A stretch of DNA of 64,000 nucleotides from Plumapathes pennacea (Eukaryota > Cnidaria > Anthozoa > Antipatharia > Myriopathidae). The position numbers were made by a program, and so were the translations under genes. The stretch lies in NCBI GenBank assembly GCA_964036295.1, contig OZ038467.1, forward strand, positions 18,635,670 to 18,699,669. The letters are read 5' to 3'. A model generated the notes under the pieces. The model saw only the letters and a program-made list of their open reading frames with translations, searched no databases and had not been told where the DNA came from. Of this stretch, positions 1 to 64,000 are shown one piece after another (the first letter of the stretch is position 1; every line of letters begins with the position of its first letter).

Positions 1-477
1 GAAATGGAGCTTTTTGAAAACACACAGTTCGGCGAAAGTGGAGGGCTGCGGAAACGGATGCGTGTTCAGTTGAAAATTTATTTTATTTTTATGTTTTGAA
101 AAGTGAGACAAACTACAATGAGCCGAGCTTACAATGGCATCGCTACTTTGATTGAGGTAAGGGTTTCCTCCTTACCCCGGGTTATTTAAAATTTGAACTG
201 AATACAAGATGTAATGTATTCTTAGTCAACAAAATACTATGTAAAGTTAAATGTGGGAAATGTGAGCTTAAAATATATTAAAACTTAAAATATATCACCG
301 GTTATTCAATGCGCGTCATTTGTTTTGTTTATATGCAATAAATTCTGGTTCTAAGTCGACAGGGTGAAAATATGGGGGGAGGGGGAGGGGAGGAGGCTTA
401 TTAGAGAGGGGAGCTTTTTTCAATAATTGACCGTGATGAGAGGGGAGCCTTTTGGAGAGGGGGGAGAGTTTACTATC

Positions 478-722
478 GTAAGGCTCTGGGACGAGTTTTA
501 TCAGTCCAACAGAAATCAATCGGCGGAAACATCAACCTCGTTCCCAGGGCCATCCGCGGCAGAAGTTTTGGTCGGGAGCGTGGCGCGGATGGCCCTGGGA
601 ACGAAATTGGGCAAACATGGTCGGTCGGCGGTCGGTTGATCAACAAACTCGCGTTCCAGTACAAAGGTGGATCGGTCGTTGCTACAATTATCAGATAGCA
701 TAAGTGCTTTCTAAAGGTAAGG
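478..722 (+). promoter_or_regulatory. Unit 1 conserved 5' segment with splice-donor-like end
   Basis: This is the first of nine copies of a segment that begins with a block reading CTGGGACGAGTTTTATCAG and ends at CTAAAG|GTAAGG (predicted GT at 717-718). It lies about 2.2 kb upstream of the first zinc-finger frame. The purine-rich donor consensus is kept in all nine copies, so I infer a non-coding first exon spliced towards the finger exon. No transcript evidence is available. This copy is modified by a perfect hairpin at 539-603 that the other copies lack. Confidence 0.45.
539..603. repeat. Perfect 20-bp inverted repeat (hairpin), unit 1 only
   Basis: The arms at 539-558 and 584-603 are exact reverse complements of 20 bp, GC-rich, around a 25-nt loop. 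The corresponding place in the other units reads GGTTCTTTCCCAGGCCTGG with no second arm. The hairpin lies inside the putative first exon. Confidence 0.85.
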
Positions 723-954
723 AAGTGAGATTTATGCGTTAAATAAAAACCTGCGCTATAAGACAGGCTTAGACAGTTCGAGACGTCAATTGTTTCACTT
801 CAGTGTCAACATGCGATTTCCAAACTTGTAATTGTGTTCCAGTATTGTTATGTTTCTTGTCCGTCGCTTATTCTTGTACTGATTGGCGTTTTTTGGAGAG
901 TATTCCGTGCTTTACCAGTGTCCTCGTGTACCGACCAGGGTAGAAATTGTATAA

Positions 955-1043
955 AACATCCCTACCCAGCGGATGAAGTTTATCCGTTGCACAAGTTCGG
1001 TTGTTCAAAGCTCCAGTCGTTATCCAGCGGATAAATTTATCCG
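955..1043. promoter_or_regulatory. TTATCC/GGATAA dyad cluster with 16-bp palindrome
   Basis: The segment holds two copies of a CCAGCGGAT...TTTATCCG motif. The second contains the perfect 16-bp palindrome CGGATAAATTTATCCG at 1028-1043. Related pairs recur in the other units, for example near 13675-13770, 26370-26462, 39230-39330, 47430-47520 and 63630-63730, usually as CGGATACATTTATCCG. The motif resembles GATA-type sites, but it could equally be the scar of an old dispersed repeat. Confidence 0.4.
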
Positions 1044-1216
1044 CACCGAGAAGGTGGTATAACTTTTAATCCTGCGAATAAATTGTGGATAAAGAAGCAT
1101 TCAAATTCAATTACATTTCCAAACTGGACGGCATGAAACGTGTTTTAAATTGGAGGGTGTCGTGACGTATTTCCGTTCGTTCGCATCGCCTGGGCGTCAA
1201 AAGAGTTTGCTTTATA

Positions 1217-2018
1217 CAGTCAAACCTCTATTAAGCGGCCCTCTGTTAGGCGATCATGCACCCTTTATTAAGCGTTCACTTATCAAAGTCCCGGAATTTG
1301 CTCCATTTAGTTACTGTAAACTTGACCTCTATTTAACAGTCACCTCTATTAAGCGGACACGGTCACCGTTTAGATTCCTCAATTGGCAAATTTTATTGTA
1401 TATCAACTCTATCAAACGGTCACCTAGTTAGATAACATTGCGATATGACACGACGATAAGCCAGGCATGTTTAGTTTCTTTTAGCAGCTGATCAAAGACA
1501 GCGTGTAATCAGTGTAAAAATGCTATTATTAGGCAGTGCACGTCAAATTCCTCTTTTACCAGCTTCCGTTTCAGTCAGACACAATGTAATTAACAATGAT
1601 TAATTAATTAAACCAGTTAGCAGACCTCTGTTAGAGCCGTTTTTGAATGACTGTCGAAAACCAAAACCAAAGTAATCATACAGGCCAATCACAGAGACTG
1701 AGAGAAAACAGTTCAGCCAATTGGAAGCCAAAGTAATTCACGTTTGGTCTTGCATTTGGTTTTACTCTCCAATAAGCAGTGCGAGTACACGCCATCACTT
1801 GCGTGAGAAGTGTTTGGTTTTGGTTTTGGTTTTGTCTCTGATTGGCTGAGCATGCTGACAAACTTGTGTGGACCAATCCGAAAGCGAAGCAAACGCAAAA
1901 CCAAAGCAATCACACAATTACTTTCGACAGTCATCGGAAAACTGCTCTAAATGGTCAACCTCTGTTAATCAGTCAGTTGTCTATCCCCAAAGGTGACCAC
2001 TCAATACAGGTTTGACTG
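1217..2018. mobile_element. MITE with CAGTCAAACCT termini, unit 1 only
   Basis: The left end reads CAGTCAAACCTCTATTAAG and the right end is the reverse complement of CAGTCAAACCTGTATTGAG. The flanks repeat TA or TATA (1213-1216 and 2019-2022). Other units read straight through this point (TTTGCTTATAACTG), so it is an insertion in this copy. Length is 802 bp with no coding capacity. CAGT ends and a TA-type duplication fit a pogo/Tigger-like non-autonomous element; the family is inference. Confidence 0.75.
1647..1934. mobile_element. Nested 288-bp MITE inside the 1217-2018 element
   Basis: It has perfect 13-bp terminal inverted repeats, ATGACTGTCGAAA at 1647-1659 and its complement at 1922-1934. 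The right half, with a CCAAT-like motif and GCAAACGCAAAACCAAAGC, resembles DNA just upstream of the 5' segments of other units (for example 8635-8700). A related old copy may therefore supply the CCAATCAG box seen there. Confidence 0.7.
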
Positions 2019-2930
2019 TATAACTGAAGGTTCAAGGAGTGTTCAGAAACTATTATTTTGGAATAGTTTAAAAAAAACTGAGATAGAGGTTCAAAATTTT
2101 TCCAGGGACTATTACAATGGGAATAGTTTGGAAAAAAAGAGATAAGGAATATGAGGCATGGAAATGCTAATCAGAAGATCTCCAAGCAGATTTCCAAACT
2201 TGCACATTTCAAAAGAAACCTGGCATGGCTGCGAGTGCTGAGGGGATGAGACTACACTGTTGGAAAAATAAACTAGGTTCATTCCTGGAGATGAAAGTGT
2301 CTAAGGAGTGTGGCTATCTAACTGGCATTGATTGTTTCATGAACAATTCACCTTGCATGCCCAGCAATCAGTCAAATTGAATGAAAACTACCTAAGCAGG
2401 CTGACTATGTTCTACCACTGTGGATATGCTTGTTTTGGGAAAATAAAAGGAAATGAAAAGGCACTCTACATGCCATTTTATGACATTCAAATACACCTCC
2501 CACAGCTTCACATGAAATAACATGTTATCAGATATTGGGTTGAAACTTATGAAGCGGATATGCAGATCTGTAGTGAAGCTAGACCACCCCTCCCTAGCTT
2601 TTCGAAACAGTGTATGAAATGAATATGCAACACTGTACACAGTCAAGCTAAACCACCCCTCCCCTTAGTTGATGTAGCTTTTATTGGAGTGGTATGTAGT
2701 GACTTAGACGAAAGTGCATTAAATACAAATTTTGTTGTTCTACTAAAAATACCGCCACATCCGTGTATATCAACTTTAATATTAACTTAAATTTAGATTT
2801 AGGTGGAGGGGTGGTCTAACCCCACTTTGTACCCACACATCCATTTGAAGATAGAATAAGGAGGGGGGAGGGGAAGGGTAACTGTGTGTCCACCATATCT
2901 ACTACTTTTGCAAAGAAGAGTGGACTAACC

Positions 2931-4013
2931 ATGAACCAACTTGTACACACAGGAGAAAAAACCCACAAGAGAGATCAATGTGGCAGAATGTTAGCACAGA
3001 AGGTGAACCTGGCCCCGTACCAACTTGTATGTACTGTACTGGAGAAAATCTCCACAAAGTGTGATAAATGTGGTAAAGCTTTTGCATATAAGAGGAACAT
3101 GGCCAGACATCAACTTGTACACACAGGAGAAAAACCCCACAAGTGTGCTAAATGTGGTATAGCTTTTACACAGAAGTCTGACTTAACTCGGCACAAACTT
3201 GTACACACAGGAGAAAAACCCCACAAGTGTGACAAATGTGGTAAAGCTTTTACACGCAAGAGTAGCCTGGCCACGCACCAACTTGTACACACAGGAGAAA
3301 AACCCCACAAGTGTGCTAAATGTGGTATAGCTTTTACAAAGAAGTCTGACTTAACTCGGCACAAACTTCGACACACAGGAGAAAAACCCCACAAGTGTGA
3401 TAAATGTGGTGAAGCTTTTACACGCAAGAGTAGCCTGGCTAAACATCAACTTAAATATACAGGAGAAAAACCCCACAAGTGTGATAAATGTGGTAAAGAT
3501 TTTACAAACAAGAGTAACCTGACCAAACATCAACTTGTACATACAGGAGAAAAACCCCACAAGTGTGACAAATGTGGTAAAGCTTTTACACAAAAAAGTA
3601 ACCTGGCCCGGCACCAACTTCTACATAGAGGGGAAAAGCCTCACAAGTGTGACAAATGTGGTAAAACCTTTACACACAAAAGTAACCTGAGCACACATCG
3701 ACTTGTACATACAGGAGAGAAGCCCCACAAGTGTGATGAATGTGGTAAAGCTTTTAGATGGAAATGTAGTGTAATCCAGCACCAATGTGTACACACACCT
3801 AACAAGAAACTTCAGCACAATAAAGAAAAGTGCTACACATGTGAAATATGCAGTGAAACCTTCACTGTTAAAGACAAACTGTCACAACATTTTTTGAAGC
3901 ACAGAGATGAAGACCTTTACAGGTTTTTTAAGTATGCTTATGAGTGTGATGTGTGTTGTGAATATTTTGCCCTTCAGGAAGACATGCAGGAGCATGTTCA
4001 AAGTCATAACTAA
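2931..4013 (+). CDS. C2H2 zinc-finger protein 1 (only copy with in-frame N-terminus)
   Basis: Predicted 360-residue nuclear DNA-binding protein. The ATG at 2931 has a good context (AACCATGA). Residues 14-34 are a decayed finger that lost zinc ligands. Nine CX2CX12HX3H fingers follow at 28-residue spacing from C44 to H288, joined by TGEKPHK linkers; the fifth ends in Tyr instead of His. The C-terminal pair is at C304-H324 and C339-H359. Helix residues differ between fingers (QKSDLTR, RKSSLAT, KKSDLTR, NKSNLTK, HKSNLST), mostly at positions -1, 3 and 6. An extra A in CACAAAGTGTGAT (about 3053-3057) restores the frame broken by a shared 5-bp insertion. No KRAB or other effector domain is visible. 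Target and role are unknown. An upstream spliced exon remains possible. Confidence 0.85.
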   Translation: MNQLVHTGEKTHKRDQCGRMLAQKVNLAPYQLVCTVLEKISTKCDKCGKAFAYKRNMARHQLVHTGEKPHKCAKCGIAFTQKSDLTRHKLVHTGEKPHKCDKCGKAFTRKSSLATHQLVHTGEKPHKCAKCGIAFTKKSDLTRHKLRHTGEKPHKCDKCGEAFTRKSSLAKHQLKYTGEKPHKCDKCGKDFTNKSNLTKHQLVHTGEKPHKCDKCGKAFTQKSNLARHQLLHRGEKPHKCDKCGKTFTHKSNLSTHRLVHTGEKPHKCDECGKAFRWKCSVIQHQCVHTPNKKLQHNKEKCYTCEICSETFTVKDKLSQHFLKHRDEDLYRFFKYAYECDVCCEYFALQEDMQEHVQSHN

Positions 4014-4087
4014 AACATAGCAGCGAAAACAGTAAAATGATAAAACAATTTTTCAGTTTTACTTATCAATAGCATAAAGCGAGTTTC

Positions 4088-4093
4088 AATAAA
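4088..4093 (+). terminator. Candidate poly(A) signal, zinc-finger gene 1
   Basis: AATAAA lies 75 bp after the stop codon of the first finger gene. The equivalent position in the other copies is GTTTCATAAAAC, so this proximal signal is specific to this copy. Confidence 0.5.
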
Positions 4094-4579
4094 CTACGAG
4101 GCTAGTAGGGCATCACTCTTCCATGTGAATCTTGAAACAGAGAAGTTTACTTAATAGTAATAGTGCCTTTGTTGAGTTTCAGAGTGTTGTCAAGAAAAAT
4201 GTAGCAATTCTGAACATAGAAAGATGCCCAAGCACTGACTCATCTTGCGCTGATGTCCCAGTAGCCTCGGTTTGGTGAAGCTCACCCTATTCCATCTGTA
4301 AGAACAGTCATTTATGAATTTGATGTATGGGCCGTATGTTGAAAACATGATTATACAAAATGTAATACCTTTTTGACCTGTTACATGTATGGCATTTCCA
4401 TGGAAATCTGATCAATCTTTGTTGAATTAGTGACTGGCAAATTGATGTTTGAGTGCTATTGACCAGAATGTTTGTAATTTCTGTATACATTTTGATATTT
4501 CTGAATCTCAGAAAGCCTGAGGTGATGATGGTAATATGATCACATGTTGAGTAATTTGTGGGTCATGCAACTTTACCGC

Positions 4580-5781
4580 TCAGAAACATCCGAACCTTGA
4601 AACGCGTTCGGGACGCGTTTGCGTTCGAACGCGTTCCTGACTGCGTTTTGTTCACCACATTCGGCCATTGTTATTCATTTTGTCACCTTCGGCTTGTTGC
4701 CATTGTATGGACAACAAAAGCCAGCGACGTGACTGCATTAATCCACACCCATTTGGACCCTCCCCCCCAATTTTTTTAATAAAAATATAAAAATATATAT
4801 TAATAATTAATGATGAAAATATTTTATGTAATCAACACAATTTCTCATATCTAAAAAAGCACTGAAAAGTCACTTTAAAAAACAGGGAAAAAAAAGAAAA
4901 AAATCTGCCTTTTTGTGTTTGCTTCGCTTTGTTTGTCAGCGATTATTTTCTTAATAGCAATTTTTGACTGTATTCAAACCCGAATTGCTAGTACCGAGTG
5001 CGACTGGTTCACACGAGCAGCATTTGGACCCCCTTTTGGACCCCCATTTTTTTGCACAATTTTTTAATTTAATATATAATATATTAATAATTATTATTAA
5101 ATCATATTATCAATAATAACTTTATTAGTAATAATACATTTCTTACTTTTTCTCAGTTTCTAATAATATTCTTTACAAAGATATTACGTCAAAAACAAAC
5201 ATACCAGACTATTTTGCATTTCTAAGAAGTTCGTAGCTTCATGTTTTTCGTAATTTGTACCTCCATGAAATGTACGTAAAACTATTCAGATTTTCACAAG
5301 AAAAAGTTTTGATCGTGCAGGTATAAAAAAACGATTAGAAAGTAAAAAGAAAGCCTTCTAATATATTTTGTTACGGCAACTATGCCGGCGTTTCTGAATA
5401 ATTCATTATACAGTAACTTTAACAAGAGAATGCAAACAATAGATGTGGTAGATCGTGCTTTTATTGATTACATTCTATAACAAAGTCAAACAAAATAACA
5501 ACTGATGTGACAAAACAGCAATGACTTTAGAAGGTGATTAAGCCAAATAATCGTTTCGAGGCTCCTACGTATCTCTCACACATAATGCAGAATTTCATGC
5601 CTTTAAAAATTACTCGCTCAGACGGGCCAAAAGATAGTTTCTCAGCGTCCTTGTTATTTTGCTTTAGACTAATTACAAGGTAATTCGCCTTAAAGTGTGG
5701 ATTTCTGGCGATAACGCATTCTCCAAAAACATGATAGTGCTTATTCTCAAATTTCTTTATCCATTATAAAATGAAAATAAA
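4580..5781. other. AT-rich inserted DNA, no gene seen
   Basis: The unit 3' flank ends near 4575, after GGGTCATGCAAC, and resumes near 8330, so this is the start of a 3.7 kb insertion. It has an ACGCG-rich block at 4597-4640, two TTTGGACCC tracts (about 4753 and 5025-5050) each followed by A/T-rich runs, and long A/T stretches. I see no coding frame or clear terminal repeats. Confidence 0.5.
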
Positions 5782-6453
5782 ATGACATTCCCACATAAGC
5801 CACCAGAGTTAGAATTAACTGAGCTTGAAGAGAGACTTGTATCACCAAGAATACCATCTATGCAACTTCATGAACTGCCAAGAGGAGGCCAAGTCAGTAT
5901 ATACATGGCAAAAATGTTGTCAATGTACCTGCTGATGTTAACACTACAGTCAGTGTTTTGCCTCGATGTATAAATGATACTCAAATTATTCCTCTTAAGT
6001 TGAGAAGATGCCTGAGTAACAAGCATTACTATATATTTCGGGCTATCAGGCCCAAGAAGGTTTTAGATGCTGCAAGGTGTCTTGTTGAAACAAGTCACCT
6101 CTTCAAAGAACAGGGATTCATCTAGACAATGTAACAAAGAGCAATGGAACAGATCTTGCCTCATCTGTAGGATGGTCCGAATTTTTTGAAACACACAGTA
6201 AATCCTTGTCTCAAGAAGGTAATGATAATCAATCATGTGCAATTGGTGAAATAAACAGCCACTCGGAATGTTTTATGATAAAGACTCTGAATTCTTATCC
6301 TTTCCAACGACTTATTGTGGTAAATGTAGGCCTGATAATGAAAACAGAACAGTGCCTGTACACTACAGAACAATTTGCAAATCGGAATTTAAAGCGCCAA
6401 GATAGAAGGGTATCAACCCACATTGAATGCATTTGCTACAGCTTGGATAATTA
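5782..6453 (+). pseudogene. Helitron replicase-helicase relic (N-terminal DUF6570-like part)
   Basis: Joining three frames gives a recognisable N-terminal section of the cnidarian/arthropod Helitron Rep-helicase. Motifs include ELTELEERLVSPRIP, then NVVNVPADVNTTVSVLPR (frame change near 5905), then IRPKKVLDAARCLVETSHLF, then (frame change near 6120) GWSEFFETH, and finally RPDNENRTVPVHYRT. The Rep HUH nuclease and PIF1 helicase motifs that should follow are absent. The frame ends where a LINE tail begins (about 6457). It is dead: at least three frameshifts or stops. It shows that autonomous Helitrons once existed in this genome, relevant to the short Helitrons at 33.5-37.6 kb. Confidence 0.75.
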
Positions 6454-6563
6454 ATGCATACATAACATAACATAACATAAACTTTATTTCAACTCAGATT
6501 TACAGTGTAGCTAAAACTTAAACTAATATCTCCGAGAAATCATAACCTACAAGGTAATCGATA

Positions 6564-6590
6564 AATATATATATATATATATATATATAA
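6564..6590. repeat. (AT)n microsatellite
   Basis: A run of about 13 AT repeats lies within the 3' UTR of the minus-strand LINE, in very AT-rich DNA. Confidence 0.85.
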
Positions 6591-6763
6591 TAAAAAAATT
6601 TAAAAAAATCTTGTATAAACATATTTTAAGCAACAGTATAATATTTAATAATATTTAAAACAATATATATTATATATCGATATAATAGTAACCCTAATAA
6701 TAGTGATGGTAATGATAATAATAACACGATAATATTGATAAAATATACTAGCAGTAGCTCTTA

Positions 6764-7770
6764 TTAGGTGTTAGCACAAAAGTTGCAGCAATTGTTGTTG
6801 AAAGTGCAGTTGCGTATTAGGCGTTTGAAAGATTTGAGTTCTGGAGCAGTTCTAGTTTCATCGTTAAGGTTATTCCAAGATTTAGTAGCTAGATATCTAA
6901 ACGAGTGAAGGCCGAAATTAGTTGTGTTAGCGCGAGGCAAAATTAGTTTGTTAGCACCCCTCAGGGATATACCCACGGAACGCCGAGTGAATATTTCGCT
7001 TATGTACTTGGGACCTGAGGAGTTATTAAGTGCTTTAAATACGAGTATTAGTATGTCTTGCAGCCGTCTGTCATAAAGCGATTTGTATCCTGTCATATTA
7101 AGAAGACTATCATAGGACAAATTGCGATCATTAAAAGATATTCTAAGTACACGCTTATTTAATTGATCAAGTTTTTCGGAGTTTCTGGCACCACAAAAGT
7201 GCCAGACAGAAGAACAATAGGAGAAATAAGGAGCAATGAAGGCTTTGTATAGCTTACATTTAATAGCAGAAGGGACTAGCTTTCTAAGTCTAACTAATAC
7301 GTTTGCTTGATTATTGACTTTTCCACAGACATTCGAAACGTGATTGTGGAATTGTAGATTATTGTCAATGTTCATGCCGAATAGATCTATACTTTCCTTC
7401 ACTGGAATTTTAAAACCCTTGACTCTAAAATTAAAAATGTGTTGGGTTTTCCCAATGATCATAGCTTGATATTTGTCCGCATTTGTTATCATGCCATTCT
7501 CATCGAACCAGGAGTCGCCCTTGAGAACCTCACACTGCAGTCTTGCCTCTAGTTTTGCAGGATCTTTGGCAGTCATACATTTGTTCGTCATCAGCATAGG
7601 CGCTCATGCGAACTTTATCAATGAAGTAAAACAAATCATTTAAGAAGATGTTAAAGAGGAGCGGTCCAAGTACTGATCCTTGGGGGACCCCTTTCGTAGT
7701 CTGAAGCCACGTGGAGAAACTGTCCCAAATCTTCACCCTTTGAAGCCTTCCATCAGCCCAAGTTCCATTC
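6764..7770 (-). pseudogene. LINE reverse transcriptase, C-terminal half, frameshifted
   Basis: The minus-strand frame at 7736-7530 carries RT motifs TKGVPQGSVLGPLLFNIFLNDL and the catalytic AYADD box. A 1-nt frame change near 7570-7595 leads into the frame 7597-6764, with thumb-like and C-terminal sequence (FGMNIDNNLQFHNHV, RLRKLVPSAIKCKLYKAFI, LDQLNKRVLRI). A further break near 7755 separates upstream residues (NGTWADGRLQRVKIWDSFS). It is non-functional because of the frameshifts and the missing upstream domains. The motif set is that of jockey/CR1-group LINEs. Confidence 0.85.
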
Positions 7771-7932
7771 TAGACATCATCCCAATGTAATTGCTCCAAG
7801 AATTTTCAATGTTACTTTCAATAAACAATTCAGGATACGCACAAAGGTATGATATACCACATGCGCGCACGTACTGTAGCATAATGTTTGATGGTTCCTC
7901 ACAATCGATGTTACACTGCATAGAAAAAGCAG

Positions 7933-8316
7933 TTACCGGTACTGGTGTTCTTTCAAACCCAGTTGTGCTAGCCTTTCACACAATCTTTGAGAAGAGCTAT
8001 AATATAATGTCAGAGGTCCAGGATTCTCTTCAACGTCTCCTGAAATGAGGAGTCTATATTTATTGCAGTAAAAATCATTGTTTGCATCACTGGTAAACCT
8101 GTGGCTTCTGACGACCCTATCCTTTTTATGTTTCGTATTTGGCCGCTGCTTACACAGATAAACATGTTTGCGAGCCTTAATCTTGCTCTTATTTGCAAGC
8201 TTTACGTGCCTCGTTTGACAGTGATTGACACGGGTTTCATGCTTTTTACAGCATTCGGCAACAGCAGATGACTTGGGAACAAATTTAATTATGTAGCGAC
8301 GTACCTTACGCCGCAC
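7933..8316 (-). pseudogene. LINE 5' frame ending in a 2A ribosome-skipping motif
   Basis: The minus-strand frame is open for 127 codons with no internal Met; its first codon in the open stretch is GTG, after a TAA, so the 5' end is truncated. It codes a basic, Cys/His-containing stretch followed by LLISGDVEENPGP, which matches the 2A consensus D-x-E-x-NPG|P. 2A peptides let a ribosome release one protein and continue with the next, and are known in some metazoan APE-type LINEs, where they separate an N-terminal product from the endonuclease-RT polyprotein. About 25 residues after the motif remain before a stop. The 2A core itself is intact. Confidence 0.8.
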
Positions 8317-8732
8317 GTGTTAGCCGCAAACACTTTCCGATTACCTATAACACATTGAAATCCATGAAGGCGGTCTATCATGAGCGTCATTTGTCTTGTT
8401 TATATGCAATAAATTCTGGTGCTCAAAGTCGACTGGTGAATATGAAGTGAGGGGAGGGGTGAGGTTATTTCAAAAATTGACTGCGATGAGAGGGAAGCCT
8501 ATGGAAGAGAGGGGTTTATTAGAAAATATACGGTAATTTTTTGTGTCGACGATTAATATATTATCCGCGCATTTTGGTGGGAAGTTGAAAATTTTGGCAA
8601 CTTCTGCACTTCGCGGCCAATAATGCTGACGAACTTGTTTTAACCAATCAGAAGGCATAGCAAACGCAAAACCAAAGCAATTACACAGTCACTCGATCTT
8701 CAACCAAGAACGGCAACATCGTACACAAAACC

Positions 8733-8908
8733 GTAAGGCACTGGGACGAGTTCTATCAGTCCCACGAGAAAACGGCGCGAACATACGGGTTCTTTCCCAG
8801 GCCTGGTCAACAAGCTCGCGTTCGAGTAAACAGTTCACACGTGGAGTGCGGTGAAAGTTGGGTCGTTGGTACAGTTATATAATAGCATGTGCGCTTTTAA
8901 AGGTAAGG
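8733..8908 (+). promoter_or_regulatory. Unit 2 conserved 5' segment with splice donor
   Basis: Second copy of the putative first exon, ending TTTTAAAG|GTAAGGAAG (GT at 8903-8904). An ACCAATCAG box with GCAAACGCAAAACC lies just upstream at about 8641-8675 and is shared with units 3, 5, 6 and 7. Confidence 0.45.
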
Positions 8909-9861
8909 AAGTGAGATTTATCTGTTAAGCAAGAACCTGCATTATAAAACAGGCTTAGAAAGTTGGAGACGTCAATTATTTCGCTCCAATGTCAACATGC
9001 AAGAGGTGCAAAGGCTGGCACAGGTTTTCAAAGCTTGTGTGTGTTCAGCATAGCTGTGTTCTTTCTCCGTCGCTTATTCTTATACTGTTTGGCGTTTTAT
9101 TCTAGAGTAGTGTGTTCTTTTTCCGTGTCTACCGACTTGCTGAGCAGCAGCGAACCATTCAAATTTAATTACGTTTCCAAACTGGTCGGCATGTGACGTG
9201 TTAAAATCATGGGAGATTTTGTTGTGACCTATTTCCGTCCGTTTGTCATGTCGGCTAAGAGTTTGCTTATAACTGAAGGTTTAAAAAGTGTTCCAGAAAT
9301 TATTATTTTGGGAATAGTTCAGAAAAAAGAAATAGGGAATATAAAGCATGGAAATGCTAATGAGAAGATCTCCAAGCAGATCTCCAAACTTGCACATTTC
9401 AAAAGAAACCTGGCACGTCCACGAGCCCTGGGGCAAACCCAATATTAAAAGCCAACAAATACGCTATAACAAAACAAGACAAAGTATTCTTCGATACTTT
9501 TATATAGCTCTCCCAGACTGAGTGGCTGTTTAGCGAAGGTTCTTTAATCCACATGAACATGTTTTTTGAAGCATCCCAAAACTATGGACACACAAAGAAA
9601 TAAATGTAGAAAACGTGCATATTTTTGTGCACATGTGTCCATGTAAATGGATAATTGTGAAAAAGGAAACCTAAATTCAAAGGGATACTAAGAATCAACA
9701 TCCTGCTAGCTACACAATCTGCGAGCAACCACGCAGAACTTGAGCTTGCAACCGCTGACCAACATTTTGCCAATGGTCAAATGCCCCGGGGGCAGGCCTG
9801 GTTTCAAGTCAAATACCCGGCCATGCAGAGCGGAACTGGAGTCAAATGCCTGGGGTAAGCC

Positions 9862-9907
9862 TGGGGGGGGGGGGGGGGAGGGGGGGGGGAGGGGGGGAGG
9901 GGGGGGG
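9862..9907. repeat. G-rich low-complexity tract
   Basis: About 46 bases consist of G runs interrupted by single A, upstream of zinc-finger gene 2. It could form G-quadruplexes. Its exact length is assembly-sensitive. Confidence 0.8.
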
Positions 9908-10030
9908 TGTCTGAGGATGCAGTAAACACTGCATCGAAGTATGACTATCTAATTGCCATGTTCGATTTTTGTGAACAATTTGCCTTGCAGTGTACACAAG
10001 AAATTTAAGAACTTTATCAATGTCCCATAA

Positions 10031-10225
<195 letters not shown>

Positions 10226-10259
10226 TAAATGTGGTAAAGCTATTGTATATAAGAGGAAC

Positions 10260-11258
10260 ATGGCCAAACATCAACTTGTATGTACAAGAGAGAAGCTCCA
10301 CAAGTGTGCTAAATGCAGTAAAGCTTTTACATGGAAGAGTAGCCTGGCCATGCACCAACTTTTACATACAGGAGAAAAACCCCACAAATGTGACAAATGC
10401 TGTAAAGCTTTTACACAGAAGGGTAGCCTGGCCACGCACCAACTTGTACATACAGGAGAGAAGCCCCACAAGTGTGATAAATGTGGTAAAGCCTTCACAC
10501 ACAAGGGTTACCTGACCACGCACCAACTTGTACATACAGGAGAGAAGCCCCACAAGTGTGATAAATGTGGTAAAGCTTTTACACAGAAGAGTAGCCTGGC
10601 CATGCACCAACTTGTACATACAGGAGAAAAACCCCACAAATGTGACAAATGCTGTAAAGCTTTTACACAGAAGGGTAGCCTGGCCACACACCAACTTGTA
10701 CATACAGGAGAGAAGCCCCACAAGTGTGATAAATGTGGTAAAGCCTTCGCACACAAGGGTAGCCTGGCCACGCACCAACTTGTACATACAGGAGAGAAGC
10801 CCCACAAGTGCAATAAATGTGGTAAAGCTTTTACACAGAAGGTTGGCCTGGCCAAGCACCAACTTGTACATACAGGAGAGAAGCCCCACAAGTGTGATAA
10901 ATGTGGTAAAGCTTTTACACAAAAGAGTAACCTGACCAGGCACCAACTTGTACATACAGCAAAGATGCTCCACAAGTGTGATAAATGTGGTAAAGCTTTT
11001 ACAGGGAAAGATGGTTTAATCCAGCACCAATGTGTACACACACCTAACAAGAAACTTCAACACAATGAAGAAAAGTGCTACACATGTGAAATATGCAGTG
11101 AAACCTTCACTGTTAAAGACAAACTGTCACAACACTTTTTGAAGCACAGAGATGAAGACCTTTACAGGTTTTTTAAGTATGCTTATGAGTGTGATGTGTG
11201 TTGTGAATATTTTGCCCTTCAGGAAGACATGCAGGAGCATGTTCAAAGTCATAACTAA
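10260..11258 (+). CDS. C2H2 zinc-finger protein 2 (5'-deleted copy)
   Basis: From the ATG inside the first, decayed finger, this gives 332 residues: nine fingers from C16 to H260 and the C-terminal pair at C276-H296 and C311-H331. The finger carrying the ATG has its last His replaced by Cys. Several fingers carry Cys right after the second zinc Cys (CDKCCKAF). The linker before the ninth finger reads TAKMLHK, shared in altered form (TAQMLHK) with gene 5. The usual pre-finger DNA, including the GGTGGAGGGGTGGTCTAACC block, is deleted, so this copy may lack its normal promoter or acceptor and could be silent. The coding frame itself is intact from 10260. Function inferred only from family: sequence-specific DNA binding. 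Confidence 0.7.
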   Translation: MAKHQLVCTREKLHKCAKCSKAFTWKSSLAMHQLLHTGEKPHKCDKCCKAFTQKGSLATHQLVHTGEKPHKCDKCGKAFTHKGYLTTHQLVHTGEKPHKCDKCGKAFTQKSSLAMHQLVHTGEKPHKCDKCCKAFTQKGSLATHQLVHTGEKPHKCDKCGKAFAHKGSLATHQLVHTGEKPHKCNKCGKAFTQKVGLAKHQLVHTGEKPHKCDKCGKAFTQKSNLTRHQLVHTAKMLHKCDKCGKAFTGKDGLIQHQCVHTPNKKLQHNEEKCYTCEICSETFTVKDKLSQHFLKHRDEDLYRFFKYAYECDVCCEYFALQEDMQEHVQSHN

Positions 11259-12623
11259 AACATAGCAGCGAAAACAGTAAAATGATAAAACAATTTTTCA
11301 GGTTTACTTGTCCATAGCATAAGGCGAGTTTCATAAAACTGCGAGGCAAGTAGGGCATCACTCTCCCACATGAATCTTGAATCAGAGACATTTACTCGAT
11401 AGTAGTAATGCCTTTGTTGTGTTACGGGGTGTTCTCAGGAAAAATGAAGCAATTCTGAATATCAAAAGATGCCAGAGCACTGACTCATCTTGTGCTGATG
11501 TCCCCGTAGCCTTTGTTTGGTGAAGCTCGCCCCATGCCATCCGCAAGCTCAGTCATTTATGAATTTGATGTATGGGCCATATGTTGAAGACATGATTATA
11601 CAAAATGTAATACTTTTTTAACCTTGTACATGTGTGGCATTTCTCATGGAAACCTTGTCAGTCTTTGTTCAATTAGTGACTGGTGACTGGCAAATTGATG
11701 CTTGTATGCTATTGACCAGAAAGTTTGTACTTTCTTTATACATTTTGATATTTCTGAGTCTCAAAAAGCCTGAGGTTATGATGGTAATATGATCACATGT
11801 TGAGTAATTTGTGGGTCATGCAACTTCACCTCTAAAAGGCCTGTTGTAAACAAGCAATAATGATTATCTGTGATTTTGATTGGCCATGTTTGGAAACAGT
11901 ATGTACAGTTTAATTAAGCTCAGTCTGCACTTTAAAGGTTTGGTTTTAGGATTAATTTCTCACATAGTTTAGGAACTTGTTCAAAAGAATATTGTGTTTT
12001 GACATTCCCAGTTCCATTATTGGATGTTTTGTTACTGTTGTTTATGGTTGGTGATTATGATGCATCTAGTTTTGCATCTGTTGATTCTGACTTTTGACAC
12101 CACCCCTCGCTGCAGTCCTGGGCAATGATTTGTTGCTTTAAGGATATGGCATGGCAGCCAAAGAGAATTATAATAATATGTAAAAGTGTAGAGAAGACAC
12201 ACTGTAGCTAAGTTGCCAAATAGAGGGGTTTGGCTGGTGGGGCTGTATATATCATTGGTTGTAGCAAACTGCTGTACCTATCCTTGAATAAAGTTTATTG
12301 ATGTTTTTTCTGAGAAATGTATTGTTTTGCACAAGGCTGCATGAAAGGCCAACCATTGTAAAACACTTGTTCTTGGTAGCTACCATGCCCTTGGCACCCT
12401 GGGTAAGGCGGGGGGGGGGGGGGGTCAAAATCTGTTAGCCAATATGTGCCCCCCTTTGCGGAGATGGACTGATATAAAATTTGGCAACTCCATCCGATAT
12501 GGTAAAAGTTGAGAGCAAGTTCATGAAACAAAACATCATTGGAGGCCCAGGGGCAGATCGTGGAGCGGCAGGCAAAATGGCAGTGGTGTTGGGGGGGTTG
12601 GGGAGGGAAGAAATGTGTGAAGA
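11259..12623. other. 3' flank of unit 2, no gene
   Basis: This is the standard unit 3' flank: GTAAAATGATAAAACAATTTTTC, a stretch ending GGGTCATGCAACTT, and a distal AATAAA at 12287-12292 after CCTTG. It contains a poly-G run at about 12410-12424. Short frames around 12295-12770 are not conserved between units. No gene is seen. Confidence 0.6.
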
Positions 12624-13257
12624 GGTCTATCATGCAAAACACTGGAACCCTAAAAACACTGGAATGCCGCACTGATTTTTTCCCCCTTACCCTGGGAGGC
12701 CTATGTAAAATTTGGACTTGGAACTTAGAGTTACTTGGAGGTTGCGATTTTGTAGAAGGGGCTGATTAAAAGATGAGATGAATGCAGAATGTACTGTATT
12801 TCTAGTCGGCAAAATACTGTGTAAAGTTAGATGTGGGAAATGTAAAGATATCACAAAATGTAAATATATCACAAAGCATCAAATGCGCGTCATTTGTCTT
12901 GTTTATATGCAATAAATTCTGGTGCTCGAAGTCGACAGGTGAAAATATGAGGGGAGGGGAGGGAGGTTATTTCAAAAATTGACCACGATAAGAGGGAAGC
13001 CTATGGAAGAGAGGGGTTTATTAGAAACTGGGGAGGGAGGGAGGGAGGGAAAGTTTACTAGAGCGGTTGAGATACGAAGCATTTTTTGGGTGCAATTTGG
13101 TGGGAATAAAAATTTTGGCAGGTTCTGCAGTTCGCAGTCTAGAATGCTGACGAACTTGTTTTAACCAATCAGAAGGCATAGCAAACGAAAGACCAAAACA
13201 ATCACACGATTATTACTCGACACATCCTCCTCTCCCCACCGGGACGAATAACCCATC

Positions 13258-13411
13258 GTAAGGCACTGGGACGAGTTTTATCAGTCCCCGTATGTTCGCG
13301 CCCAGGCCTGGTCAACAAGCTCGCGTTCGTGTGCACGTGCACCAGTGTTTTGGAAATTGGGTACATATTCTCCGATAACTGTGACAGAAACGACGATTTA
13401 TAAAGGTACGT
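13258..13411 (+). promoter_or_regulatory. Unit 3 conserved 5' segment with splice donor
   Basis: Putative first exon ending TTATAAAG|GTACGTAAG (GT at 13406-13407). An AACCAATCAGAAGGC box lies about 100 bp upstream. Near-identical to unit 5. Confidence 0.45.
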
Positions 13412-14376
13412 AAGTGAGATTTCTCTGTCAAACAAGGACTCGAATTATAAAACAGGCTTAGACAGTTCGAGACGTCAATTACTTCGCTCCAATGTCAACA
13501 TGCAAGAGATGCAACGGCTGGCACAGGTTTTTCAAAGCTTGTATGTGTTCAGTATAGTTATGTTCTTTCTCCGCCGCTTATTTTTGTACTGTTTGGTGTT
13601 TTATTCTAGAGTAGTGTGTGTTTTTTTCCGTTCCTCATGTACCGACCAGAGAAGATTGTATATCAAACTTCCCTATCCAGCGAATGAAGTTTATCCGTTG
13701 CACAAGTTCGGTTGTTTGAATCTTGGATAGCTCTAATCCAGTCGTTATCCAGCGGATAAGATATCCGTGCTGAGAAGGTGGTATAACTTTTAATCCTCCG
13801 AATAAAAATGTGGATAAAGAAGCACTCGAATTTAATTACATTTCCTTACTGGACGGCATGTGACGTGTTTTAAATGGGAGAGCTTTCATCGTGACGTATT
13901 TCCGTTCGCTCGCATCACCTGGGCATCAAAAGTTGTGAAGAGTTTGCTTATAACTGGAAGTTCAAAAATTGTTCCAGAAACTCTATTATTTTTGGAAAAA
14001 TTTGGAATAAAAGGAATAAAAATGCAAATCAAATTTCCAAGCAGATCTCTAAACTTGCACATTTCCAAAGAAACCTAGCATGGCCAAGCACCCTGAGAGG
14101 GTGAGAATTGTCGAAAAAATATAGGTTTCTTCTGGAGATGAAAGTGTCTGAAGATGCAGTAAACACTGCATAGAAGTACAACTATCTAATTGCAGTGTAC
14201 ACAAGAAATTTAAAACTATCAATGCCACCAATCTGTCAAATTGCATGAAAATTACCTAAGCAGGCTGACTATGTTCCATGGACATGCAATTTTATATGGG
14301 AGATTTTATCGTGACAGAATTCTGTTTGTTCGAATTGCCTCGCCATCAAAACGTCGCCTGTGTATGTGCACTGAAA

Positions 14377-14572
14377 CCTTTTACTACCAAGAGTGATCAA
14401 CTTCAATTTTCTCCTTCAGTTTCTCACTAAAAATATAAATTACAGTAAGAACTTGACTTTTGATAGCTTGCTCAGATAGTAGCTGATTGAACTATGAATT
14501 CTCATTACACCACTCATATATTTTTCTTAAAAAGTTGGAAGAATCTGAATTTTGAGCTTGGGAGTGAAAGGG
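14377..14572. mobile_element. TTAA-type MITE, unit 3 copy
   Basis: An element of about 195 bp with ends CCTTTTACTACCAAG and CTTGGGAGTGAAAGGG, followed by TTAA at 14573-14576. Copies occupy the same place in units 4, 5, 6 and 8; units 1, 2 and 7 lack the whole stretch. Confidence 0.65.
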
Positions 14573-15619
14573 TTAAATGATGGCTGGTTGATAGTTAAAA
14601 GTTGTATCAAAAGCGAAACTTTTTGTGGTAAAATTGAGAATGGGGAAAACGAATAGCATTTCTGGATGCGGGCACAGAGATATGGATACGCAAGGGAGAG
14701 AAGACACAATTTTACAGATTTGAAACTCGGAGCAGCACAAAAAAGCCTTTAATGGTCATAAACAGTGAGAAGGTGAGACTCAATTACCAGAAAAATATAG
14801 GTTCCCAGACATGAAGGTGCTCGAGGATGCAGTAATCACTGCACAGAAGTAAAACTATCCAATTGTCATTGATGGTTTTTGAAAACAAGTCGCCCCACAG
14901 CATACAAAGCAAATTAAATCTTTACTGCCACTGTAAATTAAGTACGTTTGACGGCCAGCAAAAGTGTACATGCCGTTCCTTAATGTCAGGAAAAGATTCC
15001 ATAAAACCTTCCATAAACATTGACAGGTCATGACAGTTATTGTTTGGGGAAAATAGAAGGAAATGAAAAGGTACTGTGCAAGTCACAAATTAAATCAGTT
15101 CAAAGCCCATAGGAAATGTACCTGCTATTTTATGACGTCCAAAAAAAAGCCTCCCACAGCTCTACATGACAGAATGTTTTATCCGATATTCAAGTGAACA
15201 TACAAATATCTCATAACATGGGCATTTGCAAGTGTAGTACTGTACACGTACCCTTGAAACTTATGAAGTTGATACACTAATATGCAGTGGAGCTAGATAA
15301 CCCCTCCCCTAGCTTTTTTGAAGCGGTATATAAAATGGATAGACAAATATGCAGTCAAGTTAGACCACTATACCCCTTAGTTTGATGTAGCTTTTGTTGT
15401 AGCCTGTGGTAATATGTGGTGACTTGAAAGTGCATTTGTCATTTTACCAGAAATACTGCCATATCCATGTATATCAACTTTAATATCAACTTGATTTTAA
15501 ATTTAGGTGGAGGGGTGGTCTAACCCCACTTTGTATCCACGCACCATTTGAAGATAGGAGAAGGAGGGGGGAGGGTCCATCATATCCACCACTTTTGCAA
15601 AGAAGAGAGTGGACTGACC

Positions 15620-15805
15620 ATGAACCAATTTTGTACACACAGGAGAAAAACCCACAAGAGTGATAGATGCGGTAAAACTTTTCCACAGAAGGTGAACCTG
15701 GCCATGTACCAACTTGTACATACTGTACTGGAGAAAATCTCGACAAGTGTGATAAATGCGGTAAAGCTTTTGCATATAAGAAGAACATGGCCAAACAACT
15801 TGTAA
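15620..15805 (+). other. Out-of-frame upstream ORF of zinc-finger gene 3
   Basis: The ATG at 15620 sits in the same context (GACCATGAACCAA) as the start of gene 1. It codes a decayed finger (SDRCGKTFPQKVNLAMYQLVH) and then, after the shared 5-bp insertion, runs out of frame to a stop at 15805. It overlaps the ATG of the finger frame (15787) by 19 bp. If present in the mRNA it would limit translation of the finger protein. Inference only. Confidence 0.5.
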
Positions 15806-17139
15806 GTACAAGAGAGAAGCCCCACAAGTGTGCTAAATGTGGTAAAGCTTTTACATGGAAGTCTGACTTAACTCACCACAAACTTCAACACACGGGAGAG
15901 AAACCCCACAAGTGTGACAAATGTGGTAAAGTTTTTACACGGAAGGGTCACCTGACCACGCACCAACTTTTACACACAGGTGAGAAGCCCCACAAGTGTG
16001 ATAAATGTGGTAAAGCTTTTACACAGAATGGTCACCTGGCCACGCACCAACTTGTACACACAGGAGAGAAGCCCCACAAGTGTGATAAATGTGGTAAAGC
16101 CTTTGCACACAAGGGTTACCTGGCCACGCACCAACTTCTACATACAGGAGAGAAACCCCACAAGTGTGGTAAATGTGGTAAAGCTTTTACATGCAAGGGT
16201 GACCTGGCCAAACATCAAGTTGTACATACAAAAGAGAAGCCCCACAAGTGCGATAAATGTGGTAAAGCTTTTACACAGAAGAGTAGCCTGGCCAAACACC
16301 AACTTGTACATACAAAAGAGAAGCCCCACAAGTGTGATAAATGTGGTAAAGCTTTTACACAGAAGAGTAACCTGACCACGCACCAACTTGTACATACAGG
16401 AAAGAAGCCCCACAAGTGTGATAAATGTGGTAAAGCCTTTACACACAAGGGTAACCTGACCATGCACCAACTTGTACATACAGGAGAGAAGCCCCACAAG
16501 TGTGATAAATGTGGTAAAGCCTTTGCACAGAAGGGTTACCTGACCATACACCAACTTGTACATACAGGAAAGAAGCCCCACAAGTGTGATAAATGTGGTA
16601 AAGCCTTTGCACAGAAGTGTAACCTGACCACACACCAAATTGTACATACAGGAGAGAAGCCCCACAAGTGTGATAAATGTGGTAAAGCCTTTACACACAA
16701 GGGTTACCTGACCATACACCAACTTGTACATACAGGAAAGAAGCCCCACAAGTGTGATAAATGTGGTAAAGCCTTTGCACAGAAGTGTAACCTGACCACG
16801 CACCAACTTGTACATACAGGAAAGAAGCCCCACAAGTGTGATAAATGTGGTAAAGCTTTTACAGGGAAAGATGGTTTAATCCAGCACCAATGTGTACACA
16901 CACCTAACAAGAAACTTCAACACAATGAAGAAAAGTGCTACACATGTGAAATATGCAGTGAAACCTTCACTGTTAAAGACAAACTGTCACAACACTTTTT
17001 GAAGCACAGAGATGAAGACCTTTACAGGTTTTATAAGTATGCTTATGAGTGTGATGTGTGTTGTGAATATTTTGCCCTTCAGGAAGACATGCAGGAGCAT
17101 GTTCAAAGTCACACTAAGACACAGCAAAGAAAACAGTAA
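15787..17139 (+). CDS. C2H2 zinc-finger protein 3
   Basis: 450 residues from the ATG at 15787: thirteen CX2CX12HX3H fingers from C15 to H371 with no lost ligand, then the C-terminal pair at C387-H407 and C422-H442. It ends in the longer tail TKTQQRKQ, shared only with gene 7. The finger just before the start has lost the codon for its first zinc His (NMAKQLVS), so the array proper starts at C15. Helices include WKSDLTH, RKGHLTT, CKGDLAK, HKGNLTM and QKCNLTT. Fingers 10 and 12 are near copies (QKCNLTT), as are 9 and 11 (KGYLTI). Linkers alternate TGEKPHK, TGKKPHK and TKEKPHK. Presumed nuclear DNA-binding protein of unknown target. Confidence 0.85.
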   Translation: MAKQLVSTREKPHKCAKCGKAFTWKSDLTHHKLQHTGEKPHKCDKCGKVFTRKGHLTTHQLLHTGEKPHKCDKCGKAFTQNGHLATHQLVHTGEKPHKCDKCGKAFAHKGYLATHQLLHTGEKPHKCGKCGKAFTCKGDLAKHQVVHTKEKPHKCDKCGKAFTQKSSLAKHQLVHTKEKPHKCDKCGKAFTQKSNLTTHQLVHTGKKPHKCDKCGKAFTHKGNLTMHQLVHTGEKPHKCDKCGKAFAQKGYLTIHQLVHTGKKPHKCDKCGKAFAQKCNLTTHQIVHTGEKPHKCDKCGKAFTHKGYLTIHQLVHTGKKPHKCDKCGKAFAQKCNLTTHQLVHTGKKPHKCDKCGKAFTGKDGLIQHQCVHTPNKKLQHNEEKCYTCEICSETFTVKDKLSQHFLKHRDEDLYRFYKYAYECDVCCEYFALQEDMQEHVQSHTKTQQRKQ

Positions 17140-17295
17140 AATGGTAAAACAATTTTTGACGTTTACTTGTCCATAGCATAAGGCGAGTTTCATAAAACTT
17201 TGAGGCTAGTAGGGCATCACTCTCCCACATGAATCTTGAATCAGAGACATTTACTCGATAGTAGTAATGCCTTTGTTGTGTTTCGGAGTGTTCTC

Positions 17296-17301
17296 AATAA
17301 A
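17296..17301 (+). terminator. Candidate poly(A) signal, zinc-finger gene 3
   Basis: AATAAA in TTCTCAATAAAAATGTAGC, 157 bp after the stop codon. The same signal is kept in genes 4, 5 and 8 but is altered (CAAGAAAAA, CAGGAAAAA) in genes 6 and 2. A second AATAAA lies at 18063-18068. Confidence 0.5.
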
Positions 17302-18792
17302 AATGTAGCAATTCTGAATATAAAAAGATGCCAGAGCACTGACTCATTTTGTGCTGATGTCCCCGTAGCTTCAGTTTCAGTTCCGCAAGATCAGTCATTT
17401 ATGAATTTGATGTATGGGCCGTATGTTGAAAACCTGATTATACAAAATGTAATACCTTTTTCACCTGTTACATGTATGGCATTTCCCATGGAAATCTGAT
17501 CAATCTTTGTTGATACAGTGACTGGCAAATTAATGTTTTTAAAAATGCTATTTACCAGAAAGTTTGTAATTTCTGTATACATTTTGATATTTCTGAATCT
17601 CAGAAAGGCTGAGATTATGATGGTAATATGATCACATGTTGAATAAATTTGTGGGTCATGCAACTTTAGCTATAAAAGGCCTGTTGTAATTGGGTAATAA
17701 TGATGATCTGTGATTTCGGTTTGAAATAAAGGACATAGAGTGTTAAATATTCTCTGCACTTTACAGGTTTGGTTTCAGGATTAATATTTTCCACATAGTT
17801 GTGGAACTTGCTGAAGAGAACATTGTGTTTTTGACATTCCTAGTTACGTTATTGCATGTTTTGTTACTGTTATTTATGGTTGGTGTTTATGATACTTCTA
17901 GTTTTACATCTGTTAATTCTGACTTTTGACATGACCTCTCCCTGCAGTCCTAAGAGAATTAATATGAAAAAGTGTGGAGTAGATACATTGTAGCTAAGTT
18001 GCTAAAATATGGGGGTGGGGCCACATCAAGATTGTTGCATGGAACTGTGGCAGCTATCCTTGAATAAAAGGTTGTTGATATTTTTCTGAGAAATGTATTA
18101 TTTTTGCACAAGGCTGAAAGGCCAACCATTGCAACACTGTCGTTCATCGATTACCCATAATGCATCGAAATCCGTGAAGGGGTCTGCAATGTGGAATGCT
18201 GGAACCTCGTCGGCTTAGGATGATCTTGTTCTGGTTCAGGGATTCGGCAGTGAAGAATTTTAAAGAAATGATTGCCGCAGTGTTTTGGAGATATTTTTGA
18301 AGGGTCCCATTTCAAGCAGCACACTACTTTTGTTTTATTCTCTATCCACCTTGAAAATGGAGGGTTTTTAAAAGCTGAGGCTTTCGAATACGCGGTTCGG
18401 CAAAAGTGGAGGCCTACGGAAACAAATGTGTATTCAGTTTAAAACTTGTTTTATTGTGTTTTTGAAAAGCGAGACAAACTGCCAATTAAAAAGAGCTGAG
18501 CTTACAGTAACATCACTGCTTTGATTTAGGTTAGGGTTCCCCCTTTACCCTCTGGTAGGCTTATATAAAATTTGGACTGAATGAAGATGCACTGTATTCG
18601 TGGTTGACAAAAGATGACTGACATTTCAGGGTACGTGGTCAACAAAAGACTGCAAAGTTAGATGCGGGAAATGTAAAGTTCAAAAATATATTACCAATTA
18701 TCCAATGCACGTCATTTGTTTTGTTTACATGCAATAAATTCTGGTGCTCAAAGTCGCTGGGTGAAAATATAAGAGGGACTGGAGGGGACTTG

Positions 18793-20002
18793 TCCCCTCG
18801 CGTGTGCGATGGTAATAATCACGACGCTAATAGTATCGCCTTATTTGGAGACTCCACGCGGGTCGCCATCTCGAAATTTAATGTTCGTCAGTCACTTAGT
18901 CATCGTGCGACCTCGAGGCCAGGTGTCTAAGCATTGACGTAATAATTATCGATTAGCGTCTCCGCCAGTAGTTATACTGACACTCGGGAGAAAAAAAGAT
19001 TTAAACGAGGCGACAATGTACGTAACTGCGTTCGCGAAAATGAATTTGAAAACTAAAAAACTTGAAACAGAATAGTCTCGCGAAGCACGTCTTCAAAAGA
19101 GAAGGGAACAGACATGGGCAAGGCGGAATTGTGAAACGATCAAACAGCACCAGACACGTTTAGACGACAATCATGTTATGACCGACATCATCGTAAACAG
19201 AAGCGTGCCGAAGAAGCGACTCCGCAAAAAGAACTGCGCTTGAAATCAAATTGTGAGCTTCAGAAGCAAAAGCAGGCCGAAGAAAATACTTCGCAAAGAG
19301 AACACCGCTTGAAAGCCAATGGGGAGCTACAGGAGCAAAAGCGAACCGAAGAAAAACACTCCGCAAAGAGATCAGCGATTGAAAGCGAATCGGGAGCTTC
19401 AGCAACGGGCCAAGAAAATACTCTGTAAAGAGAACAGCGCAAGCAAGCAGGAGATTTCTTTGAGGCATCTGAGCACAACAAAGTACGATCGCGACGCCGT
19501 TTTGTGTTAAAATCAGATACTTATTCAGAAAGGACAAGCAAGAAAGGTCAGTCAGTGGAAATTGAACAATCATCGTGACAAATATATTCTATCCCATATC
19601 TTACGACTCGATCACTTAAAGAATCCAGTGCATGTTATCGAGAGTAAAAAAACGCATAGGAAGTCTATTCAATTGTACTGCTTATGAATTCGAAAATGGA
19701 AATCAGTGTTCCTTTCTTCCCGTTTTACGGCGGCCGACCAACTCAGTTCACAATTCAAGTATTAAATATTTGAGAATGTGTCAGGCAGACTGCATGAATT
19801 AATTCGGCGTGCCGACCGTGAGAAAGACGTACGGCATTACGCAATCGATTCTTTTTTTAACGCAAAAGTATACCACACACTATATTTTTTCTCCTTCTTT
19901 TGCGTGTAGCACTTGACTTCGAAGAAATGATTGCGTCAAACTTTCTGTAAACAGAGGCTGCTCTTGGTGAGCAGTACCAAAGTTAAAGTCCAAATCAATG
20001 GC
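18793..20002 (+). mobile_element. Family Z repeat, copy 1 (3' end lost)
   Basis: The repeat starts TCCCCTCGCGTGTGCG after ACTTG and is interrupted at 20002 by a LINE-associated repeat. Related copies are at 31566-33410, 44892-46376, 44715-47297 (reversed, interrupted) and 54720-55860. The complete right end seen elsewhere is CGTATTTCTAG followed by T. TC...CTAG ends recall Helitrons, but the rule of insertion after A is not met. The family is therefore left open. Confidence 0.6.
19017..19446 (+). pseudogene. Broken Arg/Gln/Glu-rich coiled-coil repeat ORF in family Z
   Basis: The ATG at 19017 opens a frame with MNLKTKKLETE, then TAG; continuing across stops and frame changes gives about 20-residue repeats of the type QREHRLKANGELQEQKRTEE. 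Such charged repeats are common at the N-terminus of Helitron/PIF1-like helicase proteins of cnidarians. That link is inference. At least two stops or frameshifts make it non-functional. Confidence 0.55.
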
Positions 20003-20019
20003 TTAAAACGAAGCGAGAG

Positions 20020-20213
20020 GGTGCGGGGGCATGCTCCCCCGGGAAAATGTGAAACTTGAGTCCTCAGAAATGGCTAGAAATGATTTAATTTCAAATGTCA
20101 TGTTTTCGTCATGGAGTTTTGTCGACTGGGCAGAATCGCTATATTAAAAAGAAAACATCAGAGGTACTCTGGCCATGACACTCACGCAACACATGTTGGA
20201 ACAGGATCATTGT

Positions 20214-20244
<31 letters not shown>

Positions 20245-20252
20245 GGGGGGGG
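20020..20252. repeat. GC-hairpin dispersed repeat ending in (GT)n(G)n
   Basis: Begins near TTAAAACGAAGCGAGAGGG, carries the hairpin GGGGGCATGCTCCCCC, and ends in (GT)n at 20211-20227 and about 25 G at 20228-20252. The same block is at 37893-38142 and 55882-56125, always joined to the LINE tail that follows, so block and tail moved or were duplicated together. Confidence 0.7.
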
Positions 20253-20680
20253 TCCTTAGCGCGGTCCCACGCTAGAAATTGAGCGTGGTCGTTATAACAG
20301 AAATTACATAAGCCCAGAGTTAAAAAAATGCCCACGTTGTCAACACATGGAAGACGAAAAACATTTCCTCCTCAAATGTCAAATGTATGCCGACCAACGT
20401 AAACGCTCTTTTTCAAGAAATTAACAAATCAGTGATCAACTACAAAGAACTTATTTCACCCCAAAGCCACAAAACGGAAATAGCAAAATATATACACGAG
20501 TGTTTTCAAATTAGGATAAACATATAGCTTTTACAAATTCATCAAAATACACATATCTAATGTTACGTAATACTACCTATACTATTAGCGAAATAAAAAC
20601 CTACGTACAGTCAGTCACATGGTTCTCTAATAAAAGTTGTCTTGTCTAATGTCTTGTCTTGTCTTGTCCTGTGAAGAATC
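20253..20680 (+). pseudogene. LINE 3' end: C-terminal Cys-rich motif and (TTGTC)n tail
   Basis: Codes KCPRCQHMEDEKHFLLKC, a CX2CX7HX4C motif like the C-terminal Cys-rich knuckle of L1/Tx1-type LINE ORF2 proteins. It is followed by a decayed C-terminus and UTR, and then by tandem TTGTC units (about 20635-20675). Everything upstream is missing, so this is a strongly 5'-truncated copy. Other copies: 20785-21070, 38143-38550 and 56126-56535. Confidence 0.7.
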
Positions 20681-20784
20681 CATGCCAGTTGACAGACCTC
20701 ACAGACATACAGCTATCTGCGTGGTTGAATGACTTTGTTGCTGATTACTAAGAAGTTTAAGAGTGATTACAACCACCCGCCTTC

Positions 20785-21070
20785 GTTGTCAACACATGGA
20801 AGACGAAAAACATTTCCTGAAATGTCAAATGTATGCCGACAAACGTAATCGCTCTTTTTCAAGAAATTAACAAGTCAGTGATCAACTACAAAGAACTTAT
20901 TTCACCCCAAAACCACAAAACCACAAAACCACAAAACGGAAATAGCAAAATATATACACGACATATAGCTTTTACAAATTTATCACAATACACATACCTA
21001 ATGTTACGTAATACTACCTATACTATTAGCGACATGGTTCTCTAATAAAAGTTGTCTTGTCTTGTCCTGT
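20785..21070 (+). repeat. Second, shortened LINE tail in unit 4 (local tandem duplication)
   Basis: Starting at CGTTGTCAACACATGGAAGACG, this repeats the previous tail about 450 bp downstream with internal deletions. It is followed by the same CCATGCCAGTTGACAGACCTC stretch (20690-20760 and 21078-21145). The tail plus flank has thus been tandemly duplicated in this unit. Confidence 0.7.
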
Positions 21071-21327
21071 GAAGAATCCATGCCAGTTGACAGACCTCAC
21101 AGACATACAGCTATCTGCGTGGTTGAATGACTTTGTTGCTGATTACGAAGAAGTTTAAGAGTGATTACAAAACCAGTTGATTAAGTCGTGGACATGGGGA
21201 CATGTCCTCTCTTAAAGGAGGGGATAGTGAGTCAGTTGAGTCCAATATTGAGTGCGTATTGATCTCTTATCACCCAAACCGAGGCTAACCGAACGCCAAC
21301 GTTACACATCCTACGAAAAACCCATCG

Positions 21328-21504
21328 CAAGGCACTGGGACGAGTTTTATCAGTCCACGACCCGAGAAATCGGCGCGAACATACGGGTTCTTTCCCAGGC
21401 CTGGTCAACAAGCTCGCGTTCGTGTGCATGTGAATCAGTGTGGTGAAACTTGGGTCGTTGCTGTCACAGTTATTAGAGAATATCTACGATTTATAAAGGT
21501 AAGG
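21328..21504 (+). promoter_or_regulatory. Unit 4 conserved 5' segment with splice donor
   Basis: Putative first exon ending TTATAAAG|GTAAGGAAG (GT at 21499-21500). The CCAATCAG box is missing here; LINE-tail DNA takes its place, as in unit 8. Confidence 0.45.
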
Positions 21505-21720
21505 AAGTGAGATATATCTGTCAAACAAGAGCCTGTATTATAAGACAAGCTTAGACAGTTCGAGACGTCAGTTATTTCGTCCCAGTGTCAACATTCAACA
21601 GATGCAACGGCTGGCACAGGTTTTGAAAGCTTGTATGTGTTCAGTATATTTATGTTCTTTCTCCGGCGCTTATTCTTGCACTGTTTGGCGTTTTATTCTA
21701 AAGTAGTGTGAGATCAAGTA

Positions 21721-21790
21721 ACTTGTGCGCCACCCCAGACGTTTTGGTGGCGTTAAAGTTACCACATGGTAACTTATACGCCACCCACTT
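21721..21790. repeat. Alternating hairpin block GTAACTT/CGCCACC, unit 4
   Basis: Three alternating copies of a short motif pair: GTAACTT-CGCCACC, then its reverse complement GGTGGCG-AAAGTTAC, then GGTAACTT-CGCCACC, so either neighbouring pair can form a stem-loop. A T-rich run follows. Only units 4 and 8 (57175-57245) have it, replacing about 0.5 kb of usual unit DNA including the TTATCC cluster. Confidence 0.75.
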
Positions 21791-22074
21791 TTTTTTTCTC
21801 TTTTTTTTTTTTTGTTTTCATTAAAGAGATGAAAGTGTCTGAAGGTGCAGTAAACACTGCATAAAAGTATGACTATCTAATTGCAGTGTACACAAGAAAT
21901 TTAAAACTTTATCAATGCCACCAATCTGTCAAATTGCATGAAAACTAGCTAAGCAGGCTGACTATGTTTCCTGGACATGCAATTTTATATGGGAGGTTTT
22001 ATTGTGACATAATTCCGTTCTTCCGAATCGGCTGGCTGTCAGAATGTTCAAGTCGCCTGTGTATTTGCACTTAA

Positions 22075-22270
22075 GCCTTTTACTACCAAGAGTGATCAAC
22101 TTCAATTTTCTCCTTCAGTTTCTCACTAGAAATATAAATTACAGTAAGAACTTGGCTTTTGATAGCTTGCTTAGATAGTAGCTGATTGAACTATGAATTC
22201 TCATTACACCACTTGTATTTTCTTCTTAAAAGTTGGGAGAATCTGAATTTTGAGCTTGAGAGTGATAGGG
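22075..22270. mobile_element. TTAA-type MITE, unit 4 copy
   Basis: Flanked by TTAA (22071-22074) and CTAA (22271-22274), with ends GCCTTTTACTACCAAG and CTTGAGAGTGATAGGG. Same locus as in units 3, 5, 6 and 8. Confidence 0.65.
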
Positions 22271-23210
22271 CTAAATGATGGGTGGTTGATGGTTAAAAGT
22301 TGTATCAAAAATGAAAATTTTTGTGGTAAAATTAAGAATGTGGAAAACGAATAGCAGTTTTGGATGTGGGCACAGAGATATGATTACACAAGGAAGAGAA
22401 GACACAATTTCACAGATCTCGAAACTCAGAGCAGCACAAAAAGCCTTTAATGGCTGTAAGCGGTGAGAAGGTGAGACTCAGTTACCAGAAAAATATAGCA
22501 TACAAAGCAAATTAAATCTTTACCACCACTGTAAATTAAGTAAGTTTGACGGCCAGCAGAAGTGTACATGCTGTACTTAACGTCAGGAAAAGATTCCATA
22601 AAAACTCCCAAAAGCATTGACAAGTCTGACAGGTATCATTTGGGGAAAATAGAAGGATATGAAAAGGCACAGTGCAAGTCACAAATTAAATCAGTTTGAA
22701 GCCCAGAGGAAATGTACCTGCTATTTTATGACGTCCAAAAAAAGCCTCCCACAGCTCTACGTGTAAGAATGTGTTATCCGATATTGAAGCTAACATACAA
22801 GTATCTCATAACATGGACAGTGGCTATTTGCAAGTGTAGTGCTGTACACGTACCCTTGAAACTTATGAAGTTGATACACTAATATGCAGTGGAGCTAGAT
22901 GACCCCTCCCCTAGATTTTTGAAATGGTATATAAAATGGATAGACAAATATGCAGTCAAGCTTCTCTTAGTTTGATGTAACTTTTGTTGTAGTGGTAATA
23001 TGTGGTGACTTGAAAGTGCATTTGTCGTTCTACTAAAAATACCGCCATGTCCGTGTATATCAACATAAACTTAAATTTAGATTTAGGTGGAGGGGTGGTC
23101 TAACCCCACTTTGTATGCACGCATCCATTTGAAGATAGAATAAGGAGGGGAGAGAGTATCTTCATGTCCATCATATCCACCACTTTTGCAAAGAAGAGAG
23201 TGGATTAACC

Positions 23211-24383
23211 ATGAACCAACTTGTACACCCAGGAGAAAAAACCCAGAAGAGAGATCATTGTGGTAGAAGGTTAGCACAGAAGGTGAACCTGGCCCCGTAC
23301 CAACTTTTATATACTGTACTGGAGAAAATCTTCACAAGTGTGATAAATGTGGTAAAGCTTTTGCATATAAGAGGAACATGGCCAAACATCAACTTGTATG
23401 TACAAGAGAGAAGCTCCACAAGTGTGATAAATGCAGTAAAGCTTTTAGATGGAAAAGTATCCTGGCCAGGCACCAACTTTCACATACAGGAGAAAAACCC
23501 CACAAGTGTGACAAATGTGGTAAAGCTTTTACACAGAAGAGTGACCTGGCCAGGCACCAACTTTTACATACAGGAGAGAAGCCCCACAAGTGTGACAAAT
23601 GCGGTAAAGCTTTTACAAACAAGAGTAACCTGGCCAGGCACCAACTTGTGCATACAGGAGAAAAACCCCACAAGTGTGATAAATGTGGTAAAGCTTTTAC
23701 AGACAAGAGTAACCTGGCCATGCACCAACTTTTACATACGGGAGAAAAACCCCACAAGTGTGACAAATGTGGTAAAGCTTTTACACAGAAGAGTAGCCTG
23801 GCCACGCACCAACTTGTACATACAGGAGAAAAACCCCACAAGTGTGATAAATGTGGTAAAGCTTTTACAGACAAGAGAAACCTGGCCATGCACCAACTTG
23901 TGCATTATACAGGAGAAAAACCCCACAAGTGTGACAAATGTGGTAAACAGAAGAGTAGCCTGGCCACGCACCAACTTTTACATACAAGAGAAAAACCCCA
24001 CAAGTGTAATAAATGTGGTAAAGCTTTTGCGCATAAGAGTAACCTGGCCAAACATCAACTTGTACATACAGCTGAGAAGCCCCATAAGTGTGACAAATGT
24101 GGTAAAGCTTTTACACAGAAAGGTAGCTTGGCCAGGCACCAACTTGTACATACAGAGGAAAAACCTCACAAGTGTGACAAATGTGCTAAAGCTTTTACAC
24201 ACAAAGGTAGCTTGGCCAGGCACCAACTTGTACATACAGGGGAAAAGCCTCACAAGTGTGACAAATGTGCTAAAACTTTTACACACAAAAGTAGCCTGGC
24301 CATACATCAGCCTGTACATACAGGAGAGAAGCCTCACAAGTGTGATAAATGTGATAAAGCTTTTACACAGAAATATAGTGTAA
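23211..24383 (+). other. 390-codon overlapping frame from the conserved upstream ATG, unit 4
   Basis: The ATG at 23211 (AACCATGAAC, the same ATG that starts gene 1) reads a decayed finger and, because of the 5-bp insertion, enters the +1 frame of the finger array. That frame stays open for 390 codons, giving a 28-residue repeat ([20 protein letters not shown] type). The openness follows from an 84-bp repeat that is a multiple of three and lacks stops in this frame, so it need not be selected. It overlaps nearly the whole finger frame and would compete with it if the ATG is used. Confidence 0.35.
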
Positions 24384-24622
24384 TCCAGCACCAATGTGTA
24401 GACACACCTAACAAGAAACTTCAACACAATGAAGAAAAGTGCTACACGTGTGAAATATGCAGTGAAACCTTCACTGTTAAAGACAAACTGTCACAACACT
24501 TTTTGAAGCACAGAGATGAAGACCTTTACAGGTTTTTTAAGTATGCTTATGAGTGTGATGTGTGTTGTGAATATTTTGCCCTTCAGGAAGACATGCAGGA
24601 GCATGTTCAAAGTCATAACTAA
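23378..24622 (+). CDS. C2H2 zinc-finger protein 4
   Basis: 414 residues: twelve fingers between C16 and residue 342, then the C-terminal pair at C358-H378 and C393-H413, ending SHN. Finger 7 lacks three residues (CDKCGKQKSSLATH), so its Cys-His spacing is wrong. The linker before it has an extra residue (HYTGEKP). Finger 12 ends in Asp instead of His (HQCVD), as in gene 8. Helices include WKSILAR, QKSDLAR, NKSNLAR, DKSNLAM, DKRNLAM and HKGSLAR. The C-terminal third (CAKAFTHKG, CAKTFTHKS, HQPVH) matches genes 6 and 8, placing these three in one subgroup. Presumed DNA-binding nuclear protein. Confidence 0.8.
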   Translation: MAKHQLVCTREKLHKCDKCSKAFRWKSILARHQLSHTGEKPHKCDKCGKAFTQKSDLARHQLLHTGEKPHKCDKCGKAFTNKSNLARHQLVHTGEKPHKCDKCGKAFTDKSNLAMHQLLHTGEKPHKCDKCGKAFTQKSSLATHQLVHTGEKPHKCDKCGKAFTDKRNLAMHQLVHYTGEKPHKCDKCGKQKSSLATHQLLHTREKPHKCNKCGKAFAHKSNLAKHQLVHTAEKPHKCDKCGKAFTQKGSLARHQLVHTEEKPHKCDKCAKAFTHKGSLARHQLVHTGEKPHKCDKCAKTFTHKSSLAIHQPVHTGEKPHKCDKCDKAFTQKYSVIQHQCVDTPNKKLQHNEEKCYTCEICSETFTVKDKLSQHFLKHRDEDLYRFFKYAYECDVCCEYFALQEDMQEHVQSHN

Positions 24623-24802
24623 AACATAGCAGCGAAAACAGTAAAATGGTAAAACAATTTTTCGGGTTTACTTGTCCATAGCATAAGGCGAGTTTCATAA
24701 AACTTTGAGGCTAGTTAAGGGCATCACTCTCCCACATGAATCTTGAATCAGAGATATTTACTCGATAGTAATAATGCCTTTTTGTGTTTGGGGTGTTCTC
24801 AA

Positions 24803-24808
24803 TAAAAA
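24803..24808 (+). terminator. Candidate poly(A) signal, zinc-finger gene 4
   Basis: AATAAA in TCTCAATAAAAATGTAGC, 181 bp after the stop codon, at the position conserved with genes 3, 5 and 8. Confidence 0.5.
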
Positions 24809-25950
24809 TGTAGCAGTTCTGAATATAAAGATGCCGGAGCACTGACTCATCTTGTGCTAATGTCCCCGTAGCCTCAGTTTGGTGAAGCTTGCCCATGCCA
24901 TCCGCAAGATCAGTCATTCATGAATTTGATGTATGGGCCATATGTTGAAAACATGATTATACAAAATGTAATACTTTTTTGACCTGTTACATGTATGGCA
25001 TTTCTCATGGAAACCTCATCAGTCTTTGTTGAATTAGTGACTGGTGACTGGCAAATTGATGTTTGTATGCTATTGATTAGAAAGTTTGTAATTTCTTTAT
25101 ACATTTTGATATTTCTGAATCTCAGAAAGCCTAAGGTTATGATGGTAATATGATCACATGTTGAATAATTTGTGGGTCATGCAACATCAGCTATAAAAGG
25201 CCTGTTGTAAACAAGCAATAATGATTATCTGTGATTTTTAAAGGGCTTGTTTATCCGATTACCCTTCATGCGTCGAAATCCGTGAAGGGGTCTATCATGC
25301 AAAACACTGGAACCCTAAAAACACTGGAATGCCGCACTGATTTTTCCCCCTTACCCTGGGAGGCCTATGTAAAATTTGGACTTGGAACTTAGAGTTACTT
25401 GGAGGTTGCGATTTTGTAGAAGGGGCTGATTAAAAGATGAGATGAATGCAGAATGTACTGTATTTCTAGTCGGCAAAATACTGTGTAAAGTTAGATGTGG
25501 GAAATGTAAAGATATCACAAAATGTAAATATATCACAAAGCATCAAATGCGCGTCATTTGTCTTGTTTATATGCAATAAATTCTGGTGCTCGAAGTTGAC
25601 AGGTGAAAATATGAGGGGAGGGAAGGGGAGGGAGGTTATTTCAAAAATTGACCACGATAAGAGGGAAGCCTATGGAAGAAAGGGGTTTATTAGAAACTGG
25701 GGAGGGAGGGAGAGTTTACTAGAGCATTTACGGTATAAATTTTCTGTGTCGACGGTTGAGATACGAAGCATTTTTTGGGTGCAATTTGGTGGGAATAAAA
25801 ATTTTGGCAGGTTCTGCAGTTCGCAGTGTAGAATGCTGACGAACTTGTTTTAACCAATCAGAAGGCATAGCAAACCAAAGGTCCAAAACAATCACACGAT
25901 TTATATTACTCGACACATCCTCCTCTCCCCACCGGGACGAATAACCCATC

Positions 25951-26104
25951 GTAAGGCACTGGGACGAGTTTTATCAGTCCCCGTATGTTCGCGCCCAGGC
26001 CTGGTCAACAAGCTCGCGTTCGTGTGCACGTGCATCAGTGTTTTGGAAGTTGGGTACATATTCTCCGATAACTGTGACAGAAACGACGATTTATAAAGGT
26101 ATGT
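25951..26104 (+). promoter_or_regulatory. Unit 5 conserved 5' segment with splice donor
   Basis: Putative first exon ending TTATAAAG|GTATGTAAG (GT at 26099-26100). An AACCAATCAGAAGGC box lies at about 25852-25866. Near-identical to unit 3. Confidence 0.45.
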
Positions 26105-27068
26105 AAGTGAGATTTCTCTGTCAAACAAGGACTCGCATTATAAAACAGGCTTAGACAGTTCGAGACATCAATTACTTCGCTCCAATGTCAACATGCAAGA
26201 GATGCAACGGCTGGCACAGGTTTTTCAAAGCTTGTATGTGTTCAGTATAGTTATGTTCTTTCTCCGCCGCTTATTTTTGTACTGTTTGGTGTTTTATTCT
26301 AGAGTAGTGTGTGTTTTTTTCCGTTCCTCATGTACCGACCAGAGAAGATTGTATATGAAACTTCCCTATCCAGCGAATGAAGTTTATCCGTTGCACAAGT
26401 TCGGTTGTTTGAATCTTGGATAGCTCTAATCCAGTCGTTATCCAGCGGATACATTTATCCGTGCTGAGAAGGTGGTATAACTTTTAATCCTCCGAATAAA
26501 AATGTGGATAAAGAAGCATTCGAATTTAATTACATTTCCTTTCTGGACGGCATGTGACGTGTTTTAAATGGGAGCTTTTATCGTGACGTATTTCCGTTCG
26601 CTCGCATCACCTGGGCATCAAAAGTTGTGAAGAGTTTGCTTATAACTGGAAGTTCAAAAATTGTTCCAGAAACTCTATTATTTTTTGGAAAAATTTGGAA
26701 TAAAAGGGATAAAAATGCAAATCAAATTTCCAAGCAGATCTCTAAACTTGCACATTTCAAAAGAAACCTAGCATGGCCAAGCACCCTGAGAGGGTGAGAA
26801 TTGTCGAAAAAATATAGGTTTCTTCTGGAGATGAAAGTGTCTGAAGATGCAGTAAACACTGCATAGAAGTATGGCTATCTAATTGCAGTGTACACAAGAA
26901 ATTTAAAACTATCAATGCCACCAATCTGTCAAATTGCATGAAAATTACCTAAGCAGGCTGACTATGTTCCATGGACATGCAATTTTATATGGGAGGTTTT
27001 ATGGTGACAGAATTCTGTTTGTTCGAATTGCCTCGCCATCAAAACGTCGCTTGTGTATGTGCACTTAA

Positions 27069-27258
27069 ACCTTTTACTACCAAGAGTGATCAACTTCAAT
27101 TTTCTCCTTCAGTTTCTCACTAAAAATATAAATTACAGTAAGAACTTGACTTTTGATAGCTTGCTCAGATAGTAGCTGATTGAACTATGAATTCTCATTA
27201 CACCACTCATATTTAAAAGGTTGGGAGAATCTGAATTTTGAGCTTGGGAGTGAAAGGG
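27069..27258. mobile_element. TTAA-type MITE, unit 5 copy
   Basis: Flanked by TTAA at 27065-27068 and 27259-27262, with ends ACCTTTTACTACCAAG and CTTGGGAGTGAAAGGG. Confidence 0.7.
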
Positions 27259-28309
27259 TTAAATGATGGGTGGTTGATAGTTAAAAGTTGTATCAAAAAC
27301 AAAACTTTTTGTGGTAAAATTGAGAATGGGGAAAACGAATAGCATTTCTGGATGCGGGCACAGAGATATGGATACACAAGGGAGAGAAGACACAATTTTA
27401 CAGATCTCGAAACTCGGAGCAGTACAAAAAAGCCTTTAATGGTCATAAACAGTGAGAAGGTGAGACTCAATTACCAGAAAAATATAGGTTCCCAGACATG
27501 AAGGTGCTCGAGGATGCAGTAATCACTGCACAGAAGTAAAACTATCCAATTGTCATTGATGGTTTTTGAAAACAAGTCACCCCACAGCATACAAAGCAAA
27601 TTAAATCTTTACTGCCACTGTAAATTAAGTACGTTTGACGGCCAGCAAAAGTGTACATGCCGTTCCTTAATGTCAGGAAAAGATTCCATAAAACCTTCCA
27701 TAAACATTGACAGGTCATGACAGGTATTGTTTGGGGAAAATAGAAGGAAATGAAAAGGTACTGTGCAAGTCACAAATTAAATCAGTTCAAAGCCCATAGC
27801 AAATGTACCTGCCATTTTATGACGTCCAAAAAAAGGCTCCCATAGCTCAACATGACAGAATGTTTTATCCGATATTCAAGTGAACATACAAGTATCTCAT
27901 AACATGGCCATTTTGCAAGTGTAGTGCTGTACACATACCCTTGAAACTTATGAAGTTGATACACTAATATGCAGTGGAGCTAGACGACCCCTCCCCTAGC
28001 TTTTTGAAACGGTATATAAAATGGATAGACAAATATGCAGTCAAGCTAGACCACTCTACCCCTTAGTTTGATGTAGCTTTTGTTATAGCCTGTGGTAATA
28101 TGTGGTGACTTGAAAGTGCATTTGTCATTTTACCAGAAATACTGCCATATCCAATAATGTATATCAACTTTAATATAAACTTGATTTTAAATTTAGGTGG
28201 AGGGGTGGTCTAACCCCACTTTGTATCCACGCACCATTTGAAGATAGGAGAAGGAGGGGGGAGGGTCCATCATATCCACCACTTTTGCAAAGAAGAGAGT
28301 GGACTGACC

Positions 28310-28561
28310 ATGAACCAATTTTGTACACACAGGAGAAAAACCCACAAGAGTGATAGATGCGGTAAAACTTTTCCACAGAAGGTGAACCTGGCCGTGTACC
28401 AACTTGTACATACTGTACTGGAGAAAATCTCGACAACTGTGATAAATGCGGTAAAGCTTTTGCATATAAGAAGAACATGGCCAAACAACTTGTACGTACA
28501 AGAGAGAAGCCCCAGAAGTGTGCTAAATGTGGTAAAGCTTTTACATGGAAGTCTGACTTAA
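28310..28561 (+). other. Out-of-frame upstream ORF of zinc-finger gene 5
   Basis: Equivalent to the upstream ORF of gene 3: ATG in GACCATGAACC, a decayed finger, then out of frame past the 5-bp insertion to a stop at 28561. It overlaps the first 85 bp of the finger frame. Confidence 0.45.
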
Positions 28562-29892
28562 CTCACCACAAACTTCGACACACGGGAGAGAAACCCCACA
28601 AGTGTGACAAATGTGGTAAAGTTTTTACACGGAAGGGTCACCTGACCAGGCACCAACTTTTACACACAGGTGAGAAGCCCCACAAGTGTGATAAATGTGG
28701 TAAAGCTTTTACACAGAAGGGTAGCCTGGCCACGCACCAACTTGTACACACAGGAGAGAAGCCCCACAAGTGTGATAAATGTGGTAAAGCCTTTGCACAC
28801 AAGGGTTACCTGGCCACGCACCAACTTCTACATACAGGAGAGAAACCCCACAAGTGTGGTAAATGTGGTAAAGCTTTTACATGCAAGGGTGACCTGGCCA
28901 AACATCAAGTTGTACATACAAAAGAGAAGCCCCACAAGTGCGATAAATGTGGTAAAGCTTTTACACAGAAGGGTAGCCTGGCCAAACACCAACTTGTACA
29001 TACAAGAGAGAAGCCCCACAAGTGTGATAAATGTGGTAAAGCTTTTACACAGAAGAGTAACCTGACCACGCACCAACTTGTACATACAGGAGAGAAGTCC
29101 CACAAGTGTGATAAATGTGGTAAAGCCTTTACACACAAGGGTAACCTGACCATGCACCAACTTTTACATACAGGAGAGAAGCCCCACAAGTGTGATAAAT
29201 GTGGTAAAGCTTTTACACAGAAGGGTAGCCTGGCCAAACACCAACTTGTACATACAAGAGAGAAGCCCCACAAGTGTGATAAATGTGGTAAAGCCTTTAC
29301 ACACAAGGGTTACCTGACCACCCACCAACTTGTACATACAGGAGAGAAGCCCCACAAGTGTGATAAATGTGGTAAAGCCTTTGCACACAAGGGTTACCTG
29401 ACCATACACCAACTTCTACATACAGGAAAGAAGCCCCACAAGTGTGATAAATGTGGTAAAGCCTTTGCACACAAGGGTTACCTGACCATACATCAACTTG
29501 TACATACAGGAAAAAAGCCCCACAAGTGTGATAAATGTGGTAAAGCTTTTACACAAAAGAGTAACCTGACCAGGCACCAACTTGTACATACAGCACAGAT
29601 GCTCCACAAGTGTGATAAATGTGGTAAAGCTTTTACAGGGAAAGATGGTTTAATCCAGCACCAATGTGTACACACACCTAACAAGAAACTTCAAAACAAT
29701 GAAGAAAAGTGCTACACATGTGAAATATGCAGTGAAACCTTCACTGTTAAAGACAAACTGTCACAACACTTTTTGAAGCACAGAGATGAAGACCTTTACA
29801 GGTTTTATAAGTATGCCTATGAGTGTGATGTGTGTTGTGAATATTTTGCCCTTCAGGAAGACATGCAGGAGCATGTTCAAAGTCATAACTAA
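28477..29892 (+). CDS. C2H2 zinc-finger protein 5
   Basis: 471 residues: fourteen intact fingers from C15 to H399, then the C-terminal pair at C415-H435 and C450-H470, ending SHN. It is the duplicate of gene 3, but from finger 9 on the order differs: 9 repeats finger 6 (QKGSLAK), 11 and 12 are near copies (HKGYLTI), and 13 (QKSNLTR followed by linker TAQMLHK) matches the end of gene 2 rather than gene 3. Within-array unequal exchange or conversion has thus occurred since the duplication. No lost ligands. Presumed DNA-binding nuclear protein of unknown target. Confidence 0.85.
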   Translation: MAKQLVRTREKPQKCAKCGKAFTWKSDLTHHKLRHTGEKPHKCDKCGKVFTRKGHLTRHQLLHTGEKPHKCDKCGKAFTQKGSLATHQLVHTGEKPHKCDKCGKAFAHKGYLATHQLLHTGEKPHKCGKCGKAFTCKGDLAKHQVVHTKEKPHKCDKCGKAFTQKGSLAKHQLVHTREKPHKCDKCGKAFTQKSNLTTHQLVHTGEKSHKCDKCGKAFTHKGNLTMHQLLHTGEKPHKCDKCGKAFTQKGSLAKHQLVHTREKPHKCDKCGKAFTHKGYLTTHQLVHTGEKPHKCDKCGKAFAHKGYLTIHQLLHTGKKPHKCDKCGKAFAHKGYLTIHQLVHTGKKPHKCDKCGKAFTQKSNLTRHQLVHTAQMLHKCDKCGKAFTGKDGLIQHQCVHTPNKKLQNNEEKCYTCEICSETFTVKDKLSQHFLKHRDEDLYRFYKYAYECDVCCEYFALQEDMQEHVQSHN

Positions 29893-30069
29893 GCATAGCA
29901 GCGAAAACAGTAAAATGGTAAAACAATTTTTCAGGTTTACTTGTCCATAGCAAAAGGCGAGTTTCATAAAACTTTGAGGCAAGTAGGGCATCACTCTCCC
30001 ACATGAATCTTGAATCAGAGACATTTACTCGATAGTAATAATGCCTTTGTTGTGTTTCGGGGTTTTCTC

Positions 30070-30075
30070 AATAAA
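30070..30075 (+). terminator. Candidate poly(A) signal, zinc-finger gene 5
   Basis: AATAAA in TCTCAATAAAAATGTAGG, 178 bp after the stop codon. A distal copy occurs near 30835 after CCTTG. Confidence 0.5.
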
Positions 30076-31798
30076 AATGTAGGAATTCTGAATATAAAAA
30101 GATGCCAGAGCACTGACTCATTTTGTGCTGATGTCCCCGTAGCTTCAGTTTCAGTTCCGCAAGATCAGTCATTTATGAATTTGATGTATGGGCCGTATGT
30201 TGAAAACATGATTATACAAAATGTAATACCATTTTGACCTGTTACATGTATGGCATTTCCCATGGAAATCTTATCAATCTTTGTTGATACAGTGACTGGC
30301 AAATTAATGTTTTTAAAAATGCTATTTACCAGAAAGTTTGTAATTTCTGTATACATTTTGATATTTCTGAATCTCACAAAGGCTGAGATTATGATGGTAA
30401 TATGATCATATGTTGAATAAATTTGTGGGTCATGCAACTTTAGCTATAAAAGGCTGTTGTAATTGGGTAATAATGATGATCTGTGATTTTGGTTTGAAAT
30501 AAAGGATGTAGAGTGTTAAATAGTCTCTGCACTTTACAGGTTTGGTTTTAGGATTAATATTTTCCACATAGTTGTGGAACTTGCTGAAGAGAACATTGTG
30601 TTTTTGACATTCCCAGTTACGTTATTGCATGTTTTGTTACTGTTATTTATGGTTGGTGTTTATGATGCATCTAGTTTTGCATCTGTTAATTCTGACTGTT
30701 GACATGACCTCTCGCTGCAGTCCTAAGAGAATTAATATGAAAAAGTGTGGATTAGATACATTGTAGCTAAGTTGCTAAAATATGGGGGTGGGGCCACATC
30801 AAGATTGTTGCATTGAACTGCGGCAGTTATCCTTGAATAAAAGGTTGTTGATATTTTTCTGAGAAATGTATTATTTTTGTACAAGGCTGAAAGGCCAACT
30901 ATTGTAACACTGTCGTTCATCGATTACCCATAATGCATCGAAATCCGTGAAGGGGTTTGCAATGTGGAATGCTGGAACCTCGCCAGCTTGGGATGATCTT
31001 GTTCTGGTTCAGGGATTTGGCAGCGAAGAATTCTAAAGAAATGATTGCCGCAGTGTTTTGGAGATAATTTTGAAGGGTCCCATTTCAAGCACCACACTAC
31101 TTTAGTTTTAGTTTCTATCCACCTTGAAAATGGAGGGTTTTTAAAAACTGAGGCTTTCGAATACGCGGTTCGGCAAAAGTGGAGGGCTACGGAAACAAAT
31201 GTGTATTCAGTTTAAAACCTGTTTTATTGTGTTTTTGAAAAGCGAGACAAACTGCCAATTAAACAGAGCTGAGCTTACAGTAACATCATTGCCTTGATTT
31301 AGGTTAGGGTTCCCCTTTACCCTCTGGTAGGCTTATATAAAATTTGGACTAAATCAAGATGCACTGTATTCTTGGTTGACAAAAGATGACTGAGATTTCA
31401 GGGTACGTGGTCAACAAAAGAGTGCAAGGTTAGATGCGGGAAATGTAAAATTCAAAAATATATTACCAATTATCCAATGCACGTCATTTGTTTTGTTTAC
31501 ATGCAATAAATTCTGCTGCTCAAAGTCGACTGGTTGAAAATATAAGAGGGACTAGAGGGGACTTGTCCCTGAGCGTGTGCGATGGTAATAATCAGGACGG
31601 TAATGCAGTAGTATCGCCTTATTTGGAGACTCCACGCGGGTCGCCATCTCGAAATTTAATGTTCGCCAGTCAGTCAGTCAGCCATCGTACTACCTCGAGG
31701 CCAGGTGTCTAAGCAATGACGTAATAATTATCGATTAGCGTCTCCGCCAGTAGTTATACTGACACTCGGAAGGAAAAAAGTTTTGAACGAAGCAACAA

Positions 31799-32213
31799 TG
31801 TACGTAACTGCGTTCACGAAAATGAATTTGAAAACTAGAAAACTTGAAACAGAACAGTCTGGCGAAGCACGTCTTCAAAAGAGAAGGGAACAGACACGGG
31901 CAAGGCGGAATTGTAAAACGATCAAACAGCACCAGACACGTTTAGACGACAATCATGTTATGACCGACATCATCGTAAACAGAAGCGTGCCGAAGAAACG
32001 ACTCCGCAAAAAGAACTGCGCTTGAAATCAAATTGTGAGCTTCAGAAGCAAAAGCGGGCTGAAGAAAATACTTCGCAAAGAGAACACCGCTTGAAAGCCA
32101 ATCGGGAGCTGCAGGAGCAAAAGCAAACCGAAGAAAAACACTCCGCAAAGAGATCAGCGCTTGAAGGCGAATCGGGAGCTTCAGGAGCAACGGGCCAAGA
32201 AAATACTCTGTAA
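31799..32213 (+). pseudogene. Coiled-coil repeat ORF relic in family Z, copy 2
   Basis: An ATG-led stretch (MYVTAFTKMNLKTRKLETEQ) passes through KRREQTRARRNC, shifts frame near 31940-32020, and continues as repeats ELQKQKRAEENTSQREHRLK and RELQEQKQTEEKHSAKR. The heptad-like Arg/Gln/Glu pattern predicts helix. Broken by stops; function unknown. Confidence 0.55.
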
Positions 32214-32640
32214 AGAGAACAGCGCTTGAAAGCAAGCAGGAGATTTCTTTGAGGCATCTGAGCACAACAAAGTACGATCGTGACGCCGTTTTGTGTTAAA
32301 CTCAGATACTTATTCAGAAAGGACAAGCAACAAAAGTCAGTCAGTGGAAATTGAACAATCACCGTGACAAATATATTCTATCCCATATCTTGTGACTCGA
32401 TCACTTTAAGAATCCAGTGCATGCAGTCCAGAGTAAAAAAAAAAAAAAAAAAAAACGCATAGGAAGCCTATTCAATTGTACTGCTTATGAATTCGAAATT
32501 GGAAATCAGTGTTTCTTTCTTACCGTTTTACGGCGGCCGACCAACTCAGTTCACAATTCAAGTATTAAATGTTTGAGAATGTGTCAGGCAGACTGCATGA
32601 ATTAATTCGGCGTGCCGACCGTGAGAAAGACGTACGGCAT

Positions 32641-33210
32641 TTAACAAATTGACGTCAGTTTTTTATGTGTCTGTCCTCTTATTGATGATGAAACGCGTCA
32701 TAACATTGTCAAAAAGTTGTGGATCCACGAGGCGCTTCGCAATTTGTTTTTTACAATAACAAAACGCAAGCGACGACGCGGGGAAAACACGCAAGAAAAC
32801 TGGATTTTGTTCGATTTGACTGAAATGTTGTCAACAACTTTTCCCGCTTTCTAATTGGTCGAGGTTGAAATTCAAGACATTTCATTGGCCAAAAGATGAC
32901 AGCTTGACGTGGGCATTTCGATCGTGCAAAATAAAATTTTGTCAAAGAAGTTGAAAAAAAGACGCTTTTCTGCTGCGGTTTTCTCGACAATTTCAAGACA
33001 AAGCTCAAGGAAATTCGCCTCTGAACACTTCTGGTTCTCTACTTCAAATGCCGAATGTCGCTTTTGCAAGAACCGAGGTAAATTTGAAGCTGAATTCACC
33101 TTCTTCGTCCAAATCACTGTCGTCAGCACTCGATTTTATGTGTCTGTCCTCTTATTGATAATGAAAATTAGCCAATCACAAAGCGAGAAACTGACGTGTT
33201 ATTGTAAAAT
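32641..33210. mobile_element. 570-bp MITE-like insertion in family Z, unit 6 only
   Basis: The duplicate at 19830 reads CGGCATTACGCAATCG without it. The ends share an inverted ACGTCAGTTT core (left near 32651, right near 33190). A direct repeat TATGTGTCTGTCCTCTTATT lies just inside each end (about 32665 and 33138). The left end contains TGACGTCA. No coding capacity is convincing. It postdates the 12.6/25.3 kb duplication or was lost from the other copy. Confidence 0.65.
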
Positions 33211-33526
33211 ACGCAATCGATTCTTTTTTCAGCGCAAAAGTATACCACACACCATATTTTTTCTCCTTCCTTTGCGTGTAGCACTTGACTTCGAAGAAAT
33301 TATTGCGTCAAACTTTATTTAAACAGAGGCTTCTCTTGGTGAGCAGTACCAAAGTTAAAGTCCAAATCAATGGCAAAGCGAGGAAGTATCTGCAATTATC
33401 GTATTTCTAGTCTTAATAATTGACCGTGATGAGAGGGGAGCCTTTTGGAGAGAGGGTTATCAGAGGGTGGGGGGATAGTCTAGTAGAGCATTTACGGTAA
33501 TTTTTTTGTGTCGACATTAGTATATA

Positions 33527-34437
33527 CTAGCGGGACCCCCGTAAAATACGGGGATCGGATTTCTTTTTACCTAATATTTTTTGTCTTTTTTTTCCTTTTT
33601 AAATTCCATTTCAAGCATTTCTAACGCAGTTTACCGCGTCAAAGTACAAATTTCTGTAGTGCATGTATACCACTCAACCGCACTTGACTCGTCGAACCAC
33701 CGATCGGTCGACATCAAAATCTCCCCGTTTTTCAAACATGCGGCCATCCAGACACCTGACAGCTGAAATTCTTTTTCTAAAGTCAAACGGGATTCTCACC
33801 TTCAGTAATCGCGTCCCGTGGGCTTGGTTGAAAGGGTACGATCGAGATTTCTGGCTTACTTGTCCCGGCGCGTAAAATACGGGGATCGGATTTCTTTTTT
33901 CTAACCCTAACATCAAAATCTCTCTGTAGTCCATAACCACTCGACTGTACCACTCAGTGAATTGCCGGTCGATCGACAACAAAAGCTCCCCGTTTTTCGA
34001 AATTCTTTTCTTTCTTTTCTCCTTTTTGAATTCAATTTCGAGCATCTCAAACGCAGTTTACCGCGTCAAAGTACTAACGTCCCTGCAGTGCATGTACCAC
34101 TCGATCGTACTCGACTCGTCGAACCACCGATCGTCCGACATCAAAATCTTCCCGTTTTTCGAACATGCGGCAGCATCAGCCCCTTATCCAGACACCTGAC
34201 AGCTGAAATTCTATTTCTACACTAAGACGGAATTTTCACCTTCAATATTCGCATCCTCGGAAAGGCTACGGTCGAGAAGATTTCTGGCTTGCTATTCCCG
34301 GCGATTCAATTCGAATTGACGATATGGTAATTATGACTAACGAGTAGGCAAGCATTACTGTTGCGTCAGAAATTCAAACACATTATCTAATTACCGGTTT
34401 AATTTGTTACGTCACCAATCGAAATTATATCAATTTG

Positions 34438-34472
<35 letters not shown>

Positions 34473-34510
34473 AGCCGCGGTCAGCGGTTGCTTAGCGTAT
34501 TATCTCTATA
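33527..34510 (-). mobile_element. Short non-autonomous Helitron 1 of tandem array
   Basis: Minus-strand 3' end: hairpin CCCCGTA-TTT-TACGGGG (33537-33553), then GTCCCG, then CTAG (33527-33530), followed by T: the Helitron 3' signature. The other end has the (TG)n and GCTAAGCAACCGCTGACC block near the Helitron 5' end. An internal second, broken 3' end at about 33868-33905 shows it is a recombinant or nested copy. Confidence 0.75.
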
Positions 34511-35229
34511 CTAGCGGGACCCCCGTAAAATACGGGGATCGAATTTCTTTTTTCCTAATGTTTTATCTGTCTTTTTTTTCCTGTTTGAATTCCATTTTGA
34601 GCATCTCGAACGCACTATACTGTGTTCAAGTACAAACCTCTTTGAGCATTTACCATTCAACCGTATTCGACTCGTCAAACCACCGACTGATCGACATCAA
34701 ACTCTCTCTGTAGCACTCGACCCGTAGCACTCGGTGAATCGCCGATCGATCGACATTCGAAATCTCCCCGTTTTTAGAAACTCTTTCTTTCTTTTCTCCT
34801 TTTTGAATTCAATTTCGAGCATCTCAAACGCAGTTTACCGCGTCAAAATACAAATTTCCCTGTAGTGCATGTACCACTCGACCGTACTCGACTCGGCGAA
34901 CCACCGATCGTCTGACATCCAAACCTTCCCGTTTTTCGAACATGCGGCAGCATTACCCCGCCATCCAGTCAGTTGACACTCTGAAATTCTCTTTCTAAAC
35001 TCAAACGGAATTCTCACCTTCAGTAATCGCGTCCCGTGGGCTTGGTTGAAAGGCAGCGGTCGAGAGGATTTCTGGCCTGCTTTTCCCGGCGATTCAATTC
35101 GAATTGACGATACAGTAATTATGACTAACGATCGTACGCGAGCATTAATGTTGCGTCGAAATTCAAACCACGCATTATCTAATTACCGGTTTAATTTGTT
35201 ACGTCACCAATCGAAATTATATCAATTTG

Positions 35230-35266
<37 letters not shown>

Positions 35267-35307
35267 AGCCGCGGTCAGCGGTTGCTTAGCGTATTATTAT
35301 ATAGAGA
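34511..35307 (-). mobile_element. Short non-autonomous Helitron 2 of tandem array (797 bp)
   Basis: Complete copy on the minus strand: 5' end TCTCTATATAATAATACGC (at 35307), a (TG)n run (35233-35262), and a 3' hairpin plus CTAG (34511-34514). It is separated from Helitron 3 by only TA, so the two are head-to-tail. No transposase is encoded. Confidence 0.85.
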
Positions 35308-35309
35308 TA

Positions 35310-35809
35310 CTAGCGGGACCCCCGTAAAATACGGGGATCGGATTTCTTTTTTCCTAACATTTTTTCTGTTTTTTTTTTTTTTTTTTTTTTTTTTCCATTT
35401 CGAATTCCATTTTGAGCATTTCGAACGCAGTTTGCAGTGTCCAAGTACAAACGTCCCTGTAGTGCATGTACCACTCGATCATACTCGACTCGTCGAACCA
35501 CCGATCGTCCGACATCAAAATCTTCCCGTTTTTCGAACATGCCGCAGCATCAGCCCGACATCCAGCCACTTGATACTCTGAAATTCTTTTTCTAAACTCA
35601 AACGGAATTCTCACCTTCAGTAATCGCGTCCCGTGGGCTTTGTTGAGAAATTTCTGGCTTGCTTTTCCCGGCGATTCAGTTCGAATTGACGATATGGTAA
35701 TTATGACTAACGAGTAGGCAAGCATTACTGTTGCGTCATAAAATTTAAACCACGCATTATCTAATTACCGTTTTAATTTGTTACGTCACCAATCGAAATT
35801 ATCAATTTG

Positions 35810-35868
<59 letters not shown>

Positions 35869-35902
35869 AGCCGCGGTCAGCGGTTGCTAAGCGTATTATT
35901 AA
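35310..35902 (-). mobile_element. Short non-autonomous Helitron 3 of tandem array
   Basis: The 3' hairpin and CTAG are at 35310-35340 on the minus strand. The body matches Helitron 2 with an internal T-run (35369-35394), and the (CA)n block is longer (about 35814-35866). The 5' end stops at TAATAATACGC; the terminal TCTCTATA is lost at the border with the central segment. Confidence 0.8.
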
Positions 35903-36842
35903 ATGGTCGTGACTAAACTGGATACTCCAAAATCAGGTTTCCGAGTGAAGACTGGGACCAAAACAACGAGTTATCGGCGAAGTCGTCCGGAGCCGTTTAC
36001 GAACATTGTGGACAAAAAAACGACCTCGGTTCGTCTGAAGCATCTAACACCGGAAGACAGTCAAATAAAATTCGGCACTGGAAAGGTTTTAGAAGGAAAA
36101 AATTAGCTCGGGGAGAAAATACTAAAGAAGAAAGGCTTGTTATGGCTGATCTGGCACAGATGAATATTGACACCGAAGATAAAAAAATCCCACCGCGTGA
36201 ACTGTTCCGGAGAGCGATTGAAACGGCTTGTGTACGATCCTGTGTTTCTTGATCAGTCTTAACTCCAGAAGACGAACGCATTCACGATAAGACATGCTAT
36301 GATAAGACATTTAAGCATTTAAGATTTAAGCAAGTAAATAGGAACAAAAATGAAGCCCATAGAAGCCAACAGTTATAGACGGATCAGATTTCCAACGTAT
36401 CCTAAATTTATCCGTATTTACTGTATTAGGATGCTTATATAGATAAGTTATTTTCATCCAAAACCACTGTGTTCTCGAGCAAATGGCCGGCTGACCCGAA
36501 ATTTTACAAATAAACAGTAATATTGTCCTTTTCACGTTCACGACTACAATGCTTCTTGTGTATATCTGTTGACTGGTTACAGTTTCGACCCATGTCTTGA
36601 GCCGCTTCAGGTTTATTTGGAGTTGACCTCCACGTCCGCGTAAAAGGAACACAGGCGGCGCGACGCGGCCAGCCGAACGGACTTGCTAATGCACGCCAAG
36701 AACTTTCAAAACATCAACGTCACTGTCGTACTGTTTTCGGAACACGGTCCGAGCTGACGAAAATTTAATTTTTGATTCGGTCCCAGTTTCCTCTCGGAAA
36801 CCTGATTTTGGAGTATCCAGTTTAGTCACAACCATTATTATA
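35903..36842. other. Segment between divergent Helitrons, with terminal inverted repeat
   Basis: About 940 bp flanked on both sides by Helitron 5' ends. Its edges (35901-35962 and 36776-36838) are about 60-bp imperfect inverted repeats of each other, containing GGATACTCCAAAATCAGG. The middle is not repeated in the window. It may be captured host DNA or the inner part of a larger element. It contains one notable open frame (35917-36252). Confidence 0.6.
35917..36252 (+). CDS. Unrecognised 111-codon open frame in the inter-Helitron segment
   Basis: Open from just after a TAA to a TGA at 36250-36252. There is no ATG near the beginning; the only clear internal ATG is at 36142 (MADLAQMNIDTEDKK). 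The deduced sequence is hydrophilic and mixed-charge (KIRHWKGFRRKKLARGEN, then KIPPRELFRRAIETAC), with no low complexity, and looks more protein-like than the surrounding repeats. It could be a captured exon fragment. I recognise no family. Confidence 0.25.
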   Translation, partial: TGYSKIRFPSEDWDQNNELSAKSSGAVYEHCGQKNDLGSSEASNTGRQSNKIRHWKGFRRKKLARGENTKEERLVMADLAQMNIDTEDKKIPPRELFRRAIETACVRSCVS

Positions 36843-37617
36843 TCTCTATATAATAATACGCTAAGCAACCGCTGACCGCGGCTCATGTGTGTGTGTGTGT
36901 GTGTGTGTGTAACAAATTGATATTTTCGATTGGTGACGTAACAAATTAAACCGGTAATTAGACAATGTCGTGGTTTGAATTTCTGACGCAACATTAATGC
37001 TTGCCTACTCGTTAGTCATAATTACCATATCGTCAATTCGAACTGAATCGCCGGGAAAAGCAAGCCAGAAATCTCTCAACAAAGCCCACGGGACGCGATT
37101 ACTGAAGGTGAGAATTCCGTTTGAGTTTAGAAAAAGAATTTCAGAGTATCAAGTGACTGGATGTCGGGCTGATGCTGCGGCATGTTCGAAAAACGGGAAG
37201 ATTTTGATGTCGGACGATCGGTGGTTCGACGAGTCGAGTATGATCGAGTGGTACATGCACTACAGGGACGTTTGTACTTGGACACTGCAAACTGCGTTCG
37301 AAATGCTCAAAATGGAATTCGAAATGGAAAAAGAATTTCAGAGTGTCAAATGTCTGGATGGCGGGCTGATGCTGCCGCATGTTCGAAAAACGGGGAGATT
37401 TTAATGTCGGACGATCGGTGGTTCGACGAGTCGAGTATGATCGAGTGGTACATGCACTACAGGGACGTTTGTACTTTGACGCGGTAAACAGTCGAATACG
37501 GTTGAAATTGAGTTCGAGATGCTCAAATTGGAATTCAAAAAGGAAAAAAAGACAAAAAATATTAGGAAAAAAGAAATTCGATCACCCGATCCCCGTATTT
37601 TACGGGGGTCCTGCTAG
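36843..37617 (+). mobile_element. Complete short non-autonomous Helitron 4 (775 bp), opposite orientation
   Basis: 5' end TCTCTATATAATAATACGC at 36843, preceded by A. 3' hairpin CCCCGTA (37591-37597), TTT, TACGGGG (37601-37607), then GTCCTG, CTAG (37614-37617), and T at 37618. A-[TC...CTAG]-T with a hairpin 6 nt before the end is the full Helitron diagnostic set. A (TG)n run follows GGCTCATG near the 5' end. The frame at 36997-37404 (SDDRWFDESS motif, partly duplicated) recurs in the other copies but shows no recognisable enzyme. Confidence 0.9.
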
Positions 37618-37892
37618 TTATATAGAGATTCCGCGCATTTTGGCGGGAAGTTTAAAATTTTGGCAGGTTCCCCATTTCGCGGCCAAGAATGCTGAGGAAC
37701 TTGTATTAACCAATCAGAAGGCATAGCAAACGCAAAACCAACACAATCACACGATTACTCGATTATTCGACACTCACCCGAAACTTAAACATCTGTAGTG
37801 TAACATTGGAAACGAGGAACCTACCAGGTAGCCAGAAACCAGGGCAGAAGCTAGACCGTTACACACTGGTGAAGCTGGGGGGGGGGGGGGGG

Positions 37893-38550
37893 GGTTTAAA
37901 ACGAAGCGAGAGGGTCCGGGGGCATGCTCCCCCGGGAAAATGTGAAACTTGAGTCCTCAGAAATGGCTAGAAATTATATTAATTTCAAAATTGTCATGTT
38001 TTCGTCATGGAGTTTTGTCGACTGGGCAGAATCGCTATATTAGAAAGAAAACATCAGAGGTACTCTAGCCATGACACTCACGCAACACATGTTGGAACAG
38101 GATCATTGTGTGTGTGTGTTTGTGGGGGGGGGGGGGGGGGGTATTTAGCGCGGTCCCACGCTAGAAATTGAGCGTGGTCGTTATAACAGAAATTACATAA
38201 GCCCAGAGTTAAAAAAAATGCCCACGTTGTCAACACATGGAAGACGAAAAACATTTCCTCCTCAAATGTCAATTGTATGCCGACAAGCGTAAACGCTCTT
38301 TTTCAAGAAATTAACAAGTCAGTGATCAACTACAAAGAACTTATTTCACCCCAAAACCACAACACGGAAATAGCAAAATATATACACGAGTGTTTTCAAA
38401 TGAGGATAAACATATAGCTTTTACAAATTTATCACAATACACATATCTAATGTTACGTAATACTACCTATACTATTAGCGAAAAAAAAAACCTACGTACA
38501 GTCAGTCATATGGTTCTCTAATAAAAGTTGTCTTGTCTTGTCTTGTCTTG
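37893..38550. repeat. GC-hairpin repeat plus LINE tail, unit 6
   Basis: After a G-run (about 37877-37894) comes the ACGAAGCGAGAGGGTCC block with a 7-bp-stem hairpin at 37916-37935, then (GT)n and a G-run (38107-38142). The LINE 3' end follows, with CPRCQHMEDEKHF-type coding and a TTGTC tail at about 38528-38552. Collinear with 20020-20680 and 55882-56535. Confidence 0.7.
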
Positions 38551-38794
38551 TCCTGTGAAGAATCCATGCCAGCTGACAGACCTCACAGACATACAGCTAT
38601 CTGCGTGGTTGAATGACTTTGTTGCTGATTACGAAGAAGTTTAAGAGTGATTACAAAACCGGTTGATTAAGTCGTGGACATGGGGATATGTCCTCTCTTA
38701 AAGTCCAACGTTGAGTGCGTATTGATCTCTGATCACCCAAACCGACGCTGACCGAACGCCAACGTTTACACACTATCCTACGAAAAACCCATCG

Positions 38795-38966
38795 CAAGGC
38801 ACTGGGACGAGTTTTATCAGTCCACGAGAAATCGGCGCGAACATACGGGTTCTTTCCCAGGCCTGGTCAACAAGCTCGCGTTCGTGTGCACGTGAATCAG
38901 TGTTGTGAAACTTGTGTCGTTGCTGTCACAGTTATTAGAGAATATGTACGATTTATAAAGGTAAGT
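38795..38966 (+). promoter_or_regulatory. Unit 6 conserved 5' segment with splice donor
   Basis: Putative first exon ending TTATAAAG|GTAAGTAAG (GT at 38961-38962). The CCAATCAG box (about 37710-37719) is now 1.1 kb away because the LINE-tail block lies between. Confidence 0.45.
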
Positions 38967-39942
38967 AAGTGAGATATATCTGTCAAACAAGAGCCTGTAA
39001 TATAAGACAGGCTTAGACAGTTCAAGATGTCAGTTATTTCGTTCTAGTGTCAACATTCAAAAGATGCAACGGCTGGCACAGGTTTTCCAAGCTTGTATGT
39101 GTTCAGCATAGCTGTGTTATTTCTCCGTCGCTTATTCTTGTACTGTTTGGCGTTTTATTCTAAAGTAGTGTGTGCCTTTTCCGTGTCCTCGTGTACCGAC
39201 CAGAGTAGATTGTATGAAACCCCTGCTATCCAGCGAATGAAGTTTATCCGTTGCACATACAAGTTCGGTTGTTTGAAGCTTGGATAGCTCTAATCCAGTC
39301 GTTATCCAGCGGATACATTTATCCGCGCCGAGAAGGTCGTATAACTTTTAATCCTCCAAATAAAAATGTGGATAAAGAAGCATTCGAATTTAATTACATT
39401 TCCAAACTGGACGGCATGTGACGTGTTTTAAATGGGAGGTTTTATCGTGACGTATTTCCGTTGGCTCGCATCACCTGGGCATCAAAAGTTGTGAAGAGTT
39501 TGCTTATAACTGGAAGTTCAAAAATTGTTCCAGAAACTATATTATTTTTTGGAAAAATTCGTAATAAAAGAGATAAAAATGCAAATAAAATTTCCAAGCA
39601 GATCTCCAAACTTGCACATTTCAAAAGAAACCTGGCATGGCCAAGAACCCTGAGAGGATGAGAATTGTCGAAAAAATATAGGTTTCTTCTGGAGATGAAA
39701 GTGTCTGAAGATGCAGTAAACACTGCATACAAGTACAACTATCTAATTGCAGTGTACACAAGAAATTTAAAACTTTATCAATGCCACCAATCTGTCAAAT
39801 AGCATGAAAACTAGCTAAGCAGGCTGACTATGTTCCCTGAACATGCAATTTTATTTTTGGGAGGTTTTATATTGACGTAATTCCGTTTGTTCAAATTGGC
39901 TAGCTGTCAAGGTGTTCACATCGCCTGTGTATTTGCGCTTAA

Positions 39943-40131
39943 CCCTTTCACTTCCAAGAGTGATCAACTTCAATTTTCTCCTTCAGTTTATCACTAGAAA
40001 TATAAAGTAAGAACTTGGCTTTTGATAGCTTGCTCAGATAATAGCTGATTCAACTATGAATTCTCGTTACACCACTCATATTTTCTTAAAAAGTTGGGAG
40101 AATTTGAATTTTCAGCTTGGGAGCGAAAGCG
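39943..40131. mobile_element. TTAA-type MITE, best-preserved copy (unit 6)
   Basis: 189 bp flanked by TTAA at 39939-39942 and 40132-40135. The ends CCCTTTCACTTCCAAG and CTTGGGAGCGAAAGC are inverted repeats. A TTAA target duplication is typical of piggyBac- and Kolobok-type transposases; family not decided. Confidence 0.75.
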
Positions 40132-41075
40132 TTAAATGATGGCTCTTTGATGGCTAAAAGTTGTATCAAAAACGAAAATTTTTGTGTGAAAATTGAGAAT
40201 GGCGAAAAATGAATAGCATTTCTGGATGTGGGCACAGAGATATGGATACACAAGGAAGAGAAGACACAATTTCATGGATCTCGAAACTCGGAGCAGCACA
40301 AATAAGCCTTTAATGGCCGTGAGAAGGTGCTTGAGGATGCAGTAATCACTGCACATACGTAAAAATTCAATTGTCATCAATGGCTTTGAAAACAAGTCAC
40401 AGCATACAAAACAAATTAAAGTGTACATGCCATTCCTTAACATCAGGAAAAGATTCCATAAAACCTCTCATAAACATTGACAAGTCGTGACAGGTATCGT
40501 TTGGGGAAAATAGAAGGAATGAAAAGGTACTGTGCAAGTCACAAATTAAATCAGTTCGAAGCCCAGAGGAAATGTACCTGCCATTTTATGACGTCCAAAA
40601 AAAAGCCTCCCACAGCTTTACATGACAGAATGTTTTATCCGATATTGAAATGAACATACAAGTATCTCATAACATGGCAATTTGCAAGTGTAGTGCTGTA
40701 CACGTACCCTTGAAACTTATGAAGTTGATACACTAATATGCAGTGGAGCTAGATAACCCCTGCCCTAGCTTTTTGAAACAGTATATAAAATGGATAGACA
40801 AATATGCAGTCAAGCTAGACCATGCTACCCCTTAGTTTGATGTAGCTTTTGTTGTAGTGGTAATATGTGGTGACTTGAAAGTGCATTTGTCATTTTACCA
40901 GAAATACTGCCATATCCAATAATGTATATCAACTTTAATATAAACTTGATTTTAAATTTATGTGGAGGGGTGGTCTAACCCCACTTTGTATCCACGCATC
41001 CATTTGAAGATAGGAGAAGGAGGGGGGAGGGTCCATCATGTCCACTACTTTTGCAAAGAAGAGAGTGGACTGACC

Positions 41076-41150
41076 ATGAACCAATTTGTACACACAGGAG
41101 AAAAATCCACAAGAGTGATAGATGCGGTAAAACTTTTCCACAGAAGGTGA
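41076..41150 (+). other. Short upstream ORF of zinc-finger gene 6
   Basis: The conserved MNQ start here reads 24 codons and stops at 41150, well before the finger frame. Downstream, in the finger frame, CGK has become CG-stop (GGTTAAGC, about 41216), so no upstream start can reach the array in frame. Confidence 0.5.
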
Positions 41151-41241
41151 ACCTGGCCCTGTACCAACTTGTACATACTGTACTGGAGAAAATCTCGACA
41201 AGTGTGATAAATGTGGTTAAGCTTTTGCATATAAGAAGAAC

Positions 41242-42573
41242 ATGGCCAAACAACTTGTTAGTACAAGAGAGAAGCTCCACAAGTGTGCTAAATGTGGTAA
41301 AGCTTTTACATTGAAGTCTGACTTAACTCACCACAAACTTCGACACACGGGAGAGAAACCCCACAAGTGTGAAAAATGTGGTAAAGTTTTTACACGGAAG
41401 GGTCACCTGGCCACGCACCAACTTTTACACACAGGAGAGAAGCCCCACAAGTGTGATAAATGTGGTAAAGCTTTTACACAGAAGGGTAGCCTGGCCATGC
41501 ACCAACTTGTACACACAGGAGAGAAGCCCCACAAGTGTGATAAATGTGGTAAAGCTTTTACACAGAAGGGTAGCCTGGCCATGCACCAACTTGTACATAC
41601 AGGAGAAAAACCCCACAAGTGTGACAAATGTGGTAAAGATTTTACACAGAAGAGTAGCCTGGCCAAGCACCAACTTGTACATACAGGAGAGAAGCCCCAC
41701 AAGTGTGACAAATGCTGTAAAGCTTTTGCATGGAAGAGTGACCTGGCCAAGCATCAACTTGTACACACAGGAGAAAAACCCCACAAGTGTGACGAATGCG
41801 GTAAAGCTTTTGCATGGAAGAGTGACCTGGCCAAGCATCAACTTGTGCACACAGGAGAAAAACCCCACAAGTGTGACAAATGCGGTAAAGCTTTTACACA
41901 GAAGAGTAACCTGGCCAGGCACCAACTTGTACATACAGGAGAAAAACCCCACAAGCGTGATAAATGTGGTAAAGCTTTTGCGCATAAGAGTAACCTGGCC
42001 AAACATCGACTTGTACATAGAGCTGATAAGCCCCATAAGTGTGACAAATGTGGTAAAGCTTTTACACTTAAAGGTAGATTGGCCAGGCACCAACTTGTTC
42101 ATACAGGGGAAAAGCCTCACAAGTGTGACAAATGTGCTAAAACTTTTACACACAAAAGTAGCCTGGCCACACATCAGCCTGTACATACAGGAGAGAAGCT
42201 TCACAAGTGTGATAAATGTGATAAAGCTTCTAGAGACAAGAGTAACCTGGCCACTCACCAACTTGTACATACAGGAGAAAAACCCCACAAGTGTGACAAA
42301 TGTGGTAAAGCTTTTACACGGAAATATAGTGTAATCCAGCACCAATGTGTACACACACCTAACAAGAAACTTCAACACAATAAAGAAAAGTGCTACACAT
42401 GTGAAATATGCAGTGAAACCTTCACTGTTAAAGACAAACTGTCACAACACTTTTTGAAGCACAGAGATGAAGACCTTTACAGGTTTTATAAGTATGCTTA
42501 TGAGTGTGATGTGTGTTGTGAATATTTTGCTCTTCAGGAAGACATGCAGGAGCATGTTCAAAGTCATAACTAA
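41242..42573 (+). CDS. C2H2 zinc-finger protein 6
   Basis: 443 residues: thirteen fingers from C15 to H371, then the C-terminal pair at C387-H407 and C422-H442, ending SHN. Finger 9 has lost its first Cys (HKRDKC). Finger 12 has Ser for the core Phe (CDKASRDK). Fingers 3 and 4 are near copies (QKGSLAM), as are 6 and 7 (WKSDLAK). The first two fingers resemble genes 3 and 5; the last four (TLKGRLA, CAKTFTHKS, HQPVH, RKYSVIQ) resemble genes 4 and 8, so the gene looks like a recombinant between subgroups. The start at 41242 is the only one that reaches the array, because a TAA lies 25 bp upstream in frame. Confidence 0.8.
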   Translation: MAKQLVSTREKLHKCAKCGKAFTLKSDLTHHKLRHTGEKPHKCEKCGKVFTRKGHLATHQLLHTGEKPHKCDKCGKAFTQKGSLAMHQLVHTGEKPHKCDKCGKAFTQKGSLAMHQLVHTGEKPHKCDKCGKDFTQKSSLAKHQLVHTGEKPHKCDKCCKAFAWKSDLAKHQLVHTGEKPHKCDECGKAFAWKSDLAKHQLVHTGEKPHKCDKCGKAFTQKSNLARHQLVHTGEKPHKRDKCGKAFAHKSNLAKHRLVHRADKPHKCDKCGKAFTLKGRLARHQLVHTGEKPHKCDKCAKTFTHKSSLATHQPVHTGEKLHKCDKCDKASRDKSNLATHQLVHTGEKPHKCDKCGKAFTRKYSVIQHQCVHTPNKKLQHNKEKCYTCEICSETFTVKDKLSQHFLKHRDEDLYRFYKYAYECDVCCEYFALQEDMQEHVQSHN

Positions 42574-42987
42574 AACATAGCAGCGAAAACAGTAAAATGG
42601 TAAAACAATTTTTCAGGTTTACTTGTCCATAGCATAAGGCGAGTTTCATAAAACTTTGAGGCAAGTAGGGCATCACTCTCCCACATGAATCTTGAATCAG
42701 AGACATTTACTCGATAGTAATAATGCCTTTTTTTGCGTTTGGGGTGTTCTCAAGAAAAATGTAGCAATTCTGAATATAAAAAGATGCCGGAGCACTGACT
42801 CATCTTGTGCTAATGTCCCCGTAGCCTCAGTTTGGTGAAGCTCGCCCATGCCATCCGCAAGATCATTCATTTATGAATTTGATGTATGGGCCGTATGTTG
42901 AAAACATGATTATACAAAATGTAATACCTTTTTGACCTGCTACATGTATGGCATTTCCCATGGAAATCTCATCAATCTTTGTTGAAC

Positions 42988-43555
42988 TAGACTGGCGTTG
43001 CCAGTGAGTTCGCGGCGTTAGTTGGGTCGAGAGCAGAATAAACTAAAATGGAAAGCAAGGACAATGAGCGGAACTTCCGGGAGACTTCCAGTTTCTCACA
43101 GTATAGAGAACTTGGCTTTTGACGCCTTGCTTAAATGAAACCTGATTAAACCATAAATTTATCATTACAACATTCATACACTTGGTTCTTAAAGGTTGAG
43201 TGACTCTGCATTTTGAGCTTAGAAGCGAAACGGCTACCCACCGAGTAAATCTGAGTAATGCGTGACTTATTTTTGACAGTTTGACCTCGAACACTTAATT
43301 CTAATCAGAGGCCACGATTAATCCAGCCTTCGCTTCAATACTAGTCTGTCTTGTTTTTTAACTGAATGCGTTTCACTTCTATTAGGCTTTCGAGTTTTCG
43401 TGCTTTGTAACAAATATAAAATTGAAAGCGGCGAGGAATGTAACGCGAGACATGTTTAAAATATTATTGCGGTTTTGTTCACAGTGTGTTCAGTCCATTT
43501 GCGACTGCAAACTTAATACTCGGGACTATTTCGGTGTATTTTTCATTTCTGGTTT
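42988..43555. repeat. Insertion in the 3' flank of unit 6
   Basis: Other units read directly from GTTGAATTAGTGACTGG to GTAATTTCTGTATACATTTTG; here about 570 bp intervene. About 43065-43240 is a diverged copy of the TTAA-type MITE body (GAACTTGGCTTTTGA...TTTTGAGCTTAGAAGCGAAA). The rest is unrecognised and without a gene. Confidence 0.5.
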
Positions 43556-44554
43556 CTTGTAATTTCTGTATACATTTTGATATTTCTGAATCTAACAAAG
43601 CCTGAGGTTATGATAGTAATATCATGTTGAATAATGTTGAATAATTTGCATCACATGTTGAATAATTTGTGGGTCATGCAACATCAGCTGTAAAAGGCCT
43701 GTTGTAAACAAGCAATAATGATTATCTGTAATTTTGATAGGCCATGTTTGAAAACAGTATGTGCAGTGTAAATAACCTAAGTTTGCACTTTACAGGTTTG
43801 GTTTTAGGATTATTTTCCTATATAGTCAAGGAACTTGCTGAAAGAACATTGTGTTTTTGACATTCTTAGTTACGTTATTCCATGTTTTGTTACTGTTATT
43901 TATGGTTGGTGTTTATGATTGCATCTAGTTTTGCATCTGTTGATTCTGACTTTTGACACCACCCCTAGTTGCAGTCCTGGGCAATGATTTGTTGCTTTCA
44001 GGATATGGCATGGCATCCAAAAAGAATTAATATGTATGGAGAAGATACACTGTAGTAGATAAGTTGCTATCAAGCAATGTCCTCCCAACTACGGTTATGC
44101 GAGATTACACCAAAATCAGCGCAGCAATCACTATCTTTAGATATTCTAGTTTATATGCAATAAATTCTGGTGCTCGAAGTCGACAGGTGAAAATATGAGG
44201 GGAGGGGAGGGGAGGGAGGTTATTTAAAAAATTTACCGCGATAAGAGGGAAACCTATGGAAGAGAGGGGTTTATTAGAAACTGGGGAGGGAGAGTTTACT
44301 AGAGCATTTATGGTAATTTTCTGTGTTGACGGTTGAAATACGAAGCATTTTTTGGGTGCATTTTGGTGGGAATTAGTTTAAAATTTTGGCAGGTTCTGCA
44401 GCTCGCAGTCTAGAATGCTGACGAACTTGTTTTAACCAATCAGAAGGCATAGCAAACGCAAGATCAAAACAATCACACAATTACTCGACACATCTTACCC
44501 ATTCGGCTAATACATGAGAGTACCCCCTCCCCCCACCGGGACGAATAACCCATC

Positions 44555-44687
44555 GTAAGGCACTGGGACGAGTTTTATCAGTCCCCGTATGTTCGCGCCC
44601 AGGCCTGGTCAACAAGCTCGCGTTCGTGTGCACGTGCATGCTTATTCTCCGATAACTGTGACAGCAACGACGATTTATAAGGTGAGT
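44555..44687 (+). promoter_or_regulatory. Unit 7 conserved 5' segment with splice donor
   Basis: Putative first exon ending ATTTATAAG|GTGAGTAAG (GT at 44682-44683). A family Z element begins only about 30 bp past the donor, so any intron here carries 2.6 kb of nested repeat. Confidence 0.4.
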
Positions 44688-44891
44688 AAGTGAGATTTCT
44701 CTGTCAAACAAGGGCTAGAAATACGATAATCGCATATACCCCCTCGCTCTGCCATTGATGGGACTTTTACTTTGGTACTCCCAACAAGAGAAGCCTTAAT
44801 TGTTTTACCGAAATGTTGACTCAATCTTTTCTTCGAACTCAAATGCTACACGCAAAGGAAGGAGAATGGTGTGTGTTATACTCTTGTGTTG

Positions 44892-46376
44892 TCCCCGAAC
44901 GAAGTGAGGGAAATACTCACGACACTAATGCAATAATATTATACCGCCTACTTGGGGACTCCAAGCCTGTCGCCATCTCGAAATTTAACGTTGTCTGTCA
45001 GTCAGTCTGTCTGGCGTACGACTTTAGGCGCGGTTACCCCGCTAACCAATAACAAAAGCCGGATCGATCACGTGTGCCCTGTTGTTTTACTCGGAATAAC
45101 TTAGAGAAATTAGATTTGAACGAAGCATTTAGATTTGAACGAAGTAACAGTATATTGTAGCTGCGTTCACGAAAATGGAAAACTTAACTGAAAAACTTGA
45201 AACACAACAGTCTCGCGAAGCTCGTCTTCAAATGAGAAGGGAACAGGCACGAGCAAGGCAAAATCGTGAAACGAGCGAACAACAGCGCATGAATGCCGAT
45301 CGAAAGCGACATGAACGGAAATGGGTAACGCAGACAACTCCGCAAAGACAACAGCGCTTGAACGCAAATCGGAAACTTCAGGAGAAAAAGCGGGCCGAAG
45401 AGAAGACTCCGCAAATTAAGACAACAGCGCATGAATGCCGACCAAAAGCGACATGAACAGAAGTGGGTAACACAGACAACTCCGCAAACAGCGCTTGAAA
45501 GCAAATTGGGAGCTTCAGACGCCGCTTTGTGTTAAACTCAGATACTTATTTAGAAAGGACAAGCAACAAAGGTTAGTCAGTGGAAATCGAACAATCACCG
45601 TGACAAATATATATTTTGTAACTCGATCACTTCAAGAATGTATTAAAATCTGTATGCTGATCATTTTCCCTCGAAGTATTGTTTTACTACGCTTCTGTCG
45701 CCAGTTTCGGCTACCGTATTTGCTCAGAGCAATCGGAACTTGGAGTCTTGAATGATTTAGTCAGATGTCTTATTTTTCTGTAATCTGACACACGGTGATT
45801 GCAGCGAGAATCGTTCACAAGCCCTTAGAAGTATTACTGGGTCTGAAGCCCGTGTATAATTTGAAGTAAACTGTTCAAGTTTTGCTTTGATTCTGGTAGA
45901 AATTTTGCTGTTTTGAGTGGGTTCACATACAAAACAATTCGAGCCTATTAAATATGCATGCCTGAGTCTGGTGCATGCGGTAGTAAAAACAAATCGCACA
46001 GGAAGCCTATTTAATTGTACTGCCTATGAATTCAAAATTGGAAAATCAGTGTTCCTTTTTTTCCCGTACTAAGACGGCCGACCAACTTCAAACTTTGAGT
46101 ATTAAATTTCGAGAACGTGCTTGGCAGACTGTATGAATTAATTTGACGTGCCGACCGTGGGAAATACGTACTTCGTCACGCAATCGATTCTTTTTTCAAC
46201 GCAAAAGTATAACACACCATTCTTTTTCTCCTTCCTTTTGCGTGTAGCACTTGAGTTCGAAGAAAAGATTGAGTCAACATTTCGGTAAAACAAAGGCTAC
46301 TCTTATTGGGAGTTACCAAAGTAAAAGTCCCATCAATGGCAGAGTGAGGGGGTATATGCGATTATCGTATTTCTAG
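44892..46376 (+). mobile_element. Forward family Z copy nested in a reversed copy
   Basis: Runs from TCCCCGAACGAAGTGAGG to CTAG at 46373-46376, followed by T. A 19-bp tandem repeat (TTTAGATTTGAACGAAG type) lies at about 45107-45145, just before the coding relic. Confidence 0.6.
45175..45456 (+). pseudogene. Best-preserved coiled-coil repeat ORF of family Z
   Basis: Open from ATG for 93 codons: MENLTEKLETQQSREARL, then Arg/Gln/Glu-rich repeats such as QRQQRLNANRKLQEKKR with spacer TTPQ. Predicted helical and highly charged. The sequence continues as the same repeat in another frame (to about 45540) before decaying. I compare it with the ETPEQRQ-type N-terminal repeats of Helitron/PIF1-like proteins; no catalytic domain is present, so this is a relic or a non-autonomous remnant. 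Confidence 0.5.
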
Positions 46377-47297
46377 TAAAAAAGAATCGATTGCGTGACG
46401 AAGTATATATTTCCCACGGTCGGCACGACAAATTAATTCATACAGTCTGCCAAGCAGGTTCTCAAAATCTAATACTCAAATGTTGAAGTTGGTCGGCCTT
46501 AGTACGGGAAAAAAGAAACACCGATTTTCCAATTTTGAATTCATAGGCAGTACAATTAAATAGGCTTCCTGTGCAATTTGTTTTTACTCTGGACTGCATG
46601 CACAAGACTCAGGCATGCATGTTCAATGAGCTCGAATTGTTTTGTACGTGAATCCGCACAAAACAACATATGATTTCTCCAAGAATCAAAACAAAACTTG
46701 AACAGTTTACTTCAAATTATACACAGGCTTCAGACCTAGTCATACTTTTAAGGGCTTCTGAACAATTTTTGCTGCAATCACCGCATGTCACATTACAGCA
46801 TTTGTTACAGTTTTAGTCTTGAAAGAAATAATAAGACATTTGACTAAATCACTCAAGACTCCAAGTTCCGATTGATCTGGGCCAATACAGTAGCTGAAAC
46901 TGGCAACAGAAGCATATTAAAACAATACTTCAAGGGAAAATGATCAGCATACAGGTTTTAATACATTCTTGAAGTGATAGAATTACAAGATACGAGAAGA
47001 TTATATTTGTCACAGTGATTGTTCGATTTCCACTGACTAACCTTTGTTGCTTGTCCTTTCTGAATAAGTATCTGAATTTAACACTAGACGGCGTCTGAAG
47101 CTCCCGATTTGCTTTCAAGCGCTGTTCCCTTTGCGGAGCCGTTCCTTCGTCACGCTTCTGTTCATGATGCTGTCGGTTATCACATGTTTGTCGTCTTTTC
47201 TCTAGACGTAATTGGCGCTGTTCGATTGTTTCACGATTTCGCCTTGCCCGTGTCTGTTCCCTTCTCTTTTGAAGATGAGCTTCGCGAGACTGATGTG

Positions 47298-47834
47298 TTC
47301 AGTTATGCTCTTTCTGCGCCACTTATTTTTGTACTGTTTGGTGTTTTATTCTAGTCGAGTAGTGTGTGTTTTTTTCCATGTCCTCTTGTACCGACCAGAG
47401 AAGATTGGGTATGAAACTTCCCTATCCAGTGAATGAAGTTTATCCATTGCACAAGTTCGGTTGTTTGAATCTTGGATAGCTCTAATCCAGTCATTATCCA
47501 GCGGATAAGTTTATCCGTGCTGAGAAGGTGGTATAACTTTTAATCCTCCGAATAAAAATGTGGATAAAGAAGCATTCGAATTCAATTACATTTCCAAACT
47601 GGATGGCATGTTGGGTGTCTACAAAACGAAGACCAAAGACCGAAGACCAAAAACGAAGACCCCTCTTTTTGTCATACCATCCTGAATAGTGCTGAAATGT
47701 TGTAAAACATACCTCGTGCGCTAAGAGAACCAGCTACGAGAAGCTAGACCACCCCTCCCCTTGATGTAGCTTTTATTGGAGTGGTATGTGGTGGTGCAAT
47801 TGTCATTCTACTAAAATACCGCCATATCCGTATA
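47298..47834. other. Shortened unit 7 upstream region
   Basis: Contains the usual TTATCC cluster (47430-47520), then a purine-rich patch of GAAGACCAAA-like repeats (about 47620-47662). It then jumps to DNA that in other units lies close to the zinc-finger exon (CTAGACCACCCCTCCCC). Over 1 kb of standard unit DNA, including the TTAA MITE, is deleted. Confidence 0.6.
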
Positions 47835-49004
47835 TGGGTCATTCCACAGTATGTTGGACAAAAATATGAGTAGGATAAAGTAAACAGCAAGAAGACAAAA
47901 CTGACACATTTGAAAAGTAGAAGAGTTAAATTTGATTCAGGTGGATCCAAAAATTTAATCATCATGTGACATCATGCATAAATTATCATTAATTATATGC
48001 ATAACTAAAAAAATGCCGTTACAGAGAGGAAATAAGTTTTATATTCTAAAGGAGGTATTTTAAGAGAAATAGAAACCAAGGTGGTAAAGACATAAAGTAC
48101 TTCATACTAACATTATAAAAAAGTGAATGGAATCCAGAAAAACAATTTCAGCAAAAATCCAGAATGCAGCTAAAGTACCATTTTCCCCTCTGTAACAAAT
48201 TTAGTTGGAAAAGTATATTTTATTCCTAGTGTAGTGTGGCCTGGCATGTCATACTTTGTGAAGTTCCAATTTGAAGTGGAAGTGTTCAGATGAGATAACC
48301 AGTAAAACTGGACAAAGTTTATTGATCAAAATATTGCAATTTGAAATTTGTTACGGGGAAAATTTTGTCACAGAGGGGAAGGTTATGGGGTGTCCATATG
48401 GACAATATTACAAACACTTCATATTTCTATTATAAATGATAAATACACGTTGATAACAGATTCTAAACTGAAGATATGTATTCTGAACTGACAACATATA
48501 TGCTAAACTAAACATCTCCCACCAGTATATATACATTCTAAACGAAAAACATATTCTTAAATAAAAATATATATGCTAACTTGATGTGGACAAAAAAGTC
48601 CCCCTCTCTAACAGAACATCCTTACAAAAAAGATGCACTTACTGAATAATGGCAAACAATTCAATTTTTTTATTGCAATAAATTAATAGCATATGCACTG
48701 TCAATTGATCAGAGCATACTCTTGTTTCAATCCATGCTGCAAACTCAGAGAAATTTGAGAGCAAAAACAAACTAGTGAAAAATGCCATTTCTCTGATTCC
48801 CCTCCGTAAGGGGCAAATTTCACCCCTTAGTGCTGCCAGCATAAAAGCCCTGCAGTTTAAAACATATTCAAGTTGTAGCTTCCCCAAATCTCTATGATAC
48901 CATGTGCATTTTATTTGGCTGTTGTGGAATTTGTCAAATTTTGAGATCTTGAAATGCTCTGATTTTCCCTTCTATAACATTACCATATACTGTGGAATGA
49001 CCCA
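47835..49004. mobile_element. 1170-bp MITE with 18-bp terminal inverted repeats
   Basis: The ends TGGGTCATTCCACAGTAT are perfect inverted repeats, flanked by TATA at 47831-47834 and 49005-49008. The uninterrupted unit reads GTATATCAACTTTAA at this point. The interior is AT-rich with several CAGAGRGGAAA-like motifs and no coding frame. It is unique in the window. Superfamily not assigned. Confidence 0.8.
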
Positions 49005-49325
49005 TATATCAGCTTTAATATCAACTTAAAGCACAGGAGGTAGAGGGGTGGTCTAACCCCACTTTGTATCCAGGCATCCATTTGAAGATAGGAGAAGGGG
49101 GGAAGGGTATCTCCATGTCCATGGTATGCTTCACTTTTGCCAAGAAGAGTGGACTGACCATGAACCAACTTGTACACACAGGAGAAAAACCCACAAGAGA
49201 TATAAATGTGGTGAAGCTTTTACACAGAAGTTGAACCTGGCTACTTACCAACTTGTGCATACTGTACTGGAGTAAATCTTCACAAGTCTGATAAATGTGG
49301 TGAAGCTTTTGCATGTAAGACGAAC

Positions 49326-50849
49326 ATGGCCAGACATCAACTTGTACACACAGGAGAAAAGCCCCACAAGTGTGCTAAATGTGGTAAAGCTTTTACACGA
49401 AAGAGTAGCCTGGCCATGCACCAACTTCTACACACAGGAGAAAAACCCCACAAGTGTGATAAACGTGGTAAAGCTTTTACAGAGAAGGGTAACTTGGCCA
49501 AGCACCAACTTGTACATACAGGAGAAAAACCCCACAAGTGTGACAAATGTGGTAAAGCTTTTACACGAAAGAGTAGCCTGGTCATACACCAACTTCTACA
49601 CAAAGGAGAAAAACTCCACCAGTGTGATAAATGTGGTAAAGCTTTTGCACGCAAGGGTAACCTGGCTACGCACCAACTTTTACATACAGGAGAGACGCCC
49701 CACAAGTGTGATAAATGTGGTAAAGCTTTTACACAGAAGGGTAGCCTGGCCATGCACCAACTTGTACATAAAGGAGAAAAACCCCACAAGTGTGACAAAT
49801 GTGATAAAGCTTATACACAGAAGGGTAACCTGGCCAGGCACCAACTTGTACACACAGGAGAGAAACCCCACAAGTGTGATAAATGTGGTAAAGTTTTTGC
49901 ATTGAAGGGTCACCTGGCCATGCACCAACTTGTACACACAGGAGAGAAGCCCCACAAGTGTGATAAATGTGGTAAAGTTTTTGCATTGAAGGGTCACCTG
50001 GCCATGCACCAACTTGTACACACAGGAGAGAAGCCCCACAAGTGTGATAAATGTGGTAAAGCTTTTGCAAAGAAGAGTAACCTGACCAGGCACCAACTTG
50101 TACACACAGGAGAGAAGCCCCACAAGTGTGATAAATGTGGTAAAGCTTTTACACAGAAGTCTGACTTAACTCGGCACAAACATCAACACACAGGAGAGAA
50201 ACCCCACAAGTGTGACAAGTGTGGTAAAGTTTTTGCATTGAAGGGTAACCTGGCCGCGCACCAACTTGTACACACAGGAGAGAAGCCCCACAAGTGTAAT
50301 AAATGTGGTAAAGCTTTTATACAGAAGAGTAGCCTGGCCAGGCACCAACTTGTACACACAGGAGATAAGCCCCACAAGTGTGATAAATGTGGTAAAGCTT
50401 TTGCACGCAAGAGTTACCTGGCCACGCACCAACTTTTACATACAGGAGAGACGCCCCACAAGTGTGATAAATGTGGTAAAGCTTTTACACAGAAGGGTAG
50501 CCTGGCCATGCACCAACTTGCACACACAGGAGAGAAACCCCACAAGTGTGATAAATGTGGTAAAGCTTTTACACGGAAATATAGTGTAATCCAGCACCAA
50601 TGTGTACACACACCTAACAAGAAACTTCAACACAATGAAGAAAAGTGCTACACATGTGAAATATGCAGTGAAACCTTCACTGTTAAAGACAAACTGTCAC
50701 AACACTTTTTGAAGCACAGAGATGAAAACCCTTACAGGTTCTATAAGTATGCCTATGAGTGTGATGTGTGTTGTGAATATTTTGCCCTTCAGGAAGACAT
50801 GCAAGAGCATGTTCAAAGTCATACTAAGACACAGCAAAGAAAACAGTAA
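49326..50849 (+). CDS. C2H2 zinc-finger protein 7
   Basis: 507 residues: fifteen fingers from C16 to H428, then the C-terminal pair at C444-H464 and C479-H499, and the extended tail TKTQQRKQ shared with gene 3. Finger 2 has lost its second Cys (CDKRGKAF). Fingers 7 and 8 are identical (LKGHLAM) and 11 is close to them. Linkers include TGETPHK twice and KGEKLHQ. Upstream of the ATG, the first finger has Ser for its first Cys (KSDKCGEAF), and the conserved early frame has a TAA (CTGGAGTAAATC, about 49275). The C-terminal module differs slightly (RDENPYRFYKYAYE). The promoter region is largely deleted, so expression is uncertain. Confidence 0.8.
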   Translation: MARHQLVHTGEKPHKCAKCGKAFTRKSSLAMHQLLHTGEKPHKCDKRGKAFTEKGNLAKHQLVHTGEKPHKCDKCGKAFTRKSSLVIHQLLHKGEKLHQCDKCGKAFARKGNLATHQLLHTGETPHKCDKCGKAFTQKGSLAMHQLVHKGEKPHKCDKCDKAYTQKGNLARHQLVHTGEKPHKCDKCGKVFALKGHLAMHQLVHTGEKPHKCDKCGKVFALKGHLAMHQLVHTGEKPHKCDKCGKAFAKKSNLTRHQLVHTGEKPHKCDKCGKAFTQKSDLTRHKHQHTGEKPHKCDKCGKVFALKGNLAAHQLVHTGEKPHKCNKCGKAFIQKSSLARHQLVHTGDKPHKCDKCGKAFARKSYLATHQLLHTGETPHKCDKCGKAFTQKGSLAMHQLAHTGEKPHKCDKCGKAFTRKYSVIQHQCVHTPNKKLQHNEEKCYTCEICSETFTVKDKLSQHFLKHRDENPYRFYKYAYECDVCCEYFALQEDMQEHVQSHTKTQQRKQ

Positions 50850-51284
50850 AATGGTTAAACAATGTTTTAGAAATGCTTGCAAATGGCACAGGGCAAAGTT
50901 TATGAAACCGTGAGTCTAGTAGGGCATCACTCAGTAGTTTTGCTTTTTTTGTGTTTTGGAGAGTTCTCAGAAACATTCAAAGGTTTCAAAAGGTTTATTT
51001 TTCCACTTATTTTTAGGGTATTTGTTTACAGAAACGATAATTCTAAGTGATGATAAGTGGAGGAAGCATGCTACAACCCATTATGGGTTTTTGGGCGCAT
51101 GCTCCCTCGTACAAATTTTAATTACTAATGGCGTAGGTTACAAAATGAAATAAATAGGGTGATAAAGGTTTATACAATGAGGTAACACGTATTAAGTAGG
51201 TAATAGGATCTGTAAGTTAACAAGACTGAATATGTAGCTTTATAGGTATCGAAGAAAGTGTATACATAGGCTATGGATATAGCT

Positions 51285-53310
51285 CTAGCTCTGCATTGTC
51301 TGAGAGATAATATGCTTCTTATAAAGACGTTTAAAAACTTTTAGCGAAATACAGTTCTTTAAACCTATTGGAACAGAATTCCATATTTTCGCAGAAGCGT
51401 ATTTGATGCCAAATTTTCCATGGTTCAAATTTTGAAACGGTAAGTAAAGATTCTTGTTTGATTTCGACCGAGTGCCGTAAGTATGAAGTGAGGTGAGATC
51501 CGTAAAATAACTGGAAAAAAATGTCGGGCAGCTGATCTGCAGAGTATCGAAAAGCCAATTCCCCAAGTTGGAAATCAACAATTTCATAGATGTTTAGAAC
51601 TTCTAGTTTGTTAAAAATTGGTTTGCTCGCAGATCTCCTCTCACTGAAAGTAATAGCTCTTAGAGCTCTTTTTTGCAGAATATAAATAGGATTAAGTTTT
51701 GATTTGTAATTACTTCCCCAAATTAAAGTACAATAAGATATATATGGGTATATTAAATTGTAATAAAGATTCAGTAGAATATCCGCACTTAAATAATGCC
51801 TGGCTTTATAAAGAATGCCGATATTTTTTTATATTTTACGAGTAACGTAATCAATTATTTATTCCATGAAATTTCCTCATCAACGATTACACCCAAGAAC
51901 TTTGTTTGTGTTTCTTGCTTTATACACTCTCCTGCCAATTGAAGAGAAATATGAGGAAAGTTCGTGGACACATTAGATAATTTTTTTCTCGTACCGAAGA
52001 GAATGAACTTTGTTTTTGATAGGTTTACGCTTAACTTATTGGCAAGGAGCCAATCATAAAGAGATCCTAGTTCCTTATTAAGAACTGAGACTAGAGTTTC
52101 AATCTTTTTATGTTTGTAAAGAAGATTCATGTCATCTGCATAAAGTAAAAGATGTATGGTTCTAGTTACATACTGTGCGTCATTAACATAAATAAGAAAA
52201 AGGATCGGGCCAAGAATAGATCCTTGAGGGACGCCACAAGTGAGTGGCGTCAAATTAAAATCGGTCCCATTTACATTAACAAACTGTCTTCGATTTTCTA
52301 GGTAGCTTTGAAAAAGCTTGTTGCTGTGACCAGTTATACCATAATAATTAAGTTTATTTATCAAAATATCGTGGTTCACCGTATCAAACGCTTTTGATAA
52401 GTCTAAAAGACGCCCATAGAGTATTGGCCATTTTGAAATGCATCTATTATTCTTGAGACGAAATCAATTGTTGCTAATGCCGTGTTTAGCTTTTCTCTGA
52501 ACCCGAATTGATAATCAAAAAGCAAATGATTACTTTCGAGATGAGACACCAGTGAATTACAAATAAGCTTCTCAAATATTTTCGAGATGGTTGGTAGCAG
52601 AGATAAAGGCCGGTAATTTGAAACAAGCTCTCTGTCCCCACCTTTAAACAATAGAATGACTTTTGCGATTTTCATAGAGTCGGGAAACGTGGAAGAATCT
52701 ATAGACGTATTATAGATGTTGGTCAGTGGCTCATATACATATTCTGCGACTTTCTTTAAGATACGTATTGGAATGTCGTCAACACCAACTGCTTTAGAGC
52801 AGTCTAAATTGTATAAATGATCTAATACCGTTAAAGAAGAAACGTGATCGAATTTAAGCTCATTTTTTGTGGGGACTCTCATCCAATCTTTGAAATTTCT
52901 TTGACTTGAAGGTAGCTTTTTAGCTAACCCTGGACCAACACTAGTGAAAAATTTATTAAATGTGTTTGCAATATCTATATCTTTAACAAAACGTTTATCA
53001 TGATTTAATATTCCTGATACACTAATTGGTTCCGCCTTCTTTTTGTTCAATACCTCGTTTATGATACCCCAGGTCGCTCTTAAATTTCCCTGAGCTTTCT
53101 TTAACATAGTCTCATAGTAATTTTCTTTTTGGTGAAACGAATTAAATGATATAATTTATTACGGTAATGGCAAAAACGCTGTATATTATTTGGCGTCGGT
53201 GATTTTACCTTCGCTCTGTAGAGCTTGTTGTTTCTTTTAATCGATTTTAGAATACCCGCAGTCATCCACGGGTTACGAGCAGTTCTTGAGCTCCTTGTGA
53301 CACATTTCAT
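51285..53310 (-). pseudogene. LINE reverse transcriptase with frameshifts
   Basis: RT motifs in order: NYRPLSLLPTISKIFEKLI, QFGFREKLNTALA, a broken (L)DLSKAFDTV box, CGVPQGSILGPILFLIYVND, YADD, and TKFLGVIVDE. The 3' part contains HTYGTRSKSNKNLY and ASAKIWNSVP, typical of jockey/CR1-group C-termini. A 1-nt deletion at about 52403 breaks the catalytic motif A. Further breaks are near 53110 and between 51855 and 51587. PWMTAGILKSIK upstream (53275-53240) belongs to the endonuclease-RT linker. Confidence 0.85.
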
Positions 53311-53347
53311 GGGAAAATATATTTATTGAAAGATGCTGTTATCGAAC

Positions 53348-54103
53348 TTATGAAAAACTTGTATAATTGTTCATTGGGATTTTTACTATCGTATAGATTG
53401 ACTGCCAATTTATCGTTGAAATTTCACGTCTGAAGTGTTCTTCATTGCCCAAAGAATATTCGCGTTTGAAAAATTTCTTCCTTGTGATTTTGTTCTTACC
53501 GTATTGGATTATAAAAACTGGTAAGTGATCTGAAATATCAGTGTATAATATACCAGGAATAGTATTCTCTGCTATATCCAAATTGTTTATATAAATATTA
53601 TCGATTAAAGTTGCACTATCTACAGTAATTCTAGTTGGTTTTATGATTGTAGGGAAAAGTGAATACGATAACATTGCATTGAAAAACGAATTAGTAGCAG
53701 TGTGTTTAGAACTCTTTAACAAGTCTATATTAAAATCTCCAGCCAAATAACAAGGCCTTGTACTGTTATCCAATTTGTCCAATGGACTTTGAAGACAACT
53801 TAGAAAAGTATCAATATCTGTTTTGGGCGGTTTATAAATGACTCCGATAAGCTTTCGATGATTGCTCTTTTCGATATCTACAAACAAAATTTGTGACTTG
53901 TTGCTATTATAGGCCAACTGATCAGAAAGTCTGAAGTTGAACTCATTGCTAATGTATAATCCTACTCCGCCGCCTCCGTCCTTAGTTGGTCTATTTAGGA
54001 AAATAGGTTTATGATAACCTTGGAGTTCAAAGGAGTTTACATCATCTTTTTCTTTTAACCACGTCTCGGTTAGTGCAATGACATTGAAATGCAAATTTAA
54101 CAA
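53348..54103 (-). pseudogene. LINE AP-endonuclease domain, N-terminally truncated
   Basis: Contains ALTETW, GGGGVGLYI, GDFNIDLL, DNIYINN and SDHLPVF, the catalytic series of the exonuclease-endonuclease-phosphatase fold that nicks target DNA. The first 30 or so residues with the initial catalytic Asn are absent. A frameshift near 53370 separates it from the linker. Confidence 0.85.
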
Positions 54104-54719
54104 GGAAATATAGCTGTAATGCGGAATTCTGGAACCTCACTGGTTTGGGATGGTATCGTTCTGGTTCAGGGATTCGGCAGTGAAGAATTCTAAAGAAATT
54201 ATTTCCGCAGTGTTTTGGAGATAATTTTGAAGCTCCCTTTTCAAGCGCCACTCTAATTTTGTTTTTTCTCTATCCACCTTGAAAATGGAGGGTTTTTAAA
54301 AACTGAGCCTTTCGAATACGCGGTTCGGCAAAAGTGGAGGCCTGCGGAAACAGATGCGTATTCAGTTTAAAACCTATTTTATTGTGCTTTTGAAAAGTGA
54401 ACAAATTGCCAATTAAAAGGAGCCGAGCTTACAGTGGCATCGCTGCTTTGATTAAGGTAAGGGTTTCCCCTTACCCTGGTAGGCTTATATAAAATTTGGA
54501 TTGAACACAAGATGTACTGTATTCCTGGTCAACAAAAGATGACTGACATTTCAGCTACCTGGTCAACAAAAGACTATGTAAAGTTACATGCGGGAAATGT
54601 AAAGTTCAAAAATATATTACCAAGGATCCAATGCGCGTCATTTGTTTTGTTTACATGCAATAAATTCTGCTGCTCAAAGTCGACTGGTTGAAAATATAAG
54701 AGGGACTGGAGAGGGCGTG

Positions 54720-55860
54720 TCCGCGAGCGTAAGCGATGGTAATAATCACAACGCTAATGCAGTAGTATCGCCTTATTTGGAGACTCTAAGCGGGTCGCCA
54801 TCTCGAAATTTAATGTTCGTCAGTCCGCCATCGTACGACCTCAAGGCCAGGTGCCTAAGCAATGACGTAATAATTATGTATTAGCGTCTCCGCCAGTAGT
54901 TATACTGACACTCGGAAGAAAACAAGGTTTGAACGAAGCTACAATGTACGTAACTGCGTTCACGAAAATGAATTTGAAAACTAGAAAACTTGAAACAGAA
55001 TAGTCTCGCGAAGCCCGTCTTCAAAAGAGAAGGGAACAGACACGGGCAAGGCGGAATTGTGAAATGATCAAACAGCACCAGACACGTTTAGACGACAATC
55101 ATGTTATGACCGACATCATCGTAAACAGAAGCGTGCCGAAGAAACGACTCCGCAAAAAGAACTGCGCTTGAAATCAAATTGTGAGCTTCAGAAGCAAAAG
55201 CGGGCTGAAGAAAATACTTCGCAAAGAGAACACCGCTTGAAAGCTAATCGGGAGCTACAGGAGCAAAAGCGAACCGAAGAAAAACACTCCGCAAAGAGAT
55301 CAGCGCTTGAAAGCGAATCGGGAGCTTCAGGAGCAAAGGGCCAAGAAAATACTCTGTAAAGAGAACAGCGCTTGAAAGCAAGCAGGAGACTTCTTTGATG
55401 ACCTGAGCACAACAAAGTACGATCGCGACGCCGTTTTGTGTTAAACTCAGATACTTATTCAGAAAGGACAAGCAACAAAGGTCAGTCAGTGGAAATTGAA
55501 CAATCACCGTGACAAATATATTCTATCCCATATCTTGTGACTCGATCACTTTGAGAATCCAGTGCATGCAGTCCAGAGTAAAAAAAACCGCATAGGAAGC
55601 CTATTCAATTGTACTGCTTATGAATTCGAAATTGGAAATCAGTGTTTCTTTCTTACCGTTTTACGGCGGCCGACCAACTCAGTTCACAATTCAAGTATTA
55701 AATATTTGAGAATGTGTCAGGCAGACTGCATGAATTAATTCGGCGTGCTGACCGTGAGAAAGACGTACGGCATTACGCAATCGATTCTTTTTTCAGCGCA
55801 AAAGTATACCACACACCATATTTTTTCTCCTTCCTTTGCGTGTAGCACTTGACTTCGAAG
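54720..55860 (+). mobile_element. Family Z repeat, copy in unit 8 (3' end lost)
   Basis: Starts TCCGCGAGCGTAAGCG. Coding relic with KRREQTRARRNC and ELQKQKRAEENTSQREHR at about 54970-55365, with an early TAG. Cut at 55860 by a G-run and the GC-hairpin repeat. The cut differs by about 120 bp from the similar junction at 20002. Confidence 0.6.
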
Positions 55861-56535
55861 GGGGGGGGGGGGGGGGGGGGGTTTAAAACGAAGCGAGAGG
55901 GTCCGGGGGCATGCTTCCCCGGGAAAATGTGAAACTTGAGTCCTCAGAAATGGCTAGAAATGATTTAATTTCAAATGTCATGTTTTCGTCATGGAGTTTT
56001 GTCGACTGCGCAGAATCCGTATATTAAAAAGAAAACATCAAAGGTACTCTAGCCATGACACTCACGCAACACATGTTGGAACAGGATCATTGTGTGTGTG
56101 TGTTTGTGGGGGGGGGGGGGGGGGGTCCTTAGCGCGGTCCCACGCTAGAAATTGAGCGTGGTCGTTATAACAGAAATTACATAAGCCCAGAGTTAAAAAA
56201 ATGCCCACGTTGTCAACACATGGAAGACGAAAAACATTTCCTCCTCAAATGTCAAATGTATGCCGACAAACGTAAACACTCTTTTTCAAGAAATTAATAA
56301 GTCAGTAATCAACTACAAAGAACTTATTTCACCCCAAAACCACAAAACGGAAATAGCAAAATATATACACGAGTGTTTTCAAATTAGGATAAACATATAG
56401 CTTTTACAAATTTATCACAATACACATATCTAATGTTACGTAATACTACCTATACTATTAGGGAAAAAAAAAACCAACCTACAGTCAGTCACATGGTTCT
56501 CTAATAAAAGTTGTCTTGTCTTGTCTTGTCCTGTG
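55861..56535. repeat. G-run, GC-hairpin repeat and LINE tail, unit 8
   Basis: 21 G (55861-55881), the ACGAAGCGAGAGGG block, (GT)n(G)n (56093-56125), then the LINE 3' end with the CX2CX7HX4C coding motif and a TTGTC tail (about 56510-56530). Collinear with 20020-20680 and 37893-38550. Confidence 0.7.
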
Positions 56536-56794
56536 AAGAATCCATGCCAGCTGACAGACCTCACAGACATGCAGCTATCTGCGTGGTTGAATGACTTTGT
56601 TGCTGATTACTAAGAAGTTTAAGAGTGATAACAAAACCAGTTGATTAAGTCGTGGACATGGGTACATGTCCTCTCTTAAAGGAGGCGGTAATGGGTCAGT
56701 TGAGTCCAATGTTGAGTGCGTATTGATCTCTGATCACCCAAACCGAGGCTGACCGAACGCCAACGTTACACATCCTACGAAAAACCCATCGTTG

Positions 56795-56963
56795 GGCACT
56801 GGGACGAGTTTTATCAGTGCACGAGAAATCGGCGCGAACATACGGGTTCTTTCCCAGGCCTGGTCAACAAGCTCGCGTTCGTGTGCACGTGAATCAGTGT
56901 GGTGAAACTTGGGTCGTTGCTGTCACAGTTATTAGAGAATATGTACGATTTATAAAGGTAAGT
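56795..56963 (+). promoter_or_regulatory. Unit 8 conserved 5' segment with splice donor
   Basis: Putative first exon ending TTATAAAG|GTAAGTAAG (GT at 56958-56959). Very similar to unit 4 both up- and downstream. Confidence 0.45.
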
Positions 56964-57171
56964 AAGTGAGATATATCTGTCAAACAAGAGCCTGTATTAT
57001 AAGACAGACTTAGACAGTTCGAGACGTCAGTTATTTCGTCCCAGTGTCAACATTCAAAAGATGCAACGGCTGGCACAGGTTTTGAAAGCTTGTACGTGTT
57101 CAGTATAGTTATGTTCTTTCTCCGTCGGTTATTCTTGCACTGTTTGGCGTTTTATTCTAAAGTAGTGTGGG

Positions 57172-57245
57172 ATCAAGTAATTTGTGCGCCACCCCAGACG
57201 TTTTGGTGGCGTTAAAGTTACCACATGGTAAACTTATATGCCACC
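57172..57245. repeat. Alternating hairpin block GTAACTT/CGCCACC, unit 8
   Basis: Same three-part alternating inverted motif as at 21721-21790, followed by a longer T-run (57250-57280). Small changes are present (AGTAATTTG for AGTAACTTG). Confidence 0.75.
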
Positions 57246-57248
57246 CAC

Positions 57249-57279
<31 letters not shown>

Positions 57280-57542
57280 TAGTTTTCATTGAAGAGATGA
57301 AAGTGTGTGAAGATGCAGTAAACACTGCATAAAAGTACGACTATCTAATTGCAGTGTACACAAGAAATTTAAAACTTTATCAATGCCACCAATCTGTCAA
57401 ATTGCATGAAAACTAGCTAAGCAGGCTGACTATGTTTCCTGGACATGCAATTTTATATGGGAGGTTTTATTGTGACATAATTCCGTTCTTCCGAATCGGC
57501 TGGCTGTCAAAATGTTCAAGTCGCCTGTGTATTTGCACTTAA

Positions 57543-57738
57543 GCCTTTTACTCCCAAGAGTGATCAACTTCAATTTTCTCCTTCAGTTTCTCACTAGAAA
57601 TATAAATTATAGTAAGAACTTGGCTTTTGATAGCTTGCTCAGATAGTAGCTGATTGAACTATGAATTCTCATTACACCACTTGTATTTTCTTCTTAAAAG
57701 TTGGGAGAATCTAAATTTTGAGCTTGAGAGTGATAGGG
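57543..57738. mobile_element. TTAA-type MITE, unit 8 copy
   Basis: Flanked by TTAA (57539-57542) and CTAA (57739-57742); ends as in unit 4. Confidence 0.65.
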
Positions 57739-57875
57739 CTAAATGATGGGTGGTTGATTGTTAAAAGTTGTATCAAAAACAAACATTTTTGTGGTAAAAT
57801 AGAGAACGTGGAAAACGAATAGCAGTTTTGGATGTGGGCACAGAAATATGAATGCACAAGGAAGAGAAGACACAA

Positions 57876-58753
57876 TGTTATGATTGTCACGTGATTATAA
57901 ATAGGTTTACAGTTTCAGTTTGTTTCTTGTCACGCAACCAAGCTCAGATTCATTTTGTATTGCATCATCAATTAATTCTTTGTCCCTTTGATTAGTGTAA
58001 AGATTCTATTCTCCTTTGTTTTAGTTGGAGACACTAAGGAAATGCCTGATACTTTATGGGTTCTGTAATCAATAGATCTTTATTTTGTCTTCCGATATCT
58101 GCACGTACCGTTGTATCATTTAGTTAGTTGTAGTCTGGACTCCGTAGTAAGCAGATCGTTTATTATCAAGTTACCCTTGCTCAGAGGTTTTACTGCGTGG
58201 GTTAGATATGTAAGTACCCTTGCTTGCTTTCTTACCGTTTTTATTGTAGTTTGGTAATCAGCGCCTTTTAAGTGATTTAGCTATCGTTTTGATACCCTTT
58301 TTGTATGGCTATCACACCGAGTCACGAACTTTGTTATTAGTTATTCAAGTACCTTGTTTACTTGGAATTTAGTATCGCTTTTGCCTTATATTGTTATTAC
58401 CTTTTACATGCTAATTATGCTCAGTTTATCCTTTGTTACTTCATTGCGTGATACCACATGTTTTTATATCACGTTGTTAGCGTTACATGATTACATTGCT
58501 TTGAATGGATCGCTTGTCTTAGCCTAACTAGTTTTCCTATTTGTAGTAGTAGTAGTTTTATTAGTTATACGTTGTAATCCTTACTTTCAGTTTACGAGAA
58601 GTACGAATCCGAATCATTGTGTTGGCACGGAATAAACCCCATTTGAGCCTTCCATCGCCTTCACTCGTTCATCTTTCGCTTCTTATGTAAATTATCCCCG
58701 CGTCAGCCACGACAAATCCTGATTACTCTCGATAGTCGTCTGCTGCCGTTACA
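57876..58753 (+). mobile_element. Solo LTR (878 bp) with 5-bp target duplication
   Basis: Starts TGTTATGATTG and ends CTGCCGTTACA, bounded by TG...CA, with CACAA duplicated at 57871-57875 and 58754-58758. Unit 4 reads GACACAATTTCAC uninterrupted at this point (22393-22405). Inside are TATAAATAG at 57896-57904 and AATAAA at 58631-58636, as expected for an LTR promoter and poly(A) signal. No internal retrotransposon genes remain. Ty3-like by ends; clade unproven. Confidence 0.85.
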
Positions 58754-59653
58754 CACAATTTCACAGATCTCGCAAAAAAGCCTTTAATGGCTGCAAGTGG
58801 TGAGAAGGTGAGACTCAGTTACCAGAAAAATATAGGTTCCCAGAGATGAATTAAAGGTGCTCTAGGATGCAGTAATCACTGCACAGAAGTAAAACTATCC
58901 AATTGTCATCGATGGTTTTTGAAAACAAGTCACCTCACAGCGTACAAAGCAAATTAAATCTTTACCACCACTGTAAATTAAGTAAGTTTGATGGCCAGCA
59001 GAAGTGTACATGCTGTACTTAACGTCAGGAAAAGATTCCATAAAAACTCCCAAAAACATTGACAAGTCATGACAAGTATCGTTTGGGGAAAATAGAAGGA
59101 TATGAAAAGGCACTGTGCAAGTCACAAATTAAATCAGTTTGAAGCCCAGAGGAAATGTACCTGCTATTTTATGACGTCCAAAAAAAGCCTCCCACAGCTC
59201 TACATGTAAGAATGTGTTATCCGATAATGAAGATAACATACAAGTATCTCATAACATGGACAGTGGCCATTTGCAAGTGTAGTACTGTACACATACCGTT
59301 GAAACTTATGAAGTTGATACACTAATATGCAGTGGAGCTAGATGACCCCTCCCCTAGATTTTTGAAATGGTATATAAAATGGATAGACAAATATGCAGTC
59401 AAGCTTCTCTTAGTTTGATTTAACTTTTGTTGTAGTGGTAATATGTGGTGACTTGAAAGTGCATTTGTCGTTTTACTAAAAATACCGCCATGTCCATGTA
59501 TATCAACATAAACTTAGATTTAGATTTAGGTGGAGGGGTGGTCTAACCCCACTTTGTATGCACACATCCATTTGAAGATAGAATAAGGAGGGGGGAGAGT
59601 ATCTTCATGTCCATCATATCCACCACTTTTGCAAAGAAGAGAGTGGACTAACC

Positions 59654-60748
59654 ATGAACCAACTTGTACACACAGGAGAAAAAACCCAGAAGAGAGATCA
59701 TTGTGGTAGAAGGTTAGCACAGAAGGTGAACCTGGCCCCGTACCAACTTTTATATACTGTACTGGAGAAAATCTTCACAAGTGTGATAAATGTGGTAAAG
59801 CTATTGCATATAAGAGGAACATGGCCAAACATCAACTTGTATGTACAAGAGAGAAGCCCCACAAGTGTGCTAAATGCAGTAAAGCTTTTACATGGAAGAG
59901 TAGGCTGGCCACGCACCAACTTTTACATACAGGAGAAAAACCCCACAAGTGTGATAAATGTGGTAAAGCTTTTACAGACAAGAGTAACCTGGCCATGCAC
60001 CAACTTGTACATACAGGAGAAAAACCCCACAAGTGTGACAAATGTGGTCAAGCTTTTACACAGAAGAGTAGCCTGGCCACACACCAACTTGTACATACAG
60101 GAGAGAAGCCCCACAAGTGTGAAAAATGCGGTAAAGCTTTTACAAACAAGAGTAACCTGGCCAAGCACCAACTTGTACATACAGGAGAAAAACCCCACAA
60201 GTGTGCTAAATGTGGTAAAGCTTTTACAGACAAGAGTAACCTGGCCATGCACCAACTTGTACATACAGGAGAAAAACCCCACAAATGTGACAAGTGCTGT
60301 AAAGCTTTTGCATGGAAGAGTGACCTGGCCGTGCACCAACTTGTGCATACAGGAGAAAAACCGCACAAGTGTGACAAATGTGGTAAAGATTTTACACAGA
60401 AGAGTAACCTGGCCAGGCACCAATTTGTACATACAGGAGAAAAACCCCACAAGTGTGATAAATGTGGTAAAGCTTTTACAGAGAAGAGAAACCTGGCCAT
60501 GCACCAACTTGTGCATACAGGAGAAAAACCCCACAAGTGTGATAAATGTGGTAAAGCTTTTACAGAGAAGAGAAACCTGGCCATGCACCAACTTGTGCAT
60601 ACAGGAGAAAAACCCCACAAGTGTGATAAATGTGGTAAAGCTTTTACAGAGAAGAGAAACCTGGCCATGCACCAACTTGTGCATACAGGAGAAAAACCCC
60701 ACAAGTGTGACAAATGTGCTAAAGCTTTTGCACAGAAGAGTAGCCTAG
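59654..60748 (+). other. 364-codon overlapping frame from the conserved upstream ATG, unit 8
   Basis: As in unit 4, the ATG at 59654 reads a decayed finger and then the +1 frame of the array, open for 364 codons with a 28-residue YIQEKNPTSVTNVVKLL-type repeat. It overlaps the finger frame from 59821 on. Openness is expected from the repeat structure; use is untested. Confidence 0.35.
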
Positions 60749-61827
60749 CCATGCACCAACTTGTACATACAGGAGAAAAACCCCACAAATGTGACAAGTG
60801 CTGTAAAGCTTTTGCATGGAAGAGTGTCCTGGCCGTGCACCAACTTGTGCATACAGGAGAAAAACCCCACAAGTGTGACAAATGTGGTAAAGATTTTACA
60901 CAGAAGAGTAACCTGGCCAGGCACCAACTTGTGCATACAGGAGAAAAACCCCACAAGTGTGATAAATGTGGTAAAGCTTTTACAGAGAAGAGAAACCTGG
61001 CCATGCACCAACTTGTACATACAGGAGAAAAACCCCACAAGTGTGATAAATGTGGTAAAGCTTTTACAGAGAAGAGAAACCTGGCCATGCACCAACTTGT
61101 GCATACAGGAGAAAAACCCCACAAGTGTGATAAATGTGGTAAAGCTTTTACAAACAAGAGTAACCTGGTCACACACCAACTTGTACATACAGGAGAGAAG
61201 CCCCACAAGTGTAATAAATGTGGTAAAGCTTTTGCGCATAAGAGTAACCTGGCCAAACATCGACTTGTACATACAGCTGAGAAGCCCCATAAGTGTGACA
61301 AATGTGGTAAAGCTTTTACATACAAAGGTAGCTTGGCCAGGCACCAACTTGTACATACAGGGGAAAAGCCTGACAAGTGTGACAAATGTGCTAAAACTTT
61401 TACACACAAAAGTAGCCTGGCCACACATCAGCCTGTACATACAGGAGAGAAGCCTCACAAGTGTGATAAATGTGATAAAGCTTTTAGAGACAAGAGTAAC
61501 CTGGCCACCCACCAACTTGTACAAACAGGAGAAAAACCCCACAAGTATGACAAATGTGGTAAAGCTTTTACACGGAAATATAGTGTAATGCAGCACCAAT
61601 GTGTAGACACACCTAACAAGAAACTTCAACACAGTGAAGAAAAGTGCTACACATGTGAGATATGCAGTGAAACCTTCACTGTTAAAGACAAACTGTCACA
61701 ACACTTTTTGAAGCACAGAGATGAAGACCTTTACAGGTTTTTTAAGTATGCTTATGAGTGTGATGTGTGTTGTGAATATTTTGCCCTTCAGGAAGACATG
61801 CAGGAGCATGTTCAAAGTCATAACTAA
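59821..61827 (+). CDS. C2H2 zinc-finger protein 8 (largest, 23 fingers)
   Basis: 668 residues: twenty-one fingers from C16 to residue 596, then the C-terminal pair at C612-H632 and C647-H667, ending SHN. Fingers 8, 9, 10, 14 and 15 all carry EKRNLAM and are nearly identical in DNA. The block WKS-LAV, QKSNLAR, EKRNLAM occurs twice (fingers 6-10 and 12-15), showing expansion by internal duplication. Finger 20 ends in Gln instead of His. Finger 21 has Tyr for its first Cys and Asp for its last His. The last fingers match genes 4 and 6. Presumed nuclear DNA-binding protein; an array this long could contact a long site, with only some fingers binding. Confidence 0.85.
   Translation: MAKHQLVCTREKPHKCAKCSKAFTWKSRLATHQLLHTGEKPHKCDKCGKAFTDKSNLAMHQLVHTGEKPHKCDKCGQAFTQKSSLATHQLVHTGEKPHKCEKCGKAFTNKSNLAKHQLVHTGEKPHKCAKCGKAFTDKSNLAMHQLVHTGEKPHKCDKCCKAFAWKSDLAVHQLVHTGEKPHKCDKCGKDFTQKSNLARHQFVHTGEKPHKCDKCGKAFTEKRNLAMHQLVHTGEKPHKCDKCGKAFTEKRNLAMHQLVHTGEKPHKCDKCGKAFTEKRNLAMHQLVHTGEKPHKCDKCAKAFAQKSSLAMHQLVHTGEKPHKCDKCCKAFAWKSVLAVHQLVHTGEKPHKCDKCGKDFTQKSNLARHQLVHTGEKPHKCDKCGKAFTEKRNLAMHQLVHTGEKPHKCDKCGKAFTEKRNLAMHQLVHTGEKPHKCDKCGKAFTNKSNLVTHQLVHTGEKPHKCNKCGKAFAHKSNLAKHRLVHTAEKPHKCDKCGKAFTYKGSLARHQLVHTGEKPDKCDKCAKTFTHKSSLATHQPVHTGEKPHKCDKCDKAFRDKSNLATHQLVQTGEKPHKYDKCGKAFTRKYSVMQHQCVDTPNKKLQHSEEKCYTCEICSETFTVKDKLSQHFLKHRDEDLYRFFKYAYECDVCCEYFALQEDMQEHVQSHN
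60445..60696 (+). repeat. Three near-identical 84-bp finger units
   Basis: Three consecutive 84-bp units, each CACAAGTGTGATAAATGTGG to GGAGAAAAACCC, differ by essentially no base. Two more copies follow at about 60949-61116. Recent tandem amplification or conversion. Confidence 0.85.
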
Positions 61828-62005
61828 AACATAGCAGGGAAAACAGTAAAATGGTAAAACAATTTTTCAGGTTTACTTGTGCATAGCATAAGGCGAGTTT
61901 CATAAAACTTTGAGGCCAGTAGGGCATCACTCTCCCACGTGAATCTTGAATCAGAGACATTTACTCGATAGTAATAATGCCTTTTTTTGTGTTTGGGGTG
62001 TTCTC

Positions 62006-62011
62006 AATAAA
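62006..62011 (+). terminator. Candidate poly(A) signal, zinc-finger gene 8
   Basis: AATAAA in TTCTCAATAAAAATGTAGC, 179 bp after the stop codon, conserved with genes 3, 4 and 5. Confidence 0.5.
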
Positions 62012-62911
62012 AATGTAGCAATTCTGAATATAAAAAGATGCCAAAGCACTGACTCATCTTGTGCTGATGTCCCCGTAGCCTCAGTCTGGTGAAGCTCGCC
62101 CATGCCATCTGCAAGATCAGTCATTTATGAATTTGATGTATGGGCCATATGCTGAAAACATGATTATACAAAATGTAATACCTTTTTGACCTGTTACATG
62201 TATGGCATTTCCCATGGAAATCTTATCAATCTTTGTTGATACAATGACTGCCAAATTAATGTTTTTAAAAATATTATCTACCAGAAAGTTTGTAATTTCT
62301 GTATACATTTTGATATTTCTGAATCTCACAAAGGCTGAGATTATGATGGTAATATGATCACATGTTGAATAAATTTGTGGGTCATGCAACTTTAGCTATA
62401 AAAGGCCTGTTGTAATTGGGTAATAATGATGATCTGTGATTTCGGTTTGAAATAAAGGACGTAGAGTGTTAAATATTTTCTGCACTTTATAGGTTTGGTT
62501 TTAGGATTAATGTTTTCCACATAGTTGTGGAACTTGCTGAAGAGAACATTGTGTTTTTGACATTCCTAGTTACTTTATTGCATGTTTTATTACTGTTATT
62601 TATGATTGGTGTTTATGATGCATCTAGTTTTGCATCTGTTATTTCTGACTTTTGACATGACCTCTCCCTGCAGTCCTAAGAGAATTAATATGAAAACGTG
62701 TGGATTAGATACATTGTAGCTAAGTTGCTAAAATATGGGGGTGGGGCCACATCAAGATTGTTGCATTGAACTGTGGCAGCTATCCTTGAATAAAAGGTTA
62801 TTGATATTTTTCTGAGAAATGTATTATTTTTGCACAAGGCTGAAAGGCCAACCATTGTAACACTGTCGTTCATCAATTACCCATAATGCATTGAAATCTG
62901 AAGGGGTCAGG

Positions 62912-63030
62912 CTTTTTGAGATTCAGAAATATCAAAATGTATACAGAAATTACAAACTTTTACAATGGTTGGCCTTTCAGCCCTATTTGTTTTCAAACAT
63001 GGCCTATCAAAATCACAGATGATCACAATA
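62912..63030 (-). repeat. Inverted mosaic of unit 3'-flank pieces
   Basis: Three adjacent pieces are reverse complements of separate parts of the unit 3' flank: the TTTCTGTATACATTTTGATA part, the GGCTGAAAGGCCAACCATTG part, and the GATAGGCCATGTTTGAAAAC part (compare 43735-43755). They lie just after the direct-orientation flank, so an inversion with deletions marks the border of unit 9. Confidence 0.7.
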
Positions 63031-63270
63031 TGAGGGTTCCGTTACAACTGGAGGTGATGTCTGTCTCAAAACTGGTTTTACCCTAATCAGTTTTGACTTC
63101 TCAAAAAAGTGGGGAACCCCCTCCTCCTCCAGTGCGGTCCCTGTGAAGGGCCCATGCCAGTTGATAGACCTCGCAGACATACAACTATCTGCGTGGTTGA
63201 ATGATTTTGTTGCTGATTACTAAGAAGTTTAAGAGTGATTACAACCACCCGCCTTCCCCCTCCCCTCCCC

Positions 63271-63386
63271 GGGTTCTTTCTCAGGCCTGGTCAACAAGCT
63301 CGCGTTCGCACGTGCATCAGTGTGATGAAAGTTGTGTCGTTGCTGTCACAGTTATCAGAGAATATGTGCGATTTATAAAGGTAAGT
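63271..63386 (+). promoter_or_regulatory. Unit 9 conserved 5' segment with splice donor
   Basis: The ninth copy of the putative first exon, lacking its 5' part, ends TTATAAAG|GTAAGTAAG (GT at 63381-63382). Standard unit DNA, including the TTATCC cluster, follows to the end of the window. A ninth zinc-finger gene is therefore expected beyond it. Confidence 0.45.
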
Positions 63387-64000
63387 AAGTGAGATTTATC
63401 TGCCAAACAAGGACCTGTGTTAGACGTCAGTTATTTCGTCCCAGTGTCAACATTCAAAAGATGCAACGGCTGGCACAGGTTTTGAAAGCTTTATGTGTTC
63501 AGTATATTGATGTTCTTTCTCCGTCGCTAATTCCTGTACTGTTTGTCGTTTTATTCTAGAGTAGTATGTGCTTTATATGTGTCCTCGTGTACCGACCAGA
63601 GTAGATTGTATAAAACCTCCTCTATCCGATCCAGTGAATGAAGTTTATCCGTTGCACAAGTTCGGTTGTTTGAAGCTTGGATACCTCCAGCATAATCCAG
63701 TCGTTATCCAGCGGATACATTTATCCGCGCGGAGAAGATAGTATAACTTTTAATCCTGCGAATAAAAATGTGGATAAAGAAGCATTCGAATTCAATTACA
63801 TTTTCAAACTGGACGGCATGTGACATGTTTTAAATGAGGTATTTTCGTTCTTTCGCATCACCTGGCCGTCAAAAGTTGTGAAGCGTCGGCCAAGAGTTTG
63901 CTTACAAGTGGAAGTTCAAAAATTGTTCCAGAAACTATATTATTTTTTGGAATAATTTGGAAGAAAAAAGACAAGGTAATATGAGGCATGGAAATGCAAA

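Follow-up and report, generated by a model that had tools for sequence, protein, structure and literature searches.

Arrays of short Helitrons in Plumapathes pennacea suggest successive insertion at the left ends of resident copies

Introduction

Helitrons that stand in tandem have been read as traces of rolling-circle concatemers. A small pile-up of such elements lies within a zinc-finger gene cluster in the 64-kb stretch of Plumapathes pennacea DNA analysed here (the window), and it raises the question of whether its copies were laid down together or arrived one by one. The family has many exact junctions, so that the relatedness of neighbouring copies and their order within arrays can be used to test the concatemer reading; in the present sample, that reading fails. 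Our findings suggest that the copies landed singly, mostly at the front of older copies, and not as one rolled-out chain.

Results

Layout of the array

The array (33527-37628) comprises three head-to-tail minus-strand copies and one plus-strand copy of a single canonical Helitron family. Its features, and the corresponding empty site, are as follows (strand is given where assigned).

33527..34510, minus strand: copy 1, Helitron, with its 3' CTAG at 33527-33530 and an altered 5' end adjoining copy 2
33537..33553, minus strand: 3' hairpin of copy 1
33868..33884, minus strand: hairpin-like stretch internal to copy 1, with two mismatches against the 3' hairpin
34440..34470: CA tract of copy 1
34511..35307, minus strand: copy 2, complete Helitron, TC...CTAG
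34521..34537, minus strand: 3' hairpin of copy 2
35232..35264: CA tract of copy 2
35308..35309: TA separating copy 2 from copy 3
35310..35901, minus strand: body of copy 3, its 5' end interrupted by a terminal-inverted-repeat (TIR) element and copy 4
35320..35336, minus strand: 3' hairpin of copy 3
35812..35866: CA tract of copy 3
about 35902..36836: TIR element within copy 3's 5' end, its limits placed by eye
36843..37617, plus strand: copy 4, complete reversed Helitron, which entered between A and T where the 5' end of copy 3 is broken
36886..36910: TG tract of copy 4
37591..37607, plus strand: 3' hairpin of copy 4
37618..37628, minus strand: 5' terminus of copy 3 (TCTCTATATAA), the outer end of the array, with the host A adjoining on the minus strand
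8543..8577, plus strand: empty site in a paralogous unit (GTGTCGACGATTAATATATTATCCGCGCATTTTGG)

The first-pass annotation had described these copies largely as we find them. The window contains four exact instances of the hairpin CCCCGTA-3 nt-TACGGGG and one more with two mismatches (0.06 expected), and in all four copies the hairpin is followed by 6 nt and CTAG; as DNA, the hairpin of copy 4 with its flanks folds at -7.8 kcal/mol. The 5' end, reported for at least two copies, is exact in copies 2 and 4 (TCTCTATATAATA), and its core is present in 4/4. Likewise, copies 2 and 3 are indeed head-to-tail with TA alone between them, copy 4 is reversed relative to the others and sits between A and T, and every copy carries a CA/TG tract near its 5' end. 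The proposal that the array occupies one site holds as well, since the flanks, once joined, can be aligned over the junction with the paralogous unit near 8.5 kb, which shows the empty site near 8.56 kb.

Two copies depart from the simple pattern. In copy 1 the 5' end is changed (TATAGAGATAATACGC), and the interior is perhaps composite. Copy 3 is broken: the TIR element, which on the minus strand begins AATGGTTGTGACTAAACTGG... and ends ...CCAGTTTAGTCACGACCATT with one base different, stands together with copy 4 between TCTCTATATAA and the body of copy 3, which places the end of the array at 37628. The TTATATAGAGA that follows copy 4, seemingly an inverted terminus, is this same broken 5' end of copy 3, and a plain TIR transposon was rejected on that ground. 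A tRNA scan found none.

Ends and insertion sites of the family

A genome-wide search with the 17-nt 3' end, where the first-pass annotation had proposed the 30-bp termini, returned 1357 matches, with 0 for the reversed control. Twenty cluster regions, taken from the best-scoring places of a separate genome search, were fetched and, with the window, make up our sample, which is biased toward clusters and toward likeness to copy 4. Among its 96 5' ends, 37 lie directly behind a family 3' end and have G as the upstream base; the remaining 59 are preceded by A (51), T (7) or C (1), and by G in no case. Further, 72 of the 107 3' ends have no canonical 5' end directly after them, and the next base is T in 64, C in 4, G in 3 and A in 1, a few of these 72 being loose pattern matches rather than true ends. 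The 51/59 and 64/72, together with the one empty site, correspond to canonical insertion between A and T (A/T, the slash marking the point of entry) without target duplication. The family also shows the other features of canonical Helitrons (Helitron1), namely a 5' TC, a 3' CTRR and a hairpin shortly before the 3' end. Boundaries off TC...CTAG and a lack of A/T sites had been named as grounds for abandoning the Helitron reading; the fetched copies have both these boundaries and these sites.

In their shortness, lack of autonomy, rolling-circle type and internal microsatellite, the copies resemble Helentrons and DINE-1 (HINE) elements. However, DINE-1 types are described as carrying subterminal inverted repeats and inserting at TT (PMC4067079), whereas the present family has TC...CTAG ends and A/T sites. 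The TT insertion of Helentrons (Helitron2) was not found at the sites in our sample, and we therefore reject Helentron/DINE-1 membership.

Base composition beyond the target dinucleotide was scored after leaving out 3' flanks that did not start with T, held family words or lay in microsatellites (the microsatellite filter reduced 34 to 24, with 23 in the AT scoring). These 23 flanks are 93% AT at +7 to +11, against 62.6%, which resembles Helraiser, whose AT-rich preference is described as strongest on the 3'-flank side (PMC4778049). An AT island at +7 to +11 is also present at the 5' end of the family itself, but the AT-composition score of this end falls only within the best 20% of ordinary A/T sites. 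Base composition alone thus cannot explain homing, and an AT-rich target motif as its sole cause was rejected.

Autonomous-type partners in the same genome

A search for autonomous-type partners was successful in the same genome, where the features looked for (an HUH Rep, two tyrosines, a PIF1-type helicase and the same ends) were present. Partner A (L009:3870-L010:281) codes for RepHel and agrees with the family in its 5' end and its final ten bases, with a stem of different sequence in the same place as the family 3' hairpin; over its first 493 bases it matches the first 484 of copy 4 at 90%. Partner B (L016) encodes a Rep (GLPHCH, YLFKYVYKG) and a PIF1 helicase close to Helraiser; it has the usual family 3' end, and its 5' end lies beyond the region read. 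Its Rep and helicase parts, the parts searched, are homologous to bat Helraiser RepHel (7lcc; E 1.1e-122 and 2e-144). The frames of both partners are broken as read here. Judging by the shared ends, this non-autonomous family would be mobilised by a Helraiser-type RepHel from such partner elements.

Relatedness of neighbouring copies

If rolling-circle read-through or a multimeric circle had laid down several joined copies in one event, neighbours should be closest relatives. To its credit, this explanation accounts for the exact CTAG/TC junctions, since joined circles should take this form; such circles are reported for Helraiser (PMC4778049), and authors have pointed to tandem arrays of plants and bats in support of the explanation (PMC5876387). 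For the distance comparison, 2 of 91 copies were dropped because their starts had been read from the wrong strand; the sister, other-locus and order tests omitted 3 of the remaining 89, whose divergence from the consensus exceeded 0.2, leaving 36 of 38 adjacent pairs. Adjacent pairs (n=38) had a median distance of 0.095, compared with 0.094 for all pairs. In the 20 regions and the window, the median was 0.090 to the neighbour but 0.030 to the closest copy at a different locus, and there adjacent copies were nearest neighbours in 0/38 pairs, sisters in 0/36, and closer to each other than to a copy of another locus in 0/36. Moreover, neither the inversion of copy 4 nor the spacers TA and TTATTATTA can arise by read-through alone. 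Since adjacent copies are not closest relatives, a concatemer origin is rejected in this sample, and we hold such an event to be highly improbable. The first-pass annotation therefore stands in its account of short, non-autonomous canonical Helitrons inserted at A/T in a two-orientation array at one site, but not in attributing the head-to-tail copies to rolling-circle transposition past the terminator.

The same comparison bears on satellite-like growth, in which unequal crossing-over or segmental duplication would have multiplied a single tandem pair. On contig C3 (11.47-11.84 Mb), the match patterns of six places are nearly identical, and these places may represent one array duplicated segmentally; the nearest relative lies within the same locus for 11/86 copies, where 4.8 are expected. 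However, recent growth of this kind should give near-identical neighbours, and the adjacent copy was the nearest relative in 0/86; we accordingly give this explanation very little weight.

Order and orientation within arrays

Head-to-tail pairs (3' end to 5' core within 60 nt) numbered 59, of which 35 have exact zero-spacer junctions; the count of exact junctions is 37 when up to 5 mismatches are allowed and 35 with an exact spacer. Head-to-head pairs (cores within 90 nt) numbered 3, none exact, and tail-to-tail pairs (ends within 90 nt) 5. Within arrays, the terminal branch grows from 5' to 3' (net +25 over 51 ordered pairs, permutation P 0.0014), and the first copy has a shorter terminal branch than the last in 17/23 arrays (Wilcoxon P 0.0054). 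A second age proxy gave P 0.0094 and 0.0123. The order test covered 22 arrays in one run and 23/24 in another, with dropped copies handled differently. Zero-gap pairs taken alone showed no significant order (14/23, Wilcoxon P 0.27), and the signal of younger 5' copies sits in whole arrays and in pairs with a small gap or overlap.

These data bear on the side at which a newcomer might enter. Insertion at G/T just behind the resident's CTAG, where RepHel also nicks, would give an identical junction with the resident's original AT-rich 3' flank still downstream; Du et al. 2008 raise it for a single pair in maize (PMC2267711), and it is compatible with the zero-gap pairs taken alone. Yet an upstream G occurs exclusively behind family 3' ends, so that such an insertion would be off the family's rule, and across whole arrays the 3'-most copies look older. 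Nor does it account for residents that begin at TATAATAAT (3 cases). These are the 3/59 head-to-tail pairs that resemble residents split at TCTCTA/TATAATAAT; the TCTCTA stub expected upstream of the block is present in L025 and absent in L020, the upstream side being outside view in L016. We consider insertion behind the resident unlikely.

Most likely, the arrays grow through separate insertions at the resident's A/TC boundary. A newcomer, oriented like the resident, would insert precisely where the host A meets the resident's 5' TC, a canonical A/T site, and would thereby yield the CTAG/TC junction and restore an A/TC site for the next round. Less often, it would enter at another A/T inside or just beside the AT-rich left end. 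What makes that end the target may be its recognition or nicking by the transposase.

Discussion

Cumulatively, we consider it probable that the arrays stem from one non-autonomous canonical family, mobilised by its partners, through successive single insertions at resident A/TC sites.

The family resembles Helibat1/Helraiser and its HelibatN partners, which are described as having TC/CTAG ends, a 3' hairpin and A/T insertion (PMC4778049). It differs from Helraiser in its internal CA/TG tract, internal repeats and frequent exact head-to-tail arrays. The Helibat left end likewise has CTATATAATAA near its start. Retransposition of Helraiser, as described for 701 sites, showed no clustering round donor sites (PMC4778049). 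The maize pair of Du et al. 2008 is likewise head-to-tail with a CTAG/TC junction, and its two elements are not tandem repeats; both insertion sides were discussed in the account given there and the order was left undecided (PMC2267711). That was one adjacent pair, whereas here 24 arrays and a polarity test are available. Rice centromeric CentHel elements are also tandem Helitrons but are described as truncated, and are attributed to rolling-circle amplification in the title of a paper cited there (PMC10095026); here, many copies are complete and mutually distant, and clusters occur on several contigs.

Head-to-tail junctions alone should be taken with caution as proof of concatemer formation, and our results point toward self-targeting at the left end. 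We advance, as a tentative possibility, that left-end recognition by RepHel doubles as target selection: the resident A/TC would be nicked and the incoming strand joined there, so that the family would home to itself, spare host genes and build polar arrays. Bacterial HUH transposons of the IS200/IS605 type take their own left cleavage site as target. If true, left-end self-targeting would be a eukaryotic counterpart of that behaviour.

Organization of the Helitron array and its host locus

The contig holding the window (C6) belongs to a 290-Mb genome of 24 contigs. The window (1–64000) consists mostly of repeated units that carry arrays of C2H2 zinc fingers, in which the finger repeats measure 84 bp, and zinc-finger proteins account for two of the five ORFs scanned. 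Among the 40 longest self-matches listed, identity is 84.8–96.6%, with 96.6% between 12610–16863 and 25275–29553. One such unit is interrupted by the array at 33527–37628, and the host flanks, once joined, align across the join to a paralogous unit near 8.56 kb, which represents the empty site; this comparison within the window bears out the claim of the first-pass annotation that the array lies at one site. Separately, remains resembling a non-LTR retrotransposon are present on the minus strand at 52403–54103 (matches to endonuclease/exonuclease/phosphatase at 7.8e-09 and, below the cut-off, to reverse transcriptase at 7.5e-05).

The four family hairpins (17 nt) already annotated were recovered as exact matches, plus one with two mismatches, where 0.06 were expected. 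The array is composed as follows.

Components of the array
33527–34510, minus strand: copy 1, head-to-tail with copy 2
34511–35307, minus strand: copy 2
from 35310, minus strand: copy 3, left end broken
35902–36836: terminal-inverted-repeat element of ~935 bp (TIR AATGGTTGTGACTAAACTGGATACTCC), within the 5' end of copy 3
36843–37617, plus strand: copy 4, lying inside copy 3 at its broken left end

As previously annotated, TA alone separates the head-to-tail copies 2 and 3, and copy 4 is reversed relative to the other three. The bases after copy 4, TTATATAGAGA, are the 5' end of copy 3, and the junctions printed in the alignment give the minus-strand order host A, TCTCTATATAA, copy 4, terminal-inverted-repeat element, copy 3 body. 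Since 5' bases of copy 3 lie beyond copy 4, the latter is nested in the left end of the former. Copy 1 carries a second, damaged 3'-end hairpin in its interior (33868–33884), as if two elements had fused or one had been internally duplicated.

Family extent, boundaries and partner elements

A genome-wide search with the last 17 family bases, along the lines of the search with 30-bp termini proposed in the first-pass annotation, gave 1357 matches at ≤1 mismatch (reversed control, 0), and copy 4 as query gave at least 211. Twenty regions (L009–L028), picked among the best and most clustered copy-4 matches, yielded, once the window was added, 91 two-ended copies and 32 leftover single ends, mostly in unrelated flanks. 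In this sample 37 of 96 5' ends lie directly behind a family 3' end; the base before the remaining 59 is A in 51, T in 7, C in 1 and G in none. Likewise, 72 of 107 3' ends are not directly before a canonical 5' end and are followed by T (64), C (4), G (3) or A (1). The family is thus delimited by A|TC on the 5' side and CTAG|T on the 3' side; a pattern of boundaries off TC...CTAG without A/T sites, which would have spoken against the annotation, was looked for in the fetched copies and not found. On contig C1, which was not picked for clusters and whose exact-match list is apparently full, eight of 78 exact 3' ends, counted alone, have a second exact end on their own strand no more than 1300 bases away, vs. 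0.41 expected on either strand from random placement.

Several copies lie within TTA/TAA microsatellites, some in opposite orientations in one tract (L012:3350–3375, L010:3971–4032, L024:3586–5696). On contig C3, six places at 11.47–11.84 Mb show near-identical patterns of copy-4 matches and are perhaps segmental duplicates of one array.

The autonomous-type partner sought by the first-pass annotation was found in the fetched regions as two RepHel-coding elements sharing family ends. Partner A (6312 bases, spanning L009–L010) starts with the common family 5' sequence TCTCTATATAATAATACGC and codes for pieces of Helitron_like_N and PIF1; its 3' hairpin is in the same place and differs (CCGTGGAA-G-TTCCACGG, then GTCCCGCTAG), and family copies abut it on both sides without spacer. 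Partner B (L016), seen from inside the Rep part to the 3' end, has the usual family hairpin and two reading frames matching Helraiser (7lcc; E 1.1e-122 and 2e-144). Both partners contain GLPHCH and YLFKYVYKG. Copy 4 is 90% identical to partner A over its first 484 bases, and identity to the end of partner B is 87% for the last 362 bases of copy 2 and 72% for the last 365 of copy 4. DNA folding of the two hairpins gave -7.8 and -7.6 kcal/mol (z -2.9 and -3.4). We class the elements as ordinary, canonical Helitrons of Helraiser type. The N-terminal coding part of partner A bears charged tandem repeats (L009:4853–5457), to which 69-bp tandem repeats in window units (19207–19402, 31983–32235, 55129–55381) seem, by eye only, similar in character.

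Adjacent copies are not closest relatives

The first-pass annotation took the head-to-tail copies to fit rolling-circle read-through. In the available text of PMC5876387, tandem arrays are cited in support of rolling circles, and that of PMC5148889 ascribes three tandem copies in Metarhizium to 5'-end insertion or rolling circles. Du et al. 2008 (PMC2267711, available text) described a pair of adjacent but unlike maize Helitrons and left it undecided whether insertion had occurred at the G|T following one element or at the A|T preceding the other. We found no statistical test of array order in the text on tandem Helitrons available to us, which came mainly from open-access papers.

Distances were computed for 89 copies on the first 480 bases with the CA tract masked. 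The median was 0.095 for 38 adjacent head-to-tail pairs vs. 0.094 for all pairs, and mismatch at 24 diagnostic columns was 0.549 for adjacent vs. 0.516 for shuffled copies (P 0.89). Adjacent copies were nearest relatives in none of 38 pairs and sisters in the tree in none of 36. With the first 19 columns trimmed, the median was 0.090 to the neighbour (36 pairs) vs. 0.030 to the closest copy at a different locus (86 copies), the neighbour being nearer in none of the 36 pairs. Of 86 copies, 11 had their nearest relative within their own locus (4.8 expected), but never in the adjacent copy. This contrast between neighbours and copies elsewhere would be masked if all copies stemmed from one master in a single burst, but the close relatives at other loci show that there is structure to detect. 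These data contradict a concatemeric origin in our sample, adjacent copies being no closer than pairs in general.

Order and probable polarity of insertion

A newcomer that enters where a resident (older) copy begins, at A|TC, would make the 5' copy the younger; one entering behind the resident CTAG would make the 3' copy the younger. Keeping in mind that their lengths depend on sampling, terminal branches lengthen from 5' to 3' across 51 ordered pairs in 23 arrays (net +25; P 0.0014 by permutation), the first copy having a shorter branch than the last in 17 arrays and a longer one in 6 (P 0.0054, Wilcoxon). A second measure, how far each copy is from its closest relative at a different locus, runs in the same direction (P 0.0094; 16 vs. 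7 arrays, P 0.0123). Copies 3, 2 and 1 of the window array have branches of 0.008, 0.018 and 0.022, respectively. Zero-gap pairs alone show the 5'-younger direction in 14 of 23, which is not significant (P 0.27).

With head-to-tail pairs defined by ≤60 nt between 3' end and 5' core, the junction CTAG|TC is exact in 35 of 59. In three, the resident starts at TATAATAAT and looks as though TCTCTA|TATAATAAT had been split; the TCTCTA stub expected upstream of the block is present in L025, absent in L020 and out of view in L016. The other pairs have short spacers, e.g. TA or TTATTATTATTA. Head-to-head pairs (cores ≤90 nt) number three, none exact, and tail-to-tail pairs (ends ≤90 nt) five. In some residents the first 5'-end bases are replaced by TATAGAGA or TAGAGA (window 34498–34510; L010:2391, L010:6907); these starts resemble TCTCTATA in flipped orientation and may be scars left by a former head-to-head pair.

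As AT is self-complementary, an A|T site without further preference would serve both orientations. The target preference is asymmetric: at 23 kept sites, the same sample that suggested the motif, AT content at +7 to +11 of the 3' flank is 93% vs. 62.6% in background (20000 random draws, taken over all windows, reached at most 80.9%), and these positions are all AT at 15 of 23 sites vs. 9.4% of background sites. The excess in the 5' flank is weaker (74.8% vs. 61.9%, P 0.015). This resembles Helraiser, whose AT preference is strongest on the 3' flank according to the available text of PMC4778049. The family left end is itself AT at +7 to +11; by an AT-only score it falls no higher than the best 20% among A|T sites, too ordinary for the motif to be the sole cause of homing, which suggests a putative specific recognition of the family left end by RepHel.

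We regard it as quite likely that the arrays grew by sequential, probably polar self-insertion, and it is the arrays, rather than the elements themselves, that are the point of interest.
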